From: Thiomicrorhabdus marina
Lineage (GTDB): Bacteria; Pseudomonadota; Gammaproteobacteria; Thiomicrospirales; Thiomicrospiraceae
Assembly (NCBI RefSeq): GCF_017571465.1
Contig: NZ_JAGETV010000016.1
Coordinates: 1-52,142, forward strand
Length of the DNA: 52,142 bases
Direction of reading: 5' to 3'
A program made the translations under genes and the position numbers. Positions within the stretch are counted from its first letter, which is position 1; the number at the start of each line of letters is the position of its first letter. Shown here piece by piece: positions 1 to 52,142 of this stretch. The notes under the pieces were generated by a model. That model had not been told where the DNA came from and did not search any database. It saw only the letters and a list, made by a program, of their open reading frames with translations.

Positions 1-114
1 AGCGCTCTCAACCATAGCAAAGGCTATGCTTATCAAACGCTGCCTAGAATTTATCTCTTCAAACTCCTCGCTGAAGTCAATGGGGACTTATTCTGTGTTT
101 CCCTAAGCTCTTAG
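1..114 (+). CDS. Possible 3' end of an unrecognised gene entering from the left
   Basis: A reading frame open from the first base runs to a TAG at 112-114 and gives 37 residues ending in ...LFCVSLSS. A second frame is also open to about position 103, so the choice of frame is uncertain. I do not recognise the peptide. A good rho-independent terminator follows at 131-166, which fits a gene ending here on the plus strand. The upstream sequence would decide. Confidence 0.25.
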   Translation, partial: SALNHSKGYAYQTLPRIYLFKLLAEVNGDLFCVSLSS

Positions 115-130
115 TCTTTGCCATTTTCAA

Positions 131-166
131 AAGCCCGATGTGAAACTTTTTACATCGGGCTTTTTC
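131..166 (+). terminator. Rho-independent terminator
   Basis: AAGCCCGATG and CATCGGGCTT form a GC-rich stem around a short T/A-rich loop, followed by a T run. It would end transcription coming from the left of the window and insulate the operon that starts at 530. Confidence 0.8.
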
Positions 167-529
167 ATATTTAACACAACTGCATAATATGTAAGTATTG
201 CTTCGTATCTAAACGATTCATTCCCGACTGCTTGATTTGCATTATCTTTTCTCAAAATGTAACCAAAAGCACATCAATTTCGCTACTTTTACGCTTGTTT
301 TAACTAGGCGGTTTTAATTAAGCTTATGCAAAGTGTGCATACTTTGAACGACAAGTAACGCTTTGTAAGGTTTATCACAAACAAAACCTTAGCAAAAACA
401 ATGGCTATAAAAAATTTTATACCCTGATTAATAAAACATTTTAGTTTTCCAACCCTAGTCGTGCACTTTTACAATACCTGTGTAATTTTATAGACACATT
501 AATGTAACTTATCCAAAAGGATTTTTCTT
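167..529 (+). promoter_or_regulatory. AT-rich regulatory region upstream of the sulfide-oxidation operon
   Basis: No gene is visible in this 363-base stretch. It holds a palindrome at 325-341 (TATGCA, 5 bases, TGCATA) and a hairpin at 366-391 (TAAGGTTT, 10 bases, AAACCTTA). A possible -10 box TACAAT lies at 470-475 with only a weak -35 match (TTCCAA, 447-452), as expected for an activator-dependent promoter. The ribosome site AAAAGGA lies a few bases before the ATG at 530. The promoter assignment is tentative. Confidence 0.4.
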
Positions 530-1984
530 ATGGACCTAATTAGCCTCTATCCAACTTGGTATGAACCAACGGTTGGCTCTGGGTGGGTGGTTGCTTTGAT
601 TGCAACTTTCCACGTCCTCGCCTCGCACACTTCGGTTGGTGCCGCCTTACTATTTGCTTACCTCTCGCATAAAGCCTATCGCGAAGACCGTGATGATCTT
701 TTGGATTTCATCAAAAAATACGGCCTATTCTTAATGGTATTCACCTATGTTGCCGGTTCCATTACCGGCCCTGGGATTTGGTATTCGACTACCGTTGCCA
801 GCCCGAACGGGATTGGCGCCTTGATTCACTCCTTTGTGTGGAAATGGGCTACTGAATGGGTCTTCTTTGTCATCGAAGTCGTCGGTGTTTACATGCTGGT
901 TTATCTCGTCGGAAAGGTCGATAAGAAAACGCATATGAAAATCTCGGTCATTTTCGGTATGGCTTCCCTTGCAACCATGGTGATTATCGTTGGTATCTTG
1001 TCGTTCATGATGCTACCGGGTAAAGAACAATGGTTTACCGAAGGCGGTTATTTGAACGGCTTCTATGGTACTAACACCTTTATCCAGCTGGGTATGCGTA
1101 TGGCATTCATGTTTACCATGACTGCAGTTGTCGGTGGAATTGTTATCGCCGGTATTAAAGATCCGGCATTCAAAAAAGAAATGGCGCGCAAACTCGGTTG
1201 GCTGGGGATTATCTCAACGCTAGTCGGTGCGGCAATGTTCCAATGGTATCTAACTTCTGTACCAAGCCAAGCGCTATTGGTTATGGAGAACCGTCTGCCA
1301 GACTACTTCGGACCAAGTGTCATGATCGTACTGGCTGGAACACTGTCATATTTCATTATTACAATGTTACGTCCGCAATTAGTTGTGCAAGGCTTCGCCG
1401 GCGCAATGGCGGTAATCATTCTAGTTGCCGGTCTATGGCCTGAAGAGACAGCGCGTGAATCAATGCGTAAACCGTATGTAGCAGGTCAATATGTTTACTC
1501 GAACCAAGTCATTGGTCGTGACGTACCAGGAATGGACATCAAATCACAACTGCCGACCATCGAAAAAGTCGGGATTCTGAAAGCGCATCCATTTACGCCT
1601 GAGCACCTAAAAGAAGTCAAACAGAGCAATATGATTCAAGCCGGTGAATTTATCGCAATGACTTATTGCTCGAACTGCCACTCACCGAGCAAAACCGGTA
1701 TTCGCCCACTACACCGCTACTTCCCTGAAGGCACTTCGCAAGAACGCATGGCGCAGTATGTTAAAGGCGTGCTAACCACCGGTAATATCGCTTATATGCC
1801 TAAAATGCCAATGTTAGATTCCGAAGCGGAAGCGCTTGCGGCTTACTTGGTAATGAATAACGATGGCGGTGAAACAGCCGTGGCTGCAGCAATCGATATG
1901 GAAATTGAACAACGTGAGCGTGCTTTAGCTGAGCAAAAAGCTCAAGACAAAGTCGCTAGTGTTGAATTAATGGAGGGCAAATAA
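530..1984 (+). CDS. Cytochrome bd-superfamily-like membrane subunit fused to a C-terminal cytochrome c domain
   Basis: A 484-residue protein with about eight hydrophobic helices between residues 17 and 305, then a soluble domain with one heme c site, CSNCH (Cys380, Cys383, His384), and Met-rich MPKMPM near 423-428 as possible axial ligand. Helix 1 carries His28 and His33. Helix 3 carries Glu109 and Glu116, reminiscent of the ligand histidine and acidic pair of cytochrome bd subunit I (CydA). From family knowledge, bd-superfamily branches with a c-type heme extension exist; assignment to one of them is my inference. The next gene starts in the stop codon of this one. It probably passes electrons between the flavocytochrome encoded downstream and heme in the membrane, as an oxidase or a cytochrome c-linked quinone reductase. 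The charged C-tail (about 455-484) is likely helical. Confidence 0.7.
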   Translation: MDLISLYPTWYEPTVGSGWVVALIATFHVLASHTSVGAALLFAYLSHKAYREDRDDLLDFIKKYGLFLMVFTYVAGSITGPGIWYSTTVASPNGIGALIHSFVWKWATEWVFFVIEVVGVYMLVYLVGKVDKKTHMKISVIFGMASLATMVIIVGILSFMMLPGKEQWFTEGGYLNGFYGTNTFIQLGMRMAFMFTMTAVVGGIVIAGIKDPAFKKEMARKLGWLGIISTLVGAAMFQWYLTSVPSQALLVMENRLPDYFGPSVMIVLAGTLSYFIITMLRPQLVVQGFAGAMAVIILVAGLWPEETARESMRKPYVAGQYVYSNQVIGRDVPGMDIKSQLPTIEKVGILKAHPFTPEHLKEVKQSNMIQAGEFIAMTYCSNCHSPSKTGIRPLHRYFPEGTSQERMAQYVKGVLTTGNIAYMPKMPMLDSEAEALAAYLVMNNDGGETAVAAAIDMEIEQRERALAEQKAQDKVASVELMEGK

Positions 1985-3234
1985 TGGATGCTCAAAGTGT
2001 CTCTCAAATCACTGAGATGATGTATGCCTTGCGTAACCCTGCGGGCTTACCAACCTACCCGATTATTTTTGTCGGCCTTAGCGTACTAACTTTTGCTATG
2101 CATATTTTGTTTGTACAACTACTACTAGGGACGTCTCTTGTCGCACTGTATGGCGCTTACACTAATAATCCGTTATGGCGTCGTCTAGGCATGGCAATGA
2201 TTGATGTTGCTAAAGTATCGGTTTCTGTCGCCATTGTTATTGGTGTTGCGCCGCTACTTTTCGTACAGGTAGTTTATGATCCACACTGGTATACATCGAA
2301 TGTGTTATCAGCCGACTGGGTTATTGCCTTTATCATCATCTTGATTTTGGCTTACTGGGCAATGTACCTGTACTACTTCCAGAACTACAAACGTGAAGAT
2401 AAAACGGCTCAACCAAAATCGCGTTGGTCACTGATTGTCAGCCTAGCTTTAATGTTATTGGTCGGCTTTATTATGCACTCGCTAACCTCGCAAATTCTGC
2501 ACCCTGAACTGTGGAAAGAGTGGTATATGCAAAACGGCAAACTGGATTATAGCGGCGATACCCTTCACGCTTATAACTTCTGGCGTTATGCATTCTTTAT
2601 CTCTATGTCGATTCCGGTCGCCGGTGCGATGATGGTTACTTATCGTCGCTTCAAAATGGTTCGTGAAGATGCCGATATGCAATATCTAAACTTTGCGGCT
2701 GAAGTCGGTAAGAAATGGATTCTAGTCGGTTCAGTAATCGCTACGATTCTTTATGTTGCGTGGATGCTAACCATTCAAGAAACTGCCGGTGCTTTCGCTA
2801 CCTCTTTCTGGGGCATTATCGGCGGTGTTGCGGTACTCGGTTATGCGCTTTGGGCGAAGATTCGCCTTAATGGCAAGTCAGAAGATATGTGCAGTTATAT
2901 GGCGCTACCAATGGCTCTAGTCATCGGTTTAGTGGTTGCCACCTCTCGTGAGATTTTGCGTTACGACATTCTAAATGGTTTTTTCGGCTACGATTTCTTT
3001 GACTACAAAATCGTTATGGATTGGTACTCAACCGGCCTATTCTTCCTGACCTTCGCAATCGTTGGCGGCGTCGTTCTAAGCTATTTCCTAACTATCGCAT
3101 GGAAAGCCGGCCAGACTGTTGGCGTTTATACGCCAGGTCCTGGCGTACAAAAACTGGGAACCGCGGCAATCTGGATAGTCGCTTTATGGCTAGTACAGTT
3201 CTTCGTAGTCGGTTTCTACGTATGGGCGCAGTAA
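1984..3234 (+). CDS. Second bd-superfamily-like multi-heme membrane subunit
   Basis: A 416-residue, very hydrophobic protein with about ten predicted helices and no heme c motif. The first helix carries a His (FAMHILFVQLLLG, about residue 40), as in CydA-type first helices; a further His lies in helix 4 (FIMHSL). It does not resemble CydB in any motif I can recognise. It looks instead like a diverged partner of the preceding CydA-like subunit, so the complex may be an A/A' heterodimer. The ATG overlaps the stop of the preceding gene by one base (TAATG), implying translational coupling. The stop is followed immediately by the ribosome site of the next cytochrome gene. The bd-superfamily assignment rests on general architecture and should be tested by profile search. 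Confidence 0.6.
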   Translation: MDAQSVSQITEMMYALRNPAGLPTYPIIFVGLSVLTFAMHILFVQLLLGTSLVALYGAYTNNPLWRRLGMAMIDVAKVSVSVAIVIGVAPLLFVQVVYDPHWYTSNVLSADWVIAFIIILILAYWAMYLYYFQNYKREDKTAQPKSRWSLIVSLALMLLVGFIMHSLTSQILHPELWKEWYMQNGKLDYSGDTLHAYNFWRYAFFISMSIPVAGAMMVTYRRFKMVREDADMQYLNFAAEVGKKWILVGSVIATILYVAWMLTIQETAGAFATSFWGIIGGVAVLGYALWAKIRLNGKSEDMCSYMALPMALVIGLVVATSREILRYDILNGFFGYDFFDYKIVMDWYSTGLFFLTFAIVGGVVLSYFLTIAWKAGQTVGVYTPGPGVQKLGTAAIWIVALWLVQFFVVGFYVWAQ

Positions 3235-3245
3235 AGGAGTACAGC

Positions 3246-3632
3246 ATGAAAAAAACATTATTAGTTAGCCTAATTTCCGTTTCTGCCCTATTCGGCATGA
3301 ATTCGGCAAATGCCTCGGGTGCATTAATCCCTGCCGACAAGTTTGCTCAAGACCCTCAAATTCCTGGCAAAATGTTAGGCGATAACTGCTCGGCATGTCA
3401 CGGCACGCTTGGACGTTTTTATGACGAATCCATGCCTCCGTTAGCCGGTATTCCACGTGACGTATTCATTAAATTGATGCAAGACTTTAAAAACGAAGTG
3501 CGCCCGTCAATCGTAATGAACCACGTCGCTAAAGTGTTTACCGACAAGGAAATTGAACGCATGGCGGATTATTTTGCTGCCCAAGCAGACCGCCCATGGA
3601 AAGAAGAAAACGTCCTAGAAGGAGCCCAGTAA
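3246..3632 (+). CDS. Small periplasmic monoheme cytochrome c
   Basis: 128 residues: a Sec signal peptide (cleavage near residue 23, after ANA), then one heme c site CSACH (Cys48, Cys51, His52) and a C-terminal amphipathic segment typical of class I cytochromes c. The ATG at 3246 is chosen over longer in-frame options because AAAGGAG lies at 3233-3239 and the signal peptide starts here. Its stop overlaps the ATG of the flavoprotein gene (TAATG at 3630-3634). Its place directly before the FccB-like gene suggests it is a cytochrome subunit or electron acceptor of sulfide dehydrogenase. It is shorter than the diheme FccA type, which is encoded separately at 4946. Confidence 0.85.
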   Translation: MKKTLLVSLISVSALFGMNSANASGALIPADKFAQDPQIPGKMLGDNCSACHGTLGRFYDESMPPLAGIPRDVFIKLMQDFKNEVRPSIVMNHVAKVFTDKEIERMADYFAAQADRPWKEENVLEGAQ

Positions 3633-4930
3633 TGAATACCCTATCACGCCGTGAATTAATGAAGCGTTTTGGTGCTGCTGGTCTAAGCATGGGACTATTC
3701 GGCGCCTCCAAAGAGGCATGGTCGAAAACCGCGCCACATATTGTCATCGTTGGCGGCGGTATCGGCGGTGTTTCAGCTGCCAAATACCTGCGTATCTTAG
3801 ATAAGAACGTCAAAATCACGATTATCGAACCAAACTTGGAATATGTTTTCTGTCCGGGATCGAATGAAGTCCTAAACGACTTTGTCTCGATTGAAGATCT
3901 GACTGTGAACTACGAAAACATTAAATCGCGCTATGCGGTCAATATCGTCACTGATTTAGCTACCGACATTGACTATGCCGGTAAACGTGTCAAAACCAAA
4001 GCCAACGGTTTTATCAGCTATGACAAACTGATTGTTGCACCGGGCCCTGATTACAAGTTTGGCGATATCGAAGGCTACTCGAAACAGTTGGCGGAAGGCG
4101 ACTTCCCTCACGCTTGGAAAGCAGGCCCTCAAACAATGAAGCTACGCGAGCAGATCCATAACATGCCAAAAGGCGGTGTGGTTGCGATTTCATCGCCGCC
4201 AATGCCATACCGTTGCCCGCCGGCACCTTATGAACGCGCCAGCTTTGTTGCCGAGTGGTTATCGCACCACAATCCGACAGCCAAGGTGCTGATTCTGGAT
4301 TCGAAGAACAGCTTCACGTTCCGTAAACACTATATCGATTACTGGACCAAAAAACGCGGCTTTGGAACCAAAGAAGCGATGATTGAATGGGTTCCAGCGG
4401 AAAAAGGCGGACGAGTCACTCAACTGGATGCAGCCAACAAAACGCTGGTAACTGCCGATGGCGAACGTATTCAAGCAGACGTTATCAATATTATTCCGGC
4501 ACACACGGCAGCGAAGTTCACTCATGACACCGGCTTATCACAAGGTAATGAATGGGTACCTATCGATCCAATGGATTATCGTTCAATGGTAGACGACGAT
4601 GTTTATGTGGTCGGTGATGCAACCGAATCCAGTCCGATGGTTAAAACCGGTTATCTGGCTTCAAACCACTCTAAAGCAGTTGCCCAATCCATTGTTAATT
4701 CGTTTGCAGGTAAACCGCCTGTGCAGCCTTTATACACCAATAACTGTGTAGCGCTAGCGGGTGAGGATTACGGTATGACTATTACCGATACTTTCCGTGT
4801 TCAGAACGGCAAGATCGTCAAACAGTACGGTCACCAATCGACCGAATTGGACAATGATGCGCTACACCATATCCGTGCTTCATTAGCCATGAACTGGCAG
4901 CGTGCTTTCCGCCGCGACATCTTTGAATAA
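3632..4930 (+). CDS. fccB: Flavocytochrome c sulfide dehydrogenase flavoprotein subunit (FccB/SoxF type)
   Basis: A 432-residue FAD-dependent sulfide dehydrogenase that oxidizes sulfide in the periplasm. A Tat signal with twin arginine (SRRELMKRFG) occupies residues 5-14. The FAD Rossmann motif IVIVGGGIGG lies at about 37-46. The two cysteines that form the redox-active disulfide in this family are present: Cys195 in YRCPPAPYERAS and Cys372 in the NNC segment. A further Cys74 (FCPGS) lies near the FAD site, and the second FAD motif VVGDAT is near 327-332. The start at 3632 has GGAG at 3621-3624 and gives the Tat signal directly. Cytochrome genes stand on both sides, and it is translationally coupled to the first. 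Sulfide is the likely substrate; SoxF, a thiosulfate-pathway accessory paralogue, is the alternative reading. Confidence 0.92.
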   Translation: MNTLSRRELMKRFGAAGLSMGLFGASKEAWSKTAPHIVIVGGGIGGVSAAKYLRILDKNVKITIIEPNLEYVFCPGSNEVLNDFVSIEDLTVNYENIKSRYAVNIVTDLATDIDYAGKRVKTKANGFISYDKLIVAPGPDYKFGDIEGYSKQLAEGDFPHAWKAGPQTMKLREQIHNMPKGGVVAISSPPMPYRCPPAPYERASFVAEWLSHHNPTAKVLILDSKNSFTFRKHYIDYWTKKRGFGTKEAMIEWVPAEKGGRVTQLDAANKTLVTADGERIQADVINIIPAHTAAKFTHDTGLSQGNEWVPIDPMDYRSMVDDDVYVVGDATESSPMVKTGYLASNHSKAVAQSIVNSFAGKPPVQPLYTNNCVALAGEDYGMTITDTFRVQNGKIVKQYGHQSTELDNDALHHIRASLAMNWQRAFRRDIFE

Positions 4931-4945
4931 GACAGGAGACGATTG

Positions 4946-5659
4946 ATGAAATTTAAAAGATTACTTATCGCGACTGGCTTAAGTGTTTTTGCAGCAACCA
5001 GTGTCATGGCCAGCAGCGTACCGCATGCCGAACCTTGGACGGCTAAAGAATGGTTGGATGCCAAGCGGTCTATGCCGCAAGGCGACATCGATAAAGGCAA
5101 ACTACTGGCTGAACAAGGTTACTGCTATAGCTGTCACGGTGTTGAAGGAAATAACCCGACGCAATCAACACCAAGCCTAGCCGGACAAAATGCGGTCTAT
5201 ACTTACAAGATGCTGAGCGATTATAAGTCCGGGCGCTTTTATGTTGACCATAAATCGCATGTCATGGTGCACTTGATGCAATATTACGACCAGCAACAGA
5301 TGGCAGACATCGCTGCATACTATGCTGCCCAACCCTTACCTCATGGTGAATACATCAGCAAAGATGTTGAGGTTGACCCAACAATTATTCGTTTGGTCGC
5401 CAAAGGCGATACCTCACGCATGATCGTACCTTGTGCATCCTGTCATGGTGCTCATGGTGAAGGCGGCATGAACGAAACCCCTGCTCTAACCGGCATGAGC
5501 CCACGTATGTTTATTCGTCAGATGAATGCTTATAAAGACGGTACTCGTCATAACGATGTTAACTCAGGTATGGCGCAATTCACCAAGGATTTAACCGATG
5601 AGGAGATCCAAGCACTTGCCGATTACTACGCACAACTCAAACCTAGAGGAGCGCAATAA
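4946..5659 (+). CDS. fccA: Diheme cytochrome c, FccA-like subunit of sulfide dehydrogenase
   Basis: 237 residues with a Sec signal peptide (to about residue 23) and two class I heme c domains: CYSCH (Cys60, Cys63, His64) and CASCH (Cys163, Cys166, His167). The two halves each resemble the c4/FccA fold, so the protein is an internal duplication. AGGAG at 4934-4938 is seven bases before the ATG at 4946. The TTG three bases upstream is a less likely start. Position directly after fccB fits the electron-accepting cytochrome subunit of flavocytochrome c. It would pass electrons to the heme c domain of the membrane protein at 530. The stop codon overlaps the next ATG by one base. Confidence 0.85.
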   Translation: MKFKRLLIATGLSVFAATSVMASSVPHAEPWTAKEWLDAKRSMPQGDIDKGKLLAEQGYCYSCHGVEGNNPTQSTPSLAGQNAVYTYKMLSDYKSGRFYVDHKSHVMVHLMQYYDQQQMADIAAYYAAQPLPHGEYISKDVEVDPTIIRLVAKGDTSRMIVPCASCHGAHGEGGMNETPALTGMSPRMFIRQMNAYKDGTRHNDVNSGMAQFTKDLTDEEIQALADYYAQLKPRGAQ

Positions 5660-5754
5660 TGAACGGTAAACAAGCAATTATCTGGGGATTGATTCTAACT
5701 TTCGGTTCAATTGCCCTAATGTGGTTACTCAGTATGATTACAGTCGTCAACTAA
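5659..5754 (+). CDS. 31-residue single-helix membrane peptide, CydX-like in size and place
   Basis: A very short gene, starting at an ATG that overlaps the TAA of the diheme cytochrome (TAATG at 5657-5661) and ending at TAA 5752-5754. The product has a short polar start with two-residue charge (NGK), one strongly hydrophobic stretch from about residue 7 to 30, and ends with VVN. Size, single helix and last position in the operon recall CydX/YbgT, the small stabilising subunit of cytochrome bd oxidases. Sequence identity to CydX is not evident. The overlap with the preceding gene and the terminator just downstream argue that it is real. Function is inferred. Confidence 0.7.
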   Translation: MNGKQAIIWGLILTFGSIALMWLLSMITVVN

Positions 5755-5770
5755 GGCCACTACTCCCCCT

Positions 5771-5807
5771 AAAAGCGTCTCTTGAGTATTCATTAGACGC
5801 TTTTTTA
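5771..5807 (+). terminator. Rho-independent terminator of the sulfide-oxidation operon
   Basis: AAAAGCGTCT and AGACGCTTTT form the stem, followed by a T run. It closes the six-gene operon 17 bases after the small membrane peptide. Confidence 0.88.
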
Positions 5808-5924
5808 ATGCCCGTCATTTATCCATTCTGACATTACCGTAAATAAAACAATTCACATAATCATGACCTGACCATTACTAACTAAAGGTCAAAATGAATT
5901 TCATAGAAATCAGAAAAACAGGCA

Positions 5925-5955
5925 AAAAAAATGCGCAGATAACTGCGCATTAAAA
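5925..5955 (-). terminator. Terminator downstream of the minus-strand membrane protein
   Basis: AATGCGCAG, four bases, CTGCGCATT is a strong hairpin; on the minus strand it is followed by a T run. It lies about 75 bases past the stop of the gene at 6026-6421. Confidence 0.7.
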
Positions 5956-6025
5956 AGTGCTGGAAAGCACAACTGAGCTACTACTAATGAAAAAACTTTC
6001 GCGAAAACGTTGTATCGAATTCAAC

Positions 6026-6421
6026 TTATTTAAACGATTGATTAACCGGACATCCCTTACCGCGAACTGTGCGATGATTTCGCCAAACCAGCATAGCCGA
6101 ACTTAATAAGATAAAGATCATCGCGACATACACAAAATACAAAATTTGATCACTACTTAATTTGGCAAGATCCGCTAAATAGATCGGAATTAAAGCCATT
6201 AATAAACCGGTTACAAAAATATACACTGTAAACGGCATGCTCCCTTTTGCAATTACTGCACTAAAGGCCATACTGTTGACTGCTACGATTAAACTGACAA
6301 TCACTAATAATTTATAGTGGGACAGCATATCTTGAGGAAATTCTTTTCCCATTACTGAGTAAAACAGCAAGCTAATGGCAATCAGTAAAACTGCAAATAC
6401 AACTCGGCAATTTTTTACCAT
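6026..6421 (-). CDS. Unrecognised small integral membrane protein
   Basis: 131 residues with four predicted helices (about 5-22, 38-58, 65-85 and 92-112) and a basic C-terminal tail containing one Cys. I recognise no family motif. AGGAG stands about ten bases before the ATG on the minus strand. It is monocistronic, with a terminator downstream, and is convergent with the sulfide-oxidation operon. No function can be assigned from sequence. Confidence 0.7.
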   Translation of the reverse strand: MVKNCRVVFAVLLIAISLLFYSVMGKEFPQDMLSHYKLLVIVSLIVAVNSMAFSAVIAKGSMPFTVYIFVTGLLMALIPIYLADLAKLSSDQILYFVYVAMIFILLSSAMLVWRNHRTVRGKGCPVNQSFK

Positions 6422-6622
6422 AGCCTTCTCCTACACGGACTTCGATGCCCGCACATAAACTAGTATTTACACCCAGTATAAATTATTTACAAAATAAGTA
6501 AAACTACTAAATAAAAGACTGCCGAAAAAAAGAGGCCTTTGCACAACACTGAAGAATACAAAACGCAATAAAAGAGAGGCTACTTAATTGCAAAATATAA
6601 TTTTTTAAATTTTAACAATTTA
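6422..6622. other. AT-rich intergenic gap without recognised features
   Basis: About 200 bases between the membrane protein and serA. It contains the ribosome site of the former and A/T-rich runs; no convincing hairpin or gene is seen. Confidence 0.4.
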
Positions 6623-7798
6623 CTAACAATATCGAGCCGAGAGGACATTCGGCACCGCTTGAATAGTACTTAATAAAGAAGCACTTGCAGCAGCAGCCAA
6701 ATCAATAACGGTAAGCGCCATTTCAGCACGCGAACGGTTATTCATTTCCAGAATATTCTCTTCAGCAGCTTCAATGCAGTCAGTAATTTGCGCAATCATA
6801 CCGACAGTATTACGATGAATTATCACCAGTCGGCTGGCACCGACAGGAATTGGACCAGGCTGTAAAACGGGTAAATTGACCGAGTACTTAACTTCGCCGC
6901 GTTTCAAAAAGTTATCGAGGGTGGTTAAAACCTGCATCGAAGCATTTTCTTGCGCCTCCACAGTAGATGCTCCCAAATGCGGAAAACAGAGAACTTGAGG
7001 ATGAGATTGTAAAACCGGATTAGGGAAGTCAGTAATGTAGCCATCTAAATTACCGGACTCAATCGCAGCCGTTATTGCTTCCTGATCAACAACCTCAGCA
7101 CGTGAAAAATTGATGACGAACGCATGCTTCGGCAAATAAGCCACCTGTTCAAAACTGAGGAGATGATGGGTAGCAGGAAGATACGGAACATGTACAGAAA
7201 CACAATCGCAATTCGCCAATAAATCCGACAAAGATTCACACTGCTGAACCTCGGCAGACAAGCGCCAAGCATTCTCCACGGAAATATGAGGATCAAAACC
7301 TAACACTTGCATCCCTAAAGCATTGGCTTTATTGGCCAATAAAACGCCGATCGCTCCCAAACCAATAATCCCTAAGCGAAGCCCCTGCAATTCGCGACCT
7401 TGGAACTGAGCCTTGCCTTTTTCCATTGCAGCAGCATAATCTTCACGCTCATCGGAGAATAGCTGCTGGCTGAAATTCAGTGCCGCTGCAACTTTGCGAG
7501 TCTGCATCAAAATGCCGGTCAACACCATTTCCGCCACCGCATTAGCATTTGCTCCTGGCGCATTGAACACCGCAATTCCCTGTTCGGAAAAACGTTCAAT
7601 CGGGATATTGTTCACCCCTGCTCCCGCACGAGCAATGGCAAACAGAGACTTCCCAGCATGATGTTCATGCAGTGATTTAGAGCGTAAGACAATGGCATTC
7701 GCCTGCTGTAATTTATCCTCCGAAAGCAACTCATAACCTAGACTTTGCAGATGCTCAGGAACTTGTTTGGAAAAATGATTTAGCAGAGAAATTTGCAT
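6623..7798 (-). CDS. serA: D-3-phosphoglycerate dehydrogenase
   Basis: 391 residues; catalyses NAD-dependent oxidation of 3-phosphoglycerate, the first step of serine synthesis, in the cytoplasm. The N-terminal substrate-binding region includes RAGAGVNNIP (about 57-66). The NAD-binding Rossmann motif GIIGLGAIG lies near 143-151. Catalytic Arg is in the NFSRAEVVD segment, and His is in FPHLGAST near 271-278. A C-terminal ACT-like domain (about 322-391) is the usual site of serine feedback inhibition. Length fits the compact bacterial form. It is transcribed alone, divergently from the amidohydrolase gene at 8050, with about 250 bases between. Confidence 0.9.
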   Translation of the reverse strand: MQISLLNHFSKQVPEHLQSLGYELLSEDKLQQANAIVLRSKSLHEHHAGKSLFAIARAGAGVNNIPIERFSEQGIAVFNAPGANANAVAEMVLTGILMQTRKVAAALNFSQQLFSDEREDYAAAMEKGKAQFQGRELQGLRLGIIGLGAIGVLLANKANALGMQVLGFDPHISVENAWRLSAEVQQCESLSDLLANCDCVSVHVPYLPATHHLLSFEQVAYLPKHAFVINFSRAEVVDQEAITAAIESGNLDGYITDFPNPVLQSHPQVLCFPHLGASTVEAQENASMQVLTTLDNFLKRGEVKYSVNLPVLQPGPIPVGASRLVIIHRNTVGMIAQITDCIEAAEENILEMNNRSRAEMALTVIDLAAAASASLLSTIQAVPNVLSARYC

Positions 7799-8049
7799 AC
7801 CTTATCCTCTATTTACTGACATGAATCACTACTATACTCGTTTCGCTTGAGGTGCAGAAAGCGATCTGTATTATGATGGCGATTTAGCAACTTTATTAAG
7901 CCGACTTTTTACAACGGTGGTCAGCATCTCAATTTCATTCTATGATTTTTTCGACAACATAATTCCGTCGCCGATAAAAAGCGATTTAAATCCAGCAATT
8001 TCTGTTGCAAAATAATCGTTCACTCGCTTTTCACTTATGAGGTTGTGTT
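7799..8049. promoter_or_regulatory. Divergent intergenic region between serA and the amidohydrolase gene
   Basis: 251 bases that must hold the promoters of both divergent genes. The ribosome site TGAGG at 8038-8042 serves the TTG start at 8050. No operator or clear -35/-10 pair could be assigned by eye. Confidence 0.35.
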
Positions 8050-8922
8050 TTGTTTCTTCGCCTATTACCAACAATTAAGTCGCAACTATATATCACCTTA
8101 TTGATGACTGGTTTCATCAGTGGTGCAACGGCCGAAGCCCCTCTGCCACTAATTGATGCCCATTCGCATTATTCTTATGCCGATACTGAAGCCTTTAATC
8201 CACAACAGATTATCGATATTTTGAACCAGAATTCGGTGGCGAAAATTCTGATTACCGGCACACCGAATCGAGGTACGAATCAACTCTACCAACACGCACC
8301 GAACCGCATTATTCCTTTTTTGAGCGTCTATCGAACCAAAGCAGATAAAGCAAACTGGATGCACCGCTTAGAAACCATACAAGAAGCTAAAAAGGCATTA
8401 AAAAACGGCATCTACCAAGGCATTGGCGAACTACATATTTTCGCACGCGATCAAGAAAGTCCAGTATTAAAAGAATTAGTCATCTTAGCCAAGCAACATG
8501 AACTTCCAATGTTAATTCATGCTGATGCCGAAATTATTGACAAGGTTTTTGAGATTGACCCAAATGCCAAAATTTTATGGGCGCACTTAGGTACGCGCCC
8601 AGAAACCGAACTACTGCAAAACATGCTAGATAAGTACCCTGAGCAACTGTTTATCGACACTTCGGTGCGCGATAAAAGATTCCTTGGCAGTTTGCAAACC
8701 AACGGCCCGACAACAAATACCCTGCAACCGGAATGGCATGATTTTTTAATTAAAAACCAAGATCGAATGTTAGCTGCGGTAGATACTTTCAGCGTTAACC
8801 GATGGCGTACTTACCATAAAGTCGTGAAAGATATACAGACATGGCTAGGCGATTTGCCGCCCGAAGTTGCTGAGAAAATTGCTTACAAAAATGCCGAGCG
8901 ATTTTTTGCTATACAAAAATAA
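8050..8922 (+). CDS. Exported amidohydrolase-family protein (TIM-barrel metal hydrolase)
   Basis: 290 residues with a signal peptide (cleavage near residue 28, ATA/EA). It has metal-ligand motifs of the amidohydrolase_2 type: DAHSHY near 37-42, a Glu in GIGELH, LIHADA near 155-160, WAHLGT and VDTF, with KNAERFF at the C-terminal end of the barrel. The start is TTG: TGAGG lies seven bases before it, and the ATG at 8037 is in another frame and soon stops. An in-frame ATG at 8104 would remove half of the signal peptide. The substrate is unknown; relatives hydrolyse or decarboxylate small cyclic compounds. It appears monocistronic. Confidence 0.75.
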   Translation: MFLRLLPTIKSQLYITLLMTGFISGATAEAPLPLIDAHSHYSYADTEAFNPQQIIDILNQNSVAKILITGTPNRGTNQLYQHAPNRIIPFLSVYRTKADKANWMHRLETIQEAKKALKNGIYQGIGELHIFARDQESPVLKELVILAKQHELPMLIHADAEIIDKVFEIDPNAKILWAHLGTRPETELLQNMLDKYPEQLFIDTSVRDKRFLGSLQTNGPTTNTLQPEWHDFLIKNQDRMLAAVDTFSVNRWRTYHKVVKDIQTWLGDLPPEVAEKIAYKNAERFFAIQK

Positions 8923-9029
8923 CAAAGCCAGATAATTTCATCCACATTACCTGACATACTCACTGCCATGTTTCTAAAAAATGTCGATTAGCTTGCTAGT
9001 GATGTGTCTTGAATATTCCTTCGGCTTTC

Positions 9030-9311
9030 TCAATTGAGATTCTTATTAAGAAATTGATTCCATTCCTTAACCGCCATTGTCGCCGCTTGATGGTGCAATT
9101 CCATTGCCTGTTTATGCTCTTTAATGAAGCTATTCATACATTTCTGATAACGGATAAACTCTTCATTAAACTCACCAAACTCAGAAAAATTTTTATACTC
9201 AGCTGGCTTAGTCGGCTTTTGACAATTATGGTTAGGCACTTCAACATTTTGCGAAAACGCGATGCTTGGCAACAATAACATTAAACCACTAACAACTTTT
9301 ACTAACCTCAT
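9030..9311 (-). CDS. Small secreted protein of unknown function
   Basis: 93 residues when started at 9311, where AGGGAG precedes the ATG by eight bases. A longer in-frame ATG at 9353 lacks this site and would spoil the signal peptide. Signal peptide to about residue 20 (IAFSQ). The mature part holds two cysteines (HNCQKP and YQKCMN), which could form a disulfide, and is mostly helical and charged. No family is recognised. It is one of three small Cys-containing exported proteins between 9 and 16.3 kb. Confidence 0.65.
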   Translation of the reverse strand: MRLVKVVSGLMLLLPSIAFSQNVEVPNHNCQKPTKPAEYKNFSEFGEFNEEFIRYQKCMNSFIKEHKQAMELHHQAATMAVKEWNQFLNKNLN

Positions 9312-9525
9312 ACAAGCCACTCCCTGTAAAAATTTAACAGTAAATACTACCAACCCAGTTCAAAAAGACAATGTAAATTTTATCTCCTTGCACCACTTAG
9401 AGAAACACAACAAAAGCCCAAATGACGTCAGGCAAAGTAAAGCATGCAAAACGCCAAAACCAACTAGTGACACAGCAAAAATTAAAAGCCATGTAAATAT
9501 TTACAAATAACTTATAAATTAACTA

Positions 9526-9553
9526 TTGACCTTGCACTAGAAATCACTACAAT
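9526..9553 (+). promoter_or_regulatory. Promoter of tRNA-Leu
   Basis: TTGACC at 9526-9531 and TACAAT at 9548-9553 are separated by 16 bases, a near-consensus sigma-70 promoter. The mature tRNA begins 13 bases after the -10 box. Confidence 0.8.
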
Positions 9554-9565
9554 TCACTGCACCAA

Positions 9566-9649
<84 letters not shown>

Positions 9650-9656
9650 TATTTTA

Positions 9657-9695
9657 AAAGCCCGAGTTGATATTGATTTCAGCTCGGGCTTTTTT
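9657..9695 (+). terminator. Terminator of tRNA-Leu
   Basis: AAAGCCCGAG and CTCGGGCTTT form a strong stem followed by a T run, eight bases after the tRNA. Confidence 0.9.
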
Positions 9696-9782
9696 ATTAC
9701 TTGGCTCAAACTCGCAGAAAATCCAATCCGAAATTAAACACCGATCCTCTCAATAAGTTCTCACCCTCTCTACCTAGCGAGT

Positions 9783-9813
9783 AAGATTCACATCCGCTAC
9801 TTTTGTGAATCTT
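9783..9813. promoter_or_regulatory. 10-bp inverted repeat upstream of the EAL-domain gene
   Basis: AAGATTCACA and TGTGAATCTT are perfect inverted arms around 11 bases. There is no T run, so it may be an operator or mRNA hairpin in the leader of the gene at 9923 rather than a terminator. Confidence 0.4.
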
Positions 9814-9922
9814 AAATTAAGCTTTACAACTGTAGGAAAAAATTTCATTGTTTTTATTATGGAAAAGAGTGAAAATCACAAACAGTGAATAAAATATACC
9901 TACGGGCAAGAGAGAAACAGTG

Positions 9923-11950
9923 ATGGCTTCTGCAGAAAATACTAAAAAAACAATTGAAAGCATTTTTGAAGAATTTTACCTCATTGTAATGAAAGATCAT
10001 TACATGGCAAGTTTCATCAATTCCCATCAATTCATGGAACGCCTGATTCAATCACAATCTCACTTTCTCTACCGAGCCTTGTTCGAATTGGATCCGGAAG
10101 AGGTCTATGAAGAGTATTACAAAATCGGCGCGATTCACTGGAAAATCCGTTTGGATGAAGGCTATCTTTTCAAAATGCTTAACTTCATCGAAGAGCAACT
10201 GGCAGATAAAATTCGTAATCAGCAGATTGCATTAAGCTTCGATAAGCTAGAAGAAGTGTTTAATAAAATCCGTAACTCAACCGGATTCGCTTATATTTTC
10301 GGTAACTTGGACGACACCATTTACGATTTACGACCTGTCTCGCAAGAAGGCCAATACCTAATCACCAATATCAAACGCTTCCGTAACCACCTACTCAAAG
10401 TTCATAACTGGGGAAGCCTGACTTACGACGATGACTGCGAGCCGTTTATCAGCGACTTCACTACTGCGGAACTGGGTAAAGCGCTCGCAACCATCGCTTT
10501 CCGCATTAAAAGCTATTCGAACCGTAAACAGCAATTGCAAATCGAAAGCTTAAACAAAAGCATTCATCAGAAAGCAGAACTATCAATTAAGTATTACGAG
10601 CTTGGCAATTACACGCAGACTTTGCTGATGGTTAAACACCTTGTCAACGACGCAACTTTACTGGTCACGCTTTTAGAGCAACATGAACACTATTGGCAAA
10701 CCAATAAACACAATATTATTATCGGTTTCTTAACTGAAAAAAGTAATGAAGGCGGTCTGTTTAGCATCACCACCAACTCTGCCGATGTGAACGGTGCACA
10801 ACTGAATAAGAGCTTGATTCAACAAATTAAGAATCAAATCAAAACTCAGCTTAACGGCTATTGCAATGTTTTTGCGTATGACATGGAAGAAACCCTCTAT
10901 ATCTACAGCGAACAGCAGAGCGAACATAAAATCGACCTGATGGCATCCATAAGCGAAATCGCCAACAGCTTTGTTAAAAAGAATAAGGTTTCGATTACCG
11001 AAGCGTTATTAAATATCGGTTATATCAACACCAAATACCTGCAAAACCTGACGGCAGAAGAAATGCAAGAAACGATTCGGGTAATGGAGAACCGCACCGA
11101 ACAGTTGCCGAACACGTCGCACGAGATTATCAATAGCGTCAATTTTGGCAAAAACATCTACCAGATCATTGATGAAATCAAACAAAACCTATGTTTGAAA
11201 GAAGTGGTCACGGAAGCTATCGCCAAACAGGATATCGATCTACACTTCCACACCATTGTGCATGTTTCAACGACCAAAACCTTTGGCGCAGAATCCTTGG
11301 TTCGCATCAAACAAGGTAATGAAATCATTCCTGCAGGGCGTTTTATTGAAATTATCAATGACTACGACCTATCGTTACAGCTTGACCTTGCGGTTCTAAC
11401 CCGTCTGATTCGCGACATCAAAGAGATTTCACAAAAAATCAAAACCCTGTTTGTTAACGTTAATCCGGAGTCGATTAAATCCGAACAAGCGATTCAGCTA
11501 CTGAAAAAGCTAATTAAGAACGGCGCTGACAACGGTTTACGCATCGTGCTAGAACTAACCGAATATTCTTTGACCTCAGAACTGGATAGCCTCAAACAAC
11601 TACAAGATGATAATTTTGGTATAGCGGTTGATGATTTCGGAACAGGCTATACCAATTTTGAGATTGTCAAAACCTTAAAAGACCAAGGATTAATTCAAGT
11701 GCTGAAAGTCGACGGTAGTCTGGTTAAGAGCATTAATGACTCAGAAACTTCACAGTCCTTACTTGAAGCCATCATTCTACTCGGCACAAAGCTCGGTCTC
11801 GACTTGGTACTTGAATACATTGAAGATCAGTCAATCGTTAAAAAGCTACAAGAGATTAACCAAGGTCTAGAAACCGCCGGAATTGTTTTCGGGCAAGGCT
11901 GGCATTACTCTAGACCTCAGCCGATTGGCAAACTAAAAATCGCTTCATAG
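9923..11950 (+). CDS. Globin-like sensor / degenerate GGDEF / EAL cyclic-di-GMP phosphodiesterase
   Basis: 675 residues, cytoplasmic. Residues about 10-130 resemble a sensor-globin fold, with His72 (GAIHW) in the place of the proximal heme ligand. About 255-395 has the size and helical pattern of a GGDEF domain but no GGDEF motif. About 420-675 is an EAL domain whose metal and catalytic residues all appear present: Glu457 (ESL variant of EAL), Asn512, Glu544, Asp570-Asp571 in DDFGTGY, Lys595, Glu631, Gln658. It should therefore hydrolyse c-di-GMP, perhaps controlled by oxygen or another heme ligand. A GTG three bases upstream is an alternative start. The globin assignment is by pattern only; the EAL assignment is firm. 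Monocistronic, with a terminator at 11973. Confidence 0.85.
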   Translation: MASAENTKKTIESIFEEFYLIVMKDHYMASFINSHQFMERLIQSQSHFLYRALFELDPEEVYEEYYKIGAIHWKIRLDEGYLFKMLNFIEEQLADKIRNQQIALSFDKLEEVFNKIRNSTGFAYIFGNLDDTIYDLRPVSQEGQYLITNIKRFRNHLLKVHNWGSLTYDDDCEPFISDFTTAELGKALATIAFRIKSYSNRKQQLQIESLNKSIHQKAELSIKYYELGNYTQTLLMVKHLVNDATLLVTLLEQHEHYWQTNKHNIIIGFLTEKSNEGGLFSITTNSADVNGAQLNKSLIQQIKNQIKTQLNGYCNVFAYDMEETLYIYSEQQSEHKIDLMASISEIANSFVKKNKVSITEALLNIGYINTKYLQNLTAEEMQETIRVMENRTEQLPNTSHEIINSVNFGKNIYQIIDEIKQNLCLKEVVTEAIAKQDIDLHFHTIVHVSTTKTFGAESLVRIKQGNEIIPAGRFIEIINDYDLSLQLDLAVLTRLIRDIKEISQKIKTLFVNVNPESIKSEQAIQLLKKLIKNGADNGLRIVLELTEYSLTSELDSLKQLQDDNFGIAVDDFGTGYTNFEIVKTLKDQGLIQVLKVDGSLVKSINDSETSQSLLEAIILLGTKLGLDLVLEYIEDQSIVKKLQEINQGLETAGIVFGQGWHYSRPQPIGKLKIAS

Positions 11951-11972
11951 CATCCCGAGTATCATTTACTGC

Positions 11973-12010
11973 AAAGCCTCAAATCGAATTACATCGGTTT
12001 GAGGCTTTTT
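11973..12010 (+). terminator. Terminator between the EAL gene and the convergent transporter gene
   Basis: AAAGCCTCAAA and TTTGAGGCTTT form the stem, with a T run on the plus strand and an A run in front, so it can act in both directions. Confidence 0.8.
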
Positions 12011-12016
12011 AATCAC

Positions 12017-12979
12017 TCAAGATGATACGTTCAAACCCAAAATATGCAGCAATACCGATAGACTCAGTACCGATAACACGGTAGAAAGCAAAATCGTTCG
12101 CGCAGTAATCAACGCATCTCTTCGATAGAATTCTGCCAACATATAAGGCCCTGTTCCCGTCGGCAATGCGGCTAGAACAATCGCCATCAACGCCATTTCT
12201 ACGCCCATATCAAAAACGACTAAAGCAAGCCAGGCGATTAGCACCGGTTGCACAATCAATTTTACCGCCGTCAGACTTAGCGCTGTCTTACGTACTTCGT
12301 GACCATTACGTCTCTTATCAGCCCAAGCATCCGCTAGAAACAAACCTAAACTCACCAAAGCCGCTGGGCTGGCAGCACCTGCCAATAAGGTGAGAAAATT
12401 ATCAAACGGTGCCGACAGGGTAAACGGCGTTGCTGCAAAAAGAGCACCCGCAATTGGAGCGACGACCAAAGGGTTCTTAAAAACCGACTTAAAGACATTC
12501 CATAACCGTATATGCCAAGCCATCTTTGCATGCAAAGTGGTTTCAATCAAAATCACCGCAAAACCGAATAACAGCGATACCACTATAACGCTGGCGAGTG
12601 CCGTTACCACTTCACTCGCCGTACCGAAAATCAGTAACATTAAAGGAAAGCCGATGTAACCAGTATTTGAATAGGACGCAGCAATACCATCGACACTGGC
12701 ATCGGCCATATTCTGTTTTTGCCATAAACGCCAAACCAATACTAAAAAGAATACCGCAAACGAGCCAATGGTATAGACCGCAATAAAATCACCTTGCCAC
12801 ATCTGCTGCCAATCACTTTTCGCCATAATCTCAAACAGCAACGCCGGCAATGCCAGCCAAACCACAAATCGGCTTAATTCACGTGCGGAATTTTCGCCCA
12901 GCACGCCACTTTTACGAGCAATAAAACCGGCAAAAATCAGTGCAAAGACAGGAAATAAAATGGCTAGGGTATTCAACAT
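12017..12979 (-). CDS. AEC-family (auxin efflux carrier type) transporter
   Basis: 320 residues with about ten hydrophobic helices in two five-helix halves, as in the AEC/BASS-like fold. The opening (FPVFALIFAGFIARKSG) and the FVVWLALPALLFE stretch are characteristic of bacterial AEC permeases (YfdV, MdcF, MleP types), which move small carboxylates such as malate or malonate. Substrate cannot be told from sequence. It is on the same strand as the amino-acid permease gene at 13035, 55 bases downstream of it, so the two may be co-transcribed. Confidence 0.82.
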   Translation of the reverse strand: MLNTLAILFPVFALIFAGFIARKSGVLGENSARELSRFVVWLALPALLFEIMAKSDWQQMWQGDFIAVYTIGSFAVFFLVLVWRLWQKQNMADASVDGIAASYSNTGYIGFPLMLLIFGTASEVVTALASVIVVSLLFGFAVILIETTLHAKMAWHIRLWNVFKSVFKNPLVVAPIAGALFAATPFTLSAPFDNFLTLLAGAASPAALVSLGLFLADAWADKRRNGHEVRKTALSLTAVKLIVQPVLIAWLALVVFDMGVEMALMAIVLAALPTGTGPYMLAEFYRRDALITARTILLSTVLSVLSLSVLLHILGLNVSS

Positions 12980-13034
12980 GGCAGTTTTTCAAAAAGCGGA
13001 GAAGTTAACAATAGTGTCTATTATCCAGACTGGA

Positions 13035-14348
13035 TTACGAATAGCGACGTGTAAACCAATGTTGGCGAATAATTCGTCCATAGAACCACTCAAAAATGAC
13101 CGAGACAGCGATAAATCCAGCAAAAACCGAGATAGCGACCGGATTAGTAATCAAAGTCTCATACAACAAAACCAGCAGCGCGATACTACTCGCTAAGAAC
13201 GCTAAGAGTACAATCCAGCGATTTGCGCCTATCTGTGCACGCAACTTATACGCACTGAAATTCACTATCGAGAAAATCAATAAAAACCCTGCGCTACCAA
13301 TAATCGCAATTTCAGTTAAATCAATCGAGTTCGCTAGCAACAAACTAATCACTGCAATCGTTAAAATACCGTTGATTGGAATCTGATGTTTCTGATGATC
13401 AAGTGCTTCCGGAAGCTCGCCTTCTTTTGCCAGCAAATAACCCAGCCGAGCATTGCCGTAGATAGTGGCGTTAATCGCTGAGAAAGTCGCCATTAAAGCA
13501 GCAATAGCGACTAACTGAAAACCGAATTCTCCTAAAGCCGGCTCAGCGGCAATGGCCAAAGCATAATCTTTGGCTTGCAACAACTTCTCTTGCGGCACAC
13601 TGCCAACGACTACTAAAGCGATTCCGATATACAAAATTAAAACCCCAACCACAGAGATATAAAGGGCGCGCGGTAAATTCCGTTCCGGGCGTTTAATCTC
13701 TTCTGCAGAATTGGCAATCAATTCAAATCCCTCATAGGCGACAAAGATAATCATCCCAGCCGCAAAAACACTCAATAATGGTGACCAGTTAGCCGGTTCC
13801 ACACGCACAGGATCAATCGTTGCCGCCCCAAAAGACATTATCAGTAACAACAGAATTAATTTAATGCCGACAATAAACGTTTCCGACCGGCTAACAAAGC
13901 CGCTACTGATAAGGTTGATAAGCATCGGAAGAATAATTGCCAAACTGATTAACAAGTGCGCTATCCAGACGCTCGGAGAATCAAAGAAGGTTTGTGCGTA
14001 AGAAGAAAATGCCTTAGCGTATAAAGAGATGGTAACCAGATAACTAAGCCATAAAAACAGATTTAAGCTACCGGAAAGCAAATTGTGATTAAAGGTTTGG
14101 TCAACAAAATAGACCGTGCCGCCGCGATTTTGAAAATGCACACTTAGTTTGGCGTATGAGTATGCGGTCAATAAAGCGATAAGTCCTGCGAAAAGGAAGG
14201 CTAAAGGTGTTGCTCCACCGGCAAAAGACACCGCCTCGCCTAAAACCGCAAAGATGCCGCCGCCAACCATACCGCCAACACCAATGGAAACCGCCCCAAT
14301 CAAACCAACAGTCCTAGTTTGCGCTAGCTCTTTTTCCACCTTATGCAC
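13035..14348 (-). CDS. APC-superfamily amino acid permease
   Basis: 437 residues with about twelve membrane helices. The N-terminal segment SIGVGGMVGGGIFAVLG (about 21-37) is the conserved unwound helix 1 of APC amino-acid/polyamine transporters. The segment FVAYEGFELIANSAEE near 200-215 is the matching helix 6 region. It is likely a proton-coupled amino acid importer or exchanger of the inner membrane; substrate unknown. It precedes the AEC transporter gene on the same strand with a 55-base gap. Confidence 0.85.
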   Translation of the reverse strand: MHKVEKELAQTRTVGLIGAVSIGVGGMVGGGIFAVLGEAVSFAGGATPLAFLFAGLIALLTAYSYAKLSVHFQNRGGTVYFVDQTFNHNLLSGSLNLFLWLSYLVTISLYAKAFSSYAQTFFDSPSVWIAHLLISLAIILPMLINLISSGFVSRSETFIVGIKLILLLLIMSFGAATIDPVRVEPANWSPLLSVFAAGMIIFVAYEGFELIANSAEEIKRPERNLPRALYISVVGVLILYIGIALVVVGSVPQEKLLQAKDYALAIAAEPALGEFGFQLVAIAALMATFSAINATIYGNARLGYLLAKEGELPEALDHQKHQIPINGILTIAVISLLLANSIDLTEIAIIGSAGFLLIFSIVNFSAYKLRAQIGANRWIVLLAFLASSIALLVLLYETLITNPVAISVFAGFIAVSVIFEWFYGRIIRQHWFTRRYS

Positions 14349-14440
14349 TCTCTTTTCGCCCCCAATGGCTCCATCTTAACGGAATGGCAGAACCGCAAAG
14401 CAATTGAAAGCTGAATTAATTATGAAATAAAACGCGATGG

Positions 14441-14863
14441 CTATTTGGGAACATAAGGTCGGTAATAATCGCAGATTTTATAAAGTGCTTCGCTATCCGG
14501 TTTTACCACTGGCAATTGCGGTAAAAACCCTAAATCTCGCATGCCTTGCGTACAACGCTGAATTTTCTGGAAAAGTGGCAAATCAACCACTTGTGCCGAA
14601 AACGCCAGAGCCTTATTTTGCGCTTTTTCCTGCTCATCCGCATCACACAAAGCATGTAATTGATTATCCAAAACATTCAACTGGGCTTGCAGGCGAATTT
14701 GCTGAATTTCATCAACCTCAGCCATACAAGTCTCCATCGCACGCTTTTCAACCGCTAACTGCTTCATACCCGGTTTAGAAAAATCGGTAGTATCCACTGC
14801 AAACACGCAACTGCTCAACGTCAATAACGTTCCCGCTACTGCACCTTTAATCTCTAACTTCAT
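14441..14863 (-). CDS. Secreted protein of unknown function
   Basis: 140 residues with a signal peptide (cleavage near residue 22, after VFA). The mature protein is helical and contains four cysteines (about residues 46, 73, 103 and 130), an even number consistent with two disulfides in the periplasm. No family motif is recognised. It shares the general style (signal peptide, spaced single cysteines, Gln/Lys-rich helices) of the protein at 15566. Confidence 0.7.
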   Translation of the reverse strand: MKLEIKGAVAGTLLTLSSCVFAVDTTDFSKPGMKQLAVEKRAMETCMAEVDEIQQIRLQAQLNVLDNQLHALCDADEQEKAQNKALAFSAQVVDLPLFQKIQRCTQGMRDLGFLPQLPVVKPDSEALYKICDYYRPYVPK

Positions 14864-15165
14864 CGCCTACTTCTCAAAATCTCAGCCAAGCGAGAATCAT
14901 ACGCCGAAAAAAGCAAAAGCCGAATCAAAAAAATTGATTCTGCTTTATTACGTCAATTCTCTAAAGATAGCAAAACCCGCCACCATTTTTCAAAATCGAA
15001 CAACATCACGAAAATTATCGCCGAAGTGTCAATGCTTAGCAGTCTGCCCACTATAGCAATGACTACTGACATAAATTGCCTGTACTCTAGATTAATAGTA
15101 GAATTCGCAACAACAATCTATCAACACCGTTGAAGCTTTCAGCAGTAACACAATAGGAAACCTTT
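14864..15165. promoter_or_regulatory. Divergent intergenic region
   Basis: 302 bases between divergently transcribed genes at 14441 and 15166. It must hold both promoters. No clear operator, hairpin or further gene is seen. Confidence 0.35.
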
Positions 15166-15384
15166 ATGGCTTTTGAAACAGTACGTGCATTTCTGCAAAA
15201 GATGCAAGCGGAACCTGAATTAAAACAACAAGTACTTGCAGCAGCAACCGCTGACGACGTCGCACGCATCGCCTATAAACTAGGATTTGAATTTTCCGGT
15301 GACGAACTATTACGATTTTCGGGACAAAAAGTCGATAAAGTAACCGTTCGTAAAGGCACTATGCCGGGCGGCGATTACACCTAA
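15166..15384 (+). CDS. Nif11-like (RiPP leader-type) small protein
   Basis: 72 residues matching the Nif11 domain pattern: an aromatic/aliphatic start with FLQKM, a helix with PELKQQVLAA, then DDVARIAYKLGFEFSGDEL, which is the diagnostic DxxxIAxxxGFxFxxDEL stretch. In many bacteria Nif11 peptides are leaders of ribosomally made, modified peptides and end with a Gly-Gly cleavage site. Here a GG occurs at 68-69 but only three residues (DYT) follow it. No modification enzyme or peptidase-transporter gene is nearby. AGGAAA precedes the ATG. It is monocistronic, with its own terminator. Confidence 0.75.
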   Translation: MAFETVRAFLQKMQAEPELKQQVLAAATADDVARIAYKLGFEFSGDELLRFSGQKVDKVTVRKGTMPGGDYT

Positions 15385-15408
15385 ATATATCGAAAACCTA
15401 CCCGAAAA

Positions 15409-15448
15409 AACAAAGCCGAGAAAGTGCGAAACTTCCTCGGCTTTGTTA
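15409..15448 (+). terminator. Terminator of the Nif11-like gene
   Basis: ACAAAGCCGAG and CTCGGCTTTGT form a long GC-rich stem with additional pairing (AAGT/ACTT) inside; TTATTT follows. Confidence 0.8.
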
Positions 15449-15565
15449 TTTATAAAGCTGAATACTTGCCATAAAACATTCTCTTAATATTTTTGTCATC
15501 AATTGTCGTCCCCGCTAAAAGCAACAAACCAGTACAATGGCAAAAACCTAAAAGGATGATGTTAT

Positions 15566-16282
15566 ATGAAAAGTCTACTCGCCCAGCCATACAATAAAAC
15601 TTTACTCCGTATCGGCTGTGGCATTGCTCTCAGTATTTCTAGCTTTTCCGCCCTTGCCCAACCGCAACTCAGCGATGACGATAAAAACAAACTACAGCAA
15701 GCACAAAACTTAGCTTTATGCGCCGCTTTAGGGAATGACGTACAGCAAAAAGAATACGCCGGTAAATTGCTTGATTTTTTGGAAGAAGGCAATCAAAAAG
15801 ATAAAAAATTTAGCCGTGAACAACTCATCGATATGAGTACGACAAAGATTGAACAGTTAAAAAGGAACTTCGACACCTACAGCGTGACTAGCCGAGATAA
15901 ACTCTTCAACAAAGTTTGCCCGACTCCAGCCAAGATGGATGATAACTTTCAAGGCTTGGGCATTGCCGAGCTGCCAAACGAACTGCAACAACAAATCACT
16001 GACATAGCCAGTTGCGCACTGTTATCGGAATCAATTAAACGTCATCAACAAGCGCAACAACTAACCGCTGCCAACACAATGATTGTCGCTGGTGCGGGAG
16101 TTAATGGTCGAAATGAAGCCGTTCGTCAATTAACTGGTCTACATGAAAAGCTCATCACCGAGTTTAAGACCAAAAAACAAGATGAATTAAAAGTTCTATT
16201 TGAGAATAGTTGTAGCGCCGTACAAAAATTACAACAACAACGAAAAAATCAGCAGGCTGCTATTCAGGCTCAAGAAAAATAA
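15566..16282 (+). CDS. Secreted protein with an internal duplication and repeated Cys pairs
   Basis: 238 residues with a signal peptide (to about residue 31, ALA). The mature protein is two similar halves. Cys52 and Cys118 in the first half match Cys150 and Cys216 in the second, both pairs 66 residues apart with a repeat period of 98. Flanking words agree: LALCAAL with IASCALL, and KLFNKVCPT with VLFENSCSA. The C-terminal end is Gln/Lys-rich and probably coiled coil. AAAGGATGATG precedes the ATG. I recognise no family; an exported, disulfide-stabilised helical repeat protein is the most that can be said. Confidence 0.72.
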   Translation: MKSLLAQPYNKTLLRIGCGIALSISSFSALAQPQLSDDDKNKLQQAQNLALCAALGNDVQQKEYAGKLLDFLEEGNQKDKKFSREQLIDMSTTKIEQLKRNFDTYSVTSRDKLFNKVCPTPAKMDDNFQGLGIAELPNELQQQITDIASCALLSESIKRHQQAQQLTAANTMIVAGAGVNGRNEAVRQLTGLHEKLITEFKTKKQDELKVLFENSCSAVQKLQQQRKNQQAAIQAQEK

Positions 16283-16312
16283 CAAAAGCGCGAGTAACAA
16301 TCACTCATCGTA

Positions 16313-16594
16313 TTAAGCACTCTCTTCCTGTTCAGGTTTCGATTTAGTTTTAGCGAAACCTGCCCCTTTTTTGGTTTTTGCCTTTAAACCAAGCGCTTCA
16401 ACAATCGCCTTATAATCCAAACCCGCCTGTTGCATCTCGACAAAACAAACGGCTATCACGGCGATAGTGTTTGGCACCTCGCCTTTCTTTTTATACGACT
16501 GCAAATTCTTATCGCTGACCTTAATCAACTTACTGAATTTAGGCAACGTAATATCAGCATCCAGCAGATGCTTTTTAAACTCAATAAAAGTCAT
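16313..16594 (-). CDS. Small HTH-like putative DNA-binding protein
   Basis: 93 residues. The start at 16594 is favoured because GGAG lies eight bases upstream; a longer in-frame start at 16627 lacks one. Residues about 15-60 (ITLPKFSKLIKVSDKNLQSY and on) resemble an XRE-type helix-turn-helix, and the C-terminal tail is Lys/Gly-rich and disordered. It is divergent from a lysine-rich histone-like gene, with a cluster of TTACC/GGTAA half-sites between them. It may regulate itself and its neighbour; that is inference. Confidence 0.6.
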   Translation of the reverse strand: MTFIEFKKHLLDADITLPKFSKLIKVSDKNLQSYKKKGEVPNTIAVIAVCFVEMQQAGLDYKAIVEALGLKAKTKKGAGFAKTKSKPEQEESA

Positions 16595-16688
16595 TTTGCC
16601 CACTCCATACAGACGATTTATCGACAACCGTTTTTAAGCCATTATAGCCTTCCCAATAAAATCAGATTTGCATTTCATATAAAAATCG

Positions 16689-16732
16689 TTACCATTGGTA
16701 ATAATTTATTACCAATAGACGTAATAAATTAC
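16689..16732. promoter_or_regulatory. Palindromic operator cluster between divergent genes
   Basis: Three overlapping or adjacent inverted repeats: TTACCA, one base, TGGTAA; then TTGGTAATAA, one base, TTATTACCAA at 16695-16715, a perfect 10-bp palindrome; then GTAAT, two bases, ATTAC at 16721-16732. Repeated TTACC/GGTAA half-sites suggest cooperative binding by a dimeric regulator. It lies in the 164-base divergent promoter region. Confidence 0.65.
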
Positions 16733-16758
16733 TAAAAAATGAAAATAAGGAAGTCAAA

Positions 16759-16959
16759 ATGTCTAAAGCGATCAAGAAAAAAGCCATTAAAAAAGCATCA
16801 ACTAAAGCAACCATGAAGCTTGTTAAAAAGAACGACCTGAAAAAGAAAAAAGCCGCTGGCGTCATCAAAAAAGCAACCAAAAAAGTGGTTAAAAAAGGCC
16901 TATCTAGCCAGAAGAAAATGAAAGCTGCCGTTAAGAAAGCAGTGAAAAAAGCAGCCTAA
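16759..16959 (+). CDS. Lysine/alanine-rich histone H1-like nucleoid protein
   Basis: 66 residues, about 40 percent lysine with Ala and Val, made of KKA/KKAxKK repeats and lacking acidic residues apart from one Asp. Such proteins resemble the C-terminal tail of histone H1 (AlgP/PhoP-like, HctB-like or KKA-repeat proteins of proteobacteria). They bind DNA without sequence specificity. AAGGAAG precedes the ATG. The palindromic operator just upstream implies tight regulation. DNA compaction is an inference from composition. Confidence 0.75.
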   Translation: MSKAIKKKAIKKASTKATMKLVKKNDLKKKKAAGVIKKATKKVVKKGLSSQKKMKAAVKKAVKKAA

Positions 16960-16981
16960 TTTCAACGCCTGCTAAAACAGC

Positions 16982-17007
16982 AAAGCCAGCTTTACGCTGG
17001 CTTTTTT
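16982..17007 (+). terminator. Terminator of the histone-like gene
   Basis: AAAGCCAGC, five bases, GCTGGCTTT, then a T run. The stem AGCCAGC/GCTGGCT is the same one used at 18100 and 18779. Confidence 0.88.
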
Positions 17008-17234
17008 ATTTGGCTGACAAACGTAATCAAGCAAAACCAGTACATTCAATTAGGGAATTCATCTACCCAAAATAGTATTCAACCTTTAAAGCACTGAACC
17101 CCCAATAAACAACTTCGGATAAAGCCAATATTGATAATCAAGCGCCACCAAAATCAGCGCAACACGCAGCATTACCGCATCCAAAATCATGGATGTAGCG
17201 TATCTAAAGCTAAAGACTTTTTAAGTGGAAGGTT

Positions 17235-18101
17235 ATGCGAAACATTACATTCTGGTCATTCATTTTAAGCACTCCATTCTGGCTTACCGCGTGCAGTGGC
17301 GTACAAATTTTAAATAATCTAGCACCAAGAATCGGGATTGAACGAATTGCTGACATCGACTTCCAAAATAAGCCACACAGTCTGCAATTAGATATTTACC
17401 GTCCAACCGGCAACCTGAAAAAAGACATGCCGGTTGTCATTTTTTATTGGGGAGGACGCTGGCAAGAAGGCGATAAATCGATGTACCAATTTCTTGGTCG
17501 TGAATTGGCGAAGCAAGGAATTATTACCGTCATTCCTAACTACCGTCTATGGCCGCAGGTTGGTTATAAAGAATTCCTAAGCGATTCCGCCGACGCCCTA
17601 AATTGGGTTCATGCACAAATCGAAAACTACTTCGGCGACAGCAACCGAATTTTCGTGATGGGACATTCTGCCGGCGCTTACAATGCGGTAATGTTGGCGC
17701 TAAACACACCCTTCAATCCCAATCCGCAACGCACGCTAGCCGGAGCCATTGGCATTAGCGGACCGTACGATTTTTTACCTTTTGCCGATGATGAACAAGA
17801 TCTAAAACAGATCTTTGCACCCGCCAAACAATATGCCGACTCGCAACCAATCAACTGGGTCGACGGAAAAAATGCCCCACTATTGCTGATTCACAGCCTT
17901 GACGACGACATTGTTTACGCCAAAAACAGCCAAAATCTAGCCCATAAAATTGAAGAACATGGCGGCCAAGCCGAACTCCTACTCACGAAAAACCTGTCAC
18001 ACGCCATGAGCATTGGCGTTGTATCCAACCTTCTAGCTTGGAAAGCCCCAACCACTGAACGAATTATTGACTTCATCGCTAAACAAAACCAACAGAACTA
18101 A
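17235..18101 (+). CDS. Lipoprotein alpha/beta hydrolase
   Basis: 288 residues with a lipoprotein signal (lipobox LTAC, Cys20). The hydrolase core shows the oxyanion strand FYWGGRW near 69-75, in the place of the HGGG motif of esterases, and the nucleophile elbow GHSAG near 143-147. The acid is in LDDDIV near 233, and the catalytic His in LSHAMS near 256. This fits the BD-FAE/esterase-lipase group related to kynurenine formamidase and carboxylesterases. It would be anchored to the membrane facing the periplasm. GGAAGG precedes the ATG. Substrate is unknown. Confidence 0.8.
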   Translation: MRNITFWSFILSTPFWLTACSGVQILNNLAPRIGIERIADIDFQNKPHSLQLDIYRPTGNLKKDMPVVIFYWGGRWQEGDKSMYQFLGRELAKQGIITVIPNYRLWPQVGYKEFLSDSADALNWVHAQIENYFGDSNRIFVMGHSAGAYNAVMLALNTPFNPNPQRTLAGAIGISGPYDFLPFADDEQDLKQIFAPAKQYADSQPINWVDGKNAPLLLIHSLDDDIVYAKNSQNLAHKIEEHGGQAELLLTKNLSHAMSIGVVSNLLAWKAPTTERIIDFIAKQNQQN

Positions 18102-18124
18102 AAAAGCCAGCATTTAGCTGGCTT
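18100..18124 (-). terminator. Terminator downstream of higA (copy 1 of a 25-base repeat)
   Basis: AGCCAGC, ATTTA, GCTGGCT with six A in front, so that on the minus strand the stem is followed by T6. It also lies at the end of the lipoprotein gene on the plus strand. It is identical over 25 bases to 18779-18803. Confidence 0.75.
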
Positions 18125-18168
18125 CTTCATCCACTGCTGCGTAGGAACCAAACCTAGAAACGTATAAA

Positions 18169-18462
18169 TTACGCAAAAGAGGTTTGCAGCGGATGTAAAT
18201 TATCTAAATCTACTTTTTGACGAGCCGCCCATAAATCGTATTGGTCTTGCAGGTTTAACCAACTCTCTGGACTACGCCCTAATACCTTAGACAAACGTAA
18301 TGCCATTTCTGGCGAAATACCACTCTGCCCTTTAATGATTCTGTTTAACGTAGAAGCCGACACATTCAAATGCCGCGCCAAAGCACGAGTCGTAAGGTTT
18401 AGAGGTTCTAAATAGGTTTCGGCAATAAACTCACCGGGATGCGGCGGTGCAAACATTAACAT
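18169..18462 (-). CDS. higA: HigA-type antitoxin (XRE family)
   Basis: 97 residues beginning with the family hallmark PPHPGEF (about 6-12), followed by an XRE helix-turn-helix (RALARHLNVSASTLNRIIKG, about 26-45) and the SPEMALRLSKVLGRSPESWLNLQ stretch common to HigA/VapI antitoxins. It neutralises the HigB toxin encoded just upstream and represses the operon. Its ATG overlaps the toxin stop codon by one base. Starting at the ATG at 18456 would shorten the protein by two residues. Confidence 0.92.
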   Translation of the reverse strand: MLMFAPPHPGEFIAETYLEPLNLTTRALARHLNVSASTLNRIIKGQSGISPEMALRLSKVLGRSPESWLNLQDQYDLWAARQKVDLDNLHPLQTSFA

Positions 18463-18740
18463 TAGTGATAATCCTCATAATTCAAAATATAAGCATTGCC
18501 ATCGACAAACTCAAAAGTGATACGCCAATTACCATTTACCGTAATTGACCAAACACCTTCCCTATCACCCTTTAGAGAATGCAAACGATAACCGGGTAAA
18601 TCAATATCTTCTATCTCGGTTGCCGAATGAATTGCCGCCAAACGCATCTGCAATTTTCGTGCGTGTTCCGGCTGAATGCCTTTACGACTTCCAGAGACAA
18701 AAAACCTCTCTAACCCTTTATGCTTAAAAGACTTAATCAT
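18462..18740 (-). CDS. higB: HigB-type toxin (RelE superfamily mRNA interferase)
   Basis: 92 residues from the ATG at 18740 (a longer in-frame start at 18770 is unlikely). The motif set IKSFKHKGLERFF, KLQMRLAAIHSA, LHSLKGDREGVWSITVNGNWRI and the end DYH match HigB toxins, which cut mRNA on the ribosome. The toxin gene comes first, the usual order for higBA. Promoter and operator probably lie between 18741 and 18778. Confidence 0.92.
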   Translation of the reverse strand: MIKSFKHKGLERFFVSGSRKGIQPEHARKLQMRLAAIHSATEIEDIDLPGYRLHSLKGDREGVWSITVNGNWRITFEFVDGNAYILNYEDYH

Positions 18741-18778
18741 CTGACCATTGTAGCGCAACACGCAACACATTGAAAATC

Positions 18779-18803
18779 AAAAAAGCCAGCATTTAGCTGG
18801 CTT
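18779..18803 (-). terminator. Terminator-type hairpin (copy 2 of a 25-base repeat)
   Basis: Identical over 25 bases to 18100-18124, again with T6 on the minus strand, where it would end transcripts coming from the gene at 18884. With copy 1 it brackets the higBA pair as a direct repeat. Confidence 0.75.
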
Positions 18804-18806
18804 ATG

Positions 18807-18832
18807 CGTTCCCACGCAGGAGCGTGGGAACG
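18807..18832. repeat. REP-like palindromic element
   Basis: CGTTCCCACGC, four bases, GCGTGGGAACG: an 11-bp perfect GC-rich stem. Sequences of this type are dispersed as intergenic repeats in many gammaproteobacteria. Only one copy is seen in this window. Confidence 0.65.
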
Positions 18833-18883
18833 AGATATAGGCAAAAGCAATCGAGTCTCCCCTTTCGCATTGACTCCTTCGCT

Positions 18884-19504
18884 TTATTGATAGAACTTCT
18901 TTTGTTCAGCACAGAATTTATAACGTTGATAATCATCTGAGAGACCTTTATTTTCAATGAAACTATAAATAGGAAGTTCTGTTTTATCTTTATAAATATA
19001 AGCAAATAAATAAGAATAAACTTCCCATTGAAACAGAATATTATCGGTAATAATTTTATCTACAATTTTTCTGTCATAAACATTCAACTCAAGAAGCTCT
19101 ATTGCTTCATTTATTCCAAAAATTCTCTTTAATAATTTCTCAAAAAGTTCTTTTTCCTTTTCAAAAATATTTTTCAAGGCTTCATCAAATTGACACGCTT
19201 CACCATTACTACCAACAGTATTTTTTAAGCTCTGAACATATAATTGAAATTCTATATCGACACGACTAAAGTCTGAACGTAACTCCATCGTTCTTGCTAA
19301 TCTTGCCTGATTCTTATTTTCATTTATTGTTTTTAATGCAAAAAACGCAGCCACCATTGATGCAAGCATTGCTGTCAATGCTGTAAATAAACCAGTTTTG
19401 CCAATTTCAATCCAATCATTAATATCTGAATGAAAATATAAAGGAACACTTAAAGTAGCTCCGAAAGCCATTCCCCACACTATCAAAACCGCATAAAAAG
19501 TCAT
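18884..19504 (-). CDS. AT-rich putative membrane protein with a coiled-coil cytoplasmic domain
   Basis: 206 residues with two N-terminal membrane helices (about 3-24 and 38-58), then a long charged helical region with coiled-coil character (about 60-145) and a C-terminal segment rich in aromatic residues. No family motif is recognised, though the layout (two helices plus helical domain) is common among phage-defence-associated or accessory proteins. Base composition is clearly more AT-rich than the neighbouring ilv genes, a sign of transfer. It lies next to higBA and a REP-like element. Confidence 0.65.
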   Translation of the reverse strand: MTFYAVLIVWGMAFGATLSVPLYFHSDINDWIEIGKTGLFTALTAMLASMVAAFFALKTINENKNQARLARTMELRSDFSRVDIEFQLYVQSLKNTVGSNGEACQFDEALKNIFEKEKELFEKLLKRIFGINEAIELLELNVYDRKIVDKIITDNILFQWEVYSYLFAYIYKDKTELPIYSFIENKGLSDDYQRYKFCAEQKKFYQ

Positions 19505-19576
19505 TACATAAATACCTCAAACGAAATTACTTCTAGATTATTGCATACTTTTATACCACCCTAAAAGGAGATAGTT

Positions 19577-19660
19577 TGTTCGACTTCAAGGCGCTTTTTG
19601 GTGACGTGTACAAGTAGTACACGAACCAACTTCCAACAAAGAAATCAGGAAAACAAGCCG
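19577..19660. repeat. Repeat unit A with a GTGTAC palindrome
   Basis: Contains CAAGGCGCTTT followed by the perfect palindrome CGTGTAC, AAGTA, GTACACG at 19605-19623 and ends in GGAAAACAAGCC. A diverged second unit is at 19722-19803. Non-coding. Confidence 0.6.
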
Positions 19661-19666
19661 TTAAAA

Positions 19667-19697
19667 ACAAAAAACCAGCACTAGGCTGGTTCTTTCT
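19667..19697 (-). terminator. Probable terminator of the ilvIHC operon
   Basis: On the minus strand AACCAGC, five bases, GCTGGTT is followed by a T-rich run. It is about 115 bases past the ilvC stop, with repeat unit B in between. Confidence 0.7.
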
Positions 19698-19721
19698 AAA
19701 ACTTTTTTCGAGGCGTTTTTT

Positions 19722-19803
19722 GTCAAGGTCAAGGCGCTTTCTGACGACGTGTACAATGAGTACACGAGTTAGAAAGCAACGCAGAGATTGGCAAAACAAG
19801 CCT
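19722..19803. repeat. Repeat unit B with a GTGTAC palindrome
   Basis: Same arrangement as unit A: TCAAGGCGCTTT, the palindrome CGTGTAC, AATGA, GTACACG at 19748-19766, and an end in GGCAAAACAAGCC. It lies directly against the ilvC stop codon. Confidence 0.6.
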
Positions 19804-19812
19804 AACGAAAAA

Positions 19813-20832
<1,020 letters not shown>

Positions 20833-20909
20833 TTATCCTTAATTTAGGGCGGACAATTGGTTCCGCCGTAAGTTACATAAAAATTGAATTTGAATTCGTT
20901 GTCAGTCGA

Positions 20910-21404
20910 TTAGCTCAACTGCAGGCATTTTTCACCGCGCAGAATCCCCATGGTTCCAGAACGTACTGTCTCTAGAATCAGACCTGAGTCGAGAATATTG
21001 ATAAATGCGTCAAGCTTATTGCTGTCGCCAACCATCTGAATCGTGTAGGTGGTTGAAGTGACATCAATAATATCGGCACGGAAAATATCCGCTAGACGCT
21101 TGTATTCTTCACGCATATCGCCGGTCGCCGCGACTTTAATTAACATCAGTTCACGCTCGATGTGCGCACCTTCCGTTAAATCCAACACCTTAACCACGTC
21201 AATTAGACGGTTAAGGTGTTTGACGATTTGTTCAATCTCTTGCTCGGTACCGGAGGTAACCAAAGTCAGACGAGACAAGGTTTCGTCTTCGGTCGGCGCT
21301 ACCGTCAGCGCATGGATGTTATAACCACGCGCCGAGAATAGACCGGAAACACGAGACAGCGCACCGGATTCGTTTTCCATTAGCATTGAAATAATATGTT
21401 TCAT
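20910..21404 (-). CDS. ilvH: Acetolactate synthase small (regulatory) subunit
   Basis: 164 residues. The N-terminal ACT domain (MKHIISMLMENESGALSRVSGLFSARG pattern, about 1-75) binds valine. The C-terminal half (about 80-160) is the ALS_ss_C domain. It stimulates the catalytic subunit and confers feedback inhibition. It starts ten bases after the ilvI stop, and ilvC follows after 80 bases, so the three are one transcript. Confidence 0.95.
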   Translation of the reverse strand: MKHIISMLMENESGALSRVSGLFSARGYNIHALTVAPTEDETLSRLTLVTSGTEQEIEQIVKHLNRLIDVVKVLDLTEGAHIERELMLIKVAATGDMREEYKRLADIFRADIIDVTSTTYTIQMVGDSNKLDAFINILDSGLILETVRSGTMGILRGEKCLQLS

Positions 21405-21414
21405 CGTCTCACCC

Positions 21415-23118
21415 CTATACCAAGATCATTTCATTCAAACCGGCACCCGCTGGAATCATTGGGTACACGTTTTCTTGTTGATCGGTAAGGATGTCTACAA
21501 ATACCAAGCGATCTTTGTATTTATCCGAGAACACTTCATCCAATTGCGTTTGCATGGTTTTCGGGTCTTCGATGCGGACACCAACATGACCGTAAGATTC
21601 CGCTAGTTTGACGAAATCCGGCAGTGATTCCATATAAGACATCGAGTAGCGACGCTCATAGAAGAATTCTTGCCACTGACGAACCATACCGAGGAAACCG
21701 TTGTTCAAGCAGATGATTTTAACCGGCAGACCGTACTGTAGGCAGGTCGACAGTTCTTGAATATTCATCTGGATTGAACCTTCACCGGTAACACAGATAC
21801 TGGTCGCATCCGGATGTGCCATCTGCACCCCCATCGCAGCCGGTAGACCGAAGCCCATGGTTCCCAAACCACCCGAGTTAATCCAACGACGCGGCTTATC
21901 AAACGGATAGTATTGTGCTGCGTACATTTGGTGCTGACCAACGTCAGATGATACATAGGCATCACCGTTGGTAGATTTCCAAACCGCTTGCATCGCAGCC
22001 TGTGGCTTGATTTTCGAACCAGTCGTGTCGTAGCGTAGGCAGTTTGTCGCACGCCACTCTTCAATCTGTTTCCACCAATCAGCCAAAGCCGCTTCGTCTT
22101 TCTCTTGTTTGGTGTTATCCAATACTTGAATCATTTCGGTCAAGACTTGCTTAACCGGCCCAACAATTGGAATGTCCACAATCACGTTTTTCGAAATCGA
22201 CGCCGGGTCGATATCAACGTGAATGATTTTTGCGTCCGGACAGAATTTTTCTAGATTACCGGTTACACGGTCATCAAAACGCGCACCAATGGCGATGATG
22301 ACATCAGAATGGTGCATCGCCAAGTTGGCTTCGTAAGTCCCGTGCATTCCCAACATACCGAGCGCTTGCGGGTCTGATGCTGGGAAAGCACCTAAGCCCA
22401 TTAACGTTTGGTTAATCGGGAAGCCAAGCTTACGCGTTAGCGTTGTCAGTTCCTCAGAAGCGTCACCAAGAATGACACCACCACCGGTATACAGAATCGG
22501 ACGTTTTGCAGAAAGCATCATTTCCACGGCTTTCTTAATCTGTCCACTATGGCCTTTCGTTACAGGCAAATAGGAGCGTATATCAACTTCTTGTGGATAG
22601 ACATAGTTGCTTTTGGCGTTTTGAACATCTTTCGGAATATCAACGACAACTGGGCCTGGTCGGCCAGTTGTAGCTAAATAGAACGCTTTTTTGAGCGTAT
22701 CAGCAAGATCGTTAACATCCTTGACCAAGAAGTTGTGTTTTACGATTGGTCTGGTAATCCCGACGGTATCGATTTCTTGGAACGCGTCCAAGCCGATTAA
22801 GCCGGTTGGCACCTGACCGGTAATGCATACCATAGGAATCGAATCCATATAGGCAGTCGCAATACCGGTTACTGCGTTAGTCGCACCCGGGCCGGAAGTT
22901 ACCAAGACCACACCTGGTTTGCCTGTAGAGCGTGCATAGCCATCTGCCGCATGGACAGCTGCTTGTTCGTGACGTACCAAAATATGATTTAAAGTGGTCG
23001 CGTCCGTATCTAGGGCATCGTAAATCGGCAGAACAGCTCCACCCGGATACCCCCAAATATGCTCTACGCCCTCATCTTGCAAAAAGTGTACAAGAGTCTG
23101 GGCACCAGTCATTTCCAC
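21415..23118 (-). CDS. ilvI: Acetolactate synthase large (catalytic) subunit
   Basis: 567 residues from a GTG start. It makes acetolactate from pyruvate with thiamine diphosphate, FAD and magnesium. The catalytic Glu is in [15 protein letters not shown] (about 47-61). The ThDP motif GEGSIQMN begins the GDG-N type segment near residues 446-453. The start at 23118 is preferred because AGAGGA lies eight bases upstream. It also gives MEMTGAQ, matching the MEM... start known for IlvI. The ATG at 23112 is too far from a ribosome site, and the upstream in-frame ATG at 23271 falls within the structured leader. First gene of the ilv operon. Confidence 0.95.
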
Positions 23119-23291
23119 AACAATGGTCCTCTTTAGGTTAAGGGAAACACAGAATAAATCTGAATGCCTTTCAGACGATAAGATCCGGTTCCGTGTTTCC
23201 AAAGCCGAGTCACTTTGAATTGGTTGGTAAAGTGACTCGGATAAAAAACTTTCGTTTCGACAAAATTGCATGTCAAAACAGTAAACGCGAA
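23119..23291 (-). promoter_or_regulatory. Structured 5' leader of ilvI
   Basis: The leader mRNA would contain a perfect 12-bp hairpin at 23205-23240 (CCGAGTCACTTT and AAAGTGACTCGG, loop of 12). A second long-range pairing joins GGAAACAC at 23193-23200 to GTGTTTCC at 23143-23150. No T run follows either, and no leader peptide rich in Ile, Val or Leu codons is evident, so classical attenuation is not supported. The structure may control mRNA stability or translation, or be bound by a regulator. Confidence 0.5.
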
Positions 23292-23320
23292 ATTATATAG
23301 GAAATAAAAAGGCATGAGAA
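23292..23320 (-). promoter_or_regulatory. Promoter of the ilvIHC operon
   Basis: On the minus strand TTCTCA (23320-23315) and TATAAT (23297-23292) are separated by 17 bases. The -10 box is consensus and the -35 matches four of six. Transcription would begin near 23286, about 165 bases before the ilvI start. Confidence 0.6.
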
Positions 23321-23427
23321 CCGTAAGCGGTTCTTTTTTCATCTATTTTTTCTATCGAAGAAGATAAGTTGGTGTGTTTTATGTCATCCCATCAATTGCG
23401 ATGACATAAAACCGAGAGTGGCGAGTT

Positions 23428-23985
23428 TTATTTCTGCTGGAAAGCGTCGGCAAAAAGGCCTTTACGATAATGGTTTAACTCGTCGATAGACTCCAAAATA
23501 TCGTCCATCGCCAAGTGACTGCCTTGTTTCTGATGCGAAGAATAAACTTCCGGCGCCCAACGGCGCGATAATTCTTTCAAGGTACTGACATCCAAATTAC
23601 GGTAATGAAAAAATTCTTCCAGTTTCGGCATGTGCTCGACCATAAAACGGCGGTCTTGGCAGATAGAATTACCGCACATCGGCGATTTACCGGCCGGGAC
23701 ATAGTCACTTAAAAAATCGATGGTCTGCTGTTCGGCCTCTTGCATAGCAATTTCACTGGCCTGCACACGTGCCGTCAAACCGGAATTGCCGTGATGCGTT
23801 ACACACCAATTATCCATTTTATCCAGCTCCGCTTGTTCGGTCTGAATCGCAATCACCGGCCCTTTCGCCAAGATATTCAACTGGCTATCAGTCACGACCG
23901 TGGCGATTTCGATAATGGTATGCTGTTTCGGGTCAAGCCCCGTCATTTCCAAATCAATCCAAATTAAGTTGTTATCTGACTTCAT
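23428..23985 (-). CDS. orn: Oligoribonuclease
   Basis: 185 residues. A DEDDh 3'-5' exoribonuclease that degrades short RNA and pGpG, the end product of EAL-type c-di-GMP hydrolysis. Motif Exo I is [10 protein letters not shown] (about 9-18), Exo [14 protein letters not shown] (about 107-118), and Exo III HLAMDDI near 159-165 with the catalytic His. Length is normal. Divergent from the M48 protease gene with 58 bases between. Confidence 0.95.
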
Positions 23986-24043
23986 ATTTCTGCTCTTTTC
24001 CCTAAAATAGGCAACTATCTTAACTCATACAAAGAGAATCGTA

Positions 24044-25297
24044 ATGATGAACTGGATTACCTCGGTGTTTTTGTTTGCACTGATTTTGAATCTACTGATT
24101 GAACTGTGGCTGAATATCAAAAACCAATTCCATATCGGCGTAAACCGTGACAAGGTTCCGGAAGATTTTTCCGCCGTGGTTAAACTCGACGACCATCAAA
24201 AAGCCGCCGATTACAGCCGAGCGAAATTACAGCTTGGCCGATTAGGGCTTTTCTATGATGCGGCTATCATTTTATTTATGACCCTCGGCGGCGGCTTCCA
24301 AGACATCTATAACCTCTGGGCCAACAGCTCGCTTGACCCGATTTGGCGCGATGTCGCCTTCCTAATCAGCACCTTATGGTTCTTGTCGATTCTACATCTG
24401 CCGTTCACCATTATGAGCACCTTTAAAATCGAAGCACAGTTTGGATTTAATCGCACCACACCAGCAAAATTCGCCAGCGACTTAGTCAAGCAATGGGCGC
24501 TTGGATTAGTACTTGGCCTGCCAATTATTTGGGTAGTGGTGTCGATTATGAACGCTTATATCAACGATCTATGGTGGCTATATACTTGGGTGGTTTGGAT
24601 GGGCTTTCAACTGGTCTTGATGTGGGCTTACCCAAAATGGATTGCGCCGCTTTTCAATAAATTCACCCCACTTGAAGACGGGGAAATGAAACAGCGAATC
24701 GAAGCTTTGCTAGAACGAACTGGCTTTGAATCTAACGGTGTTTTTGTGATGGACGGTTCTTCACGTTCCGGTCACGGTAATGCTTACTTCACCGGTTTTG
24801 GTAAAAACAAACGCATTGTTTTCTTCGACACCCTACTCGAAAAACTGTCACCGGAAGAAGTCGAAGCGGTACTGGCGCATGAACTGGGTCACTTTAAACA
24901 CGGCCATATTAAAAAGCGCCTGGTGGAAGCCTCACTGATGACGCTTGCCGCTCTTGCACTACTGGGCTGGCTAGTACAACAACCGATTTTCTATAGCGGC
25001 TTGGGCATGACCACTGAATCACCTGCGATAGCCTTACTACTATTTATGACCGTGGTACCGATTCTGTTCTTCTTTATCGGACCATTAAGCGCAATTAAGA
25101 GCCGTAAACATGAATTTGAAGCGGATGCCTTTGCTGCACAGCATGTTGGTTCGCAACATCTGATTTCAGCACTGCTAAAACTGTACCGTGATAACGCCAG
25201 TACCTTGACGCCTGATCCAAGCTACTCGGCTTATCACGACAGCCATCCGCCAGCAAAAATTCGTATTGATCATTTAAAAGCATTACAAAAAACATAA
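24044..25297 (+). CDS. M48-family CAAX-type membrane metalloprotease (Ste24-like)
   Basis: 417 residues with several membrane helices (about 5-25, 66-84, 103-122, 150-170, 178-197, 293-311, 330-349). The zinc motif HELGH is at His279, Glu280 and His283. The third ligand lies in KHEFEADAFAAQH near 355-365. The N-terminal region (AKLQLGRLGLFYD, FGFNRTTP) matches the CAAX prenyl protease N-terminal domain. It probably degrades misfolded or specific membrane proteins. Two ATG codons in a row (24044 and 24047) are possible starts. It leads a plus-strand run with the pterin dehydratase gene and rsgA. Confidence 0.9.
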   Translation: MMNWITSVFLFALILNLLIELWLNIKNQFHIGVNRDKVPEDFSAVVKLDDHQKAADYSRAKLQLGRLGLFYDAAIILFMTLGGGFQDIYNLWANSSLDPIWRDVAFLISTLWFLSILHLPFTIMSTFKIEAQFGFNRTTPAKFASDLVKQWALGLVLGLPIIWVVVSIMNAYINDLWWLYTWVVWMGFQLVLMWAYPKWIAPLFNKFTPLEDGEMKQRIEALLERTGFESNGVFVMDGSSRSGHGNAYFTGFGKNKRIVFFDTLLEKLSPEEVEAVLAHELGHFKHGHIKKRLVEASLMTLAALALLGWLVQQPIFYSGLGMTTESPAIALLLFMTVVPILFFFIGPLSAIKSRKHEFEADAFAAQHVGSQHLISALLKLYRDNASTLTPDPSYSAYHDSHPPAKIRIDHLKALQKT

Positions 25298-25320
25298 GAA
25301 GACTTAGAGAGAAATTAAAG

Positions 25321-25677
25321 ATGAGCGAAAACAACGATATTCTTCAAAGCCTATTGGAACAGAATTGCACCGAAATCTCACCGAAAGACAAGGCATTGAT
25401 TATCCCAAGCATTGAAAGCAATCTAAGCCATCTAGATGGCTGGGATGCCCCATTAAATTATGCGTCAATTCAAAAGACTTTTGGTTTTAAGAACTATTAT
25501 CAGACGGTTTCTTTTGTGAATGCCGTGACTTATCTGGCGCAGAAACAAGGTCATCACCCGACCATCTGTTTCGGTTATAACAGCTGTGAAATCACCTTAG
25601 TGACGCACGACATCAAAGGCCTAAGCATGAATGACATGATTATGGCAGCGAAAATCAATGCACTGTACGCAGACTAA
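25321..25677 (+). CDS. phhB: Pterin-4a-carbinolamine dehydratase
   Basis: 118 residues. It dehydrates 4a-hydroxytetrahydrobiopterin. The motif GHHPTICFGYNSCEITLVTHDIKGLSMND type core is present: two adjacent histidines followed by Pro at about 79-81, and the TH pair near 100. No aromatic amino acid hydroxylase gene is next to it, so its role may be the moonlighting or pterin-recycling one known in other bacteria. It starts 23 bases after the protease gene and is likely co-transcribed. Confidence 0.88.
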   Translation: MSENNDILQSLLEQNCTEISPKDKALIIPSIESNLSHLDGWDAPLNYASIQKTFGFKNYYQTVSFVNAVTYLAQKQGHHPTICFGYNSCEITLVTHDIKGLSMNDMIMAAKINALYAD

Positions 25678-25710
25678 GCGAGTGCAAATAATGCAAACAA
25701 AAGGATTGGC

Positions 25711-26736
25711 ATGGCAAAACGTCGCTTAACCCAGCAACAGCGTCGGCGCGTGACCAGCCAACGCCAAAAACATAATGACGACACCGAATTGAAAAGCGAG
25801 AGCGGCCAGCTCGGAGAAGAGCAAAACGGCTTAGTGATTACCAGCTTTGGTAAACGCGTGCTGGTCGAAGGCGATGATGGTGAGCACTACAGCTGCAAAA
25901 TCCGCCAACATCTTGGCAAACTCGTCGCCGGCGATAATGTCATTTGGCGTACCGACATTGAACCCAATACCGGTGTGGTCATTTCTGTGTTACCGCGCAG
26001 CCATGAACTCAGTCGTCCCGGCTTTCGTGGGCAAACCCGTATGGTTGCCGCCAATATCGACTTTATCGGGATTGTCGCACCGGTGGTACCCGGAATTCAT
26101 CCCGACATGGTTGACCGCTATCTGGTCGGTGCCGAGCAGTTAGGCATTCCGGCGATTATTATTCTCAATAAAGTCGACCTACTGGAAAGCGATGAAGACT
26201 GGGAGGCGGTCGCTGAACTGCTGACGCCGTATGATGAGATGGAAATTCCATTGATTCCGGCGTCAACCGTATCACAGCAAGGTTTAGAAGAACTGCAAGA
26301 ATATATGCAAGGCAAGAATTCGGTGTTTGTCGGCCCGTCCGGTGCCGGTAAATCCTCGCTGATTAATGCCTTGATTCCAGATTTAGATATTCGAGTCGGC
26401 GCCTTATCTGAAGCGACTGGTTTAGGTAAGCACACCACCACCAACAGCATTCTGTATCACCTGCCGGCGATGGATGAAAACAACAAATATGGCGGTAATT
26501 TAATTGACTCGCCTGGGGTACGTCAGTTCAACCCGTCGCCATGCGAATTAAGTGATTTGGAAACTTACTACCCAGATTTCGCGCCCTTCCTTGGGCAGTG
26601 CAAATTCAGCAACTGTAGCCATGGCCATGAACCGGATTGTGCGATTAAGGCTGCGGTCGAAAGTGGTGACATTGCTTTCACTCGCTATCAGAGCTTCCGC
26701 CGCTTGCTGGAAGAATTCAGTCAACCCGCCCAATAA
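25711..26736 (+). CDS. rsgA: Ribosome small-subunit-dependent GTPase A
   Basis: 341 residues. It helps late 30S maturation. A basic N-terminal tail is followed by an OB fold (about 42-105). The circularly permuted GTPase domain shows G4 NKVD (about 148-151), G1 GPSGAGKSS (about 207-215), G2-like TTTN, and G3 DSPG (about 268-271). A C-terminal zinc knuckle has Cys/His ligands: CKFSNCSHGHEPDC near 299-312. AAAGGA precedes the ATG. Convergent with a small minus-strand membrane protein gene; the stops are 18 bases apart. Confidence 0.96.
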   Translation: MAKRRLTQQQRRRVTSQRQKHNDDTELKSESGQLGEEQNGLVITSFGKRVLVEGDDGEHYSCKIRQHLGKLVAGDNVIWRTDIEPNTGVVISVLPRSHELSRPGFRGQTRMVAANIDFIGIVAPVVPGIHPDMVDRYLVGAEQLGIPAIIILNKVDLLESDEDWEAVAELLTPYDEMEIPLIPASTVSQQGLEELQEYMQGKNSVFVGPSGAGKSSLINALIPDLDIRVGALSEATGLGKHTTTNSILYHLPAMDENNKYGGNLIDSPGVRQFNPSPCELSDLETYYPDFAPFLGQCKFSNCSHGHEPDCAIKAAVESGDIAFTRYQSFRRLLEEFSQPAQ

Positions 26737-26754
26737 CCGATGTGTTCGCGGGCT

Positions 26755-26934
26755 TTATAAGCCTGCAACCCAAATCGACAAGGCATACATCAAACCCATT
26801 GAACCAAACACAGCAACAATCCAAAACAGCAAAACCTTCCAAAAAGATTGCGGTTTATCGATAAAACGTAATAGCAACCAACTCAGCACCGCAATAATCA
26901 ATACCACTATCCATAAACGAATCACCATTACCAT
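26755..26934 (-). CDS. 59-residue two-helix membrane protein
   Basis: A short gene on the minus strand with AGGAG nine bases before its ATG at 26934. The product begins MVMVIRLW and has two hydrophobic helices (about 4-23 and 34-56) joined by a short basic/polar loop (RFIDKPQSF); it ends in VAGL. No family is recognised, though two-helix proteins of this size are often uncharacterised inner-membrane proteins. Convergent with rsgA. A plus-strand reading frame over the same bases has no ribosome site. Confidence 0.7.
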   Translation of the reverse strand: MVMVIRLWIVVLIIAVLSWLLLRFIDKPQSFWKVLLFWIVAVFGSMGLMYALSIWVAGL

Positions 26935-27248
26935 CAGTCACTACTCCTATTAAATCGAAACAATTATTCTCCCGAATGACACAATAATCACAAGTTTTTT
27001 TGACCTTTGACGGACGAAATAAACCTTTAGTGCCAGCTTAAAAAAGCAGAATCGGCAGACTTTTGTCGAAAACTTTCCTAGTTTTATCAAAGGTTTTCGT
27101 CTTTCATAAGAGTTTTCTTAAGTTTTTTGCGGATAATTAAGGCTTGCTCAAGTCTCTCACCTTGACTCACCCTGCCTTTTCGAGTGTAATCTGCACCTAG
27201 GGGAAAACCCCGACCTTTTATTAATCGTGCTTTTAGGAGAGTACAGTT
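26935..27248 (+). promoter_or_regulatory. Intergenic region with promoter of the cytochrome c gene
   Basis: 314 bases without a gene. A good promoter, TTGACT at 27162-27167 and TGTAAT at 27185-27190 with a 17-base spacer, leads to a transcript of about 50 bases of leader before the ATG at 27249. TTAGGAG forms the ribosome site. The rest is A/T-rich with no other recognised signal. Confidence 0.65.
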
Positions 27249-27554
27249 ATGAAAAACACAATTATTGCTCTAGCTGCGGCTGGTCTTGTTTCTTTTGGTG
27301 CAGCTGCTCAAGCTGGTGACGCGGCAGCGGGTCAAGCAGCTTACGCTACTTGTGCTGGTTGTCACGGTGGTGCTGGTGAAGGCGGTGTAGGTCCTAAACT
27401 AGCTGGTCAAGCTCCTGCTGACGTTGTTGCTAAGCTGCAAAAATATAAAGCTGGCGAGCAAGTAGGTCCAATGACTTCTATGATGGCTCCAATGGCTGCT
27501 GGTCTTTCTGACGCAGACATGGAAAACATCGCTGCTTACGTTGCTGGTCTATAA
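27249..27554 (+). CDS. Periplasmic class I cytochrome c (c5/c553 type)
   Basis: 101 residues with a signal peptide to about residue 22 (AQA) and one heme c site CAGCH (Cys35, Cys38, His39). Several Met residues (MTSMMAPM) lie near 74-81, one of which should be the sixth ligand. It is small, soluble and likely an electron carrier between sulfur-oxidizing enzymes and terminal oxidase. Codons are nearly all of the favoured GCT/GGT/GTT type, which with the near-consensus promoter suggests very high expression. It has its own terminator. Confidence 0.93.
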   Translation: MKNTIIALAAAGLVSFGAAAQAGDAAAGQAAYATCAGCHGGAGEGGVGPKLAGQAPADVVAKLQKYKAGEQVGPMTSMMAPMAAGLSDADMENIAAYVAGL

Positions 27555-27576
27555 TTTAAACCAGTCCTAGCGATGA

Positions 27577-27607
27577 AAACCGCCCTCTTTACCGGGCGGT
27601 TTTTTTA
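27577..27607 (+). terminator. Terminator of the first cytochrome c gene
   Basis: AAAACCGCCC, a short loop and GGGCGGTTTT followed by T residues. Confidence 0.9.
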
Positions 27608-27744
27608 TGTCTGGCTTTTATGTCTATAAAAAATTTCATCGCTGGCAACTACGTATAATCGGCATTAAAACTTGATTTACCTCTTGGCAAGGCTTAAAGT
27701 CTTCACTGGAATTTATTAGCAAATATCAATATAAGGTTGTTTCT

Positions 27745-28044
27745 ATGAAAAAGATTATTCTAGCGACTGCAGCGGCAACGCTTTTGGCTTCTACAGCAAT
27801 GACAGTACAAGCCGCTCCAGCGAAAGCGGCAACGTGTGTCGGTTGTCACGGCGCAGACGGTAACAGCATGGTTCCTAACTTTCCGAAAATTGCCGGTCAG
27901 CACGCGGCATACTTAGAAAAACAACTGAAAGATTTCCGCGACGGTTTCCGCAAAGATGCAACGATGGTTCCTTTCGCTAAAGGCCTAACTGACGAAGAAA
28001 TTAAAGAGCTAGCCGCATTCTACGCAGCTCAAACGGCTAAGTAA
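27745..28044 (+). CDS. Periplasmic class I cytochrome c (c4/c553-like)
   Basis: 99 residues with a signal peptide to about residue 23 and one heme c site CVGCH (Cys31, Cys34, His35). The sequence FPKIAGQHAAYLEKQLKDFRDG is typical of cytochrome c4/c553 domains, with Met in DATMVPF near 75 as axial ligand. It is half the size of a diheme c4. It resembles the second domain of the diheme cytochrome at 4946 in layout. A second small soluble electron carrier next to the first, transcribed separately, since a terminator lies between. Confidence 0.93.
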   Translation: MKKIILATAAATLLASTAMTVQAAPAKAATCVGCHGADGNSMVPNFPKIAGQHAAYLEKQLKDFRDGFRKDATMVPFAKGLTDEEIKELAAFYAAQTAK

Positions 28045-28064
28045 TTTCATTGTACTTCGGCATT

Positions 28065-28092
28065 AAAAAAGGCGCTTTTAGCGCCTTTTTTA
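28065..28092. terminator. Bidirectional terminator between the cytochrome c gene and the large dehydrogenase gene
   Basis: AAAAAAGGCGC and GCGCCTTTTTT are symmetric arms with A and T runs on each side, so transcripts from both converging genes can end here. Confidence 0.9.
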
Positions 28093-28115
28093 TTTCTAGG
28101 GTTGAGGAAAGCCTA

Positions 28116-31100
28116 CTAAAGCAGAATTTTCTCCACTCCACCATTTTTAAGATTATCGGTAAACATCTGTTTCCACTTCTCGCCGTTTAAGTTTTTCGCC
28201 AACTCAACGACGATGTAGTCAGTTTGCAAGCCGGTTTCACCTTCATAACGGTTCAGACCTTGCTGACAAGCCGGACAAGAAGTGAGTAGCTTAACGTTAC
28301 CATCTTTAGCTTTTTCTTCGCCGGTCAAATCCTTAATCCCTTTCTTCAACTCAATCGCTTTACGGAAACGCAACTGGGTCGAGATATCCGGTCGTGCCGT
28401 CGCCAGAGTACCGGCTTCAGAACAACAGCGATCATTGAGTTGAATTTCCTCTGTTTTGAGCAAATCTTTAGCAACCGAAGTACCGTCTTTCAATTTCATT
28501 GGATCATGACACGGCGCGTGATACAGGTATTTAGTACCGGTCGCGCTTTCCAAAGAGATGCCTTTTTCTTGCAGATATTCGTGAATATCCATTAAACGAC
28601 AACCCGGGAAAATACGCTCGAACTCATACTTCAACAATTGATCCATACAGGTACCGCAAGAAACGATCACCGTCTTAATATCTAAGTAGTTCAAAGTATT
28701 GGCAACACGGTGGAACAACGCACGGTTTTCCGCCGTAATCTGCGCACCCTTATCCGCTTGTCCCGCCGCGGTTTGCGGATAACCACAACATAGATAACCT
28801 GGAGGCAATACCGTTTGTGCGCCGGTTTCCGACAACATCGCAATGGTTGCCATACCGATATCACTGAACAGACGCTCCGAACCACAACCCGGGAAGTAGA
28901 ATACCGCGTCCGAGTCTTCCGTTACCTTTTCCGGCTGCGAAATAATCGGCACCATATTACTGTCTTCCAAACCAAGCAGCTTACGCATAGTCGGCTGGTT
29001 CGGACCGGTATTCAACGGCTTACGTACAAAGTTAACCACCTGTTGCTGTACCGGTGCAATCTTAGACGTTTTATGCGGAATATCATCGGTCGAACTGGTT
29101 TTCACAAGTCCAAAAGATTTCGCTACATTGTGCCCTAACGTAATCATATTCGAGCTCCAACCAATCATGGTCTTACGCATCAAATTAATACTGGTCGGGT
29201 TGGTGGTGTTCAAGAAGAACAAGGCCGCTTTGGTGGTCAATGAAAAACGCTTCTTGCCCATATTGGTCAAAATATTACGCATCCGAATCGATACATCACC
29301 AAAGTCGATATTCACCGGACACGGGTTGGCACATTTATGACAAGTGGTACAGTGATCACCGATGTCATTCATCGCTTCAAAGTGTTGTAGCGAAATACCG
29401 CGACGGGTCTGTTCTTCATACAAGAAGGCTTCAATCACCTGCCCGGTCGCCAAGATTTTATTACGTGGCGAATACAACAAGTTGGCGCGCGGAATGTGGG
29501 TTTGACAAACCGGCTTACACTTACCGCAACGCAGACAGTCTTTAATGTCGTTATTCAGTTCATCCAATTCACTGGCCTCAAGAATAATCGCTTCTTGCTG
29601 TACCAAACTCAACGCTGGCGTATAAGCATTACCAAGACCGGAATCCGGCATTAGCTTGCCTTTATTGAAGTGATTATTCGGGTCGACTTCTGCCTTGTAT
29701 TTAACAAAGGCATCAATCTTCTCTTTTTCCAAATATTGGATTTTAGTCAAACCGATACCATGCTCACCGGAAATTACGCCACCTAAACGGTGTGCAATTT
29801 CCATAATGCGATCCACCAATTTATCAGCCTGATGCACCATCACGTAGTTACCGGAATGCACCGGAATATTAGTATGGATATTGCCATCACCAGCGTGCAT
29901 ATGCAGCGCCACGAACAAGCGGGCATTGCGGATATCTGCATGAATTTTTGCCAGACGTTCTAATACCGCTTCAAAATCAAAGCCCATCAAGGTCTGTTCA
30001 ATAATTTCTTTTAACTCAGTCTTATAGCTGACGCGAATATCACGGCGCAGGAACAAATCGACAATACGGTCTCCGTCGCGTAAATCAGCAGGCGTCAGTT
30101 CCGGCAGTAAATCCATATGATCCAAAGCCGGTTTTTGCAGATTAATCAGTAATGACTTCCAACGAACACGGACATTGTGCAAATGCGTCTGAATCGTGGT
30201 CAGACGGTTTTTGAAATAGTCGGCATTGGTGCCGGTCGCATTTTCAAAATCGTCTTCTTGCGTGAATTCTGGGATATCGCCATTAAAGTATTCTTGGAAA
30301 GACTCCAAAATTTCCAACTTATTGCGAATCGACATTTCGATATTAATCTGCTCGATTTCGCTGTTGTATTCATTCAACTTCTCAAGCGGAATCACCACGT
30401 CTTCATTGATTTTGAACGCATTGGTATGCGCAGAAATCGCCGCAGTACGCGAACGGTCTAGCCAGAAGCGTTTACGCGCTTCTTCCGTAACCGCAATAAA
30501 ACCTTCCGCATTTCGCTTAGCGGCTAACTCAACAATCTCTTTACAGGTATTAGCGACTTCAAAACCGTTCTCGCCGCAAATATCGGCAAGCAACAGCATT
30601 TTCGGCAACTCTTTACGATCGGCTTTGGTGTTGTACTTAACCGCGCGAATATAGCGTTCGTCCAAATGCTCCAGACCCGCTAGCAGAATACCTTGCGCTT
30701 TTTTCGATTCAACGAAATCAATGACTTCGACAATGGACGGTACCGCATCACTCAAATCGGTACCAAAAAATTCCAGACAGATAGTTCGCGTAAAACTCGG
30801 CATGCGATGCACAATAAAACGCGACGAGGTGATAATGCCGTCACAGCCTTCTTTTTGAACACCCGGCAGACCACTTAGGAATTTATCGGTTACATCTTTA
30901 CCCAAGCCGGCTTGACGAAAAGCCGAACCCGGAATTTGTAATAATTCGCTTTCGCCGATTTGTGTCTGACCGTCTTTTTCAAAACGACGGATTTCAAACT
31001 CGACCGTATTCTGATCTTGCAACTTACCTAGGTTGTGATTGATACGGTGAACTTCCAACCACTTGGCATCCGGCGTGACCATTTTCCACGAAGCCAAGTT

Positions 31101-31982
31101 ATCCAGCGTCGTTCCCCATAGCACGGCTTTTTTACCACCGGCGTTCATCGAGATATTCCCGCCGATAGTCGACGCATCTTGTGAAGTCGGGTCAACCGCA
31201 AAGGTATAGCCGAAGCGTTCCGCCTGTTCGGAAACACGACGCGTCACCACACCGGCACCGGTACGAATGGTCGCAACCTTACCGATTTTCGGTAGTTCTT
31301 CCTGTTCGACCAGACTCATGAACTCCAATTTCTCGGTATTAATCACCGCAGTATGTTCATGCAAAGGAATTGCACCACCGGTGTAACCGGTACCGCCACC
31401 ACGAGGAATCATGGTCAAACCAAGTTCAATACACGCTGCAACAATCTCAACCGTTTCTTGCTCGGTATCCGGTGAAATCACCAATAGCGGCAACTCCACA
31501 CGCCAGTCGGTGGCATCGGTAGCATGGGATACACGCGCTAAACCGCTGAAATCGATATTATCGTCACGCGTCACTTTACGCAGACGCTTACGAACTTTTT
31601 CGCGCAATGCAATGGTTTCCGGGAACCATGCGGCAAACTTCTTAACCGCCCCGGCGACCGCAGCGGTTAAGTCCGCCGCCATTTGATTACCATCGAGACG
31701 CTTCTCAACTTCTCGCAGACGGTGACTCAAGGCATCAATCAGCGCATCGCGTCGCTTAGCGTTGTTGATCAAGTCATTTTGAATATACGGGTTGCGAGTC
31801 ACAACCCACATATCACCCAAGACTTCAAACAACATTCGCGCCGAACGTCCGGTATTTCGCTCTTCACGCAACGTCTCCACCATTTGCCAACAAGATTCGC
31901 CCAAAAATCTTAGGACGATTTCCTTGTCGGAAAATGAGGTGTAGTTGTATGGTATTTCACGAATACGTTTGTTCGGAATCAT
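28116..31982 (-). CDS. Very large FAD-linked oxidase / Fe-S / CCG-domain dehydrogenase
   Basis: 1288 residues in one chain. The N-terminal helical domain (about 1-110) is of the DUF3683 type. An FAD_binding_4 domain follows with [13 protein letters not shown] near 190-205. The FAD-linked oxidase C domain reaches about 760 and includes [14 protein letters not shown] and [14 protein letters not shown]. Two 4Fe-4S motifs are [11 protein letters not shown] near 815-830 and [11 protein letters not shown] near 870-885. CCG-type heterodisulfide-reductase-like segments (LCCGYPQ, CGTCMDQ, CSEAGTL) complete it. This joins GlcD-like and GlcF-like functions, as in YdiJ or D-2-hydroxyacid dehydrogenases. 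A 2-hydroxyacid (lactate, glycolate or 2-hydroxyglutarate) is the likely substrate. Monocistronic. Confidence 0.85.
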
Positions 31983-32079
31983 TGCATTAACCTGTATTTA
32001 AATTGATTCGATTTAGTGGGTTATTTTAATCGCTAGCGCGACTTTTTGGGCTATAAATTCATGTTATCTAAAGCACATA

Positions 32080-32107
32080 AGGCGCTTAGCCATAAAACTA
32101 AACGCCT
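32080..32107 (-). terminator. Possible weak terminator downstream of der
   Basis: AGGCGCTTAG and CTAAACGCCT pair with one mismatch. The minus-strand continuation is only moderately T-rich, so it may be a stabilising hairpin. Confidence 0.35.
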
Positions 32108-32144
32108 ATTGGTTTTTACTGGATTGTTTACTCTGTCTGCAATC

Positions 32145-33584
32145 TTATTGAATACGCTTTTTCTGCACTTTTTTCTTTTTCTTGCGTTTACGCATCAAGG
32201 CATCGGCTTTTTCACGCTCGTTCATTTTGCGTTCGGTTTTGGTTTTAGACTTACGCCCTTCAAACGGGTTTTCATTCGCCTTGTATTCAATGGTAATTGG
32301 CGTACCAACCCACTTGAATGCTTTACGGAAAACGCCAACCAAATAACGTGTGTAAGATTCGGAAAGTTTATCAACTTGGTTACCATGAACAATCACTCGC
32401 GGCGGATTCAAGCCGCCCAAGTGCGCATAACGTAATTTAACGCGTCGACCGGCAACCAGAGGCGGTTGGTGTTCATGGACAGCTTGTTCTAAGACACGGT
32501 TCAAATCGGAAGTAGAGACTTTTTTGAAAGCCGCTTTATAGACCATCTGCACGGTTTTAAACAGATCGCCGACACCGCTACCGTGCAATGCCGAAATCAG
32601 ATGTTGTTTGGCATACTCGGCAAATTGCAAGCGACGCTCTAATTCATTCTTCACTTGTTCGCGCTGATAGCTGGTCAGGTTATCCCATTTATTGACCGCT
32701 AAAACCAAACCACGACCGGATTCAATTGCCAGACCTAACAGCGTTAAATCTTGATCGGTCAAACCTTCCGAACCATCGATAACCAGAATCACCACATGTG
32801 ACTGATCCATCGCTTCCATTGCTTTAACAATCGAGAACTTCTCGATTTTTTCTTTGATGTTTTTACGACGACGGACACCGGCGGTATCAATCAAAGTGTA
32901 AGGCTCGCCATCACGCTCAAAAGGAACAAAAATACTGTCACGTGTCGTGCCCGGCATATCAAATGCGACCACGCGCTCTTCGCCGATCATGCGATTAATC
33001 AAAGTCGACTTACCGACATTCGGGCGTCCGATAACGGCTACGCGAACACCAGGATGATCATCTAATTCGAATTCGTCTTCATGCTCTTTTTCCGGAATTT
33101 CAGCAAGCACGTCGTTAATCGCTTTTTCGACGTTATCACCGTGCGCCGATGAAATCGCTAACGGCTCGCCCATGCCTAATTGGAAAAATTCGGACTTGGC
33201 GAGGTCATGATCGTAACCTTCTGCCTTATTAACCAGAACATGCACCGGTTTATCGAACAGGCGCACATAGTTCGCAATCACCTCATCTGCCGGTAGAATA
33301 CCTTGACGACCGTCAACCAAAAACAGAACCGCATCGGCTTCATCCAGTGCCGCACGAACCTGTCCGGCCATTAGCGGATCGACCCCTTCGGTTTCGCCAC
33401 TCAAACCACCGGTATCAACCACAATATAGGGTTGCGAACCGACTCGACCGGTACCGTATTGACGATCGCGGGTTAACCCTGGATAGTCGGCAACAATTGC
33501 ATCCCGACTACGGGTTAAGCGGTTAAACAGGGTGGATTTACCAACATTTGGTCGCCCTACCAGAGCGATAATCGGTTTACTCAT
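32145..33584 (-). CDS. der: Ribosome-assembly GTPase Der (EngA)
   Basis: 479 residues with two tandem GTPase domains, each with a P-loop GRPNVGKST (about 9-17 and 191-199), DTGG/DTAG G3 motifs, and NKAE and NKWD G4 motifs. A KH-like C-terminal domain (about 365-450) and a Lys/Arg-rich tail follow. Acts in 50S subunit assembly. Last gene of the yfgM-bamB-der run, starting 96 bases after bamB. Confidence 0.97.
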   Translation of the reverse strand: MSKPIIALVGRPNVGKSTLFNRLTRSRDAIVADYPGLTRDRQYGTGRVGSQPYIVVDTGGLSGETEGVDPLMAGQVRAALDEADAVLFLVDGRQGILPADEVIANYVRLFDKPVHVLVNKAEGYDHDLAKSEFFQLGMGEPLAISSAHGDNVEKAINDVLAEIPEKEHEDEFELDDHPGVRVAVIGRPNVGKSTLINRMIGEERVVAFDMPGTTRDSIFVPFERDGEPYTLIDTAGVRRRKNIKEKIEKFSIVKAMEAMDQSHVVILVIDGSEGLTDQDLTLLGLAIESGRGLVLAVNKWDNLTSYQREQVKNELERRLQFAEYAKQHLISALHGSGVGDLFKTVQMVYKAAFKKVSTSDLNRVLEQAVHEHQPPLVAGRRVKLRYAHLGGLNPPRVIVHGNQVDKLSESYTRYLVGVFRKAFKWVGTPITIEYKANENPFEGRKSKTKTERKMNEREKADALMRKRKKKKKVQKKRIQ

Positions 33585-33680
33585 TTAGCATGACTCTTTT
33601 GCATGTCTTAAAGTTAAAACACCACTCAACCTTAATTGAGCGGTGTTACTATTTATTCTAGTTTTCTCGGGATGCTCGGA

Positions 33681-34898
33681 TTAATACCAAGTATCACCAT
33701 ACTCTTTACGGAACTGCGCCAGATTAGACGGTCTGACTAAATAACGGCTAATCAAGCCATCGCCGTCAAAGAGGTAAACCGAATCACCATCAACTTCGGC
33801 ACGCACGATTTTATCGCCATCACCATATTCATTACTGTGCTGATAGCGCGATTGCTCGGTACCTTGCAATTTATTGAACCAGTGTACATAGCCCCAAGCA
33901 TCCGTCACCAGAAGTTGGTCTTTATACATTTCCAAGTCACCGACAAAGCGGTTCTTCATCGACTGCTGCTTCCACAGTTGAGTACCGGATTTATTGTCGA
34001 AAGCGTACAGTACATCATTTTCGTCAACCAAGTAGATTGACTGTTCGTCGACAACAAAATCACGGAAACCGGAAACTTCTTTGATAAAAACAAAGTTGCC
34101 GTTGGCCGGGTTAATTGCAGCCAATTTCCCGTGGAAACCTAGCGCATAAAGCACGCCGTCCTGCACCAGCATATTCGCTTGCACATCAACCATACGCTCT
34201 AAATCTGTACGACCAGAAGGAATGGCAATACGCGCCTCCCATTGCAATTCACCGGAAACGGTCGATAGCGCTTGAATAATTCCGGTTTCCCAAGCAACAA
34301 ACACCATATCAGCGGTCGGTAACACCTCCGGTGCACCACGCAAACTTAAGCTCGGCATCTGATGTTCTGACACCCAAATCACCTTGCCGTCACGACGGTT
34401 CAGAGCATACACCTTGCCATCAACGGTGCGAGTATAGACCGCATCACCTAAAACAGTTGGCTTGCCAAGCACTTCACTTGATAGTTGCACCTGCCAATGC
34501 ATTTCACCATTGCGTGGATTCAGTGCTTTCAAGCGCCCTTTAGCAGTACCGATATAAAGGTTGCTTCCATCCAGAGAAGGTCCGGCAGTAATCACTTCAT
34601 CAAAGCGATTTTCCCACAAAACTTGGTCAGTCCAGCGGCTTTGATTATCTTTTTGCAAAGCCGTGATAAAGCCTTGGGAGTTGGCAACAAATACCTTATC
34701 GGCTGACTGTTCAATCGCCAAGCCACGAGTATCGCCGTTCGGCATGTCTGCTTGTTCGATTTGCCACTGCAAATCCATAGTCAATTCAGAATCTAACTGC
34801 GCTTTAGGCGGCTCTTCTAATTTAATGGTAGAAGAACAGCCAACTAACGTACTGCTCATAAAAATTGCAGCAAGGAGTTTTGACGGAGATGCTTTCAT
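33681..34898 (-). CDS. bamB: Outer-membrane assembly lipoprotein BamB
   Basis: 405 residues with a lipoprotein signal peptide and lipobox LVGC (Cys near 21), then eight-bladed beta-propeller PQQ-type repeats (for example LYIGTAKGRLKALNPRNGEMHW and VYALNRRDGKVIW). It is part of the BAM complex that inserts beta-barrel proteins. The ATG at 34898 is chosen because AAAGGAAAA precedes it and the signal peptide begins here. An in-frame ATG 25 codons upstream has no such support. Position between yfgM and der is conserved in gammaproteobacteria. Confidence 0.93.
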   Translation of the reverse strand: MKASPSKLLAAIFMSSTLVGCSSTIKLEEPPKAQLDSELTMDLQWQIEQADMPNGDTRGLAIEQSADKVFVANSQGFITALQKDNQSRWTDQVLWENRFDEVITAGPSLDGSNLYIGTAKGRLKALNPRNGEMHWQVQLSSEVLGKPTVLGDAVYTRTVDGKVYALNRRDGKVIWVSEHQMPSLSLRGAPEVLPTADMVFVAWETGIIQALSTVSGELQWEARIAIPSGRTDLERMVDVQANMLVQDGVLYALGFHGKLAAINPANGNFVFIKEVSGFRDFVVDEQSIYLVDENDVLYAFDNKSGTQLWKQQSMKNRFVGDLEMYKDQLLVTDAWGYVHWFNKLQGTEQSRYQHSNEYGDGDKIVRAEVDGDSVYLFDGDGLISRYLVRPSNLAQFRKEYGDTWY

Positions 34899-35022
34899 TA
34901 TTTTCCTTTTGCTTCCGCTAAAGCCTAATTCTTTGTCGATTACACTAAAGCACGAGTTTGCTATTGTAATCAAAGCCTTAAGTGAGAAACTGAACTAACT
35001 CTGAATAAGAGCTAACGCCACT

Positions 35023-35664
35023 TTACTGCGCTAGATCATCCAATTGAATTTGTGCCAAACCACGCAATGTATCGTCTGCCGAATCATTGTCAGTGACCGA
35101 TTTAAATGCGCTACGAGCCGCATCATTTTCCTGTTTTAGCAAAGCTAATACACCAAGCGTGTAATCCATATTTGCTTTTTGACCCGCACTCAACTTCGCT
35201 TTCGCCAAAGAATCTAAAGTGCTTTGTGCCTTATCGAAATCTTTCTGGTCAAGATACAGACGCGCCAAACGAAGTTGCGCAACTGCTTTCAACTCGGCAT
35301 CAGTCGCATTCTGTTGAACCCACTCGAATTTCTCAATCGCATTCTCAACTTTGCCGTTATCTAGCTCGAACTTTGCATACATTAATGCCGCTGCCGCCGC
35401 ATATGGACTTTGCGGAGATTCTTGCATCAACTTCAAGGCTTCACGAGAAACCTCACCAAAAGAACCGCGCTCAGCATTGATTTGCAAGGCTTCAAAAGTT
35501 CCAGAAGCATTGGCTTTTTCGACATATTGCGAATTAGTCCAATAACGCCATCCAGAGAAGGCTAAAACAACGACTAAGACTGCGCTCAATAAAGCAGTGC
35601 CGTTCTTTTTCCACCAAGATTTTATGGCATCAATTTGTTCTTCTTCGGTTTCATAACGACTCAT
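35023..35664 (-). CDS. yfgM: YfgM-like TPR membrane protein
   Basis: 213 residues. A short cytoplasmic start (MSRYETEEEQIDAIKSWWKKNG) precedes one membrane helix (about 24-42), then TPR-like helical repeats in the periplasm. YfgM is known as an ancillary SecYEG/PpiD-associated chaperone. It is followed by bamB and der. A terminator lies between it and hisS, so the yfgM-bamB-der set probably has its own promoter in the 214-base gap upstream. Confidence 0.9.
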   Translation of the reverse strand: MSRYETEEEQIDAIKSWWKKNGTALLSAVLVVVLAFSGWRYWTNSQYVEKANASGTFEALQINAERGSFGEVSREALKLMQESPQSPYAAAAALMYAKFELDNGKVENAIEKFEWVQQNATDAELKAVAQLRLARLYLDQKDFDKAQSTLDSLAKAKLSAGQKANMDYTLGVLALLKQENDAARSAFKSVTDNDSADDTLRGLAQIQLDDLAQ

Positions 35665-35763
35665 GCAAAGTCCCTTTCTGAAATTTTAGATAAATAATTT
35701 TCAGAGAGCTTTGCACGAGTAGGTCGCGAATAAAAAATGAGGAAAAACTTGACTGAATAAGGC

Positions 35764-35797
35764 GAAAAAAAAGCGCTGCTAATAGCGAGTTATTAGC
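35764..35797 (-). terminator. Terminator downstream of hisS
   Basis: On the minus strand GCTAATA, six bases, TATTAGC is followed by AGCGC and a run of eight T. It separates hisS from yfgM. Confidence 0.7.
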
Positions 35798-35878
35798 AAG
35801 TTTTCAACACAATTCAGGTGAATTTTAACCATTTTTACTCGTAAAACTATCTCGTGCAAATCTCTCTTTGAATTCAAT

Positions 35879-37150
35879 TTAGTTGATTCTGGTCTGCATA
35901 TAGTCGACCAAATCATCCCATGCAATGGTTTCTTGCTCAGCACCATCACGCAGTGGTTTAACCGCAGCAATTTTTTGCTCGACCTCTTGGTCGCCCAATA
36001 CTATCGCATAAGCCGCGCCGGATTTGTCGGCCTTTTTAAATTGGCTCTTGAAACTGCCACCACCAATATTCATCTGAATATTGGCCTGCGGAAATGCTTC
36101 ACGTAACGATTCTGCCAACACCATTCCAGGGCGAGTGACATTGTCACCGAGCAAGACGACAAAAACGTCCGCTTGACGCTGTGCGGGCACTAATTCTTTA
36201 TCCATCAACAAGGCGACCAAACGCTCAATGCCCATTGCAAAACCGACCGCCGGCGTTGCCTTGCCGCCAATTTGCTCAACCAAACCGTCATAACGACCAC
36301 CGGCACAAACAGTACCTTGTGCACCGAGCTCGGTTGTCACCCACTCAAACACCGTGCGGTTGTAATAATCCAGACCACGAACCAAATTCGGGTTAACTAC
36401 ATACTCGATTCCACAATCATCCAGATGTGCTTTTACTTCATCCAAATGCAGTTTAGATTCTTCGTCTAGGTGATCAATTAGTTTCGGAGCCTTATTGATA
36501 AGTTCAGCCATATCTGGATTTTTGCTATCCAAAATACGCAGTGGATTACTATCCAGACGACGAAGTGAGTCTTCGTCAAGCAGCGCTTTATGTTCGTTTA
36601 AATAAGCCACCAAAATATCACGATAAGCGGCGCGCGCTTCGGCTGAACCTAATGAATTGATTTGCAACTCAAGATTTTCCAGACCGATTTGCTCCCAAAG
36701 ACGGGCACTCAGCACAATCAATTCTGCGTCAATCTGTGCTTCTGCTAGACCGAAAACCTCAACACCGAACTGATGGAACTGACGGTAACGGCCTTTTTGC
36801 GGACGCTCATAGCGGAACATCGGGCCGGTGTAATACAATTTTTGGACTTGGTTATGCGTCAAGCCGTTTTGAATCACCGCACGTACACAACCTGCCGTTC
36901 CTTCCGGACGCAGCGTCAAACTGTCGCCATTACGATCTGCAAAAGTATACATCTCTTTTTCAACGATATCGGTCACTTCACCGATAGAACGCGCAAACAA
37001 TTCGGTTTTTTCTACAATTGGCAAACGAATTGAATGATAGCCATATTGATGCATTACCGCTTCAGCGCTAGAAATCAAAAAATCAAAGGCTTCCGCATCT
37101 GCTGCGTAAATATCATTCATGCCGCGAATCGCGGTAATTTTGTTTGCCAT
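35879..37150 (-). CDS. hisS: Histidyl-tRNA synthetase
   Basis: 423 residues, class II synthetase. Motif 2 appears in [12 protein letters not shown] (near 78-89) and [19 protein letters not shown] (near 109-127). The histidine-specific segment [15 protein letters not shown] lies near 258-272. Motif 3 is [10 protein letters not shown] near 300-310. The C-terminal anticodon-binding domain follows. It is downstream of rodZ. In the usual gammaproteobacterial order ispG lies between rodZ and hisS, but here it is absent. Confidence 0.97.
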
Positions 37151-37192
37151 CTTGGTACTCTGTGTATTTATATTAATATTTGAATTGCTAAA

Positions 37193-37699
37193 TTATTCGG
37201 CGCTTGGCGAAGGCGTTATTGGTGACTCACTTAAAGGACTAAGCAATTGTTCAGTCGGCGCCTGATTAACTTCGGTTTTGGAATTGTCCGGCCAGACCAT
37301 CCATAACAGAAAAGCAATCACGCCAATACCAAACAAATAAACTAAAGCACGGCCAGCCGGACGCGCAAAGAAAGGTTTTTTATCTTCATAACTGTAATAA
37401 CGCTGCACCGAATGCAAATCACTGACTACCTCACTTCTCGGGAAGTAATGCTCTATTTGCTCACTTGGAATATTTAACATAGCAGCATAATTACGTACAT
37501 AACCGCGCTCGAACGGTGACATACTAGTCGGTTCCAGCTCGTCACTTTCTAAACGATTTAGCTGTTGTAATGACATATTCAGCTGACTAGAAACCGTATC
37601 TAGCGTTAAATGCTGCGCTTCTCGCGCTTCACGCAGTAATACGTTTAAAGCCATGGTATCAATACTCTGTTCTGACGCCACTCGCTCAACTTCACTCAT
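37193..37699 (-). CDS. rodZ: RodZ-like HTH membrane protein, short form
   Basis: 168 residues. An N-terminal HTH_25 domain (about 15-90, LLREAREAQHLTLDTVSSQLNMSL pattern) is followed by a basic/aromatic linker and one membrane helix (about 115-133). A short periplasmic tail rich in Pro and Ser completes it. RodZ links the MreB cytoskeleton to the membrane. The periplasmic beta domain (DUF4115) of full-length RodZ, usually around 300 residues in total, is missing. The gene begins 21 bases after the rlmN stop. Confidence 0.85.
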   Translation of the reverse strand: MSEVERVASEQSIDTMALNVLLREAREAQHLTLDTVSSQLNMSLQQLNRLESDELEPTSMSPFERGYVRNYAAMLNIPSEQIEHYFPRSEVVSDLHSVQRYYSYEDKKPFFARPAGRALVYLFGIGVIAFLLWMVWPDNSKTEVNQAPTEQLLSPLSESPITPSPSAE

Positions 37700-37720
37700 A
37701 CAACCTCAACCTTAGTTCTG

Positions 37721-38890
37721 TTAATTCGTTTTCTGTTTTAAATTCATTTCCACGTGGTGCAAGGTTCTCTTAGTACGATCCTTAACCTTACCTGCCAACT
37801 GACCGCAAGCAGCATCAATATCATCACCACGAGTTTTGCGCACCGTCACATTCAAACCACCATTTTCCAAAACATCACGGAAACGGTGAATGGCGTTATT
37901 CGATGAACGTTTGTAATCAGTATTTGGGAAAGGGTTAAACGGAATCAGATTAACCTTACAAGGCAAGTCACCAAGTAACTCAACTAACTGATGAGCATGC
38001 TCAATGCGATCATTGATGTGATCGATCATCACATATTCTACAGTGACGTGTTTTTTGCTGTGACCGCCTTCAACAAAGCGATGCAGACTCGGCATCAATA
38101 ATTCTAGCGGATACTTTTCATTGATCGGCACCAGAATATTACGCAGTTCGTTATTTGGAGCATGTAGGGAAATCGCTAACGAGACATCAACTTCAGCTTT
38201 AATCATATCAATCGCCGGCACTACACCCGCAGTACTTATTGTGACACGGCGCTTCGATAGACCATAAGCAAAATCATCCATCAAAATACGTGCTGCCGGA
38301 AAAGTATGTTTGACATTTAAAAGCGGCTCACCCATGCCCATAAACACGACATTAGTAATTCGGCGTTCTTCCTTCGGAAGGCAACCAAGCGCTTTATTCG
38401 CCACCCACATCTGAGCGATGATTTCCCAATTCTCTAAGTTACGGTTAAAGCCTTGTTTACCCGTCGAGCAGAAACTGCAATCCAACGCACAACCCACTTG
38501 AGAACTAATACACAAGGTGCCACGGTTTTTTTCAGGGATAAAAACCGTTTCTATGGAATTTTTGTTATCGACTTCCAGCAACCATTTAATCGTGCCATCT
38601 TCCGACAATTGTTCAGCAACAATTTTCGGAGTGCGCACGGTAGCAACACTTTTTAAGTTCTCACGCAGTGCCTTGCTCAGGTTGGTCATTTCATCAAAAT
38701 CACTGACCCCGAACTGGTGAATCCATTTCATTACCTGACCGGCGCGAAACGGCTTCTCACCAATGCTTTTAAAAAACGCTTCCATTGCCTGGCGATCCAT
38801 GCCAAGCAAATCAACTTTCTGCACCGGAGTGGAAGAATTTGATTCTGAGCCTAAATCAGTCGTTTGTGTTACGGCATTTTGTTCAGTCAT
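37721..38890 (-). CDS. rlmN: Dual-specificity 23S rRNA/tRNA adenine C2-methyltransferase
   Basis: 389 residues. The radical-SAM cluster motif is [11 protein letters not shown] (CxxxCxxC). The methyl-carrying cysteine is expected in AACGQLAGK near the C-terminus. It methylates A2503 of 23S rRNA and A37 of some tRNAs. The ATG at 38890 overlaps the ndk stop (TGATG), so the two are coupled; an in-frame ATG five codons upstream is possible. The Gln/Ser-rich N-terminal extension is longer than usual. Confidence 0.96.
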
Positions 38891-39324
38891 CAGTGGCGAC
38901 CGCAAATCTCATTTTCAGTGAAGAAATAGGCTATTTCACGCGCCGCACTTTCTGGAGAATCCGAACCATGTGCAGAGTTTTCGCGAACCGACAATGCGAA
39001 ATCGGCACGAATGGTTCCCGGCGCTGCTTTTGCCGGGTCAGTCACACCCATAACTTCACGGTTTTTAGCGATTGCATTTTCGCCTTCTAAAACCTGTACC
39101 ACAATCGGTGCAGAAATCATATATTCCACTAATGGCTCATAGAAATCACGGCCTTTATGTTCAGCATAGAAACCTTCCGCCTGCTCACGAGTTAAACGCA
39201 ACATTTTAGAAGCAACAACACTGAGTCCGTTGCTCTCAAGACGCTTCAGAATTTCGCCGATTAGGTCGCGCTTAACCGCATCCGGTTTAATAATTGAAAA
39301 GGTACGTTCCACGTTCTTCACCAT
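38890..39324 (-). CDS. ndk: Nucleoside diphosphate kinase
   Basis: 144 residues. It transfers phosphate between nucleoside tri- and diphosphates. The active-site His lies in NSAHGSDS (near 115-122), and the N-terminal [14 protein letters not shown] is typical. First gene of the ndk-rlmN-rodZ-hisS run; its stop overlaps the rlmN ATG. Confidence 0.97.
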
Positions 39325-39404
39325 AATTTTTTAGATTTGCAGTATTTTAGCAGGGATTACTAAGCCATGCATAAAACATCGACAAAAACAAAAGCCCCAG
39401 ACTA

Positions 39405-39667
39405 GGGTCTGTTGAAAATTCATACTTGATTCTGTTGTCGCTTAAAAATTCGACAATCAAGGCGCTCTGATCGCAGTTTAGTATCTAAATAAGGGATGAA
39501 TAACGCAGAGTGTCGGATTTTTAAGCACAACCCGAAGGGTCATCGCCATTTTCACGCCAACTGTGTTGAAAAGTCGATTAAATAGAATGACTATTTCTCA
39601 CGATTTCCGCCTTGTTGGACGCAAAAATGGCAGTGGCAGAACCTAATTATGAATTTTTAACAGACCC
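39405..39667. mobile_element. MITE-like element with 20-bp terminal inverted repeats
   Basis: 263 bases without a gene. Left end GGGTCTGTTGAAAATTCATA and right end, inverted, GGGTCTGTTAAAAATTCATA agree at 19 of 20 bases. Inside, a second pair of inverted repeats is present near 39435-39456 and 39511-39533 (GTTGTCGCTTAAAAATTCGAC against the inverted right copy). It sits between ndk and iscA and appears to split an older terminator-type stem (AAAGCCCCAG left, CTGAGGCTCTT right). Confidence 0.7.
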
Positions 39668-39700
39668 CAAGCTGAGGCTCTTGATAGAAAGCTAACGACT

Positions 39701-40027
39701 TTATACGGTAAAAGACTCACCACATCCGCAACTGTCTTTTACATTCGGGTTATTGAATTCGAACCCTTCGTTCAGCAAGCTTTCACGCACATAATCAATT
39801 TCCATACCATCGATATTACCGAGACTTTTGAAATCAACCACAACTTTCACGCCATGGCTTTCAAATACTTGATCATCGCTTTCAACAGTATCTGCGTAAT
39901 CAACAACATAAGCAAAGCCTGCACAACCGCTGACTTTGGTAGAAACTCTTAAACCTATGCCACTTCCACGCTTAGCAATCATGGTATTAACTCTTTGCGC
40001 TGCAGATTCGGTTAAGGTGACAGCCAT
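39701..40027 (-). CDS. iscA: A-type iron-sulfur carrier protein IscA
   Basis: 108 residues with the three conserved cysteines at Cys35 (SGCAGFAY), Cys100 and Cys102 (DSCGCGESF). It delivers Fe-S clusters or iron to client proteins. It lies 89 bases after iscR on the same strand. iscS and iscU, normally between the two, are absent. Its codons and length are normal. Confidence 0.92.
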
Positions 40028-40116
40028 AATTCTCTCCTAATTCGACTTCTGTCGAACTCAATCAACATATCAGAGAGTAATTATAGCAAAAGCCTTATCA
40101 CATAGAAGAAATCGAC

Positions 40117-40548
40117 TTAACCAAATTTCACTTCAGCAAGATTAGACTGTTTCTGATCCAGAATCGATTGAATTGAAATACCTTGCAGAAAATCATCAAT
40201 TGTCCCGCTCAACTGAGTCCATAGCTCATGCGACAAGCATTCTTCACCATCATGGCAATTTTGCTTCCCTTTGCATTTGCGGGCATCAATCATCTCATCC
40301 ACAGCATGAATGATTTGACCCACTGAAATCTCACGAGCATGACGGCTTAAACGGTAACCCCCACCTGGGCCTCGTGCCGACGAAACCAATTGCGCACGCT
40401 TTAGCTTGGCAAAAAGTTGTTCAAGGTATGATAACGAGATGCCTTGACGCTCTGAAATCAATGATAAGGTCACCGCGCCTTTTTCCTGATTTAACGCGAT
40501 ATCAATCATTGCAGTCACCGCATAACGGCCTTTCGATGTAATTTTCAT
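40117..40548 (-). CDS. iscR: Fe-S cluster-sensing Rrf2 regulator IscR
   Basis: 143 residues. The winged helix-turn-helix lies at about 1-70 (MKITSKGRYAVTAMIDIAL start). The [2Fe-2S] ligands Cys92, Cys98, Cys104 and His107 are in CKGKQNCHDGEECLSH and match the known positions. It represses isc genes when loaded with a cluster. Upstream at about 40600-40617 the minus strand has an imperfect inverted repeat (ACTCCCAC, GTCGGTAGT) that might be an IscR site. It follows trmJ and cysE but is separated from cysE by a terminator. Confidence 0.95.
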   Translation of the reverse strand: MKITSKGRYAVTAMIDIALNQEKGAVTLSLISERQGISLSYLEQLFAKLKRAQLVSSARGPGGGYRLSRHAREISVGQIIHAVDEMIDARKCKGKQNCHDGEECLSHELWTQLSGTIDDFLQGISIQSILDQKQSNLAEVKFG

Positions 40549-40805
40549 TCTGTAAATACCTTTTTTAACTTTTCCCGTTTTTTCTATCTAATCGGCAACT
40601 ACCGACCGTGGGAGTAAATTTTCTTTAAAACTGGATTTTCGAACAGAATCGTACAATAACCCTGCAAAATATACAACAATATTCAAACGTCCACAGGCCG
40701 CTTCAGCAAAGGCTCGCAAACTTTTAAGCAGTTTTACTCAATGCATAAACATTAATATCCACAGGGTTTTACGTAGAGCATAGAAGACATACCATTTCTC
40801 CAAAT
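40549..40805 (-). promoter_or_regulatory. iscR upstream region
   Basis: 257 bases between the cysE terminator and iscR. It contains the imperfect inverted repeat around 40600-40617 and A/T-rich tracts. No firm -35/-10 pair could be chosen. Confidence 0.35.
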
Positions 40806-40845
40806 AAAAAAAGCACTACTAAAAAAATCCAGCAGTGCTTTTTAC
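40806..40845 (-). terminator. Terminator downstream of cysE
   Basis: AAAAAGCACTACT and the complementary CAGTGCTTTTT form a stem; the minus strand ends in a T run. Confidence 0.8.
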
Positions 40846-40866
40846 GTAAAAAACAACCATAAAAAG

Positions 40867-41673
40867 TTATTCTGTCTTCGCCTCAACCTCTTGTCTCGCT
40901 TTAAGGTGGGCTGCTTGTTCAGGATCACCTGGATCAAGCACGGCATCATCTAGCTTCGGCAATTTCATATCAATTTCCTCTCCACCAAGACGTGCTAACT
41001 CTTTCGCCATTTTCTCAAGTTTTTCGTCCTGTCCTTGAATATGATCCAACAAACTATAAATGGCCTTTTCAACCGGGTCGGACATTTCCTGACTAACACC
41101 ATAGGCATCGAAACCAATTTTTTCAGCCATCTTTTCACGACGGCGTTTAACGTCATCGCCTTTAGCATTCACGACTCGCCCAGGAATACCGACAACCGTT
41201 TGATCGCTTTCCACTGATTTCAATACCACCGCATTCGAACCGATACGCGCCTGCGAACCAATCTCAATCGGCCCGAGCACCTTCGCTCCTGCACCGACCA
41301 CGACCCCGTCTCGCAATGTAGGGTGACGCTTCCCCGGGAGCCATGAAGTTCCGCCAAGCGTCACACCATGATATAAAGTACAGTCATTGCCGATTTCTGC
41401 GGTTTCACCAATCACCACGCCCATGCCATGGTCGATAAAAAAGCGATCGCCGATTTTCGCTGCCGGATGAATCTCGATACCGGTCAACCAACGCGCCAGC
41501 CCTGACAACCAACGTGCGAACCATTTGAGACGCCAATTCCACAAAGCATGCGCCATACGATACAAAAGAATCGCGTGTAACCCAGGATAGGTCGTCAATA
41601 CCTCAAAAGTATTGCGCGCAGCAGGATCACGGTCGAATACGCAATTAATATCGGAACGTAGTCGTTTAAACAT
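40867..41673 (-). CDS. cysE: Serine O-acetyltransferase
   Basis: 268 residues. It makes O-acetylserine for cysteine synthesis. The left-handed beta-helix of hexapeptide repeats spans about 70-170 ([28 protein letters not shown] region) with the catalytic His in DHGMGVVIG. The charged C-terminal tail is longer than in short plastid-type enzymes. The ATG overlaps the trmJ stop by one base. cysE next to isc genes supplies the cysteine needed for Fe-S assembly. Confidence 0.94.
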
Positions 41674-42491
41674 TAATCACTATCCTTGTTTGAGACGCCG
41701 ACTTTTCGCTGGGTAGCACTTAAGACCCCGCGCAAAATATCAATCTCTTTAACATCCAATTGCGCACGGTTAAACAAACGACGCATACGACGCATAAAAC
41801 GCGCGTTCTTAGATGGGTCCAAAAACTCAACATCCTGCAACGCTTGAAAAAGGTGATCGTAAAAACCTTCCAGCTGATCGCTGGTCGCTAACTGATGACG
41901 ATAGCCACTGCTGTGAACCGATTTTATTTCGGTCGCCATCAAACATTCATATGCGAACACCTGCACCGCCGCACTGATATTCAATGAACTATAAGTCGGG
42001 TTACTCGGAATATGCGAAAGATAATTACATAAATCCAATTCGGCATTACTCAGCCCTGAATCTTCTCGTCCAAACACCAAGGCTACCTCAGCATCTTCAT
42101 CTTGACCGACCGTCTGCAATGCTAACTCAGCGGTTTGACGGACATCCAACTGCGGCCAAGAAACTTTACGCAGGCGAGCGCTGGCACCAAACGCCAACTG
42201 CACACCTTGCAAAGCCTCTTCCAAAGAAGAAACCACCTTGGCATCATTTAACACATCGGCGGCACTGGAAGCACGAGCAGAAGCAACTTGCGAAGGATAC
42301 TCTTTCGGATTAACCAAAACCAGCTGACTCAGACCCATATTTTTCATTGCACGGGCGATACCGCCTATATTGCCTGGGTGAGAAGTTTCCACCAACACAA
42401 TTCGAATTTTGGCAAGCTTTGGATCCAAGCGGTAATCTTCAATCATCGTTTTCTCTATTTCATCATCAAGTTTATCGAGAGCATCATCCAA
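41673..42491 (-). CDS. trmJ: tRNA (cytidine/uridine-2'-O-)-methyltransferase TrmJ
   Basis: 272 residues. A SPOUT-fold methyltransferase for position 32 of tRNA. Motif 1 is [16 protein letters not shown] (near 37-52), motif 2 [14 protein letters not shown] (near 137-150), and motif 3 [21 protein letters not shown] (near 161-181). The C-terminal dimer helix is present. An acidic N-terminal extension of about 25 residues precedes the domain. First gene of trmJ-cysE, divergent from suhB. Confidence 0.94.
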
Positions 42492-42615
42492 TCAACATAA
42501 TTAGATACCCTATTATTCGCTATAATTTGCAGCAACTTTACTAGGCGCTCATTGTAACCTTTTCAATAAGCAGAATCATGCCGAGTCGCCTGCAACCAAT
42601 ATTAAAGGATTCAAG

Positions 42616-43416
42616 ATGCACCCTCTACTCAATATCGCCAAGGAAGCCGCAGAAGCCGCCGGCAATGTCATTCGCTTTTACCAAGACCGCTTCGACCAAA
42701 TCACCGTCGAACAAAAAGGCCGTAACGACTACGTTAGCCAATGCGATTTCGAAGCCGAACAAGCAATTATCAAAACCATCCGTAAATATCACGGTAACCA
42801 CAAAATTATTGCTGAAGAGAGTGGCGTGCAAAACGGTAACGGCGATGTCGAATGGATTATCGATCCGCTAGACGGCACCACCAACTTCCTGCACCAGTTT
42901 CCGCAATTTGCAGTATCGATTGCTGTAACGGTAAAAGGCAAGCTTACCCACGCGGTGATTTACGATCCGATTGCTGAAGAGATGTTCACCGCAACCAAAG
43001 GTTCGGGCGCCTACTTAAACAACCATCGTATTCGCGTCAGCGGCCAGAAAACACTGGATAATGCGCTGTTAGCAACCGGCTTCCCATACCATGATTTCAG
43101 CTATATCGATGCTTATCTGGCAAGTTTCAAAGCCTTTATGACCAGCACCGCCGGCATTCGTCGCGCAGGCTCTGCCGCATTGGATTTGGCTTATGTTGCT
43201 TGCGGTCGCGTCGACGGCTTCTGGGAACTAAACTTAAAACCTTGGGACATTGCGGCTGGTGCGTTGATCATTAAAGAAGCCGGCGGTCTAGCGACCGATT
43301 TTGCTGGCGGTGAAAACTTTTTAGAAAGCGGTAATATTATGGCGGCCAACCCGAAAATGTATAAAGAAATGGCACAAGTCATCGGAAAAACCATTCCGGC
43401 CGAACTACGCAAATAA
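42616..43416 (+). CDS. suhB: Inositol-1-monophosphatase family protein SuhB
   Basis: 266 residues. The metal-binding motif is DPLDGTTNFLHQFP (near 83-96) and the second motif WDIAAGALIIKEAGG (near 210-224). The glutamate EESG (near 67-70) completes the site. SuhB also acts in rRNA transcription antitermination. AAAGGA precedes the ATG. Divergent from trmJ and convergent with rimI, with 13 bases between stops. Confidence 0.96.
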   Translation: MHPLLNIAKEAAEAAGNVIRFYQDRFDQITVEQKGRNDYVSQCDFEAEQAIIKTIRKYHGNHKIIAEESGVQNGNGDVEWIIDPLDGTTNFLHQFPQFAVSIAVTVKGKLTHAVIYDPIAEEMFTATKGSGAYLNNHRIRVSGQKTLDNALLATGFPYHDFSYIDAYLASFKAFMTSTAGIRRAGSAALDLAYVACGRVDGFWELNLKPWDIAAGALIIKEAGGLATDFAGGENFLESGNIMAANPKMYKEMAQVIGKTIPAELRK

Positions 43417-43429
43417 TAAATTTAGCTGG

Positions 43430-43924
43430 CTAACGGCTACTTAACAGCAATGACATCAGGATGGCATCTTCTTTGCCATCCTCAGCCGCATAATAATTCT
43501 TACGCACCCCGTCCTCATTAAAGCCGAGCTGTTGATACAACTTTCTAGCACGTAGATTGGATTCTCTAACCTCTAACAAAATGAGTTGAAAATTCGCATC
43601 TAGCAGATGTTTTTTCAGTTCGGAAAAAGCCAGTTTGGCCAAACCCTGCCCTTGGCATTCACTGCGAATACAAAAATTCAGCAAATGCGCTTCATCTAAC
43701 ACGGTTAGCAAACAGCAATAACCGAGCACTTGGTCATCAACATCGCAAAACAGGTAATTCAAACCTTGATCTAAACTGTTCTCGAAACCTTTTTGGCTCC
43801 ACGGAAATTGATAAGCAGATTTTTCAATCTTCATTACCTCTGGTAAATCCGATTGCAATATGGTGCGAAGATAACTCAGCTCTGAATGGGCAAAGCGAGA
43901 ATCAATTTTCAAGGATTCAGGCAT
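43430..43924 (-). CDS. rimI: Ribosomal protein bS18 alanine N-acetyltransferase
   Basis: 164 residues, GNAT fold. The acetyl-CoA loop is RSECQGQGLAKLAF (near 94-107), and ARKLYQQLGF (near 136-145) follows. RimI acetylates the N-terminus of S18. It overlaps the preceding gene by eight bases. In E. coli rimI lies directly after holD, and the same place here supports the holD assignment of the neighbour. Confidence 0.9.
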   Translation of the reverse strand: MPESLKIDSRFAHSELSYLRTILQSDLPEVMKIEKSAYQFPWSQKGFENSLDQGLNYLFCDVDDQVLGYCCLLTVLDEAHLLNFCIRSECQGQGLAKLAFSELKKHLLDANFQLILLEVRESNLRARKLYQQLGFNEDGVRKNYYAAEDGKEDAILMSLLLSSR

Positions 43925-44531
43925 GCAAAGTACTAGCCTGTTGATAGAAGGATTTTTTTGCGTAAGGATCGGAAAGCATTAAATCGAAATCCGGCACCGA
44001 TATAATCTCTGCGCCTTCGGAAAGCATTTCATTAATCGGGTGTTCATCATCCATACTCAATAGACGCTCCGCCCCCATACCAATGATTTCTTCAACCGAA
44101 GCAAAAGCTTGCTCTTCCGTAGTCAGTAAAGCGGAATCGACAAATAAAACCTGTTCTTCATGCCAGTTAAAGGCCTGCATAATATTTGACCATAACCGCC
44201 ATTCAAGCGATTCATCATCTTGCCAGAAATCCTGCAAACCGTGACCAATCACTACCACCGGATTTTCAACCGTCTGCACGACTGTTTTTGGCACGGCGGC
44301 CGCTTGCACTGCCTGCGGCTGAGAAACCGATTCAACTTGCTGCGGCTCTGCCCCCATGGTCATTACCGATTCGGAAGCCTCTAAAACTTCCTCATTAACG
44401 GCTATAGGTTTAGAAGCAGGTACTTGCGCAACAGAAAAACCGGAACGCATCTGCCATTGGGTTACCCCAAGATTTTGGTAAAAAGCGCCAGAAAACTTGA
44501 TTTTATGGATGCTTGACGTTGAGTCCGACAA
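43917..44531 (-). CDS. holD: Probable DNA polymerase III psi subunit (HolD-like)
   Basis: 204 residues. The N-terminal segment YQNLGVTQWQMRSG (about 18-31) resembles the psi motif that contacts clamp-loader/SSB partners. The C-terminal part (from about 90), with HPINEMLSEGAEIISVPDFDLMLSDPYAKKSFYQQ, resembles the psi core. Between them is a low-complexity Val/Gln/Pro-rich linker (about 40-85). The overlap with rimI supports HolD by synteny. Sequence evidence alone is modest, since psi subunits diverge fast. Confidence 0.55.
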   Translation of the reverse strand: MSDSTSSIHKIKFSGAFYQNLGVTQWQMRSGFSVAQVPASKPIAVNEEVLEASESVMTMGAEPQQVESVSQPQAVQAAAVPKTVVQTVENPVVVIGHGLQDFWQDDESLEWRLWSNIMQAFNWHEEQVLFVDSALLTTEEQAFASVEEIIGMGAERLLSMDDEHPINEMLSEGAEIISVPDFDLMLSDPYAKKSFYQQASTLHA

Positions 44532-46076
44532 TTAAAGCCCCGCTTGCGGATGCGCCTTAACCGCCGAATCTTTCAACTTATTCAAAGCATTGATATACGC
44601 TTTAGCAGAAGCGATAACAATGTCGGTCGACGAGCCTTGACCATTCACAATACGGCCGCCCTTTTCCATACGTACCGAAGTTTCCCCCAACGCATCGGTG
44701 CCATTGGTCACATTACTCACCGAATACAATTCCAAGGTCGCGCCGGAACTCACCATTGATTCAATCGCCTTAAAAGTCGCATCAACCACCCCGCCGCCTT
44801 CGGCTTCAGCCGTATGCTCTTGCCCTTCAATCCAAAGCGTTACCTTAGCCACCGGAGATTCACCAGTCTCACTCGACACTTTCAGCGACACCAGTTTGTA
44901 ACTTTCATTCTCTACCGATTCATTGTTATTGTCGGTCGCCAAGGCTTGAATATCTTCATCATAGATTTCATGCTTACGATCAGCCAAGCTCTTAAAACGA
45001 ACAAACAGCTCATTCAACTCTTGCTCGGTCTCAACGCTAATACCCAACTCTTCCAAACGCGTTTTAAAGGCATTGCGACCGGAGTGTTTACCAAGCACCA
45101 TCTTATTCGCGCTCCAGCCTACATCTTCGGCACGCATGATTTCGTAAGTTTCACGATGCTTCAGTACACCATCTTGGTGAATACCCGACTCATGTGCAAA
45201 AGCATTAGCACCAACAATCGCCTTGTTCGGCTGCACTGCAAAACCGGTGATATTGGCGACTAACTTAGATGCCGGCACAATTTCTTGAGTGACAATTCGG
45301 GTATCGACGTCAAATACGTCTTGGCGAGTTTTTACCGCCATTACTACTTCTTCCAGAGCGGTATTACCGGCACGCTCACCTAAACCGTTAATAGTACATT
45401 CGACCTGACGCGCACCGTTTTGCACCGCTGCAAGCGAGTTGGCAACCGCCAAACCTAAATCGTTGTGGCAGTGCGCCGAAAAAATCGCTTTATCGGAATT
45501 TGGGATGCGCGTCAGCAAATCCTTAAACAAGGCGCCGAACTGCTCCGGCACGTTATAGCCAACCGTATCAGGAATATTAATCGTTCCAGCACCGGCATCA
45601 ATGGCCGCCTCAATAACACGACACAAAAAGTCTGGATCGGAACGCCCGGCATCTTCCGGCGAGAATTCGACATTATCCGTGTATTGACGCGCGAGCTTAA
45701 CCGCCCAGACCGCACGCTCAACCACTTCATCCGGTGACATGCGCAGTTTCTTTTCCATATGAATTGGCGAGGTAGCAATAAAGGTATGGATTCGCCCGGA
45801 ATTCGCGGGCTTAATCGCCTCACCGGCCCGGCGAATATCGTTTTCCACCGCACGCGCCAAACCACAGATCGTACTGTCTTGAATTACATTAGCGACGGCT
45901 TGAACCGATTCAAAATCACCAACTGACGCCGCGGGAAAACCTGCTTCAATAACATCGACTTTTAGTTTTTCTAACTGTTTAGCGATGCGCACTTTCTCTT
46001 CACGCGTCATCGAGGCACCAGGACTCTGCTCACCGTCTCGAAGCGTGGTATCAAAAATAACTAGATGGTCTTTCAT
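44532..46076 (-). CDS. leuA: 2-Isopropylmalate synthase
   Basis: 514 residues. First committed step of leucine synthesis, condensing acetyl-CoA with 2-oxoisovalerate. The N-terminal motif [13 protein letters not shown] (near 8-20) and the metal site [13 protein letters not shown] (near 202-214) are present. The C-terminal LeuA dimer/allosteric domain (about 385-505) is the leucine feedback site. Pathway partners ilvIHC lie about 23 kb away; pssA precedes leuA on the same strand with a 33-base gap. Confidence 0.96.
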
Positions 46077-46109
46077 ACAATTCTCACAAATTAGCTTTTA
46101 CAACAGCGC

Positions 46110-46928
46110 TTAGCTGTCTGATTTTTTATTGTCTTCAGCAGTCGTATCTTCATCCATGGCTGCTTCGGCACTGTTGGCATTGTGTTCGGATTGTTCACGA
46201 TGCTGTCGGCGCAATTCACGTGTTTTACGCAAACTGGTCAAGGTTACTACTGGTCCAGACAAGGCATACAAAAACAGAATCGTAAACAGAATCAGCGCCG
46301 GCTTGATACTGATCACTACCAAAACAAGTACGCCTAAAATTAAAGTAACGAACGAGACCTTATTCTTGATATTAAGTTCCTTAAAGGAACTAAAGCGAAT
46401 ATTGGAAACCATCATCAAACCGGCAAAAATCGTTAACACCAACGTCAAAATAGGCAGTAAATCATTCTGTAAACCATCGTTTTCCACCATCCAAATCAAA
46501 CCCGCCAAAAGAGCCGCGGCGGCAGGACTTGGCAAACCTTGAAAATATCGCTTATCGGCAATTCCGACTTGGGTATTAAAGCGCGCTAAACGTAGGGCTG
46601 CGCCGGCAGTATAGATAAAGGCAGCTAACCAACCCAGCTTACCAAAATCCTGTAACGCCCACTGGTACACCAAGAGTGCCGGAGCGAGTCCAAATGAAAC
46701 CATATCAGCCAAGCTGTCATACTCAGCTCCAAAAGCACTAGAAGAATTGGTCATACGCGCCACGCGCCCGTCCAATCCATCAAAAACCATAGCAATAAAA
46801 ATCGCGATTGCACCCTGTTCATAATAGCCTTGCATTCCGGCAATCACCGCATAAAAGCCGGCGAACAGTGCTGCCGTAGTCATTAAATTCGGCAGTAGAT
46901 AAATTCCGCGTTCAAATGGTTTCTTCAT
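46110..46928 (-). CDS. pssA: CDP-diacylglycerol-serine O-phosphatidyltransferase
   Basis: 272 residues. Makes phosphatidylserine, precursor of phosphatidylethanolamine. The CDP-alcohol phosphotransferase motif DGLDGRVARMTNSSSAFGAEYDS type (DGxxAR...G...D...D) lies near 52-74. There are several membrane helices, and the C-terminal tail is acidic and polar. The ATG at 46928 begins MKKPFERGIYLLPN, as in homologues; an in-frame start 17 codons upstream is unlikely. Confidence 0.93.
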   Translation of the reverse strand: MKKPFERGIYLLPNLMTTAALFAGFYAVIAGMQGYYEQGAIAIFIAMVFDGLDGRVARMTNSSSAFGAEYDSLADMVSFGLAPALLVYQWALQDFGKLGWLAAFIYTAGAALRLARFNTQVGIADKRYFQGLPSPAAAALLAGLIWMVENDGLQNDLLPILTLVLTIFAGLMMVSNIRFSSFKELNIKNKVSFVTLILGVLVLVVISIKPALILFTILFLYALSGPVVTLTSLRKTRELRRQHREQSEHNANSAEAAMDEDTTAEDNKKSDS

Positions 46929-47031
46929 CTTATTATTATTTCCTCTAATGCACCGGAGAGGTGCTAAGCAATCGTGCAACTATTCTAGCAACTTTAAATT
47001 ATCCGAAAACGGCAATTTCGTGGCTTATGCA

Positions 47032-47559
47032 TTATATAAACAATGCCTGTTGTTCAGGGCTGACTGCAAAGTAACTAGCTGCACCGGCAAATTCAATCCC
47101 GTCAATGAATTCATCCTCACGAAAGTTCATCATCTCGACACTCATTTGACAAGCGGTCATCTGCACCCCTAGTTCAAGACAAAGCTCACGTAATTCCGCC
47201 AACGGCACTTGCCCGTTTTGCAACATGGTTTTCTTAAAACCCCAAGTTGCCAGACGCTCCATCCCCGGTAGCTGCCAAAGTAATTGTGGCAGATGTCGAT
47301 TCAGATCAATTTGCTTTAACCATTCCGGCCCAATTGGACTCTGCATTTTCATCGCCGGATTACCTACAGGAGAAACTCGCAAATGCTTAGTCTCTTTTAG
47401 AGCACATTGCAAACCATAAAAAGTGAAAAAGATTTCGACCTGTTTATCCATCGCCGCGGCAGTACTGGCAAGAATAAAAGTGGGATAAGCCCAATCTAAA
47501 GTACCTTTAGAATGAATAATACTTAGCTGACCTAGTTTAGGCTCTTTTGCAGAAGTCAT
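47032..47559 (-). CDS. dsrE2: DsrE2-family sulfur-transfer protein
   Basis: 175 residues of the DsrE/DsrF-like (DsrE2) fold: a first strand and helix (LSIIHSKGTLDWAYPTFILASTAAAM), then FFTFYGLQCAL near 44-54, and a conserved cysteine in QMTACQMSVEMM near 133-144. In sulfur oxidizers DsrE2 works with TusA and rhodanese to move persulfide sulfur in the cytoplasm, often beside sulfur-oxidation genes. Many DsrE2 proteins are membrane-linked; no clear helix is seen here. tusA stands 19 bases upstream on the same strand, so the two form an operon. Confidence 0.85.
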   Translation of the reverse strand: MTSAKEPKLGQLSIIHSKGTLDWAYPTFILASTAAAMDKQVEIFFTFYGLQCALKETKHLRVSPVGNPAMKMQSPIGPEWLKQIDLNRHLPQLLWQLPGMERLATWGFKKTMLQNGQVPLAELRELCLELGVQMTACQMSVEMMNFREDEFIDGIEFAGAASYFAVSPEQQALFI

Positions 47560-47578
47560 GTTTACCGCCCTTTAACAA

Positions 47579-47794
47579 TTATTGGCGCTGAATAAGAAAT
47601 TCAATTACCGGCGTCTCCGAAACCAACTCACATAGCAAACTTTGTTGCTGACAAAAAGCGGGAATATCTTTTAAACCGCCTTTATCTTTTAACAGAATAG
47701 TGAATTGCATTTCAGAACTCTGATGATGCAGAGCTTGTTTAAGTTTTATTACTGGCATAGGGCAAGCCAGTGCAGTGCAATCAAGTTTATACAT
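47579..47794 (-). CDS. tusA: Sulfur-carrier protein TusA
   Basis: 71 residues with the CPMP motif (ALACPMPVIKLKQAL, active Cys11) and a second Cys6. It carries persulfide sulfur for tRNA thiolation or, next to dsrE2, for cytoplasmic sulfur oxidation. A 6-bp inverted repeat (ATTAAC, eight bases, GTTAAT at 47801-47820) lies just upstream of the start. Confidence 0.92.
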   Translation of the reverse strand: MYKLDCTALACPMPVIKLKQALHHQSSEMQFTILLKDKGGLKDIPAFCQQQSLLCELVSETPVIEFLIQRQ

Positions 47795-48098
47795 ATTAGC
47801 ATTAACTAATTTTTGTTAATCATGAAGCAAACTTCTTGGTTTACGGAACTTGAATAAACTGTCTCAATTATCTTAGGACTCGATTCATTGTTCATCCATT
47901 TTTATGGCTAGTTTTTCCAAGAGGAGTTTGACTAAACTAAATCCAAGCTAAAAGCAAAGGTAGCAATCAAGCGGAAATTTAATCCCTTCTTAAGTTGCCA
48001 AGCTTAAAGCCAATTATTTATAGTGTGGCAATTATAAACCAGAGGCCAATCGAATTGAGTCATCTGGTAACAAATTAAAATAAAGGTATTTTGCCGCC
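47795..48098. promoter_or_regulatory. Divergent intergenic region between tusA and the bepA-like gene
   Basis: 304 bases. Contains the inverted repeat at 47801-47820 beside tusA. No terminator, other gene or clear promoter could be assigned by eye. Confidence 0.35.
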
Positions 48099-49610
48099 AT
48101 GCAAAACAAAAATCGAAACCAGCAGGGATACAAAATAAAAAAACGCTCTTTAACAACTTGGCTTAGCATAGGCTTTCTTAGCCTGCAATGCGGACAACTG
48201 TATGCGAGTGATAACCTGCCGGATTTAGGCTCGCCGGACTTAGTCGAATATGATCTACAAACCGAGCAAAGCTTAGGTCGCGCTTTTACTCAAGCATTAC
48301 ACACTCAATTCGATTTGGTTCAAGACCCGGAAATTCTGAATTACATTCGCCAATTAAGCTATCACATTGCCAGTAATAGCGGCAACAAACGCGACTTTAG
48401 CTTTTATGTCATCAATAATGACAGCATTAATGCTTTCGCCGGCCCAAATGGCGTAATTGGCATTCATACAGGGTTGATTGCCAAAGTCGATAAGGCCGAC
48501 GAATTGGCTTCGGTCATTGCGCACGAAATTGCACATGTAACCCAACAGCACCTGTCCCGTACTTATGAGTACAACAGTACGCAAGGCAGCCTAAATAGTT
48601 TTGCAACACTGATTGCCGCCATTCTTGTAGGAATGGTAGACCCAAATGCAGGCATGGCAACTTTAATGGGCGGCATGGGAATGAATATGCAAGACCAATT
48701 AAAGAATTCGCGTGAACATGAAAAAGAAGCGGATAACGTCGGCATACAAATCATGTACGAAGCCGGTTATGACCCTCATGCAATGGGCGCATTCTTTGGT
48801 AAATTGGCGAAAGAGAGTCAGTTCAACGCATTACAAGTACCGGAAATTCTAAGAACTCACCCGGTTACTCTAAGTCGTTTAACCGCAGCAGAAAATAGAG
48901 CGCAAGTCATGCCACCGTTAAAGATACGCAAGCAACCGAATGATTTAACGCTCATTAAATTGCGCGTCGCAGCATTGGACAAAAAACTTGACCAAGTTGA
49001 CCAACGACAGCTGACATCTGATGAACGCTGCTATCTAGACAATTTAAATCAGTTAACTGCAAAGCTGAGCCAAAACAAATTTAAAAAAAGTGCCGACAAA
49101 TTACAGTGCTTACAACAGGCAGCACAAAAAGATTTACTACAACCGCTATACAGCACCCTATTAATTGAAAGACTGCAACAGTTTGCAGATAGGCATTATC
49201 AACCGGCCTTAGATAAATATCTTGCTAAAGCGAGAAATCTAATTGAATACCAACAGGACATATGGCCGACTAATTTAGCCGTTCGAGTACGACACGCCGA
49301 ACTCCTTGAAATGCAAAATGAAAGCGAAAAAGCCCAACTAAGGTTACAAGACGGGCTACAACAAGAGCATAACCATTATCAGATTAACAATTATTTAGCT
49401 CAGTTTGCCCGACGTCATCACCAAGAAGCAACCGCTAACTACTACCAAGCGCAAGCGCAAGTCGCTATCGGCAACTATGCAAGAGCAAAACATTTTATCG
49501 AGCAAGCAGAAATCTTAAACAAACAAAACCAGGAGGGAATCTCACAGAAAATCAATTATTTTAAAGCAAAACATGAAGATAAGCTTCGTAAACCTTCCAA
49601 GCCCGACTAA
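48099..49610 (+). CDS. bepA: Periplasmic M48 metalloprotease with TPR repeats (BepA/YfgC-like)
   Basis: 503 residues with a signal peptide (to about residue 36). The M48 zinc motif HEIAH has His142, Glu143 and His146, with the third ligand in SREHEKEADNVGIQ near 202-215. A C-terminal TPR-like helical region spans about 310-490. BepA degrades or refolds misassembled LptD/BAM substrates in the periplasm. No ideal ribosome site is seen (AAAGG lies about 14 bases upstream). Monocistronic, followed by a 187-base gap. Confidence 0.87.
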   Translation: MQNKNRNQQGYKIKKRSLTTWLSIGFLSLQCGQLYASDNLPDLGSPDLVEYDLQTEQSLGRAFTQALHTQFDLVQDPEILNYIRQLSYHIASNSGNKRDFSFYVINNDSINAFAGPNGVIGIHTGLIAKVDKADELASVIAHEIAHVTQQHLSRTYEYNSTQGSLNSFATLIAAILVGMVDPNAGMATLMGGMGMNMQDQLKNSREHEKEADNVGIQIMYEAGYDPHAMGAFFGKLAKESQFNALQVPEILRTHPVTLSRLTAAENRAQVMPPLKIRKQPNDLTLIKLRVAALDKKLDQVDQRQLTSDERCYLDNLNQLTAKLSQNKFKKSADKLQCLQQAAQKDLLQPLYSTLLIERLQQFADRHYQPALDKYLAKARNLIEYQQDIWPTNLAVRVRHAELLEMQNESEKAQLRLQDGLQQEHNHYQINNYLAQFARRHHQEATANYYQAQAQVAIGNYARAKHFIEQAEILNKQNQEGISQKINYFKAKHEDKLRKPSKPD

Positions 49611-49797
49611 GACGCCCATACCACTATAAAAAAATATTACAACTTGATTAAATAATACTATAGGAAACTTATTCAAAATCCTTGCGTTTAAAAAGGAACT
49701 GAGTAAGCTTACAACCCTAAGAGCGGAAACGCGCTCTAAATAAAAAAACCCAACATATAATGGGGACGTCGAAAGACACTTTTGGAGGAGAAGAATA
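49611..49797 (+). promoter_or_regulatory. Promoter region of the sox operon
   Basis: Contains a short hairpin AGAGCG, GAAACG, CGCTCT at 49720-49737, which with the following A-rich stretch may end bepA transcripts. TATAAT at 49756-49761 is a candidate -10 without a good -35, suggesting activator dependence. The strong ribosome site GGAGGAG lies before the soxX ATG. Confidence 0.45.
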
Positions 49798-50175
49798 ATG
49801 AATTCAAAAATGAAGCAACTGTTGACTGCTTTGGCTATTTCAAGTGCCGTAATTACAGCGCCAGTTAGCGTTCAAGCGGCTGACAAACCAGCTGCTTCTG
49901 ATATTGAAGAGGGCAAAAAGCTTGCTTTTAGCCGTTCTAAAGGTAACTGCCTAGCATGCCATATGGCAGGTGATGGAGCGCAACCAGGCAATATCGGTCC
50001 GGCGTTAATCGCAATGAAAATGCGTTACCCAGATAAGCAAAAGCTTTACAACAAAGTTTGGGGTACTGATGATTCAACAAAAGTACCTAACAGCATGATG
50101 CCAGAATTCGGTAAAAGCGGAATTATCACTGATGATGAAATTCGCAAAATCGTAGACTACATCTACACGCTGTAA
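49798..50175 (+). CDS. soxX: Sulfur-oxidation cytochrome c SoxX
   Basis: 125 residues with a signal peptide (to about residue 28) and one heme c site CLACH (Cys51, Cys54, His55). NSMMPEFG near 100 supplies the axial Met. Together with SoxA it forms SoxAX, which attaches thiosulfate oxidatively to SoxY. First gene of soxXYZA with a near-perfect ribosome site. Confidence 0.95.
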   Translation: MNSKMKQLLTALAISSAVITAPVSVQAADKPAASDIEEGKKLAFSRSKGNCLACHMAGDGAQPGNIGPALIAMKMRYPDKQKLYNKVWGTDDSTKVPNSMMPEFGKSGIITDDEIRKIVDYIYTL

Positions 50176-50220
50176 ACACACTAAATTTTTATTAAACCTT
50201 AACCGGGAGTTATAAACCTT

Positions 50221-50691
50221 ATGAAACGTAGATCTTTCCTTAAAGGTACTCTAGCCACTGGTGCGGCAGCTGTTGCTGTTAACGCTGGTCTTCTTACACC
50301 TAGCACTGTTCTTGCTGCTGATTGGAACAAAGGTGCTTTCTCAGCAAAAACTACTGATGACGCTCTATCAGCAGTTTACGGTTCTTCTGCAGCAACTGCT
50401 TCAGGCGACATCAAGCTTAAAGCTCCAGCTATCGCGGAAAACGGTGCTGTTACTCCTGTAGAAGTTGACGCTTCAGGTATCGACGGTGTTGAATCTATCT
50501 CTATCCTAGCTAGCAAAAACCCAATGCCAATGGTTTGCGAATATGCATTCGCTGCTGGCGCTGTAGGTTTCGTTTCTACTCGTATCAAAATGGGTGAAAC
50601 TATGAACGTTATCGCTATCGTTAACGCGGGTGGTAAACTTCTTAAAGCTGAACAAGAAGTTAAAGTAACTATCGGTGGTTGTGGTGGTTAA
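50221..50691 (+). CDS. soxY: Sulfur-carrier protein SoxY
   Basis: 156 residues with a Tat signal (KRRSFLKGTLATG) and the C-terminal swinging-arm motif GGCGG, whose Cys154 carries the sulfur substrate. The mature protein is an immunoglobulin-like beta domain that pairs with SoxZ. Codons are strongly biased to favoured forms (GCT, GGT, GTT, CTT), consistent with high expression. Lies 45 bases after soxX. Confidence 0.97.
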   Translation: MKRRSFLKGTLATGAAAVAVNAGLLTPSTVLAADWNKGAFSAKTTDDALSAVYGSSAATASGDIKLKAPAIAENGAVTPVEVDASGIDGVESISILASKNPMPMVCEYAFAAGAVGFVSTRIKMGETMNVIAIVNAGGKLLKAEQEVKVTIGGCGG

Positions 50692-50750
50692 TCCACTACG
50701 CTAAGTAGATATAGTTAACGATTTAAAAGAATTTACGAAAAGGAAATAAC

Positions 50751-51062
50751 ATGGCTATCAAAATCCGTATGCGTGGTAAATCTAAAGGTGGCGTTGCAGA
50801 AATCAAAGCGCTTATCAAACACCCAATGGAATCTGGTGCTCGTATGAACAAAGCTACTGGTAAACCTTACCCAGCTAAGTACATCGACATGGTAACTGTT
50901 TCTGTAAACGGTACTCCTGCAGTTAACGCTCAGTGGTCTGGTGCGGTTTCTGCAAACCCTTACATGGCTGTTAAAGTTAAAGCTAACGCTGGTGACGAAG
51001 TTACTGTTAGCATGACTGACAACACCGGTGATAAAGGTGAAGAAGTTATCAAACTAAAATAA
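50751..51062 (+). CDS. soxZ: SoxY partner protein SoxZ
   Basis: 103 residues without a signal peptide, as usual for SoxZ, which is exported with SoxY through the Tat system. The start MAIKIRMRGKSKGGVAEIKALIKHPMESG matches the family. Like soxY it uses highly biased codons. AAAAGGAAA precedes the ATG. A strong hairpin follows before soxA. Confidence 0.96.
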   Translation: MAIKIRMRGKSKGGVAEIKALIKHPMESGARMNKATGKPYPAKYIDMVTVSVNGTPAVNAQWSGAVSANPYMAVKVKANAGDEVTVSMTDNTGDKGEEVIKLK

Positions 51063-51079
51063 TTTAGTTTAGATGCTTA

Positions 51080-51101
51080 AGCCCCTGCATCTGCAGGGGC
51101 T
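51080..51101 (+). other. Intercistronic hairpin between soxZ and soxA
   Basis: AGCCCCTGCA, two bases, TGCAGGGGCT: a perfect 10-bp GC-rich stem without a clear T run. It may protect the soxXYZ mRNA 3' end or reduce read-through, setting soxA to a lower level than soxYZ. Confidence 0.7.
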
Positions 51102-51155
51102 ATTAATACAAAATAATAAAAAATATATATAAAGCTCTCGGATAGGAGGATTGAA

Positions 51156-51986
51156 ATGAAGAAGACTCTACTTAGTGCACTCGCTTTAGGTGTGTCTATG
51201 GTTGCAACAAGCCCTGCGGCATTTGCAATTGATCCGGAAAAAGACCGTCAACAACTTGTCGACTTTTTCAAAGCCAAAAGCCCTAAAATCGCTTTTGACG
51301 ATTACAAGGATGGCGGCTATATTTACAGCGCAGACAAACGCGCTCAATGGGAAGCAGTAGAAGAGTTCCCTCCGTATTTAGATTCTGTTGATGCAGGTGA
51401 AGAAATCTATCAACAGGACCAAGCAGTTTACGAAAAATGTTTTGGTGATGATCCATCAAACGTTCGTGGACACTACCCTTATTTTGACGAAAAAACCCAA
51501 GAAGTGGTTACACTTGAATGGGCAATTAATTTATGTCGTGAAGAAGCCGGCCTAAAACCTCTTAAATACAAGAAAGGTGATATGGCTAAGCTAAGTGCAT
51601 TCTTCGCTTTCCAAGCTCGCGGCCAAAAAGTTAATGTAAAAATTGATTCAGAAGGTGCAAAACAAGCTTATGAAGCCGGCCGTGAGATGTACATTAAACC
51701 GCGCGGTCAGCTAGGGCTTTCTTGTGCTAAATGCCACACTTACAACTCTGGCCGTTATGCGCGTGCCGACCTACTTTCACCGAGCCTAGGTCACACAACG
51801 CATTTCCCAGTATTCCGTGCTAAGTGGCAAGAGCTTGGAACCCTACACCGTCGCTACGGTGGCTGTCACCAAAACATGCGTGCCAACCCGTTTAAAGCGC
51901 AAAGTAAAGAATACCGTAACCTAGAATTCTACCAAGCTTATTCTTCAAATAACTTGGAAATCAACGGTCCTGGTTACCGCCAGTAA
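51156..51986 (+). CDS. soxA: Sulfur-oxidation diheme-type cytochrome c SoxA, single-heme form
   Basis: 276 residues with a signal peptide (to about residue 24). One heme c site CAKCH (Cys190, Cys193, His194) and the active-site Cys237 (RRYGGCHQNMRA), which carries the persulfide ligand. Cys95 and Cys127 in the N-terminal half lack the CxxCH form and probably form a disulfide where diheme SoxA has its first heme. It catalyses, with SoxX, joining of thiosulfate to SoxY. AGGAGG lies before the ATG. Codon use is less biased than in soxYZ. Confidence 0.95.
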   Translation: MKKTLLSALALGVSMVATSPAAFAIDPEKDRQQLVDFFKAKSPKIAFDDYKDGGYIYSADKRAQWEAVEEFPPYLDSVDAGEEIYQQDQAVYEKCFGDDPSNVRGHYPYFDEKTQEVVTLEWAINLCREEAGLKPLKYKKGDMAKLSAFFAFQARGQKVNVKIDSEGAKQAYEAGREMYIKPRGQLGLSCAKCHTYNSGRYARADLLSPSLGHTTHFPVFRAKWQELGTLHRRYGGCHQNMRANPFKAQSKEYRNLEFYQAYSSNNLEINGPGYRQ

Positions 51987-52007
51987 TTTGAGTTTATCCT
52001 CCAATTT

Positions 52008-52033
52008 AAGCCCGGCATAAGCTGGGCTTTTTT
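52008..52033 (+). terminator. Terminator of the sox operon
   Basis: AAGCCCGGC, a short loop and GCTGGGCTT followed by a T run, 22 bases after soxA. Confidence 0.88.
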
Positions 52034-52041
52034 GTATTTAC

Positions 52042-52142
52042 TGACCCGTCCTAAATAGCGTTGACACTTTTTCCGCCCTTAAAAGGAAAAAGTAATGACT
52101 TCAAACACTAAGCGTACCCAACGTGACTATTCCCTTGCCTTT
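52042..52142 (+). mobile_element. Left end of an insertion sequence (IS3-like), cut by the window edge
   Basis: TGACCCGTCCTAAATAGCG at 52042 has the TGA-C start typical of IS3-type inverted repeats and stands just before a transposase-like gene. Only the left end is in view, so the right repeat and target duplication cannot be checked. Confidence 0.6.
52095..52142 (+). CDS. Start of a transposase gene (IS3-family OrfA-like), partial
   Basis: The first 16 residues, MTSNTKRTQRDYSLAF, resemble the start of HTH transposase OrfA proteins of the type KRTQRDYxLAFK. AAAAGGAAAAAG provides a ribosome site. The gene continues beyond the window. Confidence 0.6.
   Translation, partial: MTSNTKRTQRDYSLAF

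Follow-up and report, generated by a model that had tools for sequence, protein, structure and literature searches.

A conserved operon joins flavocytochrome c sulfide dehydrogenase to a probable cytochrome c-fed relative of cytochrome bd in Thiomicrorhabdus marina

Flavocytochrome c sulfide dehydrogenase (FCSD) is known as a soluble periplasmic dimer that gives its electrons to free cytochrome c; the FccAB structures 1FCD and 5N1T are, we take it, those from Allochromatium vinosum and Thioalkalivibrio. In textbook schemes the partner of FCSD is soluble cytochrome c and that of bd oxidases is quinol; the large subunit CydA of the latter has a ninth helix. The sulfide-oxidizing supercomplex of Aquifex aeolicus combines sulfide quinone reductase, bc1 and a heme-copper oxidase. 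Murali et al. are said to have described, in 2021, the OR-C and OR-N families of the bd superfamily. In passages of three papers, superfamily members outside the quinol oxidases (qOR) have no quinol site, and OR-N includes the CydAA' enzymes of Nitrospirota and Nitrospinota, in which CydA has a CydA' partner and cytochrome c is the proposed donor (PMC10839748, PMC12342949, PMC13189123). Passages on cable bacteria describe a CydA homologue with a periplasmic cytochrome c domain and a proposed role in O2 reduction, in a paper whose main text has 0 occurrences of "fccB" or "flavocytochrome" (PMC13047784). The Aquifex supercomplex with its ba3 oxidase is reported to oxidize sulfide and reduce O2 within a single assembly (PMC3128077). 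Among the titles, abstract openings and passages of the papers listed, none describes FCSD encoded together with a bd-like oxidase, and such a description may be in print. Passages of a Guyparkeria/Thiohalobacter genome paper give monoheme Fcc with heme-copper oxidases and "cytochrome bd" 0 times, and those of a Thiothrix genome paper give fccAB and cydABCDX separately.

The window, the whole stretch of 52,142 nucleotides analysed, comes from T. marina contig NZ_JAGETV010000016.1. A six-gene operon predicted from its letters at positions 530-5754 was borne out: six ORFs occur there, all on the plus strand, as are the features described below. One-base overlaps (TAATG) at 1984, 3632 and 5659 form three of the five junctions, and the other two are gaps of 11 and 15 nt, each with an AGGAG-like site, so that the claim of four junctions overlapping or nearly so was slightly generous. 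The single terminator that the prediction places after the operon can be read directly from the sequence as a hairpin with a 10-bp stem and a T run (5771-5806), 3' of ORF6. It is absent from the list of an automatic terminator scan because its loop exceeds the scan's 8-base limit. That scan returned 9 terminator-like sites in the region, versus 6.5 expected in shuffles, and placed a hairpin upstream of the operon at 129-164.

ORF4 (3632-4930; 432 residues, twin-arginine N-terminus) is by homology the sulfide-oxidizing FCSD flavoprotein, FccB. It contains domains PF21706 (E=9e-38) and PF09242 (E=3e-9), its best PDB chain is 1fcd_A (E=9e-88), and the two redox cysteines of the original prediction, Cys195 and Cys372, fall within aligned 1fcd_A segments that bear Cys. 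Both are present in 54/54 in-operon FccB and likewise in 60/60 stand-alone FccB; twin Arg occurs within the first 60 residues of all 54 in-operon proteins. ORF3 (3246-3632; 128 residues, signal peptide-like N-terminus) is an FccA-like cytochrome c with the FCSD cytochrome subunit 1fcd_C as its best PDB match (E=2e-13), and ORF5 (4946-5659; 237 residues) resembles cytochrome c4 (8uf3_A, E=1e-19; also 6q2u_A and 1etp_A). CxxCH heme motifs, one in ORF3 and two in ORF5, agree with the predicted monoheme and diheme cytochromes, but a third protein, ORF1, has a CxxCH at residue 380 that the prediction had missed. ORF6 (5659-5754) encodes a hydrophobic, clade-restricted peptide of 31 residues, detected by tblastn at 18 of 59 homologous loci, in Thiomicrorhabdus, Thiomicrospira, Hydrogenovibrio and related Thiotrichales/Gammaproteobacteria MAGs. 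When 50 of the loci were also scanned for ORFs, the scan recovered 17 of these 18, missing L013, and made one unrelated pick 198 nt away (L055). With this distribution, ORF6 was dropped as a candidate universal CydX-like subunit. The operon thus shares with FccAB the FccB domains, both redox cysteines and an adjoining FccA-like gene, and differs in that it also encodes a c4-like cytochrome and two membrane proteins resembling an oxidase, with an FccB that forms its own clan.

The first member of the membrane pair, ORF1 (530-1984; 484 residues), is a CydA-like protein with 8 predicted membrane helices followed by a C-terminal monoheme cytochrome c domain (1634-1849; residues 369-440, a sub-threshold Pfam match to Cytochrome_CBB3); both its N and C ends are predicted to be periplasmic. 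C380, C383, H384 and M423 of the heme c domain are invariant in 68/68 aligned family members. Plain phmmer against PDB gave zero matches for ORF1, and a broad core profile (22 rows) alone gave one, CydA 5doq_A at E=9e-7, the sole match below E=0.3, in which H28, E109 and E116 align with the His and the two Glu of CydA. By hhalign, the ORF1 family matches 27 canonical CydA at E=3e-8; a first comparison using 50 ORF1 rows was weak (E=0.0012, probability 20%) and rose only when distant members were added. An AlphaFold (AF2) model built from 50/57 proteins reached moderate confidence (pLDDT 72, pTM 0.58). In a Foldseek search of PDB, its ranks 1-9 are all bd oxidase large subunits at E of 1e-3 to 2e-2, the best being 1.0e-3, with none counted by the tool at or below 1e-3. 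The moderate model confidence and these E values count against the explanation we favor below.

Residues of the bd active site are strongly conserved in the ORF1 family. The TM1 histidine H28 and E109, E310 and R313 occur in 68/68 members, and E116, which completes the TM3 Glu pair, in 66/68 (Asp in 2). The motif E-x2-R-[KQ]-P-[WY] is represented by E310, R313, K314 and P315 in 68/68, compared with E-x2-[RK]QP[WY] in 26/27 canonical CydA. Features of the quinol oxidases are missing: no Q-loop was found, the TM6-TM7 loop being about 17 residues long; the invariant R190 (68/68) is at, or one residue from, the TM5 His site of heme b558; its TM7 Met ligand is not conserved, as the source protein has a single Met in TM7, M265, which is shared by 13/64; and PF01654 fails to match ORF1 even at E<=1, or anything in the source genome at E<=0.001. 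Searches of Pfam and NCBIfam returned no curated oxidase model for either membrane protein, only sub-threshold cytochrome c matches for ORF1 and DUF/pilin noise for ORF2. Relative to qOR enzymes (5DOQ, 6RKO, 9R2G), the pair keeps the CydA fold in predicted models and the active-site residues, whereas ORF1 lacks the Q-loop and b558 ligands, a heme c domain takes the place of the ninth helix, and CydB is replaced by a CydA-like paralogue. Judged from these features, ORF1 is probably a cytochrome c-fed oxidase rather than a quinol oxidase.

That paralogue, ORF2 (1984-3234; 416 residues, no CxxCH), is the CydA'-like partner. Profile alignment to the ORF1 family at E=1e-7 to 6e-10 identifies the two as mutual paralogues of CydA/CydA' type. 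The AF2 model of ORF2, from 48/56 proteins, has pLDDT 88 and pTM 0.86, and Foldseek ranks 1-15 are all cytochrome bd subunits, 4 of them with E<=1e-3, so the CydA fold is more firmly seen here than in ORF1, with its 0 such matches. H40, R201 and R326 are conserved in 67/67 family members and E323 in 64/67 (His in 3). The TM3 Glu pair is missing, hhalign with canonical CydA (E=0.008 over 55 columns) gives no convincing sequence link, and an ORF2 profile found no match in PDB; these observations also count against the favored explanation. The predicted bd-like character therefore stands for both models by fold, and for ORF1 also by profiles, but not as a clear CydA plus CydB pair. Like OR-N in the passages cited, the pair joins a CydA-type subunit to a CydA'-type one, with cytochrome c proposed as the donor, and like the members outside qOR it appears to have no quinol site; FCSD coupling is unmentioned in those descriptions of OR-C and OR-N, which are the basis of the comparison. 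An attempt to link the pair to the CydA of L088, a single sequence that we read as OR-N-like, failed, since hhalign found no link for ORF1 or ORF2. The cable-bacteria protein, known here by description, is like ORF1 a CydA-like protein with a periplasmic heme c from sulfide oxidizers. The Aquifex assembly, as partly described, likewise brings sulfide oxidation and O2 reduction together, but is not an FCSD with a bd-like enzyme.

The gene set is far more conserved than chance would allow, as the neighborhood survey called for by the original prediction showed: genes for ORF1, ORF2, cytochrome c, FccB and the diheme protein are all present at 51/59 homologous loci (L062, with ORF1 in two pieces, included), and the other 8 are cut by contig ends. 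Family alignments omit proteins below 75% of source-protein length (3 ORF1, 2 ORF2, 4 diheme, 1 cytochrome c), among them one from L062. At L157, the small cytochrome c gene is present opposite a longer antisense ORF. Across 62 genomes of the source family, FccB lies downstream in 43 of 49 ORF1-type matches (50 places minus the 33-residue fragment G466:C7); one match is at a contig end and five represent a distinct paralogue without FccB. Hosts include Thiomicrorhabdus, Thiomicrospira, Halothiobacillus, Thiobacillus, Thiothrix and Thiomonas. Also among them are Roseospira and Rubrivivax, which we take to be phototrophs able to grow without O2 and which count against the favored explanation.

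In a tree of 54 in-operon FccB proteins with 60 stand-alone ones (33/33 from the source family and 27/29 from a phylum search, at loci that are the best match of top genomes rather than a random sample), the in-operon proteins form one clan with support 0.98 and require 1 label change, versus at least 30 in 200 shuffles. Repeated recruitment of FccB from the stand-alone pool is thereby rejected. The source family yields 110 FccB matches down to 125 bits, 67 of them unlinked to the pair, and part of those 67 are on the tree. Additional placement of 12 unlinked loci, including L199, a repeat of an existing tip, put 10 inside the operon clan, which rejects the notion that this type of FccB is exclusive to the bd-like pair. 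Conversely, ORF1/ORF2 pairs without FccB occur in the Thiomicrospira family, Methylosinus, Thermus and Agrobacterium, with RegB/RegA-like redox regulators adjoining some. FccB-linked ORF1 and ORF2 each form one clade (support 0.97). Because FccB is one clan while each module also occurs alone, the operon is best read as two modules, oxidase and sulfide dehydrogenase, that came together a single time.

A heme-copper oxidase adjoins FccB at 2 of the 10 pair-less loci, or at 3 provided that the gene order on a truncated contig is reliable. The genes of L197 run cyt c - fccB - COX2 - COX1 - diheme cyt c, with COX2-COX1 exactly in the place of the pair, which argues that ORF1/ORF2 reduces O2; in L188, cyt c-fccB is divergent from COX2-COX1-diheme. 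UbiA-family (CtaB-like) genes lie near COX1/COX2, joined by CtaA in L197. These neighbors support a route to oxygen and argue against an obligate FccB-bd complex. No oxidase was found near FccB at the remaining 7 loci, so the coupling is not obligate. One half of what would have spoken against the original prediction, fcc genes occurring without the membrane pair, is thus seen.

From sequence comparison, we consider it likely that the operon encodes a two-module sulfide-to-oxygen route. With neither the loop that binds quinol nor the His and Met ligands of b558, its membrane pair would most likely be a bd-superfamily enzyme that oxidizes cytochrome c, not a quinol oxidase. FccB, with FAD and a Cys195-Cys372 disulfide, would oxidize sulfide in the periplasm, as homology and conserved residues suggest. 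Electrons would pass to the FccA-like cytochrome, the c4-like cytochrome or both, and then to the heme c of ORF1. From there they may reach putative b-type hemes of the pair at the aligned positions H28, E109/E116 and E310/R313, where O2 would be reduced to water. The FCSD cassette would have joined the oxidase once and later been swapped among related operons. Sulfide-resistant respiration is reported to be promoted by cytochrome bd in E. coli (PMC4815019), which counts in favor, as do the RegB/RegA-like redox regulators beside some FccB-free pairs. Only tentatively do we go further, to ORF1-ORF6 as a single membrane-anchored sulfide:O2 oxidoreductase, with FCSD docked on a sulfide-resistant, cytochrome c-fed bd-superfamily terminal oxidase devoid of b558 and quinol site. 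Such an oxidase would be specialized for electrons from sulfide and would have escaped notice under the annotations "cytochrome c" and "hypothetical protein".

A serious contender, though somewhat short of probable, is a shared transcript for separate enzymes, FCSD feeding a general periplasmic cytochrome c pool on which the pair draws. This keeps the O2 step and denies only the dedicated complex, so its probability overlaps with that of the favored explanation. Stand-alone cyt c-fccB-diheme cassettes and oxidase pairs fit it, as does the tree-distance correlation over 51 loci of r=0.56 for ORF1-FccB versus 0.91 for ORF1-ORF2, a moderate value such as modules open to exchange, unlike a tight complex, would give; the single origin of the FccB-linked pair and the retention of the full set at each of the 51 loci that contig ends leave intact point to something closer than a loose pool. 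Unlikely is a quinone reductase, in which FCSD electrons would reach quinone by way of heme c and then heme b as a membrane-anchored sulfide:quinone route, a job done more simply by sulfide quinone reductases. Quinone-linked membrane proteins do appear lower in the Foldseek lists, among them subunits of alternative complex III (E=0.03 to 0.7) and polysulfide reductase PsrC (rank 10 for ORF1, E=0.06), and bd relatives bind quinones, with CydB able to hold one where CydA has hemes, according to passages of PMC8951039. The short TM6-TM7 loop, the lost b558 ligands and the heme-copper replacement speak against it, and of the "oxygen or quinone" originally predicted, oxygen gains and quinone loses. 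Very unlikely is a pair that reduces a different acceptor, nitric oxide for example, or that detoxifies O2/NO rather than conserving energy: the swapped-in enzyme is a COX1/COX2 pair with CtaB-like and, in L197, CtaA genes nearby, even if some hosts are presumably facultative denitrifiers. A cytochrome bd is reported to make Chromobacterium resistant to NO, sulfide and cyanide (PMC11837568), which fits detoxification. That the membrane proteins belong to a heme-anchoring or transport family unrelated to bd can hardly be right, despite the empty Pfam/NCBIfam oxidase searches and the RefSeq-derived homologue names "hypothetical protein" and "cytochrome c", as core-profile, profile-profile and fold comparisons all select bd oxidases and not the unrelated transporter or cytochrome family that would have spoken against the original prediction.

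Under the favored explanation of a two-module route, the pair appears to be a little-recognized cytochrome bd relative that takes electrons from cytochromes, not quinones. If so, well-known sulfur oxidizers would possess a direct sulfide-to-oxygen enzyme system, a dedicated and probably sulfide-tolerant route, which could explain how sulfide-dwelling cells respire sulfide without poisoning their heme-copper oxidase. It would also supply concrete targets on cytochrome c use by bd-superfamily enzymes, a question left open by the OR-C and OR-N classes, and the prediction lends itself to a direct test, since nature has already exchanged the pair for a heme-copper oxidase.

The six-gene operon (530-5754, forward strand) lies near the window's start. 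A terminator scan placed a terminator-like hairpin upstream at 129-164; the hairpin with a T run that follows the operon (5771-5806) was read by eye and is not listed by the scanner. Three junctions within the operon overlap by one base, and at the other two the genes stand 11 and 15 nt apart. Domain searches match ORF4, the FccB flavoprotein, to models for flavocytochrome c sulfide dehydrogenase (FCSD), and the flavoprotein 1fcd_A matches it with residues 36-391 aligned (E=9e-88). Its Cys195 and Cys372 are kept in all 54 in-operon homologues. ORF3 has one heme motif, and within the PDB it most resembles 1fcd_C, the cytochrome subunit of FCSD (E=2e-13). The nearest match to ORF5 is cytochrome c4 (E=1e-19), a diheme type that serves as donor to terminal oxidases. 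By homology, the operon's soluble half is an FCSD plus a c4-like cytochrome.

No curated family model recognises either membrane protein, ORF1 or ORF2, and plasmid homologues of the pair carry the names "cytochrome c" and "hypothetical protein". Three tests agree in pointing to a bd-superfamily pair. For the AlphaFold model of ORF2 (pLDDT 88), the top 15 PDB structure matches are all bd oxidase subunits, with E-values from 1.5e-5, as are the top nine for ORF1 (pLDDT 72), from 1e-3. When a 22-row core profile of ORF1 was run on every sequence in the PDB, the best match was Geobacillus thermodenitrificans CydA (5doq_A, E=9e-7), and up to E=1 just two others appeared, both CydA. Alignment by hhalign of the 68-member ORF1 family to 27 canonical CydA sequences gives E=3e-8; a 50-row alignment used instead gives E=0.0012. 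Neither hhalign nor a search of the PDB with the ORF2 profile links ORF2 convincingly to CydA by sequence. ORF2 and the ORF1 family are paralogues by hhalign (E=1e-7 to 6e-10), and ORF2 is assigned to the superfamily because of this paralogy together with its predicted fold.

For comparison of residues we used E. coli CydA numbering, taking the reference positions to be H19, E445 and R448. The TM1 heme His (H19) has its counterpart in ORF1 H28, and E310-x2-R313-K-P corresponds to E445-x2-R448-Q-P, a motif found in 26 of the 27 canonical CydA sequences; a second, non-significant segment of the ORF1-PDB alignment puts the ORF1 motif in the same register. E109 and E116 align with both TM3 Glu residues of Geobacillus CydA, with a spacing of 7 in each protein. 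E. coli CydA has a leucine inserted between these Glu positions, according to PMC8951039; E107 in its numbering is from PMC13189123. R190 of ORF1 is invariant (68/68), falling at the b558 His by hhalign and one residue away by HMMER, and the family alignment contains no conserved Met in TM7. The TM6-TM7 loop of ORF1 has about 17 residues, and there is therefore no Q-loop. A heme c domain follows TM8, with C380, C383, H384 and M423 present in 68/68 members; the loop charge pattern would put it on the periplasmic side. A second TM1 His, H33, five residues past H28, is likewise invariant (68/68), where 5doq_A has Thr. ORF2, unlike the usual CydB, may hold heme, since its TM1 His H40 and R326 (each 67/67) and E323 (64/67) are conserved.

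We surveyed 59 loci with an ORF1 relative. The order ORF1-ORF2-FccB-diheme occurs in 45; in six, from the Halothiobacillus/Guyparkeria group, FccB lies upstream of ORF1, with the diheme gene placed downstream; and eight have incomplete gene sets, each at a contig end. A cytochrome c gene directly precedes FccB in all 53 loci where FccB is visible, and the small peptide ORF6 is clade-restricted, found by tblastn in 18 of the 59. Across 62 genomes of the window's family, 49 ORF1-type matches are spread over 42 genomes. For 43 of the matches, FccB follows downstream in the same orientation; one match runs off a contig end, and five represent a lower-scoring paralogue without FccB. Among 398 Pseudomonadota genomes, FCSD without the bd-like pair is far commoner than the bd-like core, FCSD_central matching in 96 and the core in three, with FccB seen adjoining the core only in the window's genome. 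Thiomicrorhabdus heinhorstiae (3996-13441) carries the operon in two tandem copies, the second cut at the contig end; both score identically against the window for ORF1 (89%) and ORF2 (82%), and differ in FccB type (44% and 56% identity). A Hydrogenophilus MAG has an extra cytochrome c-fccB-diheme cassette (2148-4504) about 3.5 kb upstream of its full operon.

In phylogenetic trees, FccB-linked ORF1 (57 tips) and ORF2 (56 tips) each form one clade with support of 0.97, which indicates one joining event. In-operon FccB sequences (54 tips) group as a single clan, with support of 0.98, when set beside 60 stand-alone FccB sequences, with one label change observed and at least 30 in 200 shuffles. 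Because the stand-alone set consisted of high-scoring matches, 12 further unlinked FccB loci were added; 10 of these were placed within the operon clan, and tblastn found no bd-like pair at those 10. The oxidase pair and the FCSD cassette are two modules.

One of these loci, L197, has the order cytochrome c-fccB-COX2-COX1-diheme cytochrome c, so that a heme-copper oxidase occupies the place of the bd-like pair in an otherwise identical cassette. In L188, COX2-COX1-diheme is divergent from cytochrome c-fccB, and a UbiA-family (CtaB-like) gene is present too; L194 shares the cytochrome c-fccB-UbiA order, on a contig that starts 826 bases ahead of the cytochrome gene. At the other seven operon-clan FccB loci, tblastn with the bd-like pair and COX1/COX2 gave no match within 9-16 kb, a search that for two of them (L193, L196) was tblastn alone and would let other oxidase types escape notice. 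Two Halothiobacillus loci have COX1 and a diheme gene about 4.4 kb upstream of cytochrome c-fccB-ORF1-ORF2. The bd-like pair probably also reduces O2, since an oxygen reductase stands in its place; this exchange, one exact case (L197) and a few looser ones, is the best evidence. The exchange also shows that FccB is not bound to a single partner.

The pair also occurs without FccB, which tblastn did not detect at any of 11 such loci. Five are from the Thiomicrospira family, and in each of these the pair is followed by a gene for a small cytochrome c; others are on one Methylosinus, two Thermus and one Agrobacterium plasmid. RegB/RegA-like kinase-regulator genes, whose best models (NCBIfam ActS/PrrB/RegB and ActR/PrrA/RegA) score below their cut-offs, are immediate neighbours of the pair in L154, L155, Methylosinus and Agrobacterium; in L157 the distance is about 4 kb, and none were seen near the pair in L153, L156 or Thermus. 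On the Methylosinus plasmid pMSC49c, the pair with its cytochrome c and RegB/RegA-like genes is flanked by feoB on one side and a methanobactin biosynthesis cluster on the other, a setting that may point to an oxidase free of copper, serving when copper is in short supply. On the Thermus thermophilus plasmids the pair consists of two genes, annotated as a cytochrome c and a hypothetical protein; a SaoD/DsrE family gene and genes for substrate-binding proteins of metal ABC transporters are nearby. L109 (2117-4858, reverse strand) lacks FccB and may encode a bd-like cytochrome c oxidase that stands alone; for its relative L110 (173-2894, reverse strand), the contig ends too soon to judge an FccB neighbour. 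The two represent a sister family of the membrane pair, with a heme c domain ending both subunits.

The host genome comprises 2.83 Mb in 82 contigs, is 99.99% complete and appears to belong to the Thiomicrorhabdus/Thiomicrospira group, judging by its nearest named relative, Thiomicrorhabdus sp. 6S3-12, whose ORF1 is 92% identical. It has one heme-copper oxidase subunit I, no canonical CydA, and five FCSD_central matches. Its FCSD-like proteins number five altogether; three more fccB genes lie within about 4.4 kb on contig C66 (123-127.5 kb), on both strands, each adjoined by a cytochrome c-like match. SoxX, SoxY and SoxA genes at the window's other end (49798-51983, forward strand; TIGR04485, TIGR04488 and TIGR04484, all above cut-off) are consistent with a thiosulfate oxidiser. 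A DsrE2-like sulfur carrier gene (47035-47559, reverse strand) matches NF047629 with E=2e-50, below the model's cut-off.

This analysis documents the genes of the set, their homologies and conserved residues, the predicted fold and the evolutionary pattern. In the mechanism we propose, the membrane pair would carry hemes, electrons would pass in order through the operon's proteins, which may form a complex, and O2 would be the terminal acceptor. Within the bd superfamily, enzymes with cytochrome c as their probable donor have already been proposed, as the OR-N class, in the portions of the literature surveyed. Those portions, which do not include the key classification of bd classes, describe no FCSD-linked form, and so far as they extend it is this linkage that appears new. 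In E. coli, cytochrome bd promotes respiration that resists sulfide (PMC4815019), and a bd-type oxidase would for that reason be sensible under sulfide.
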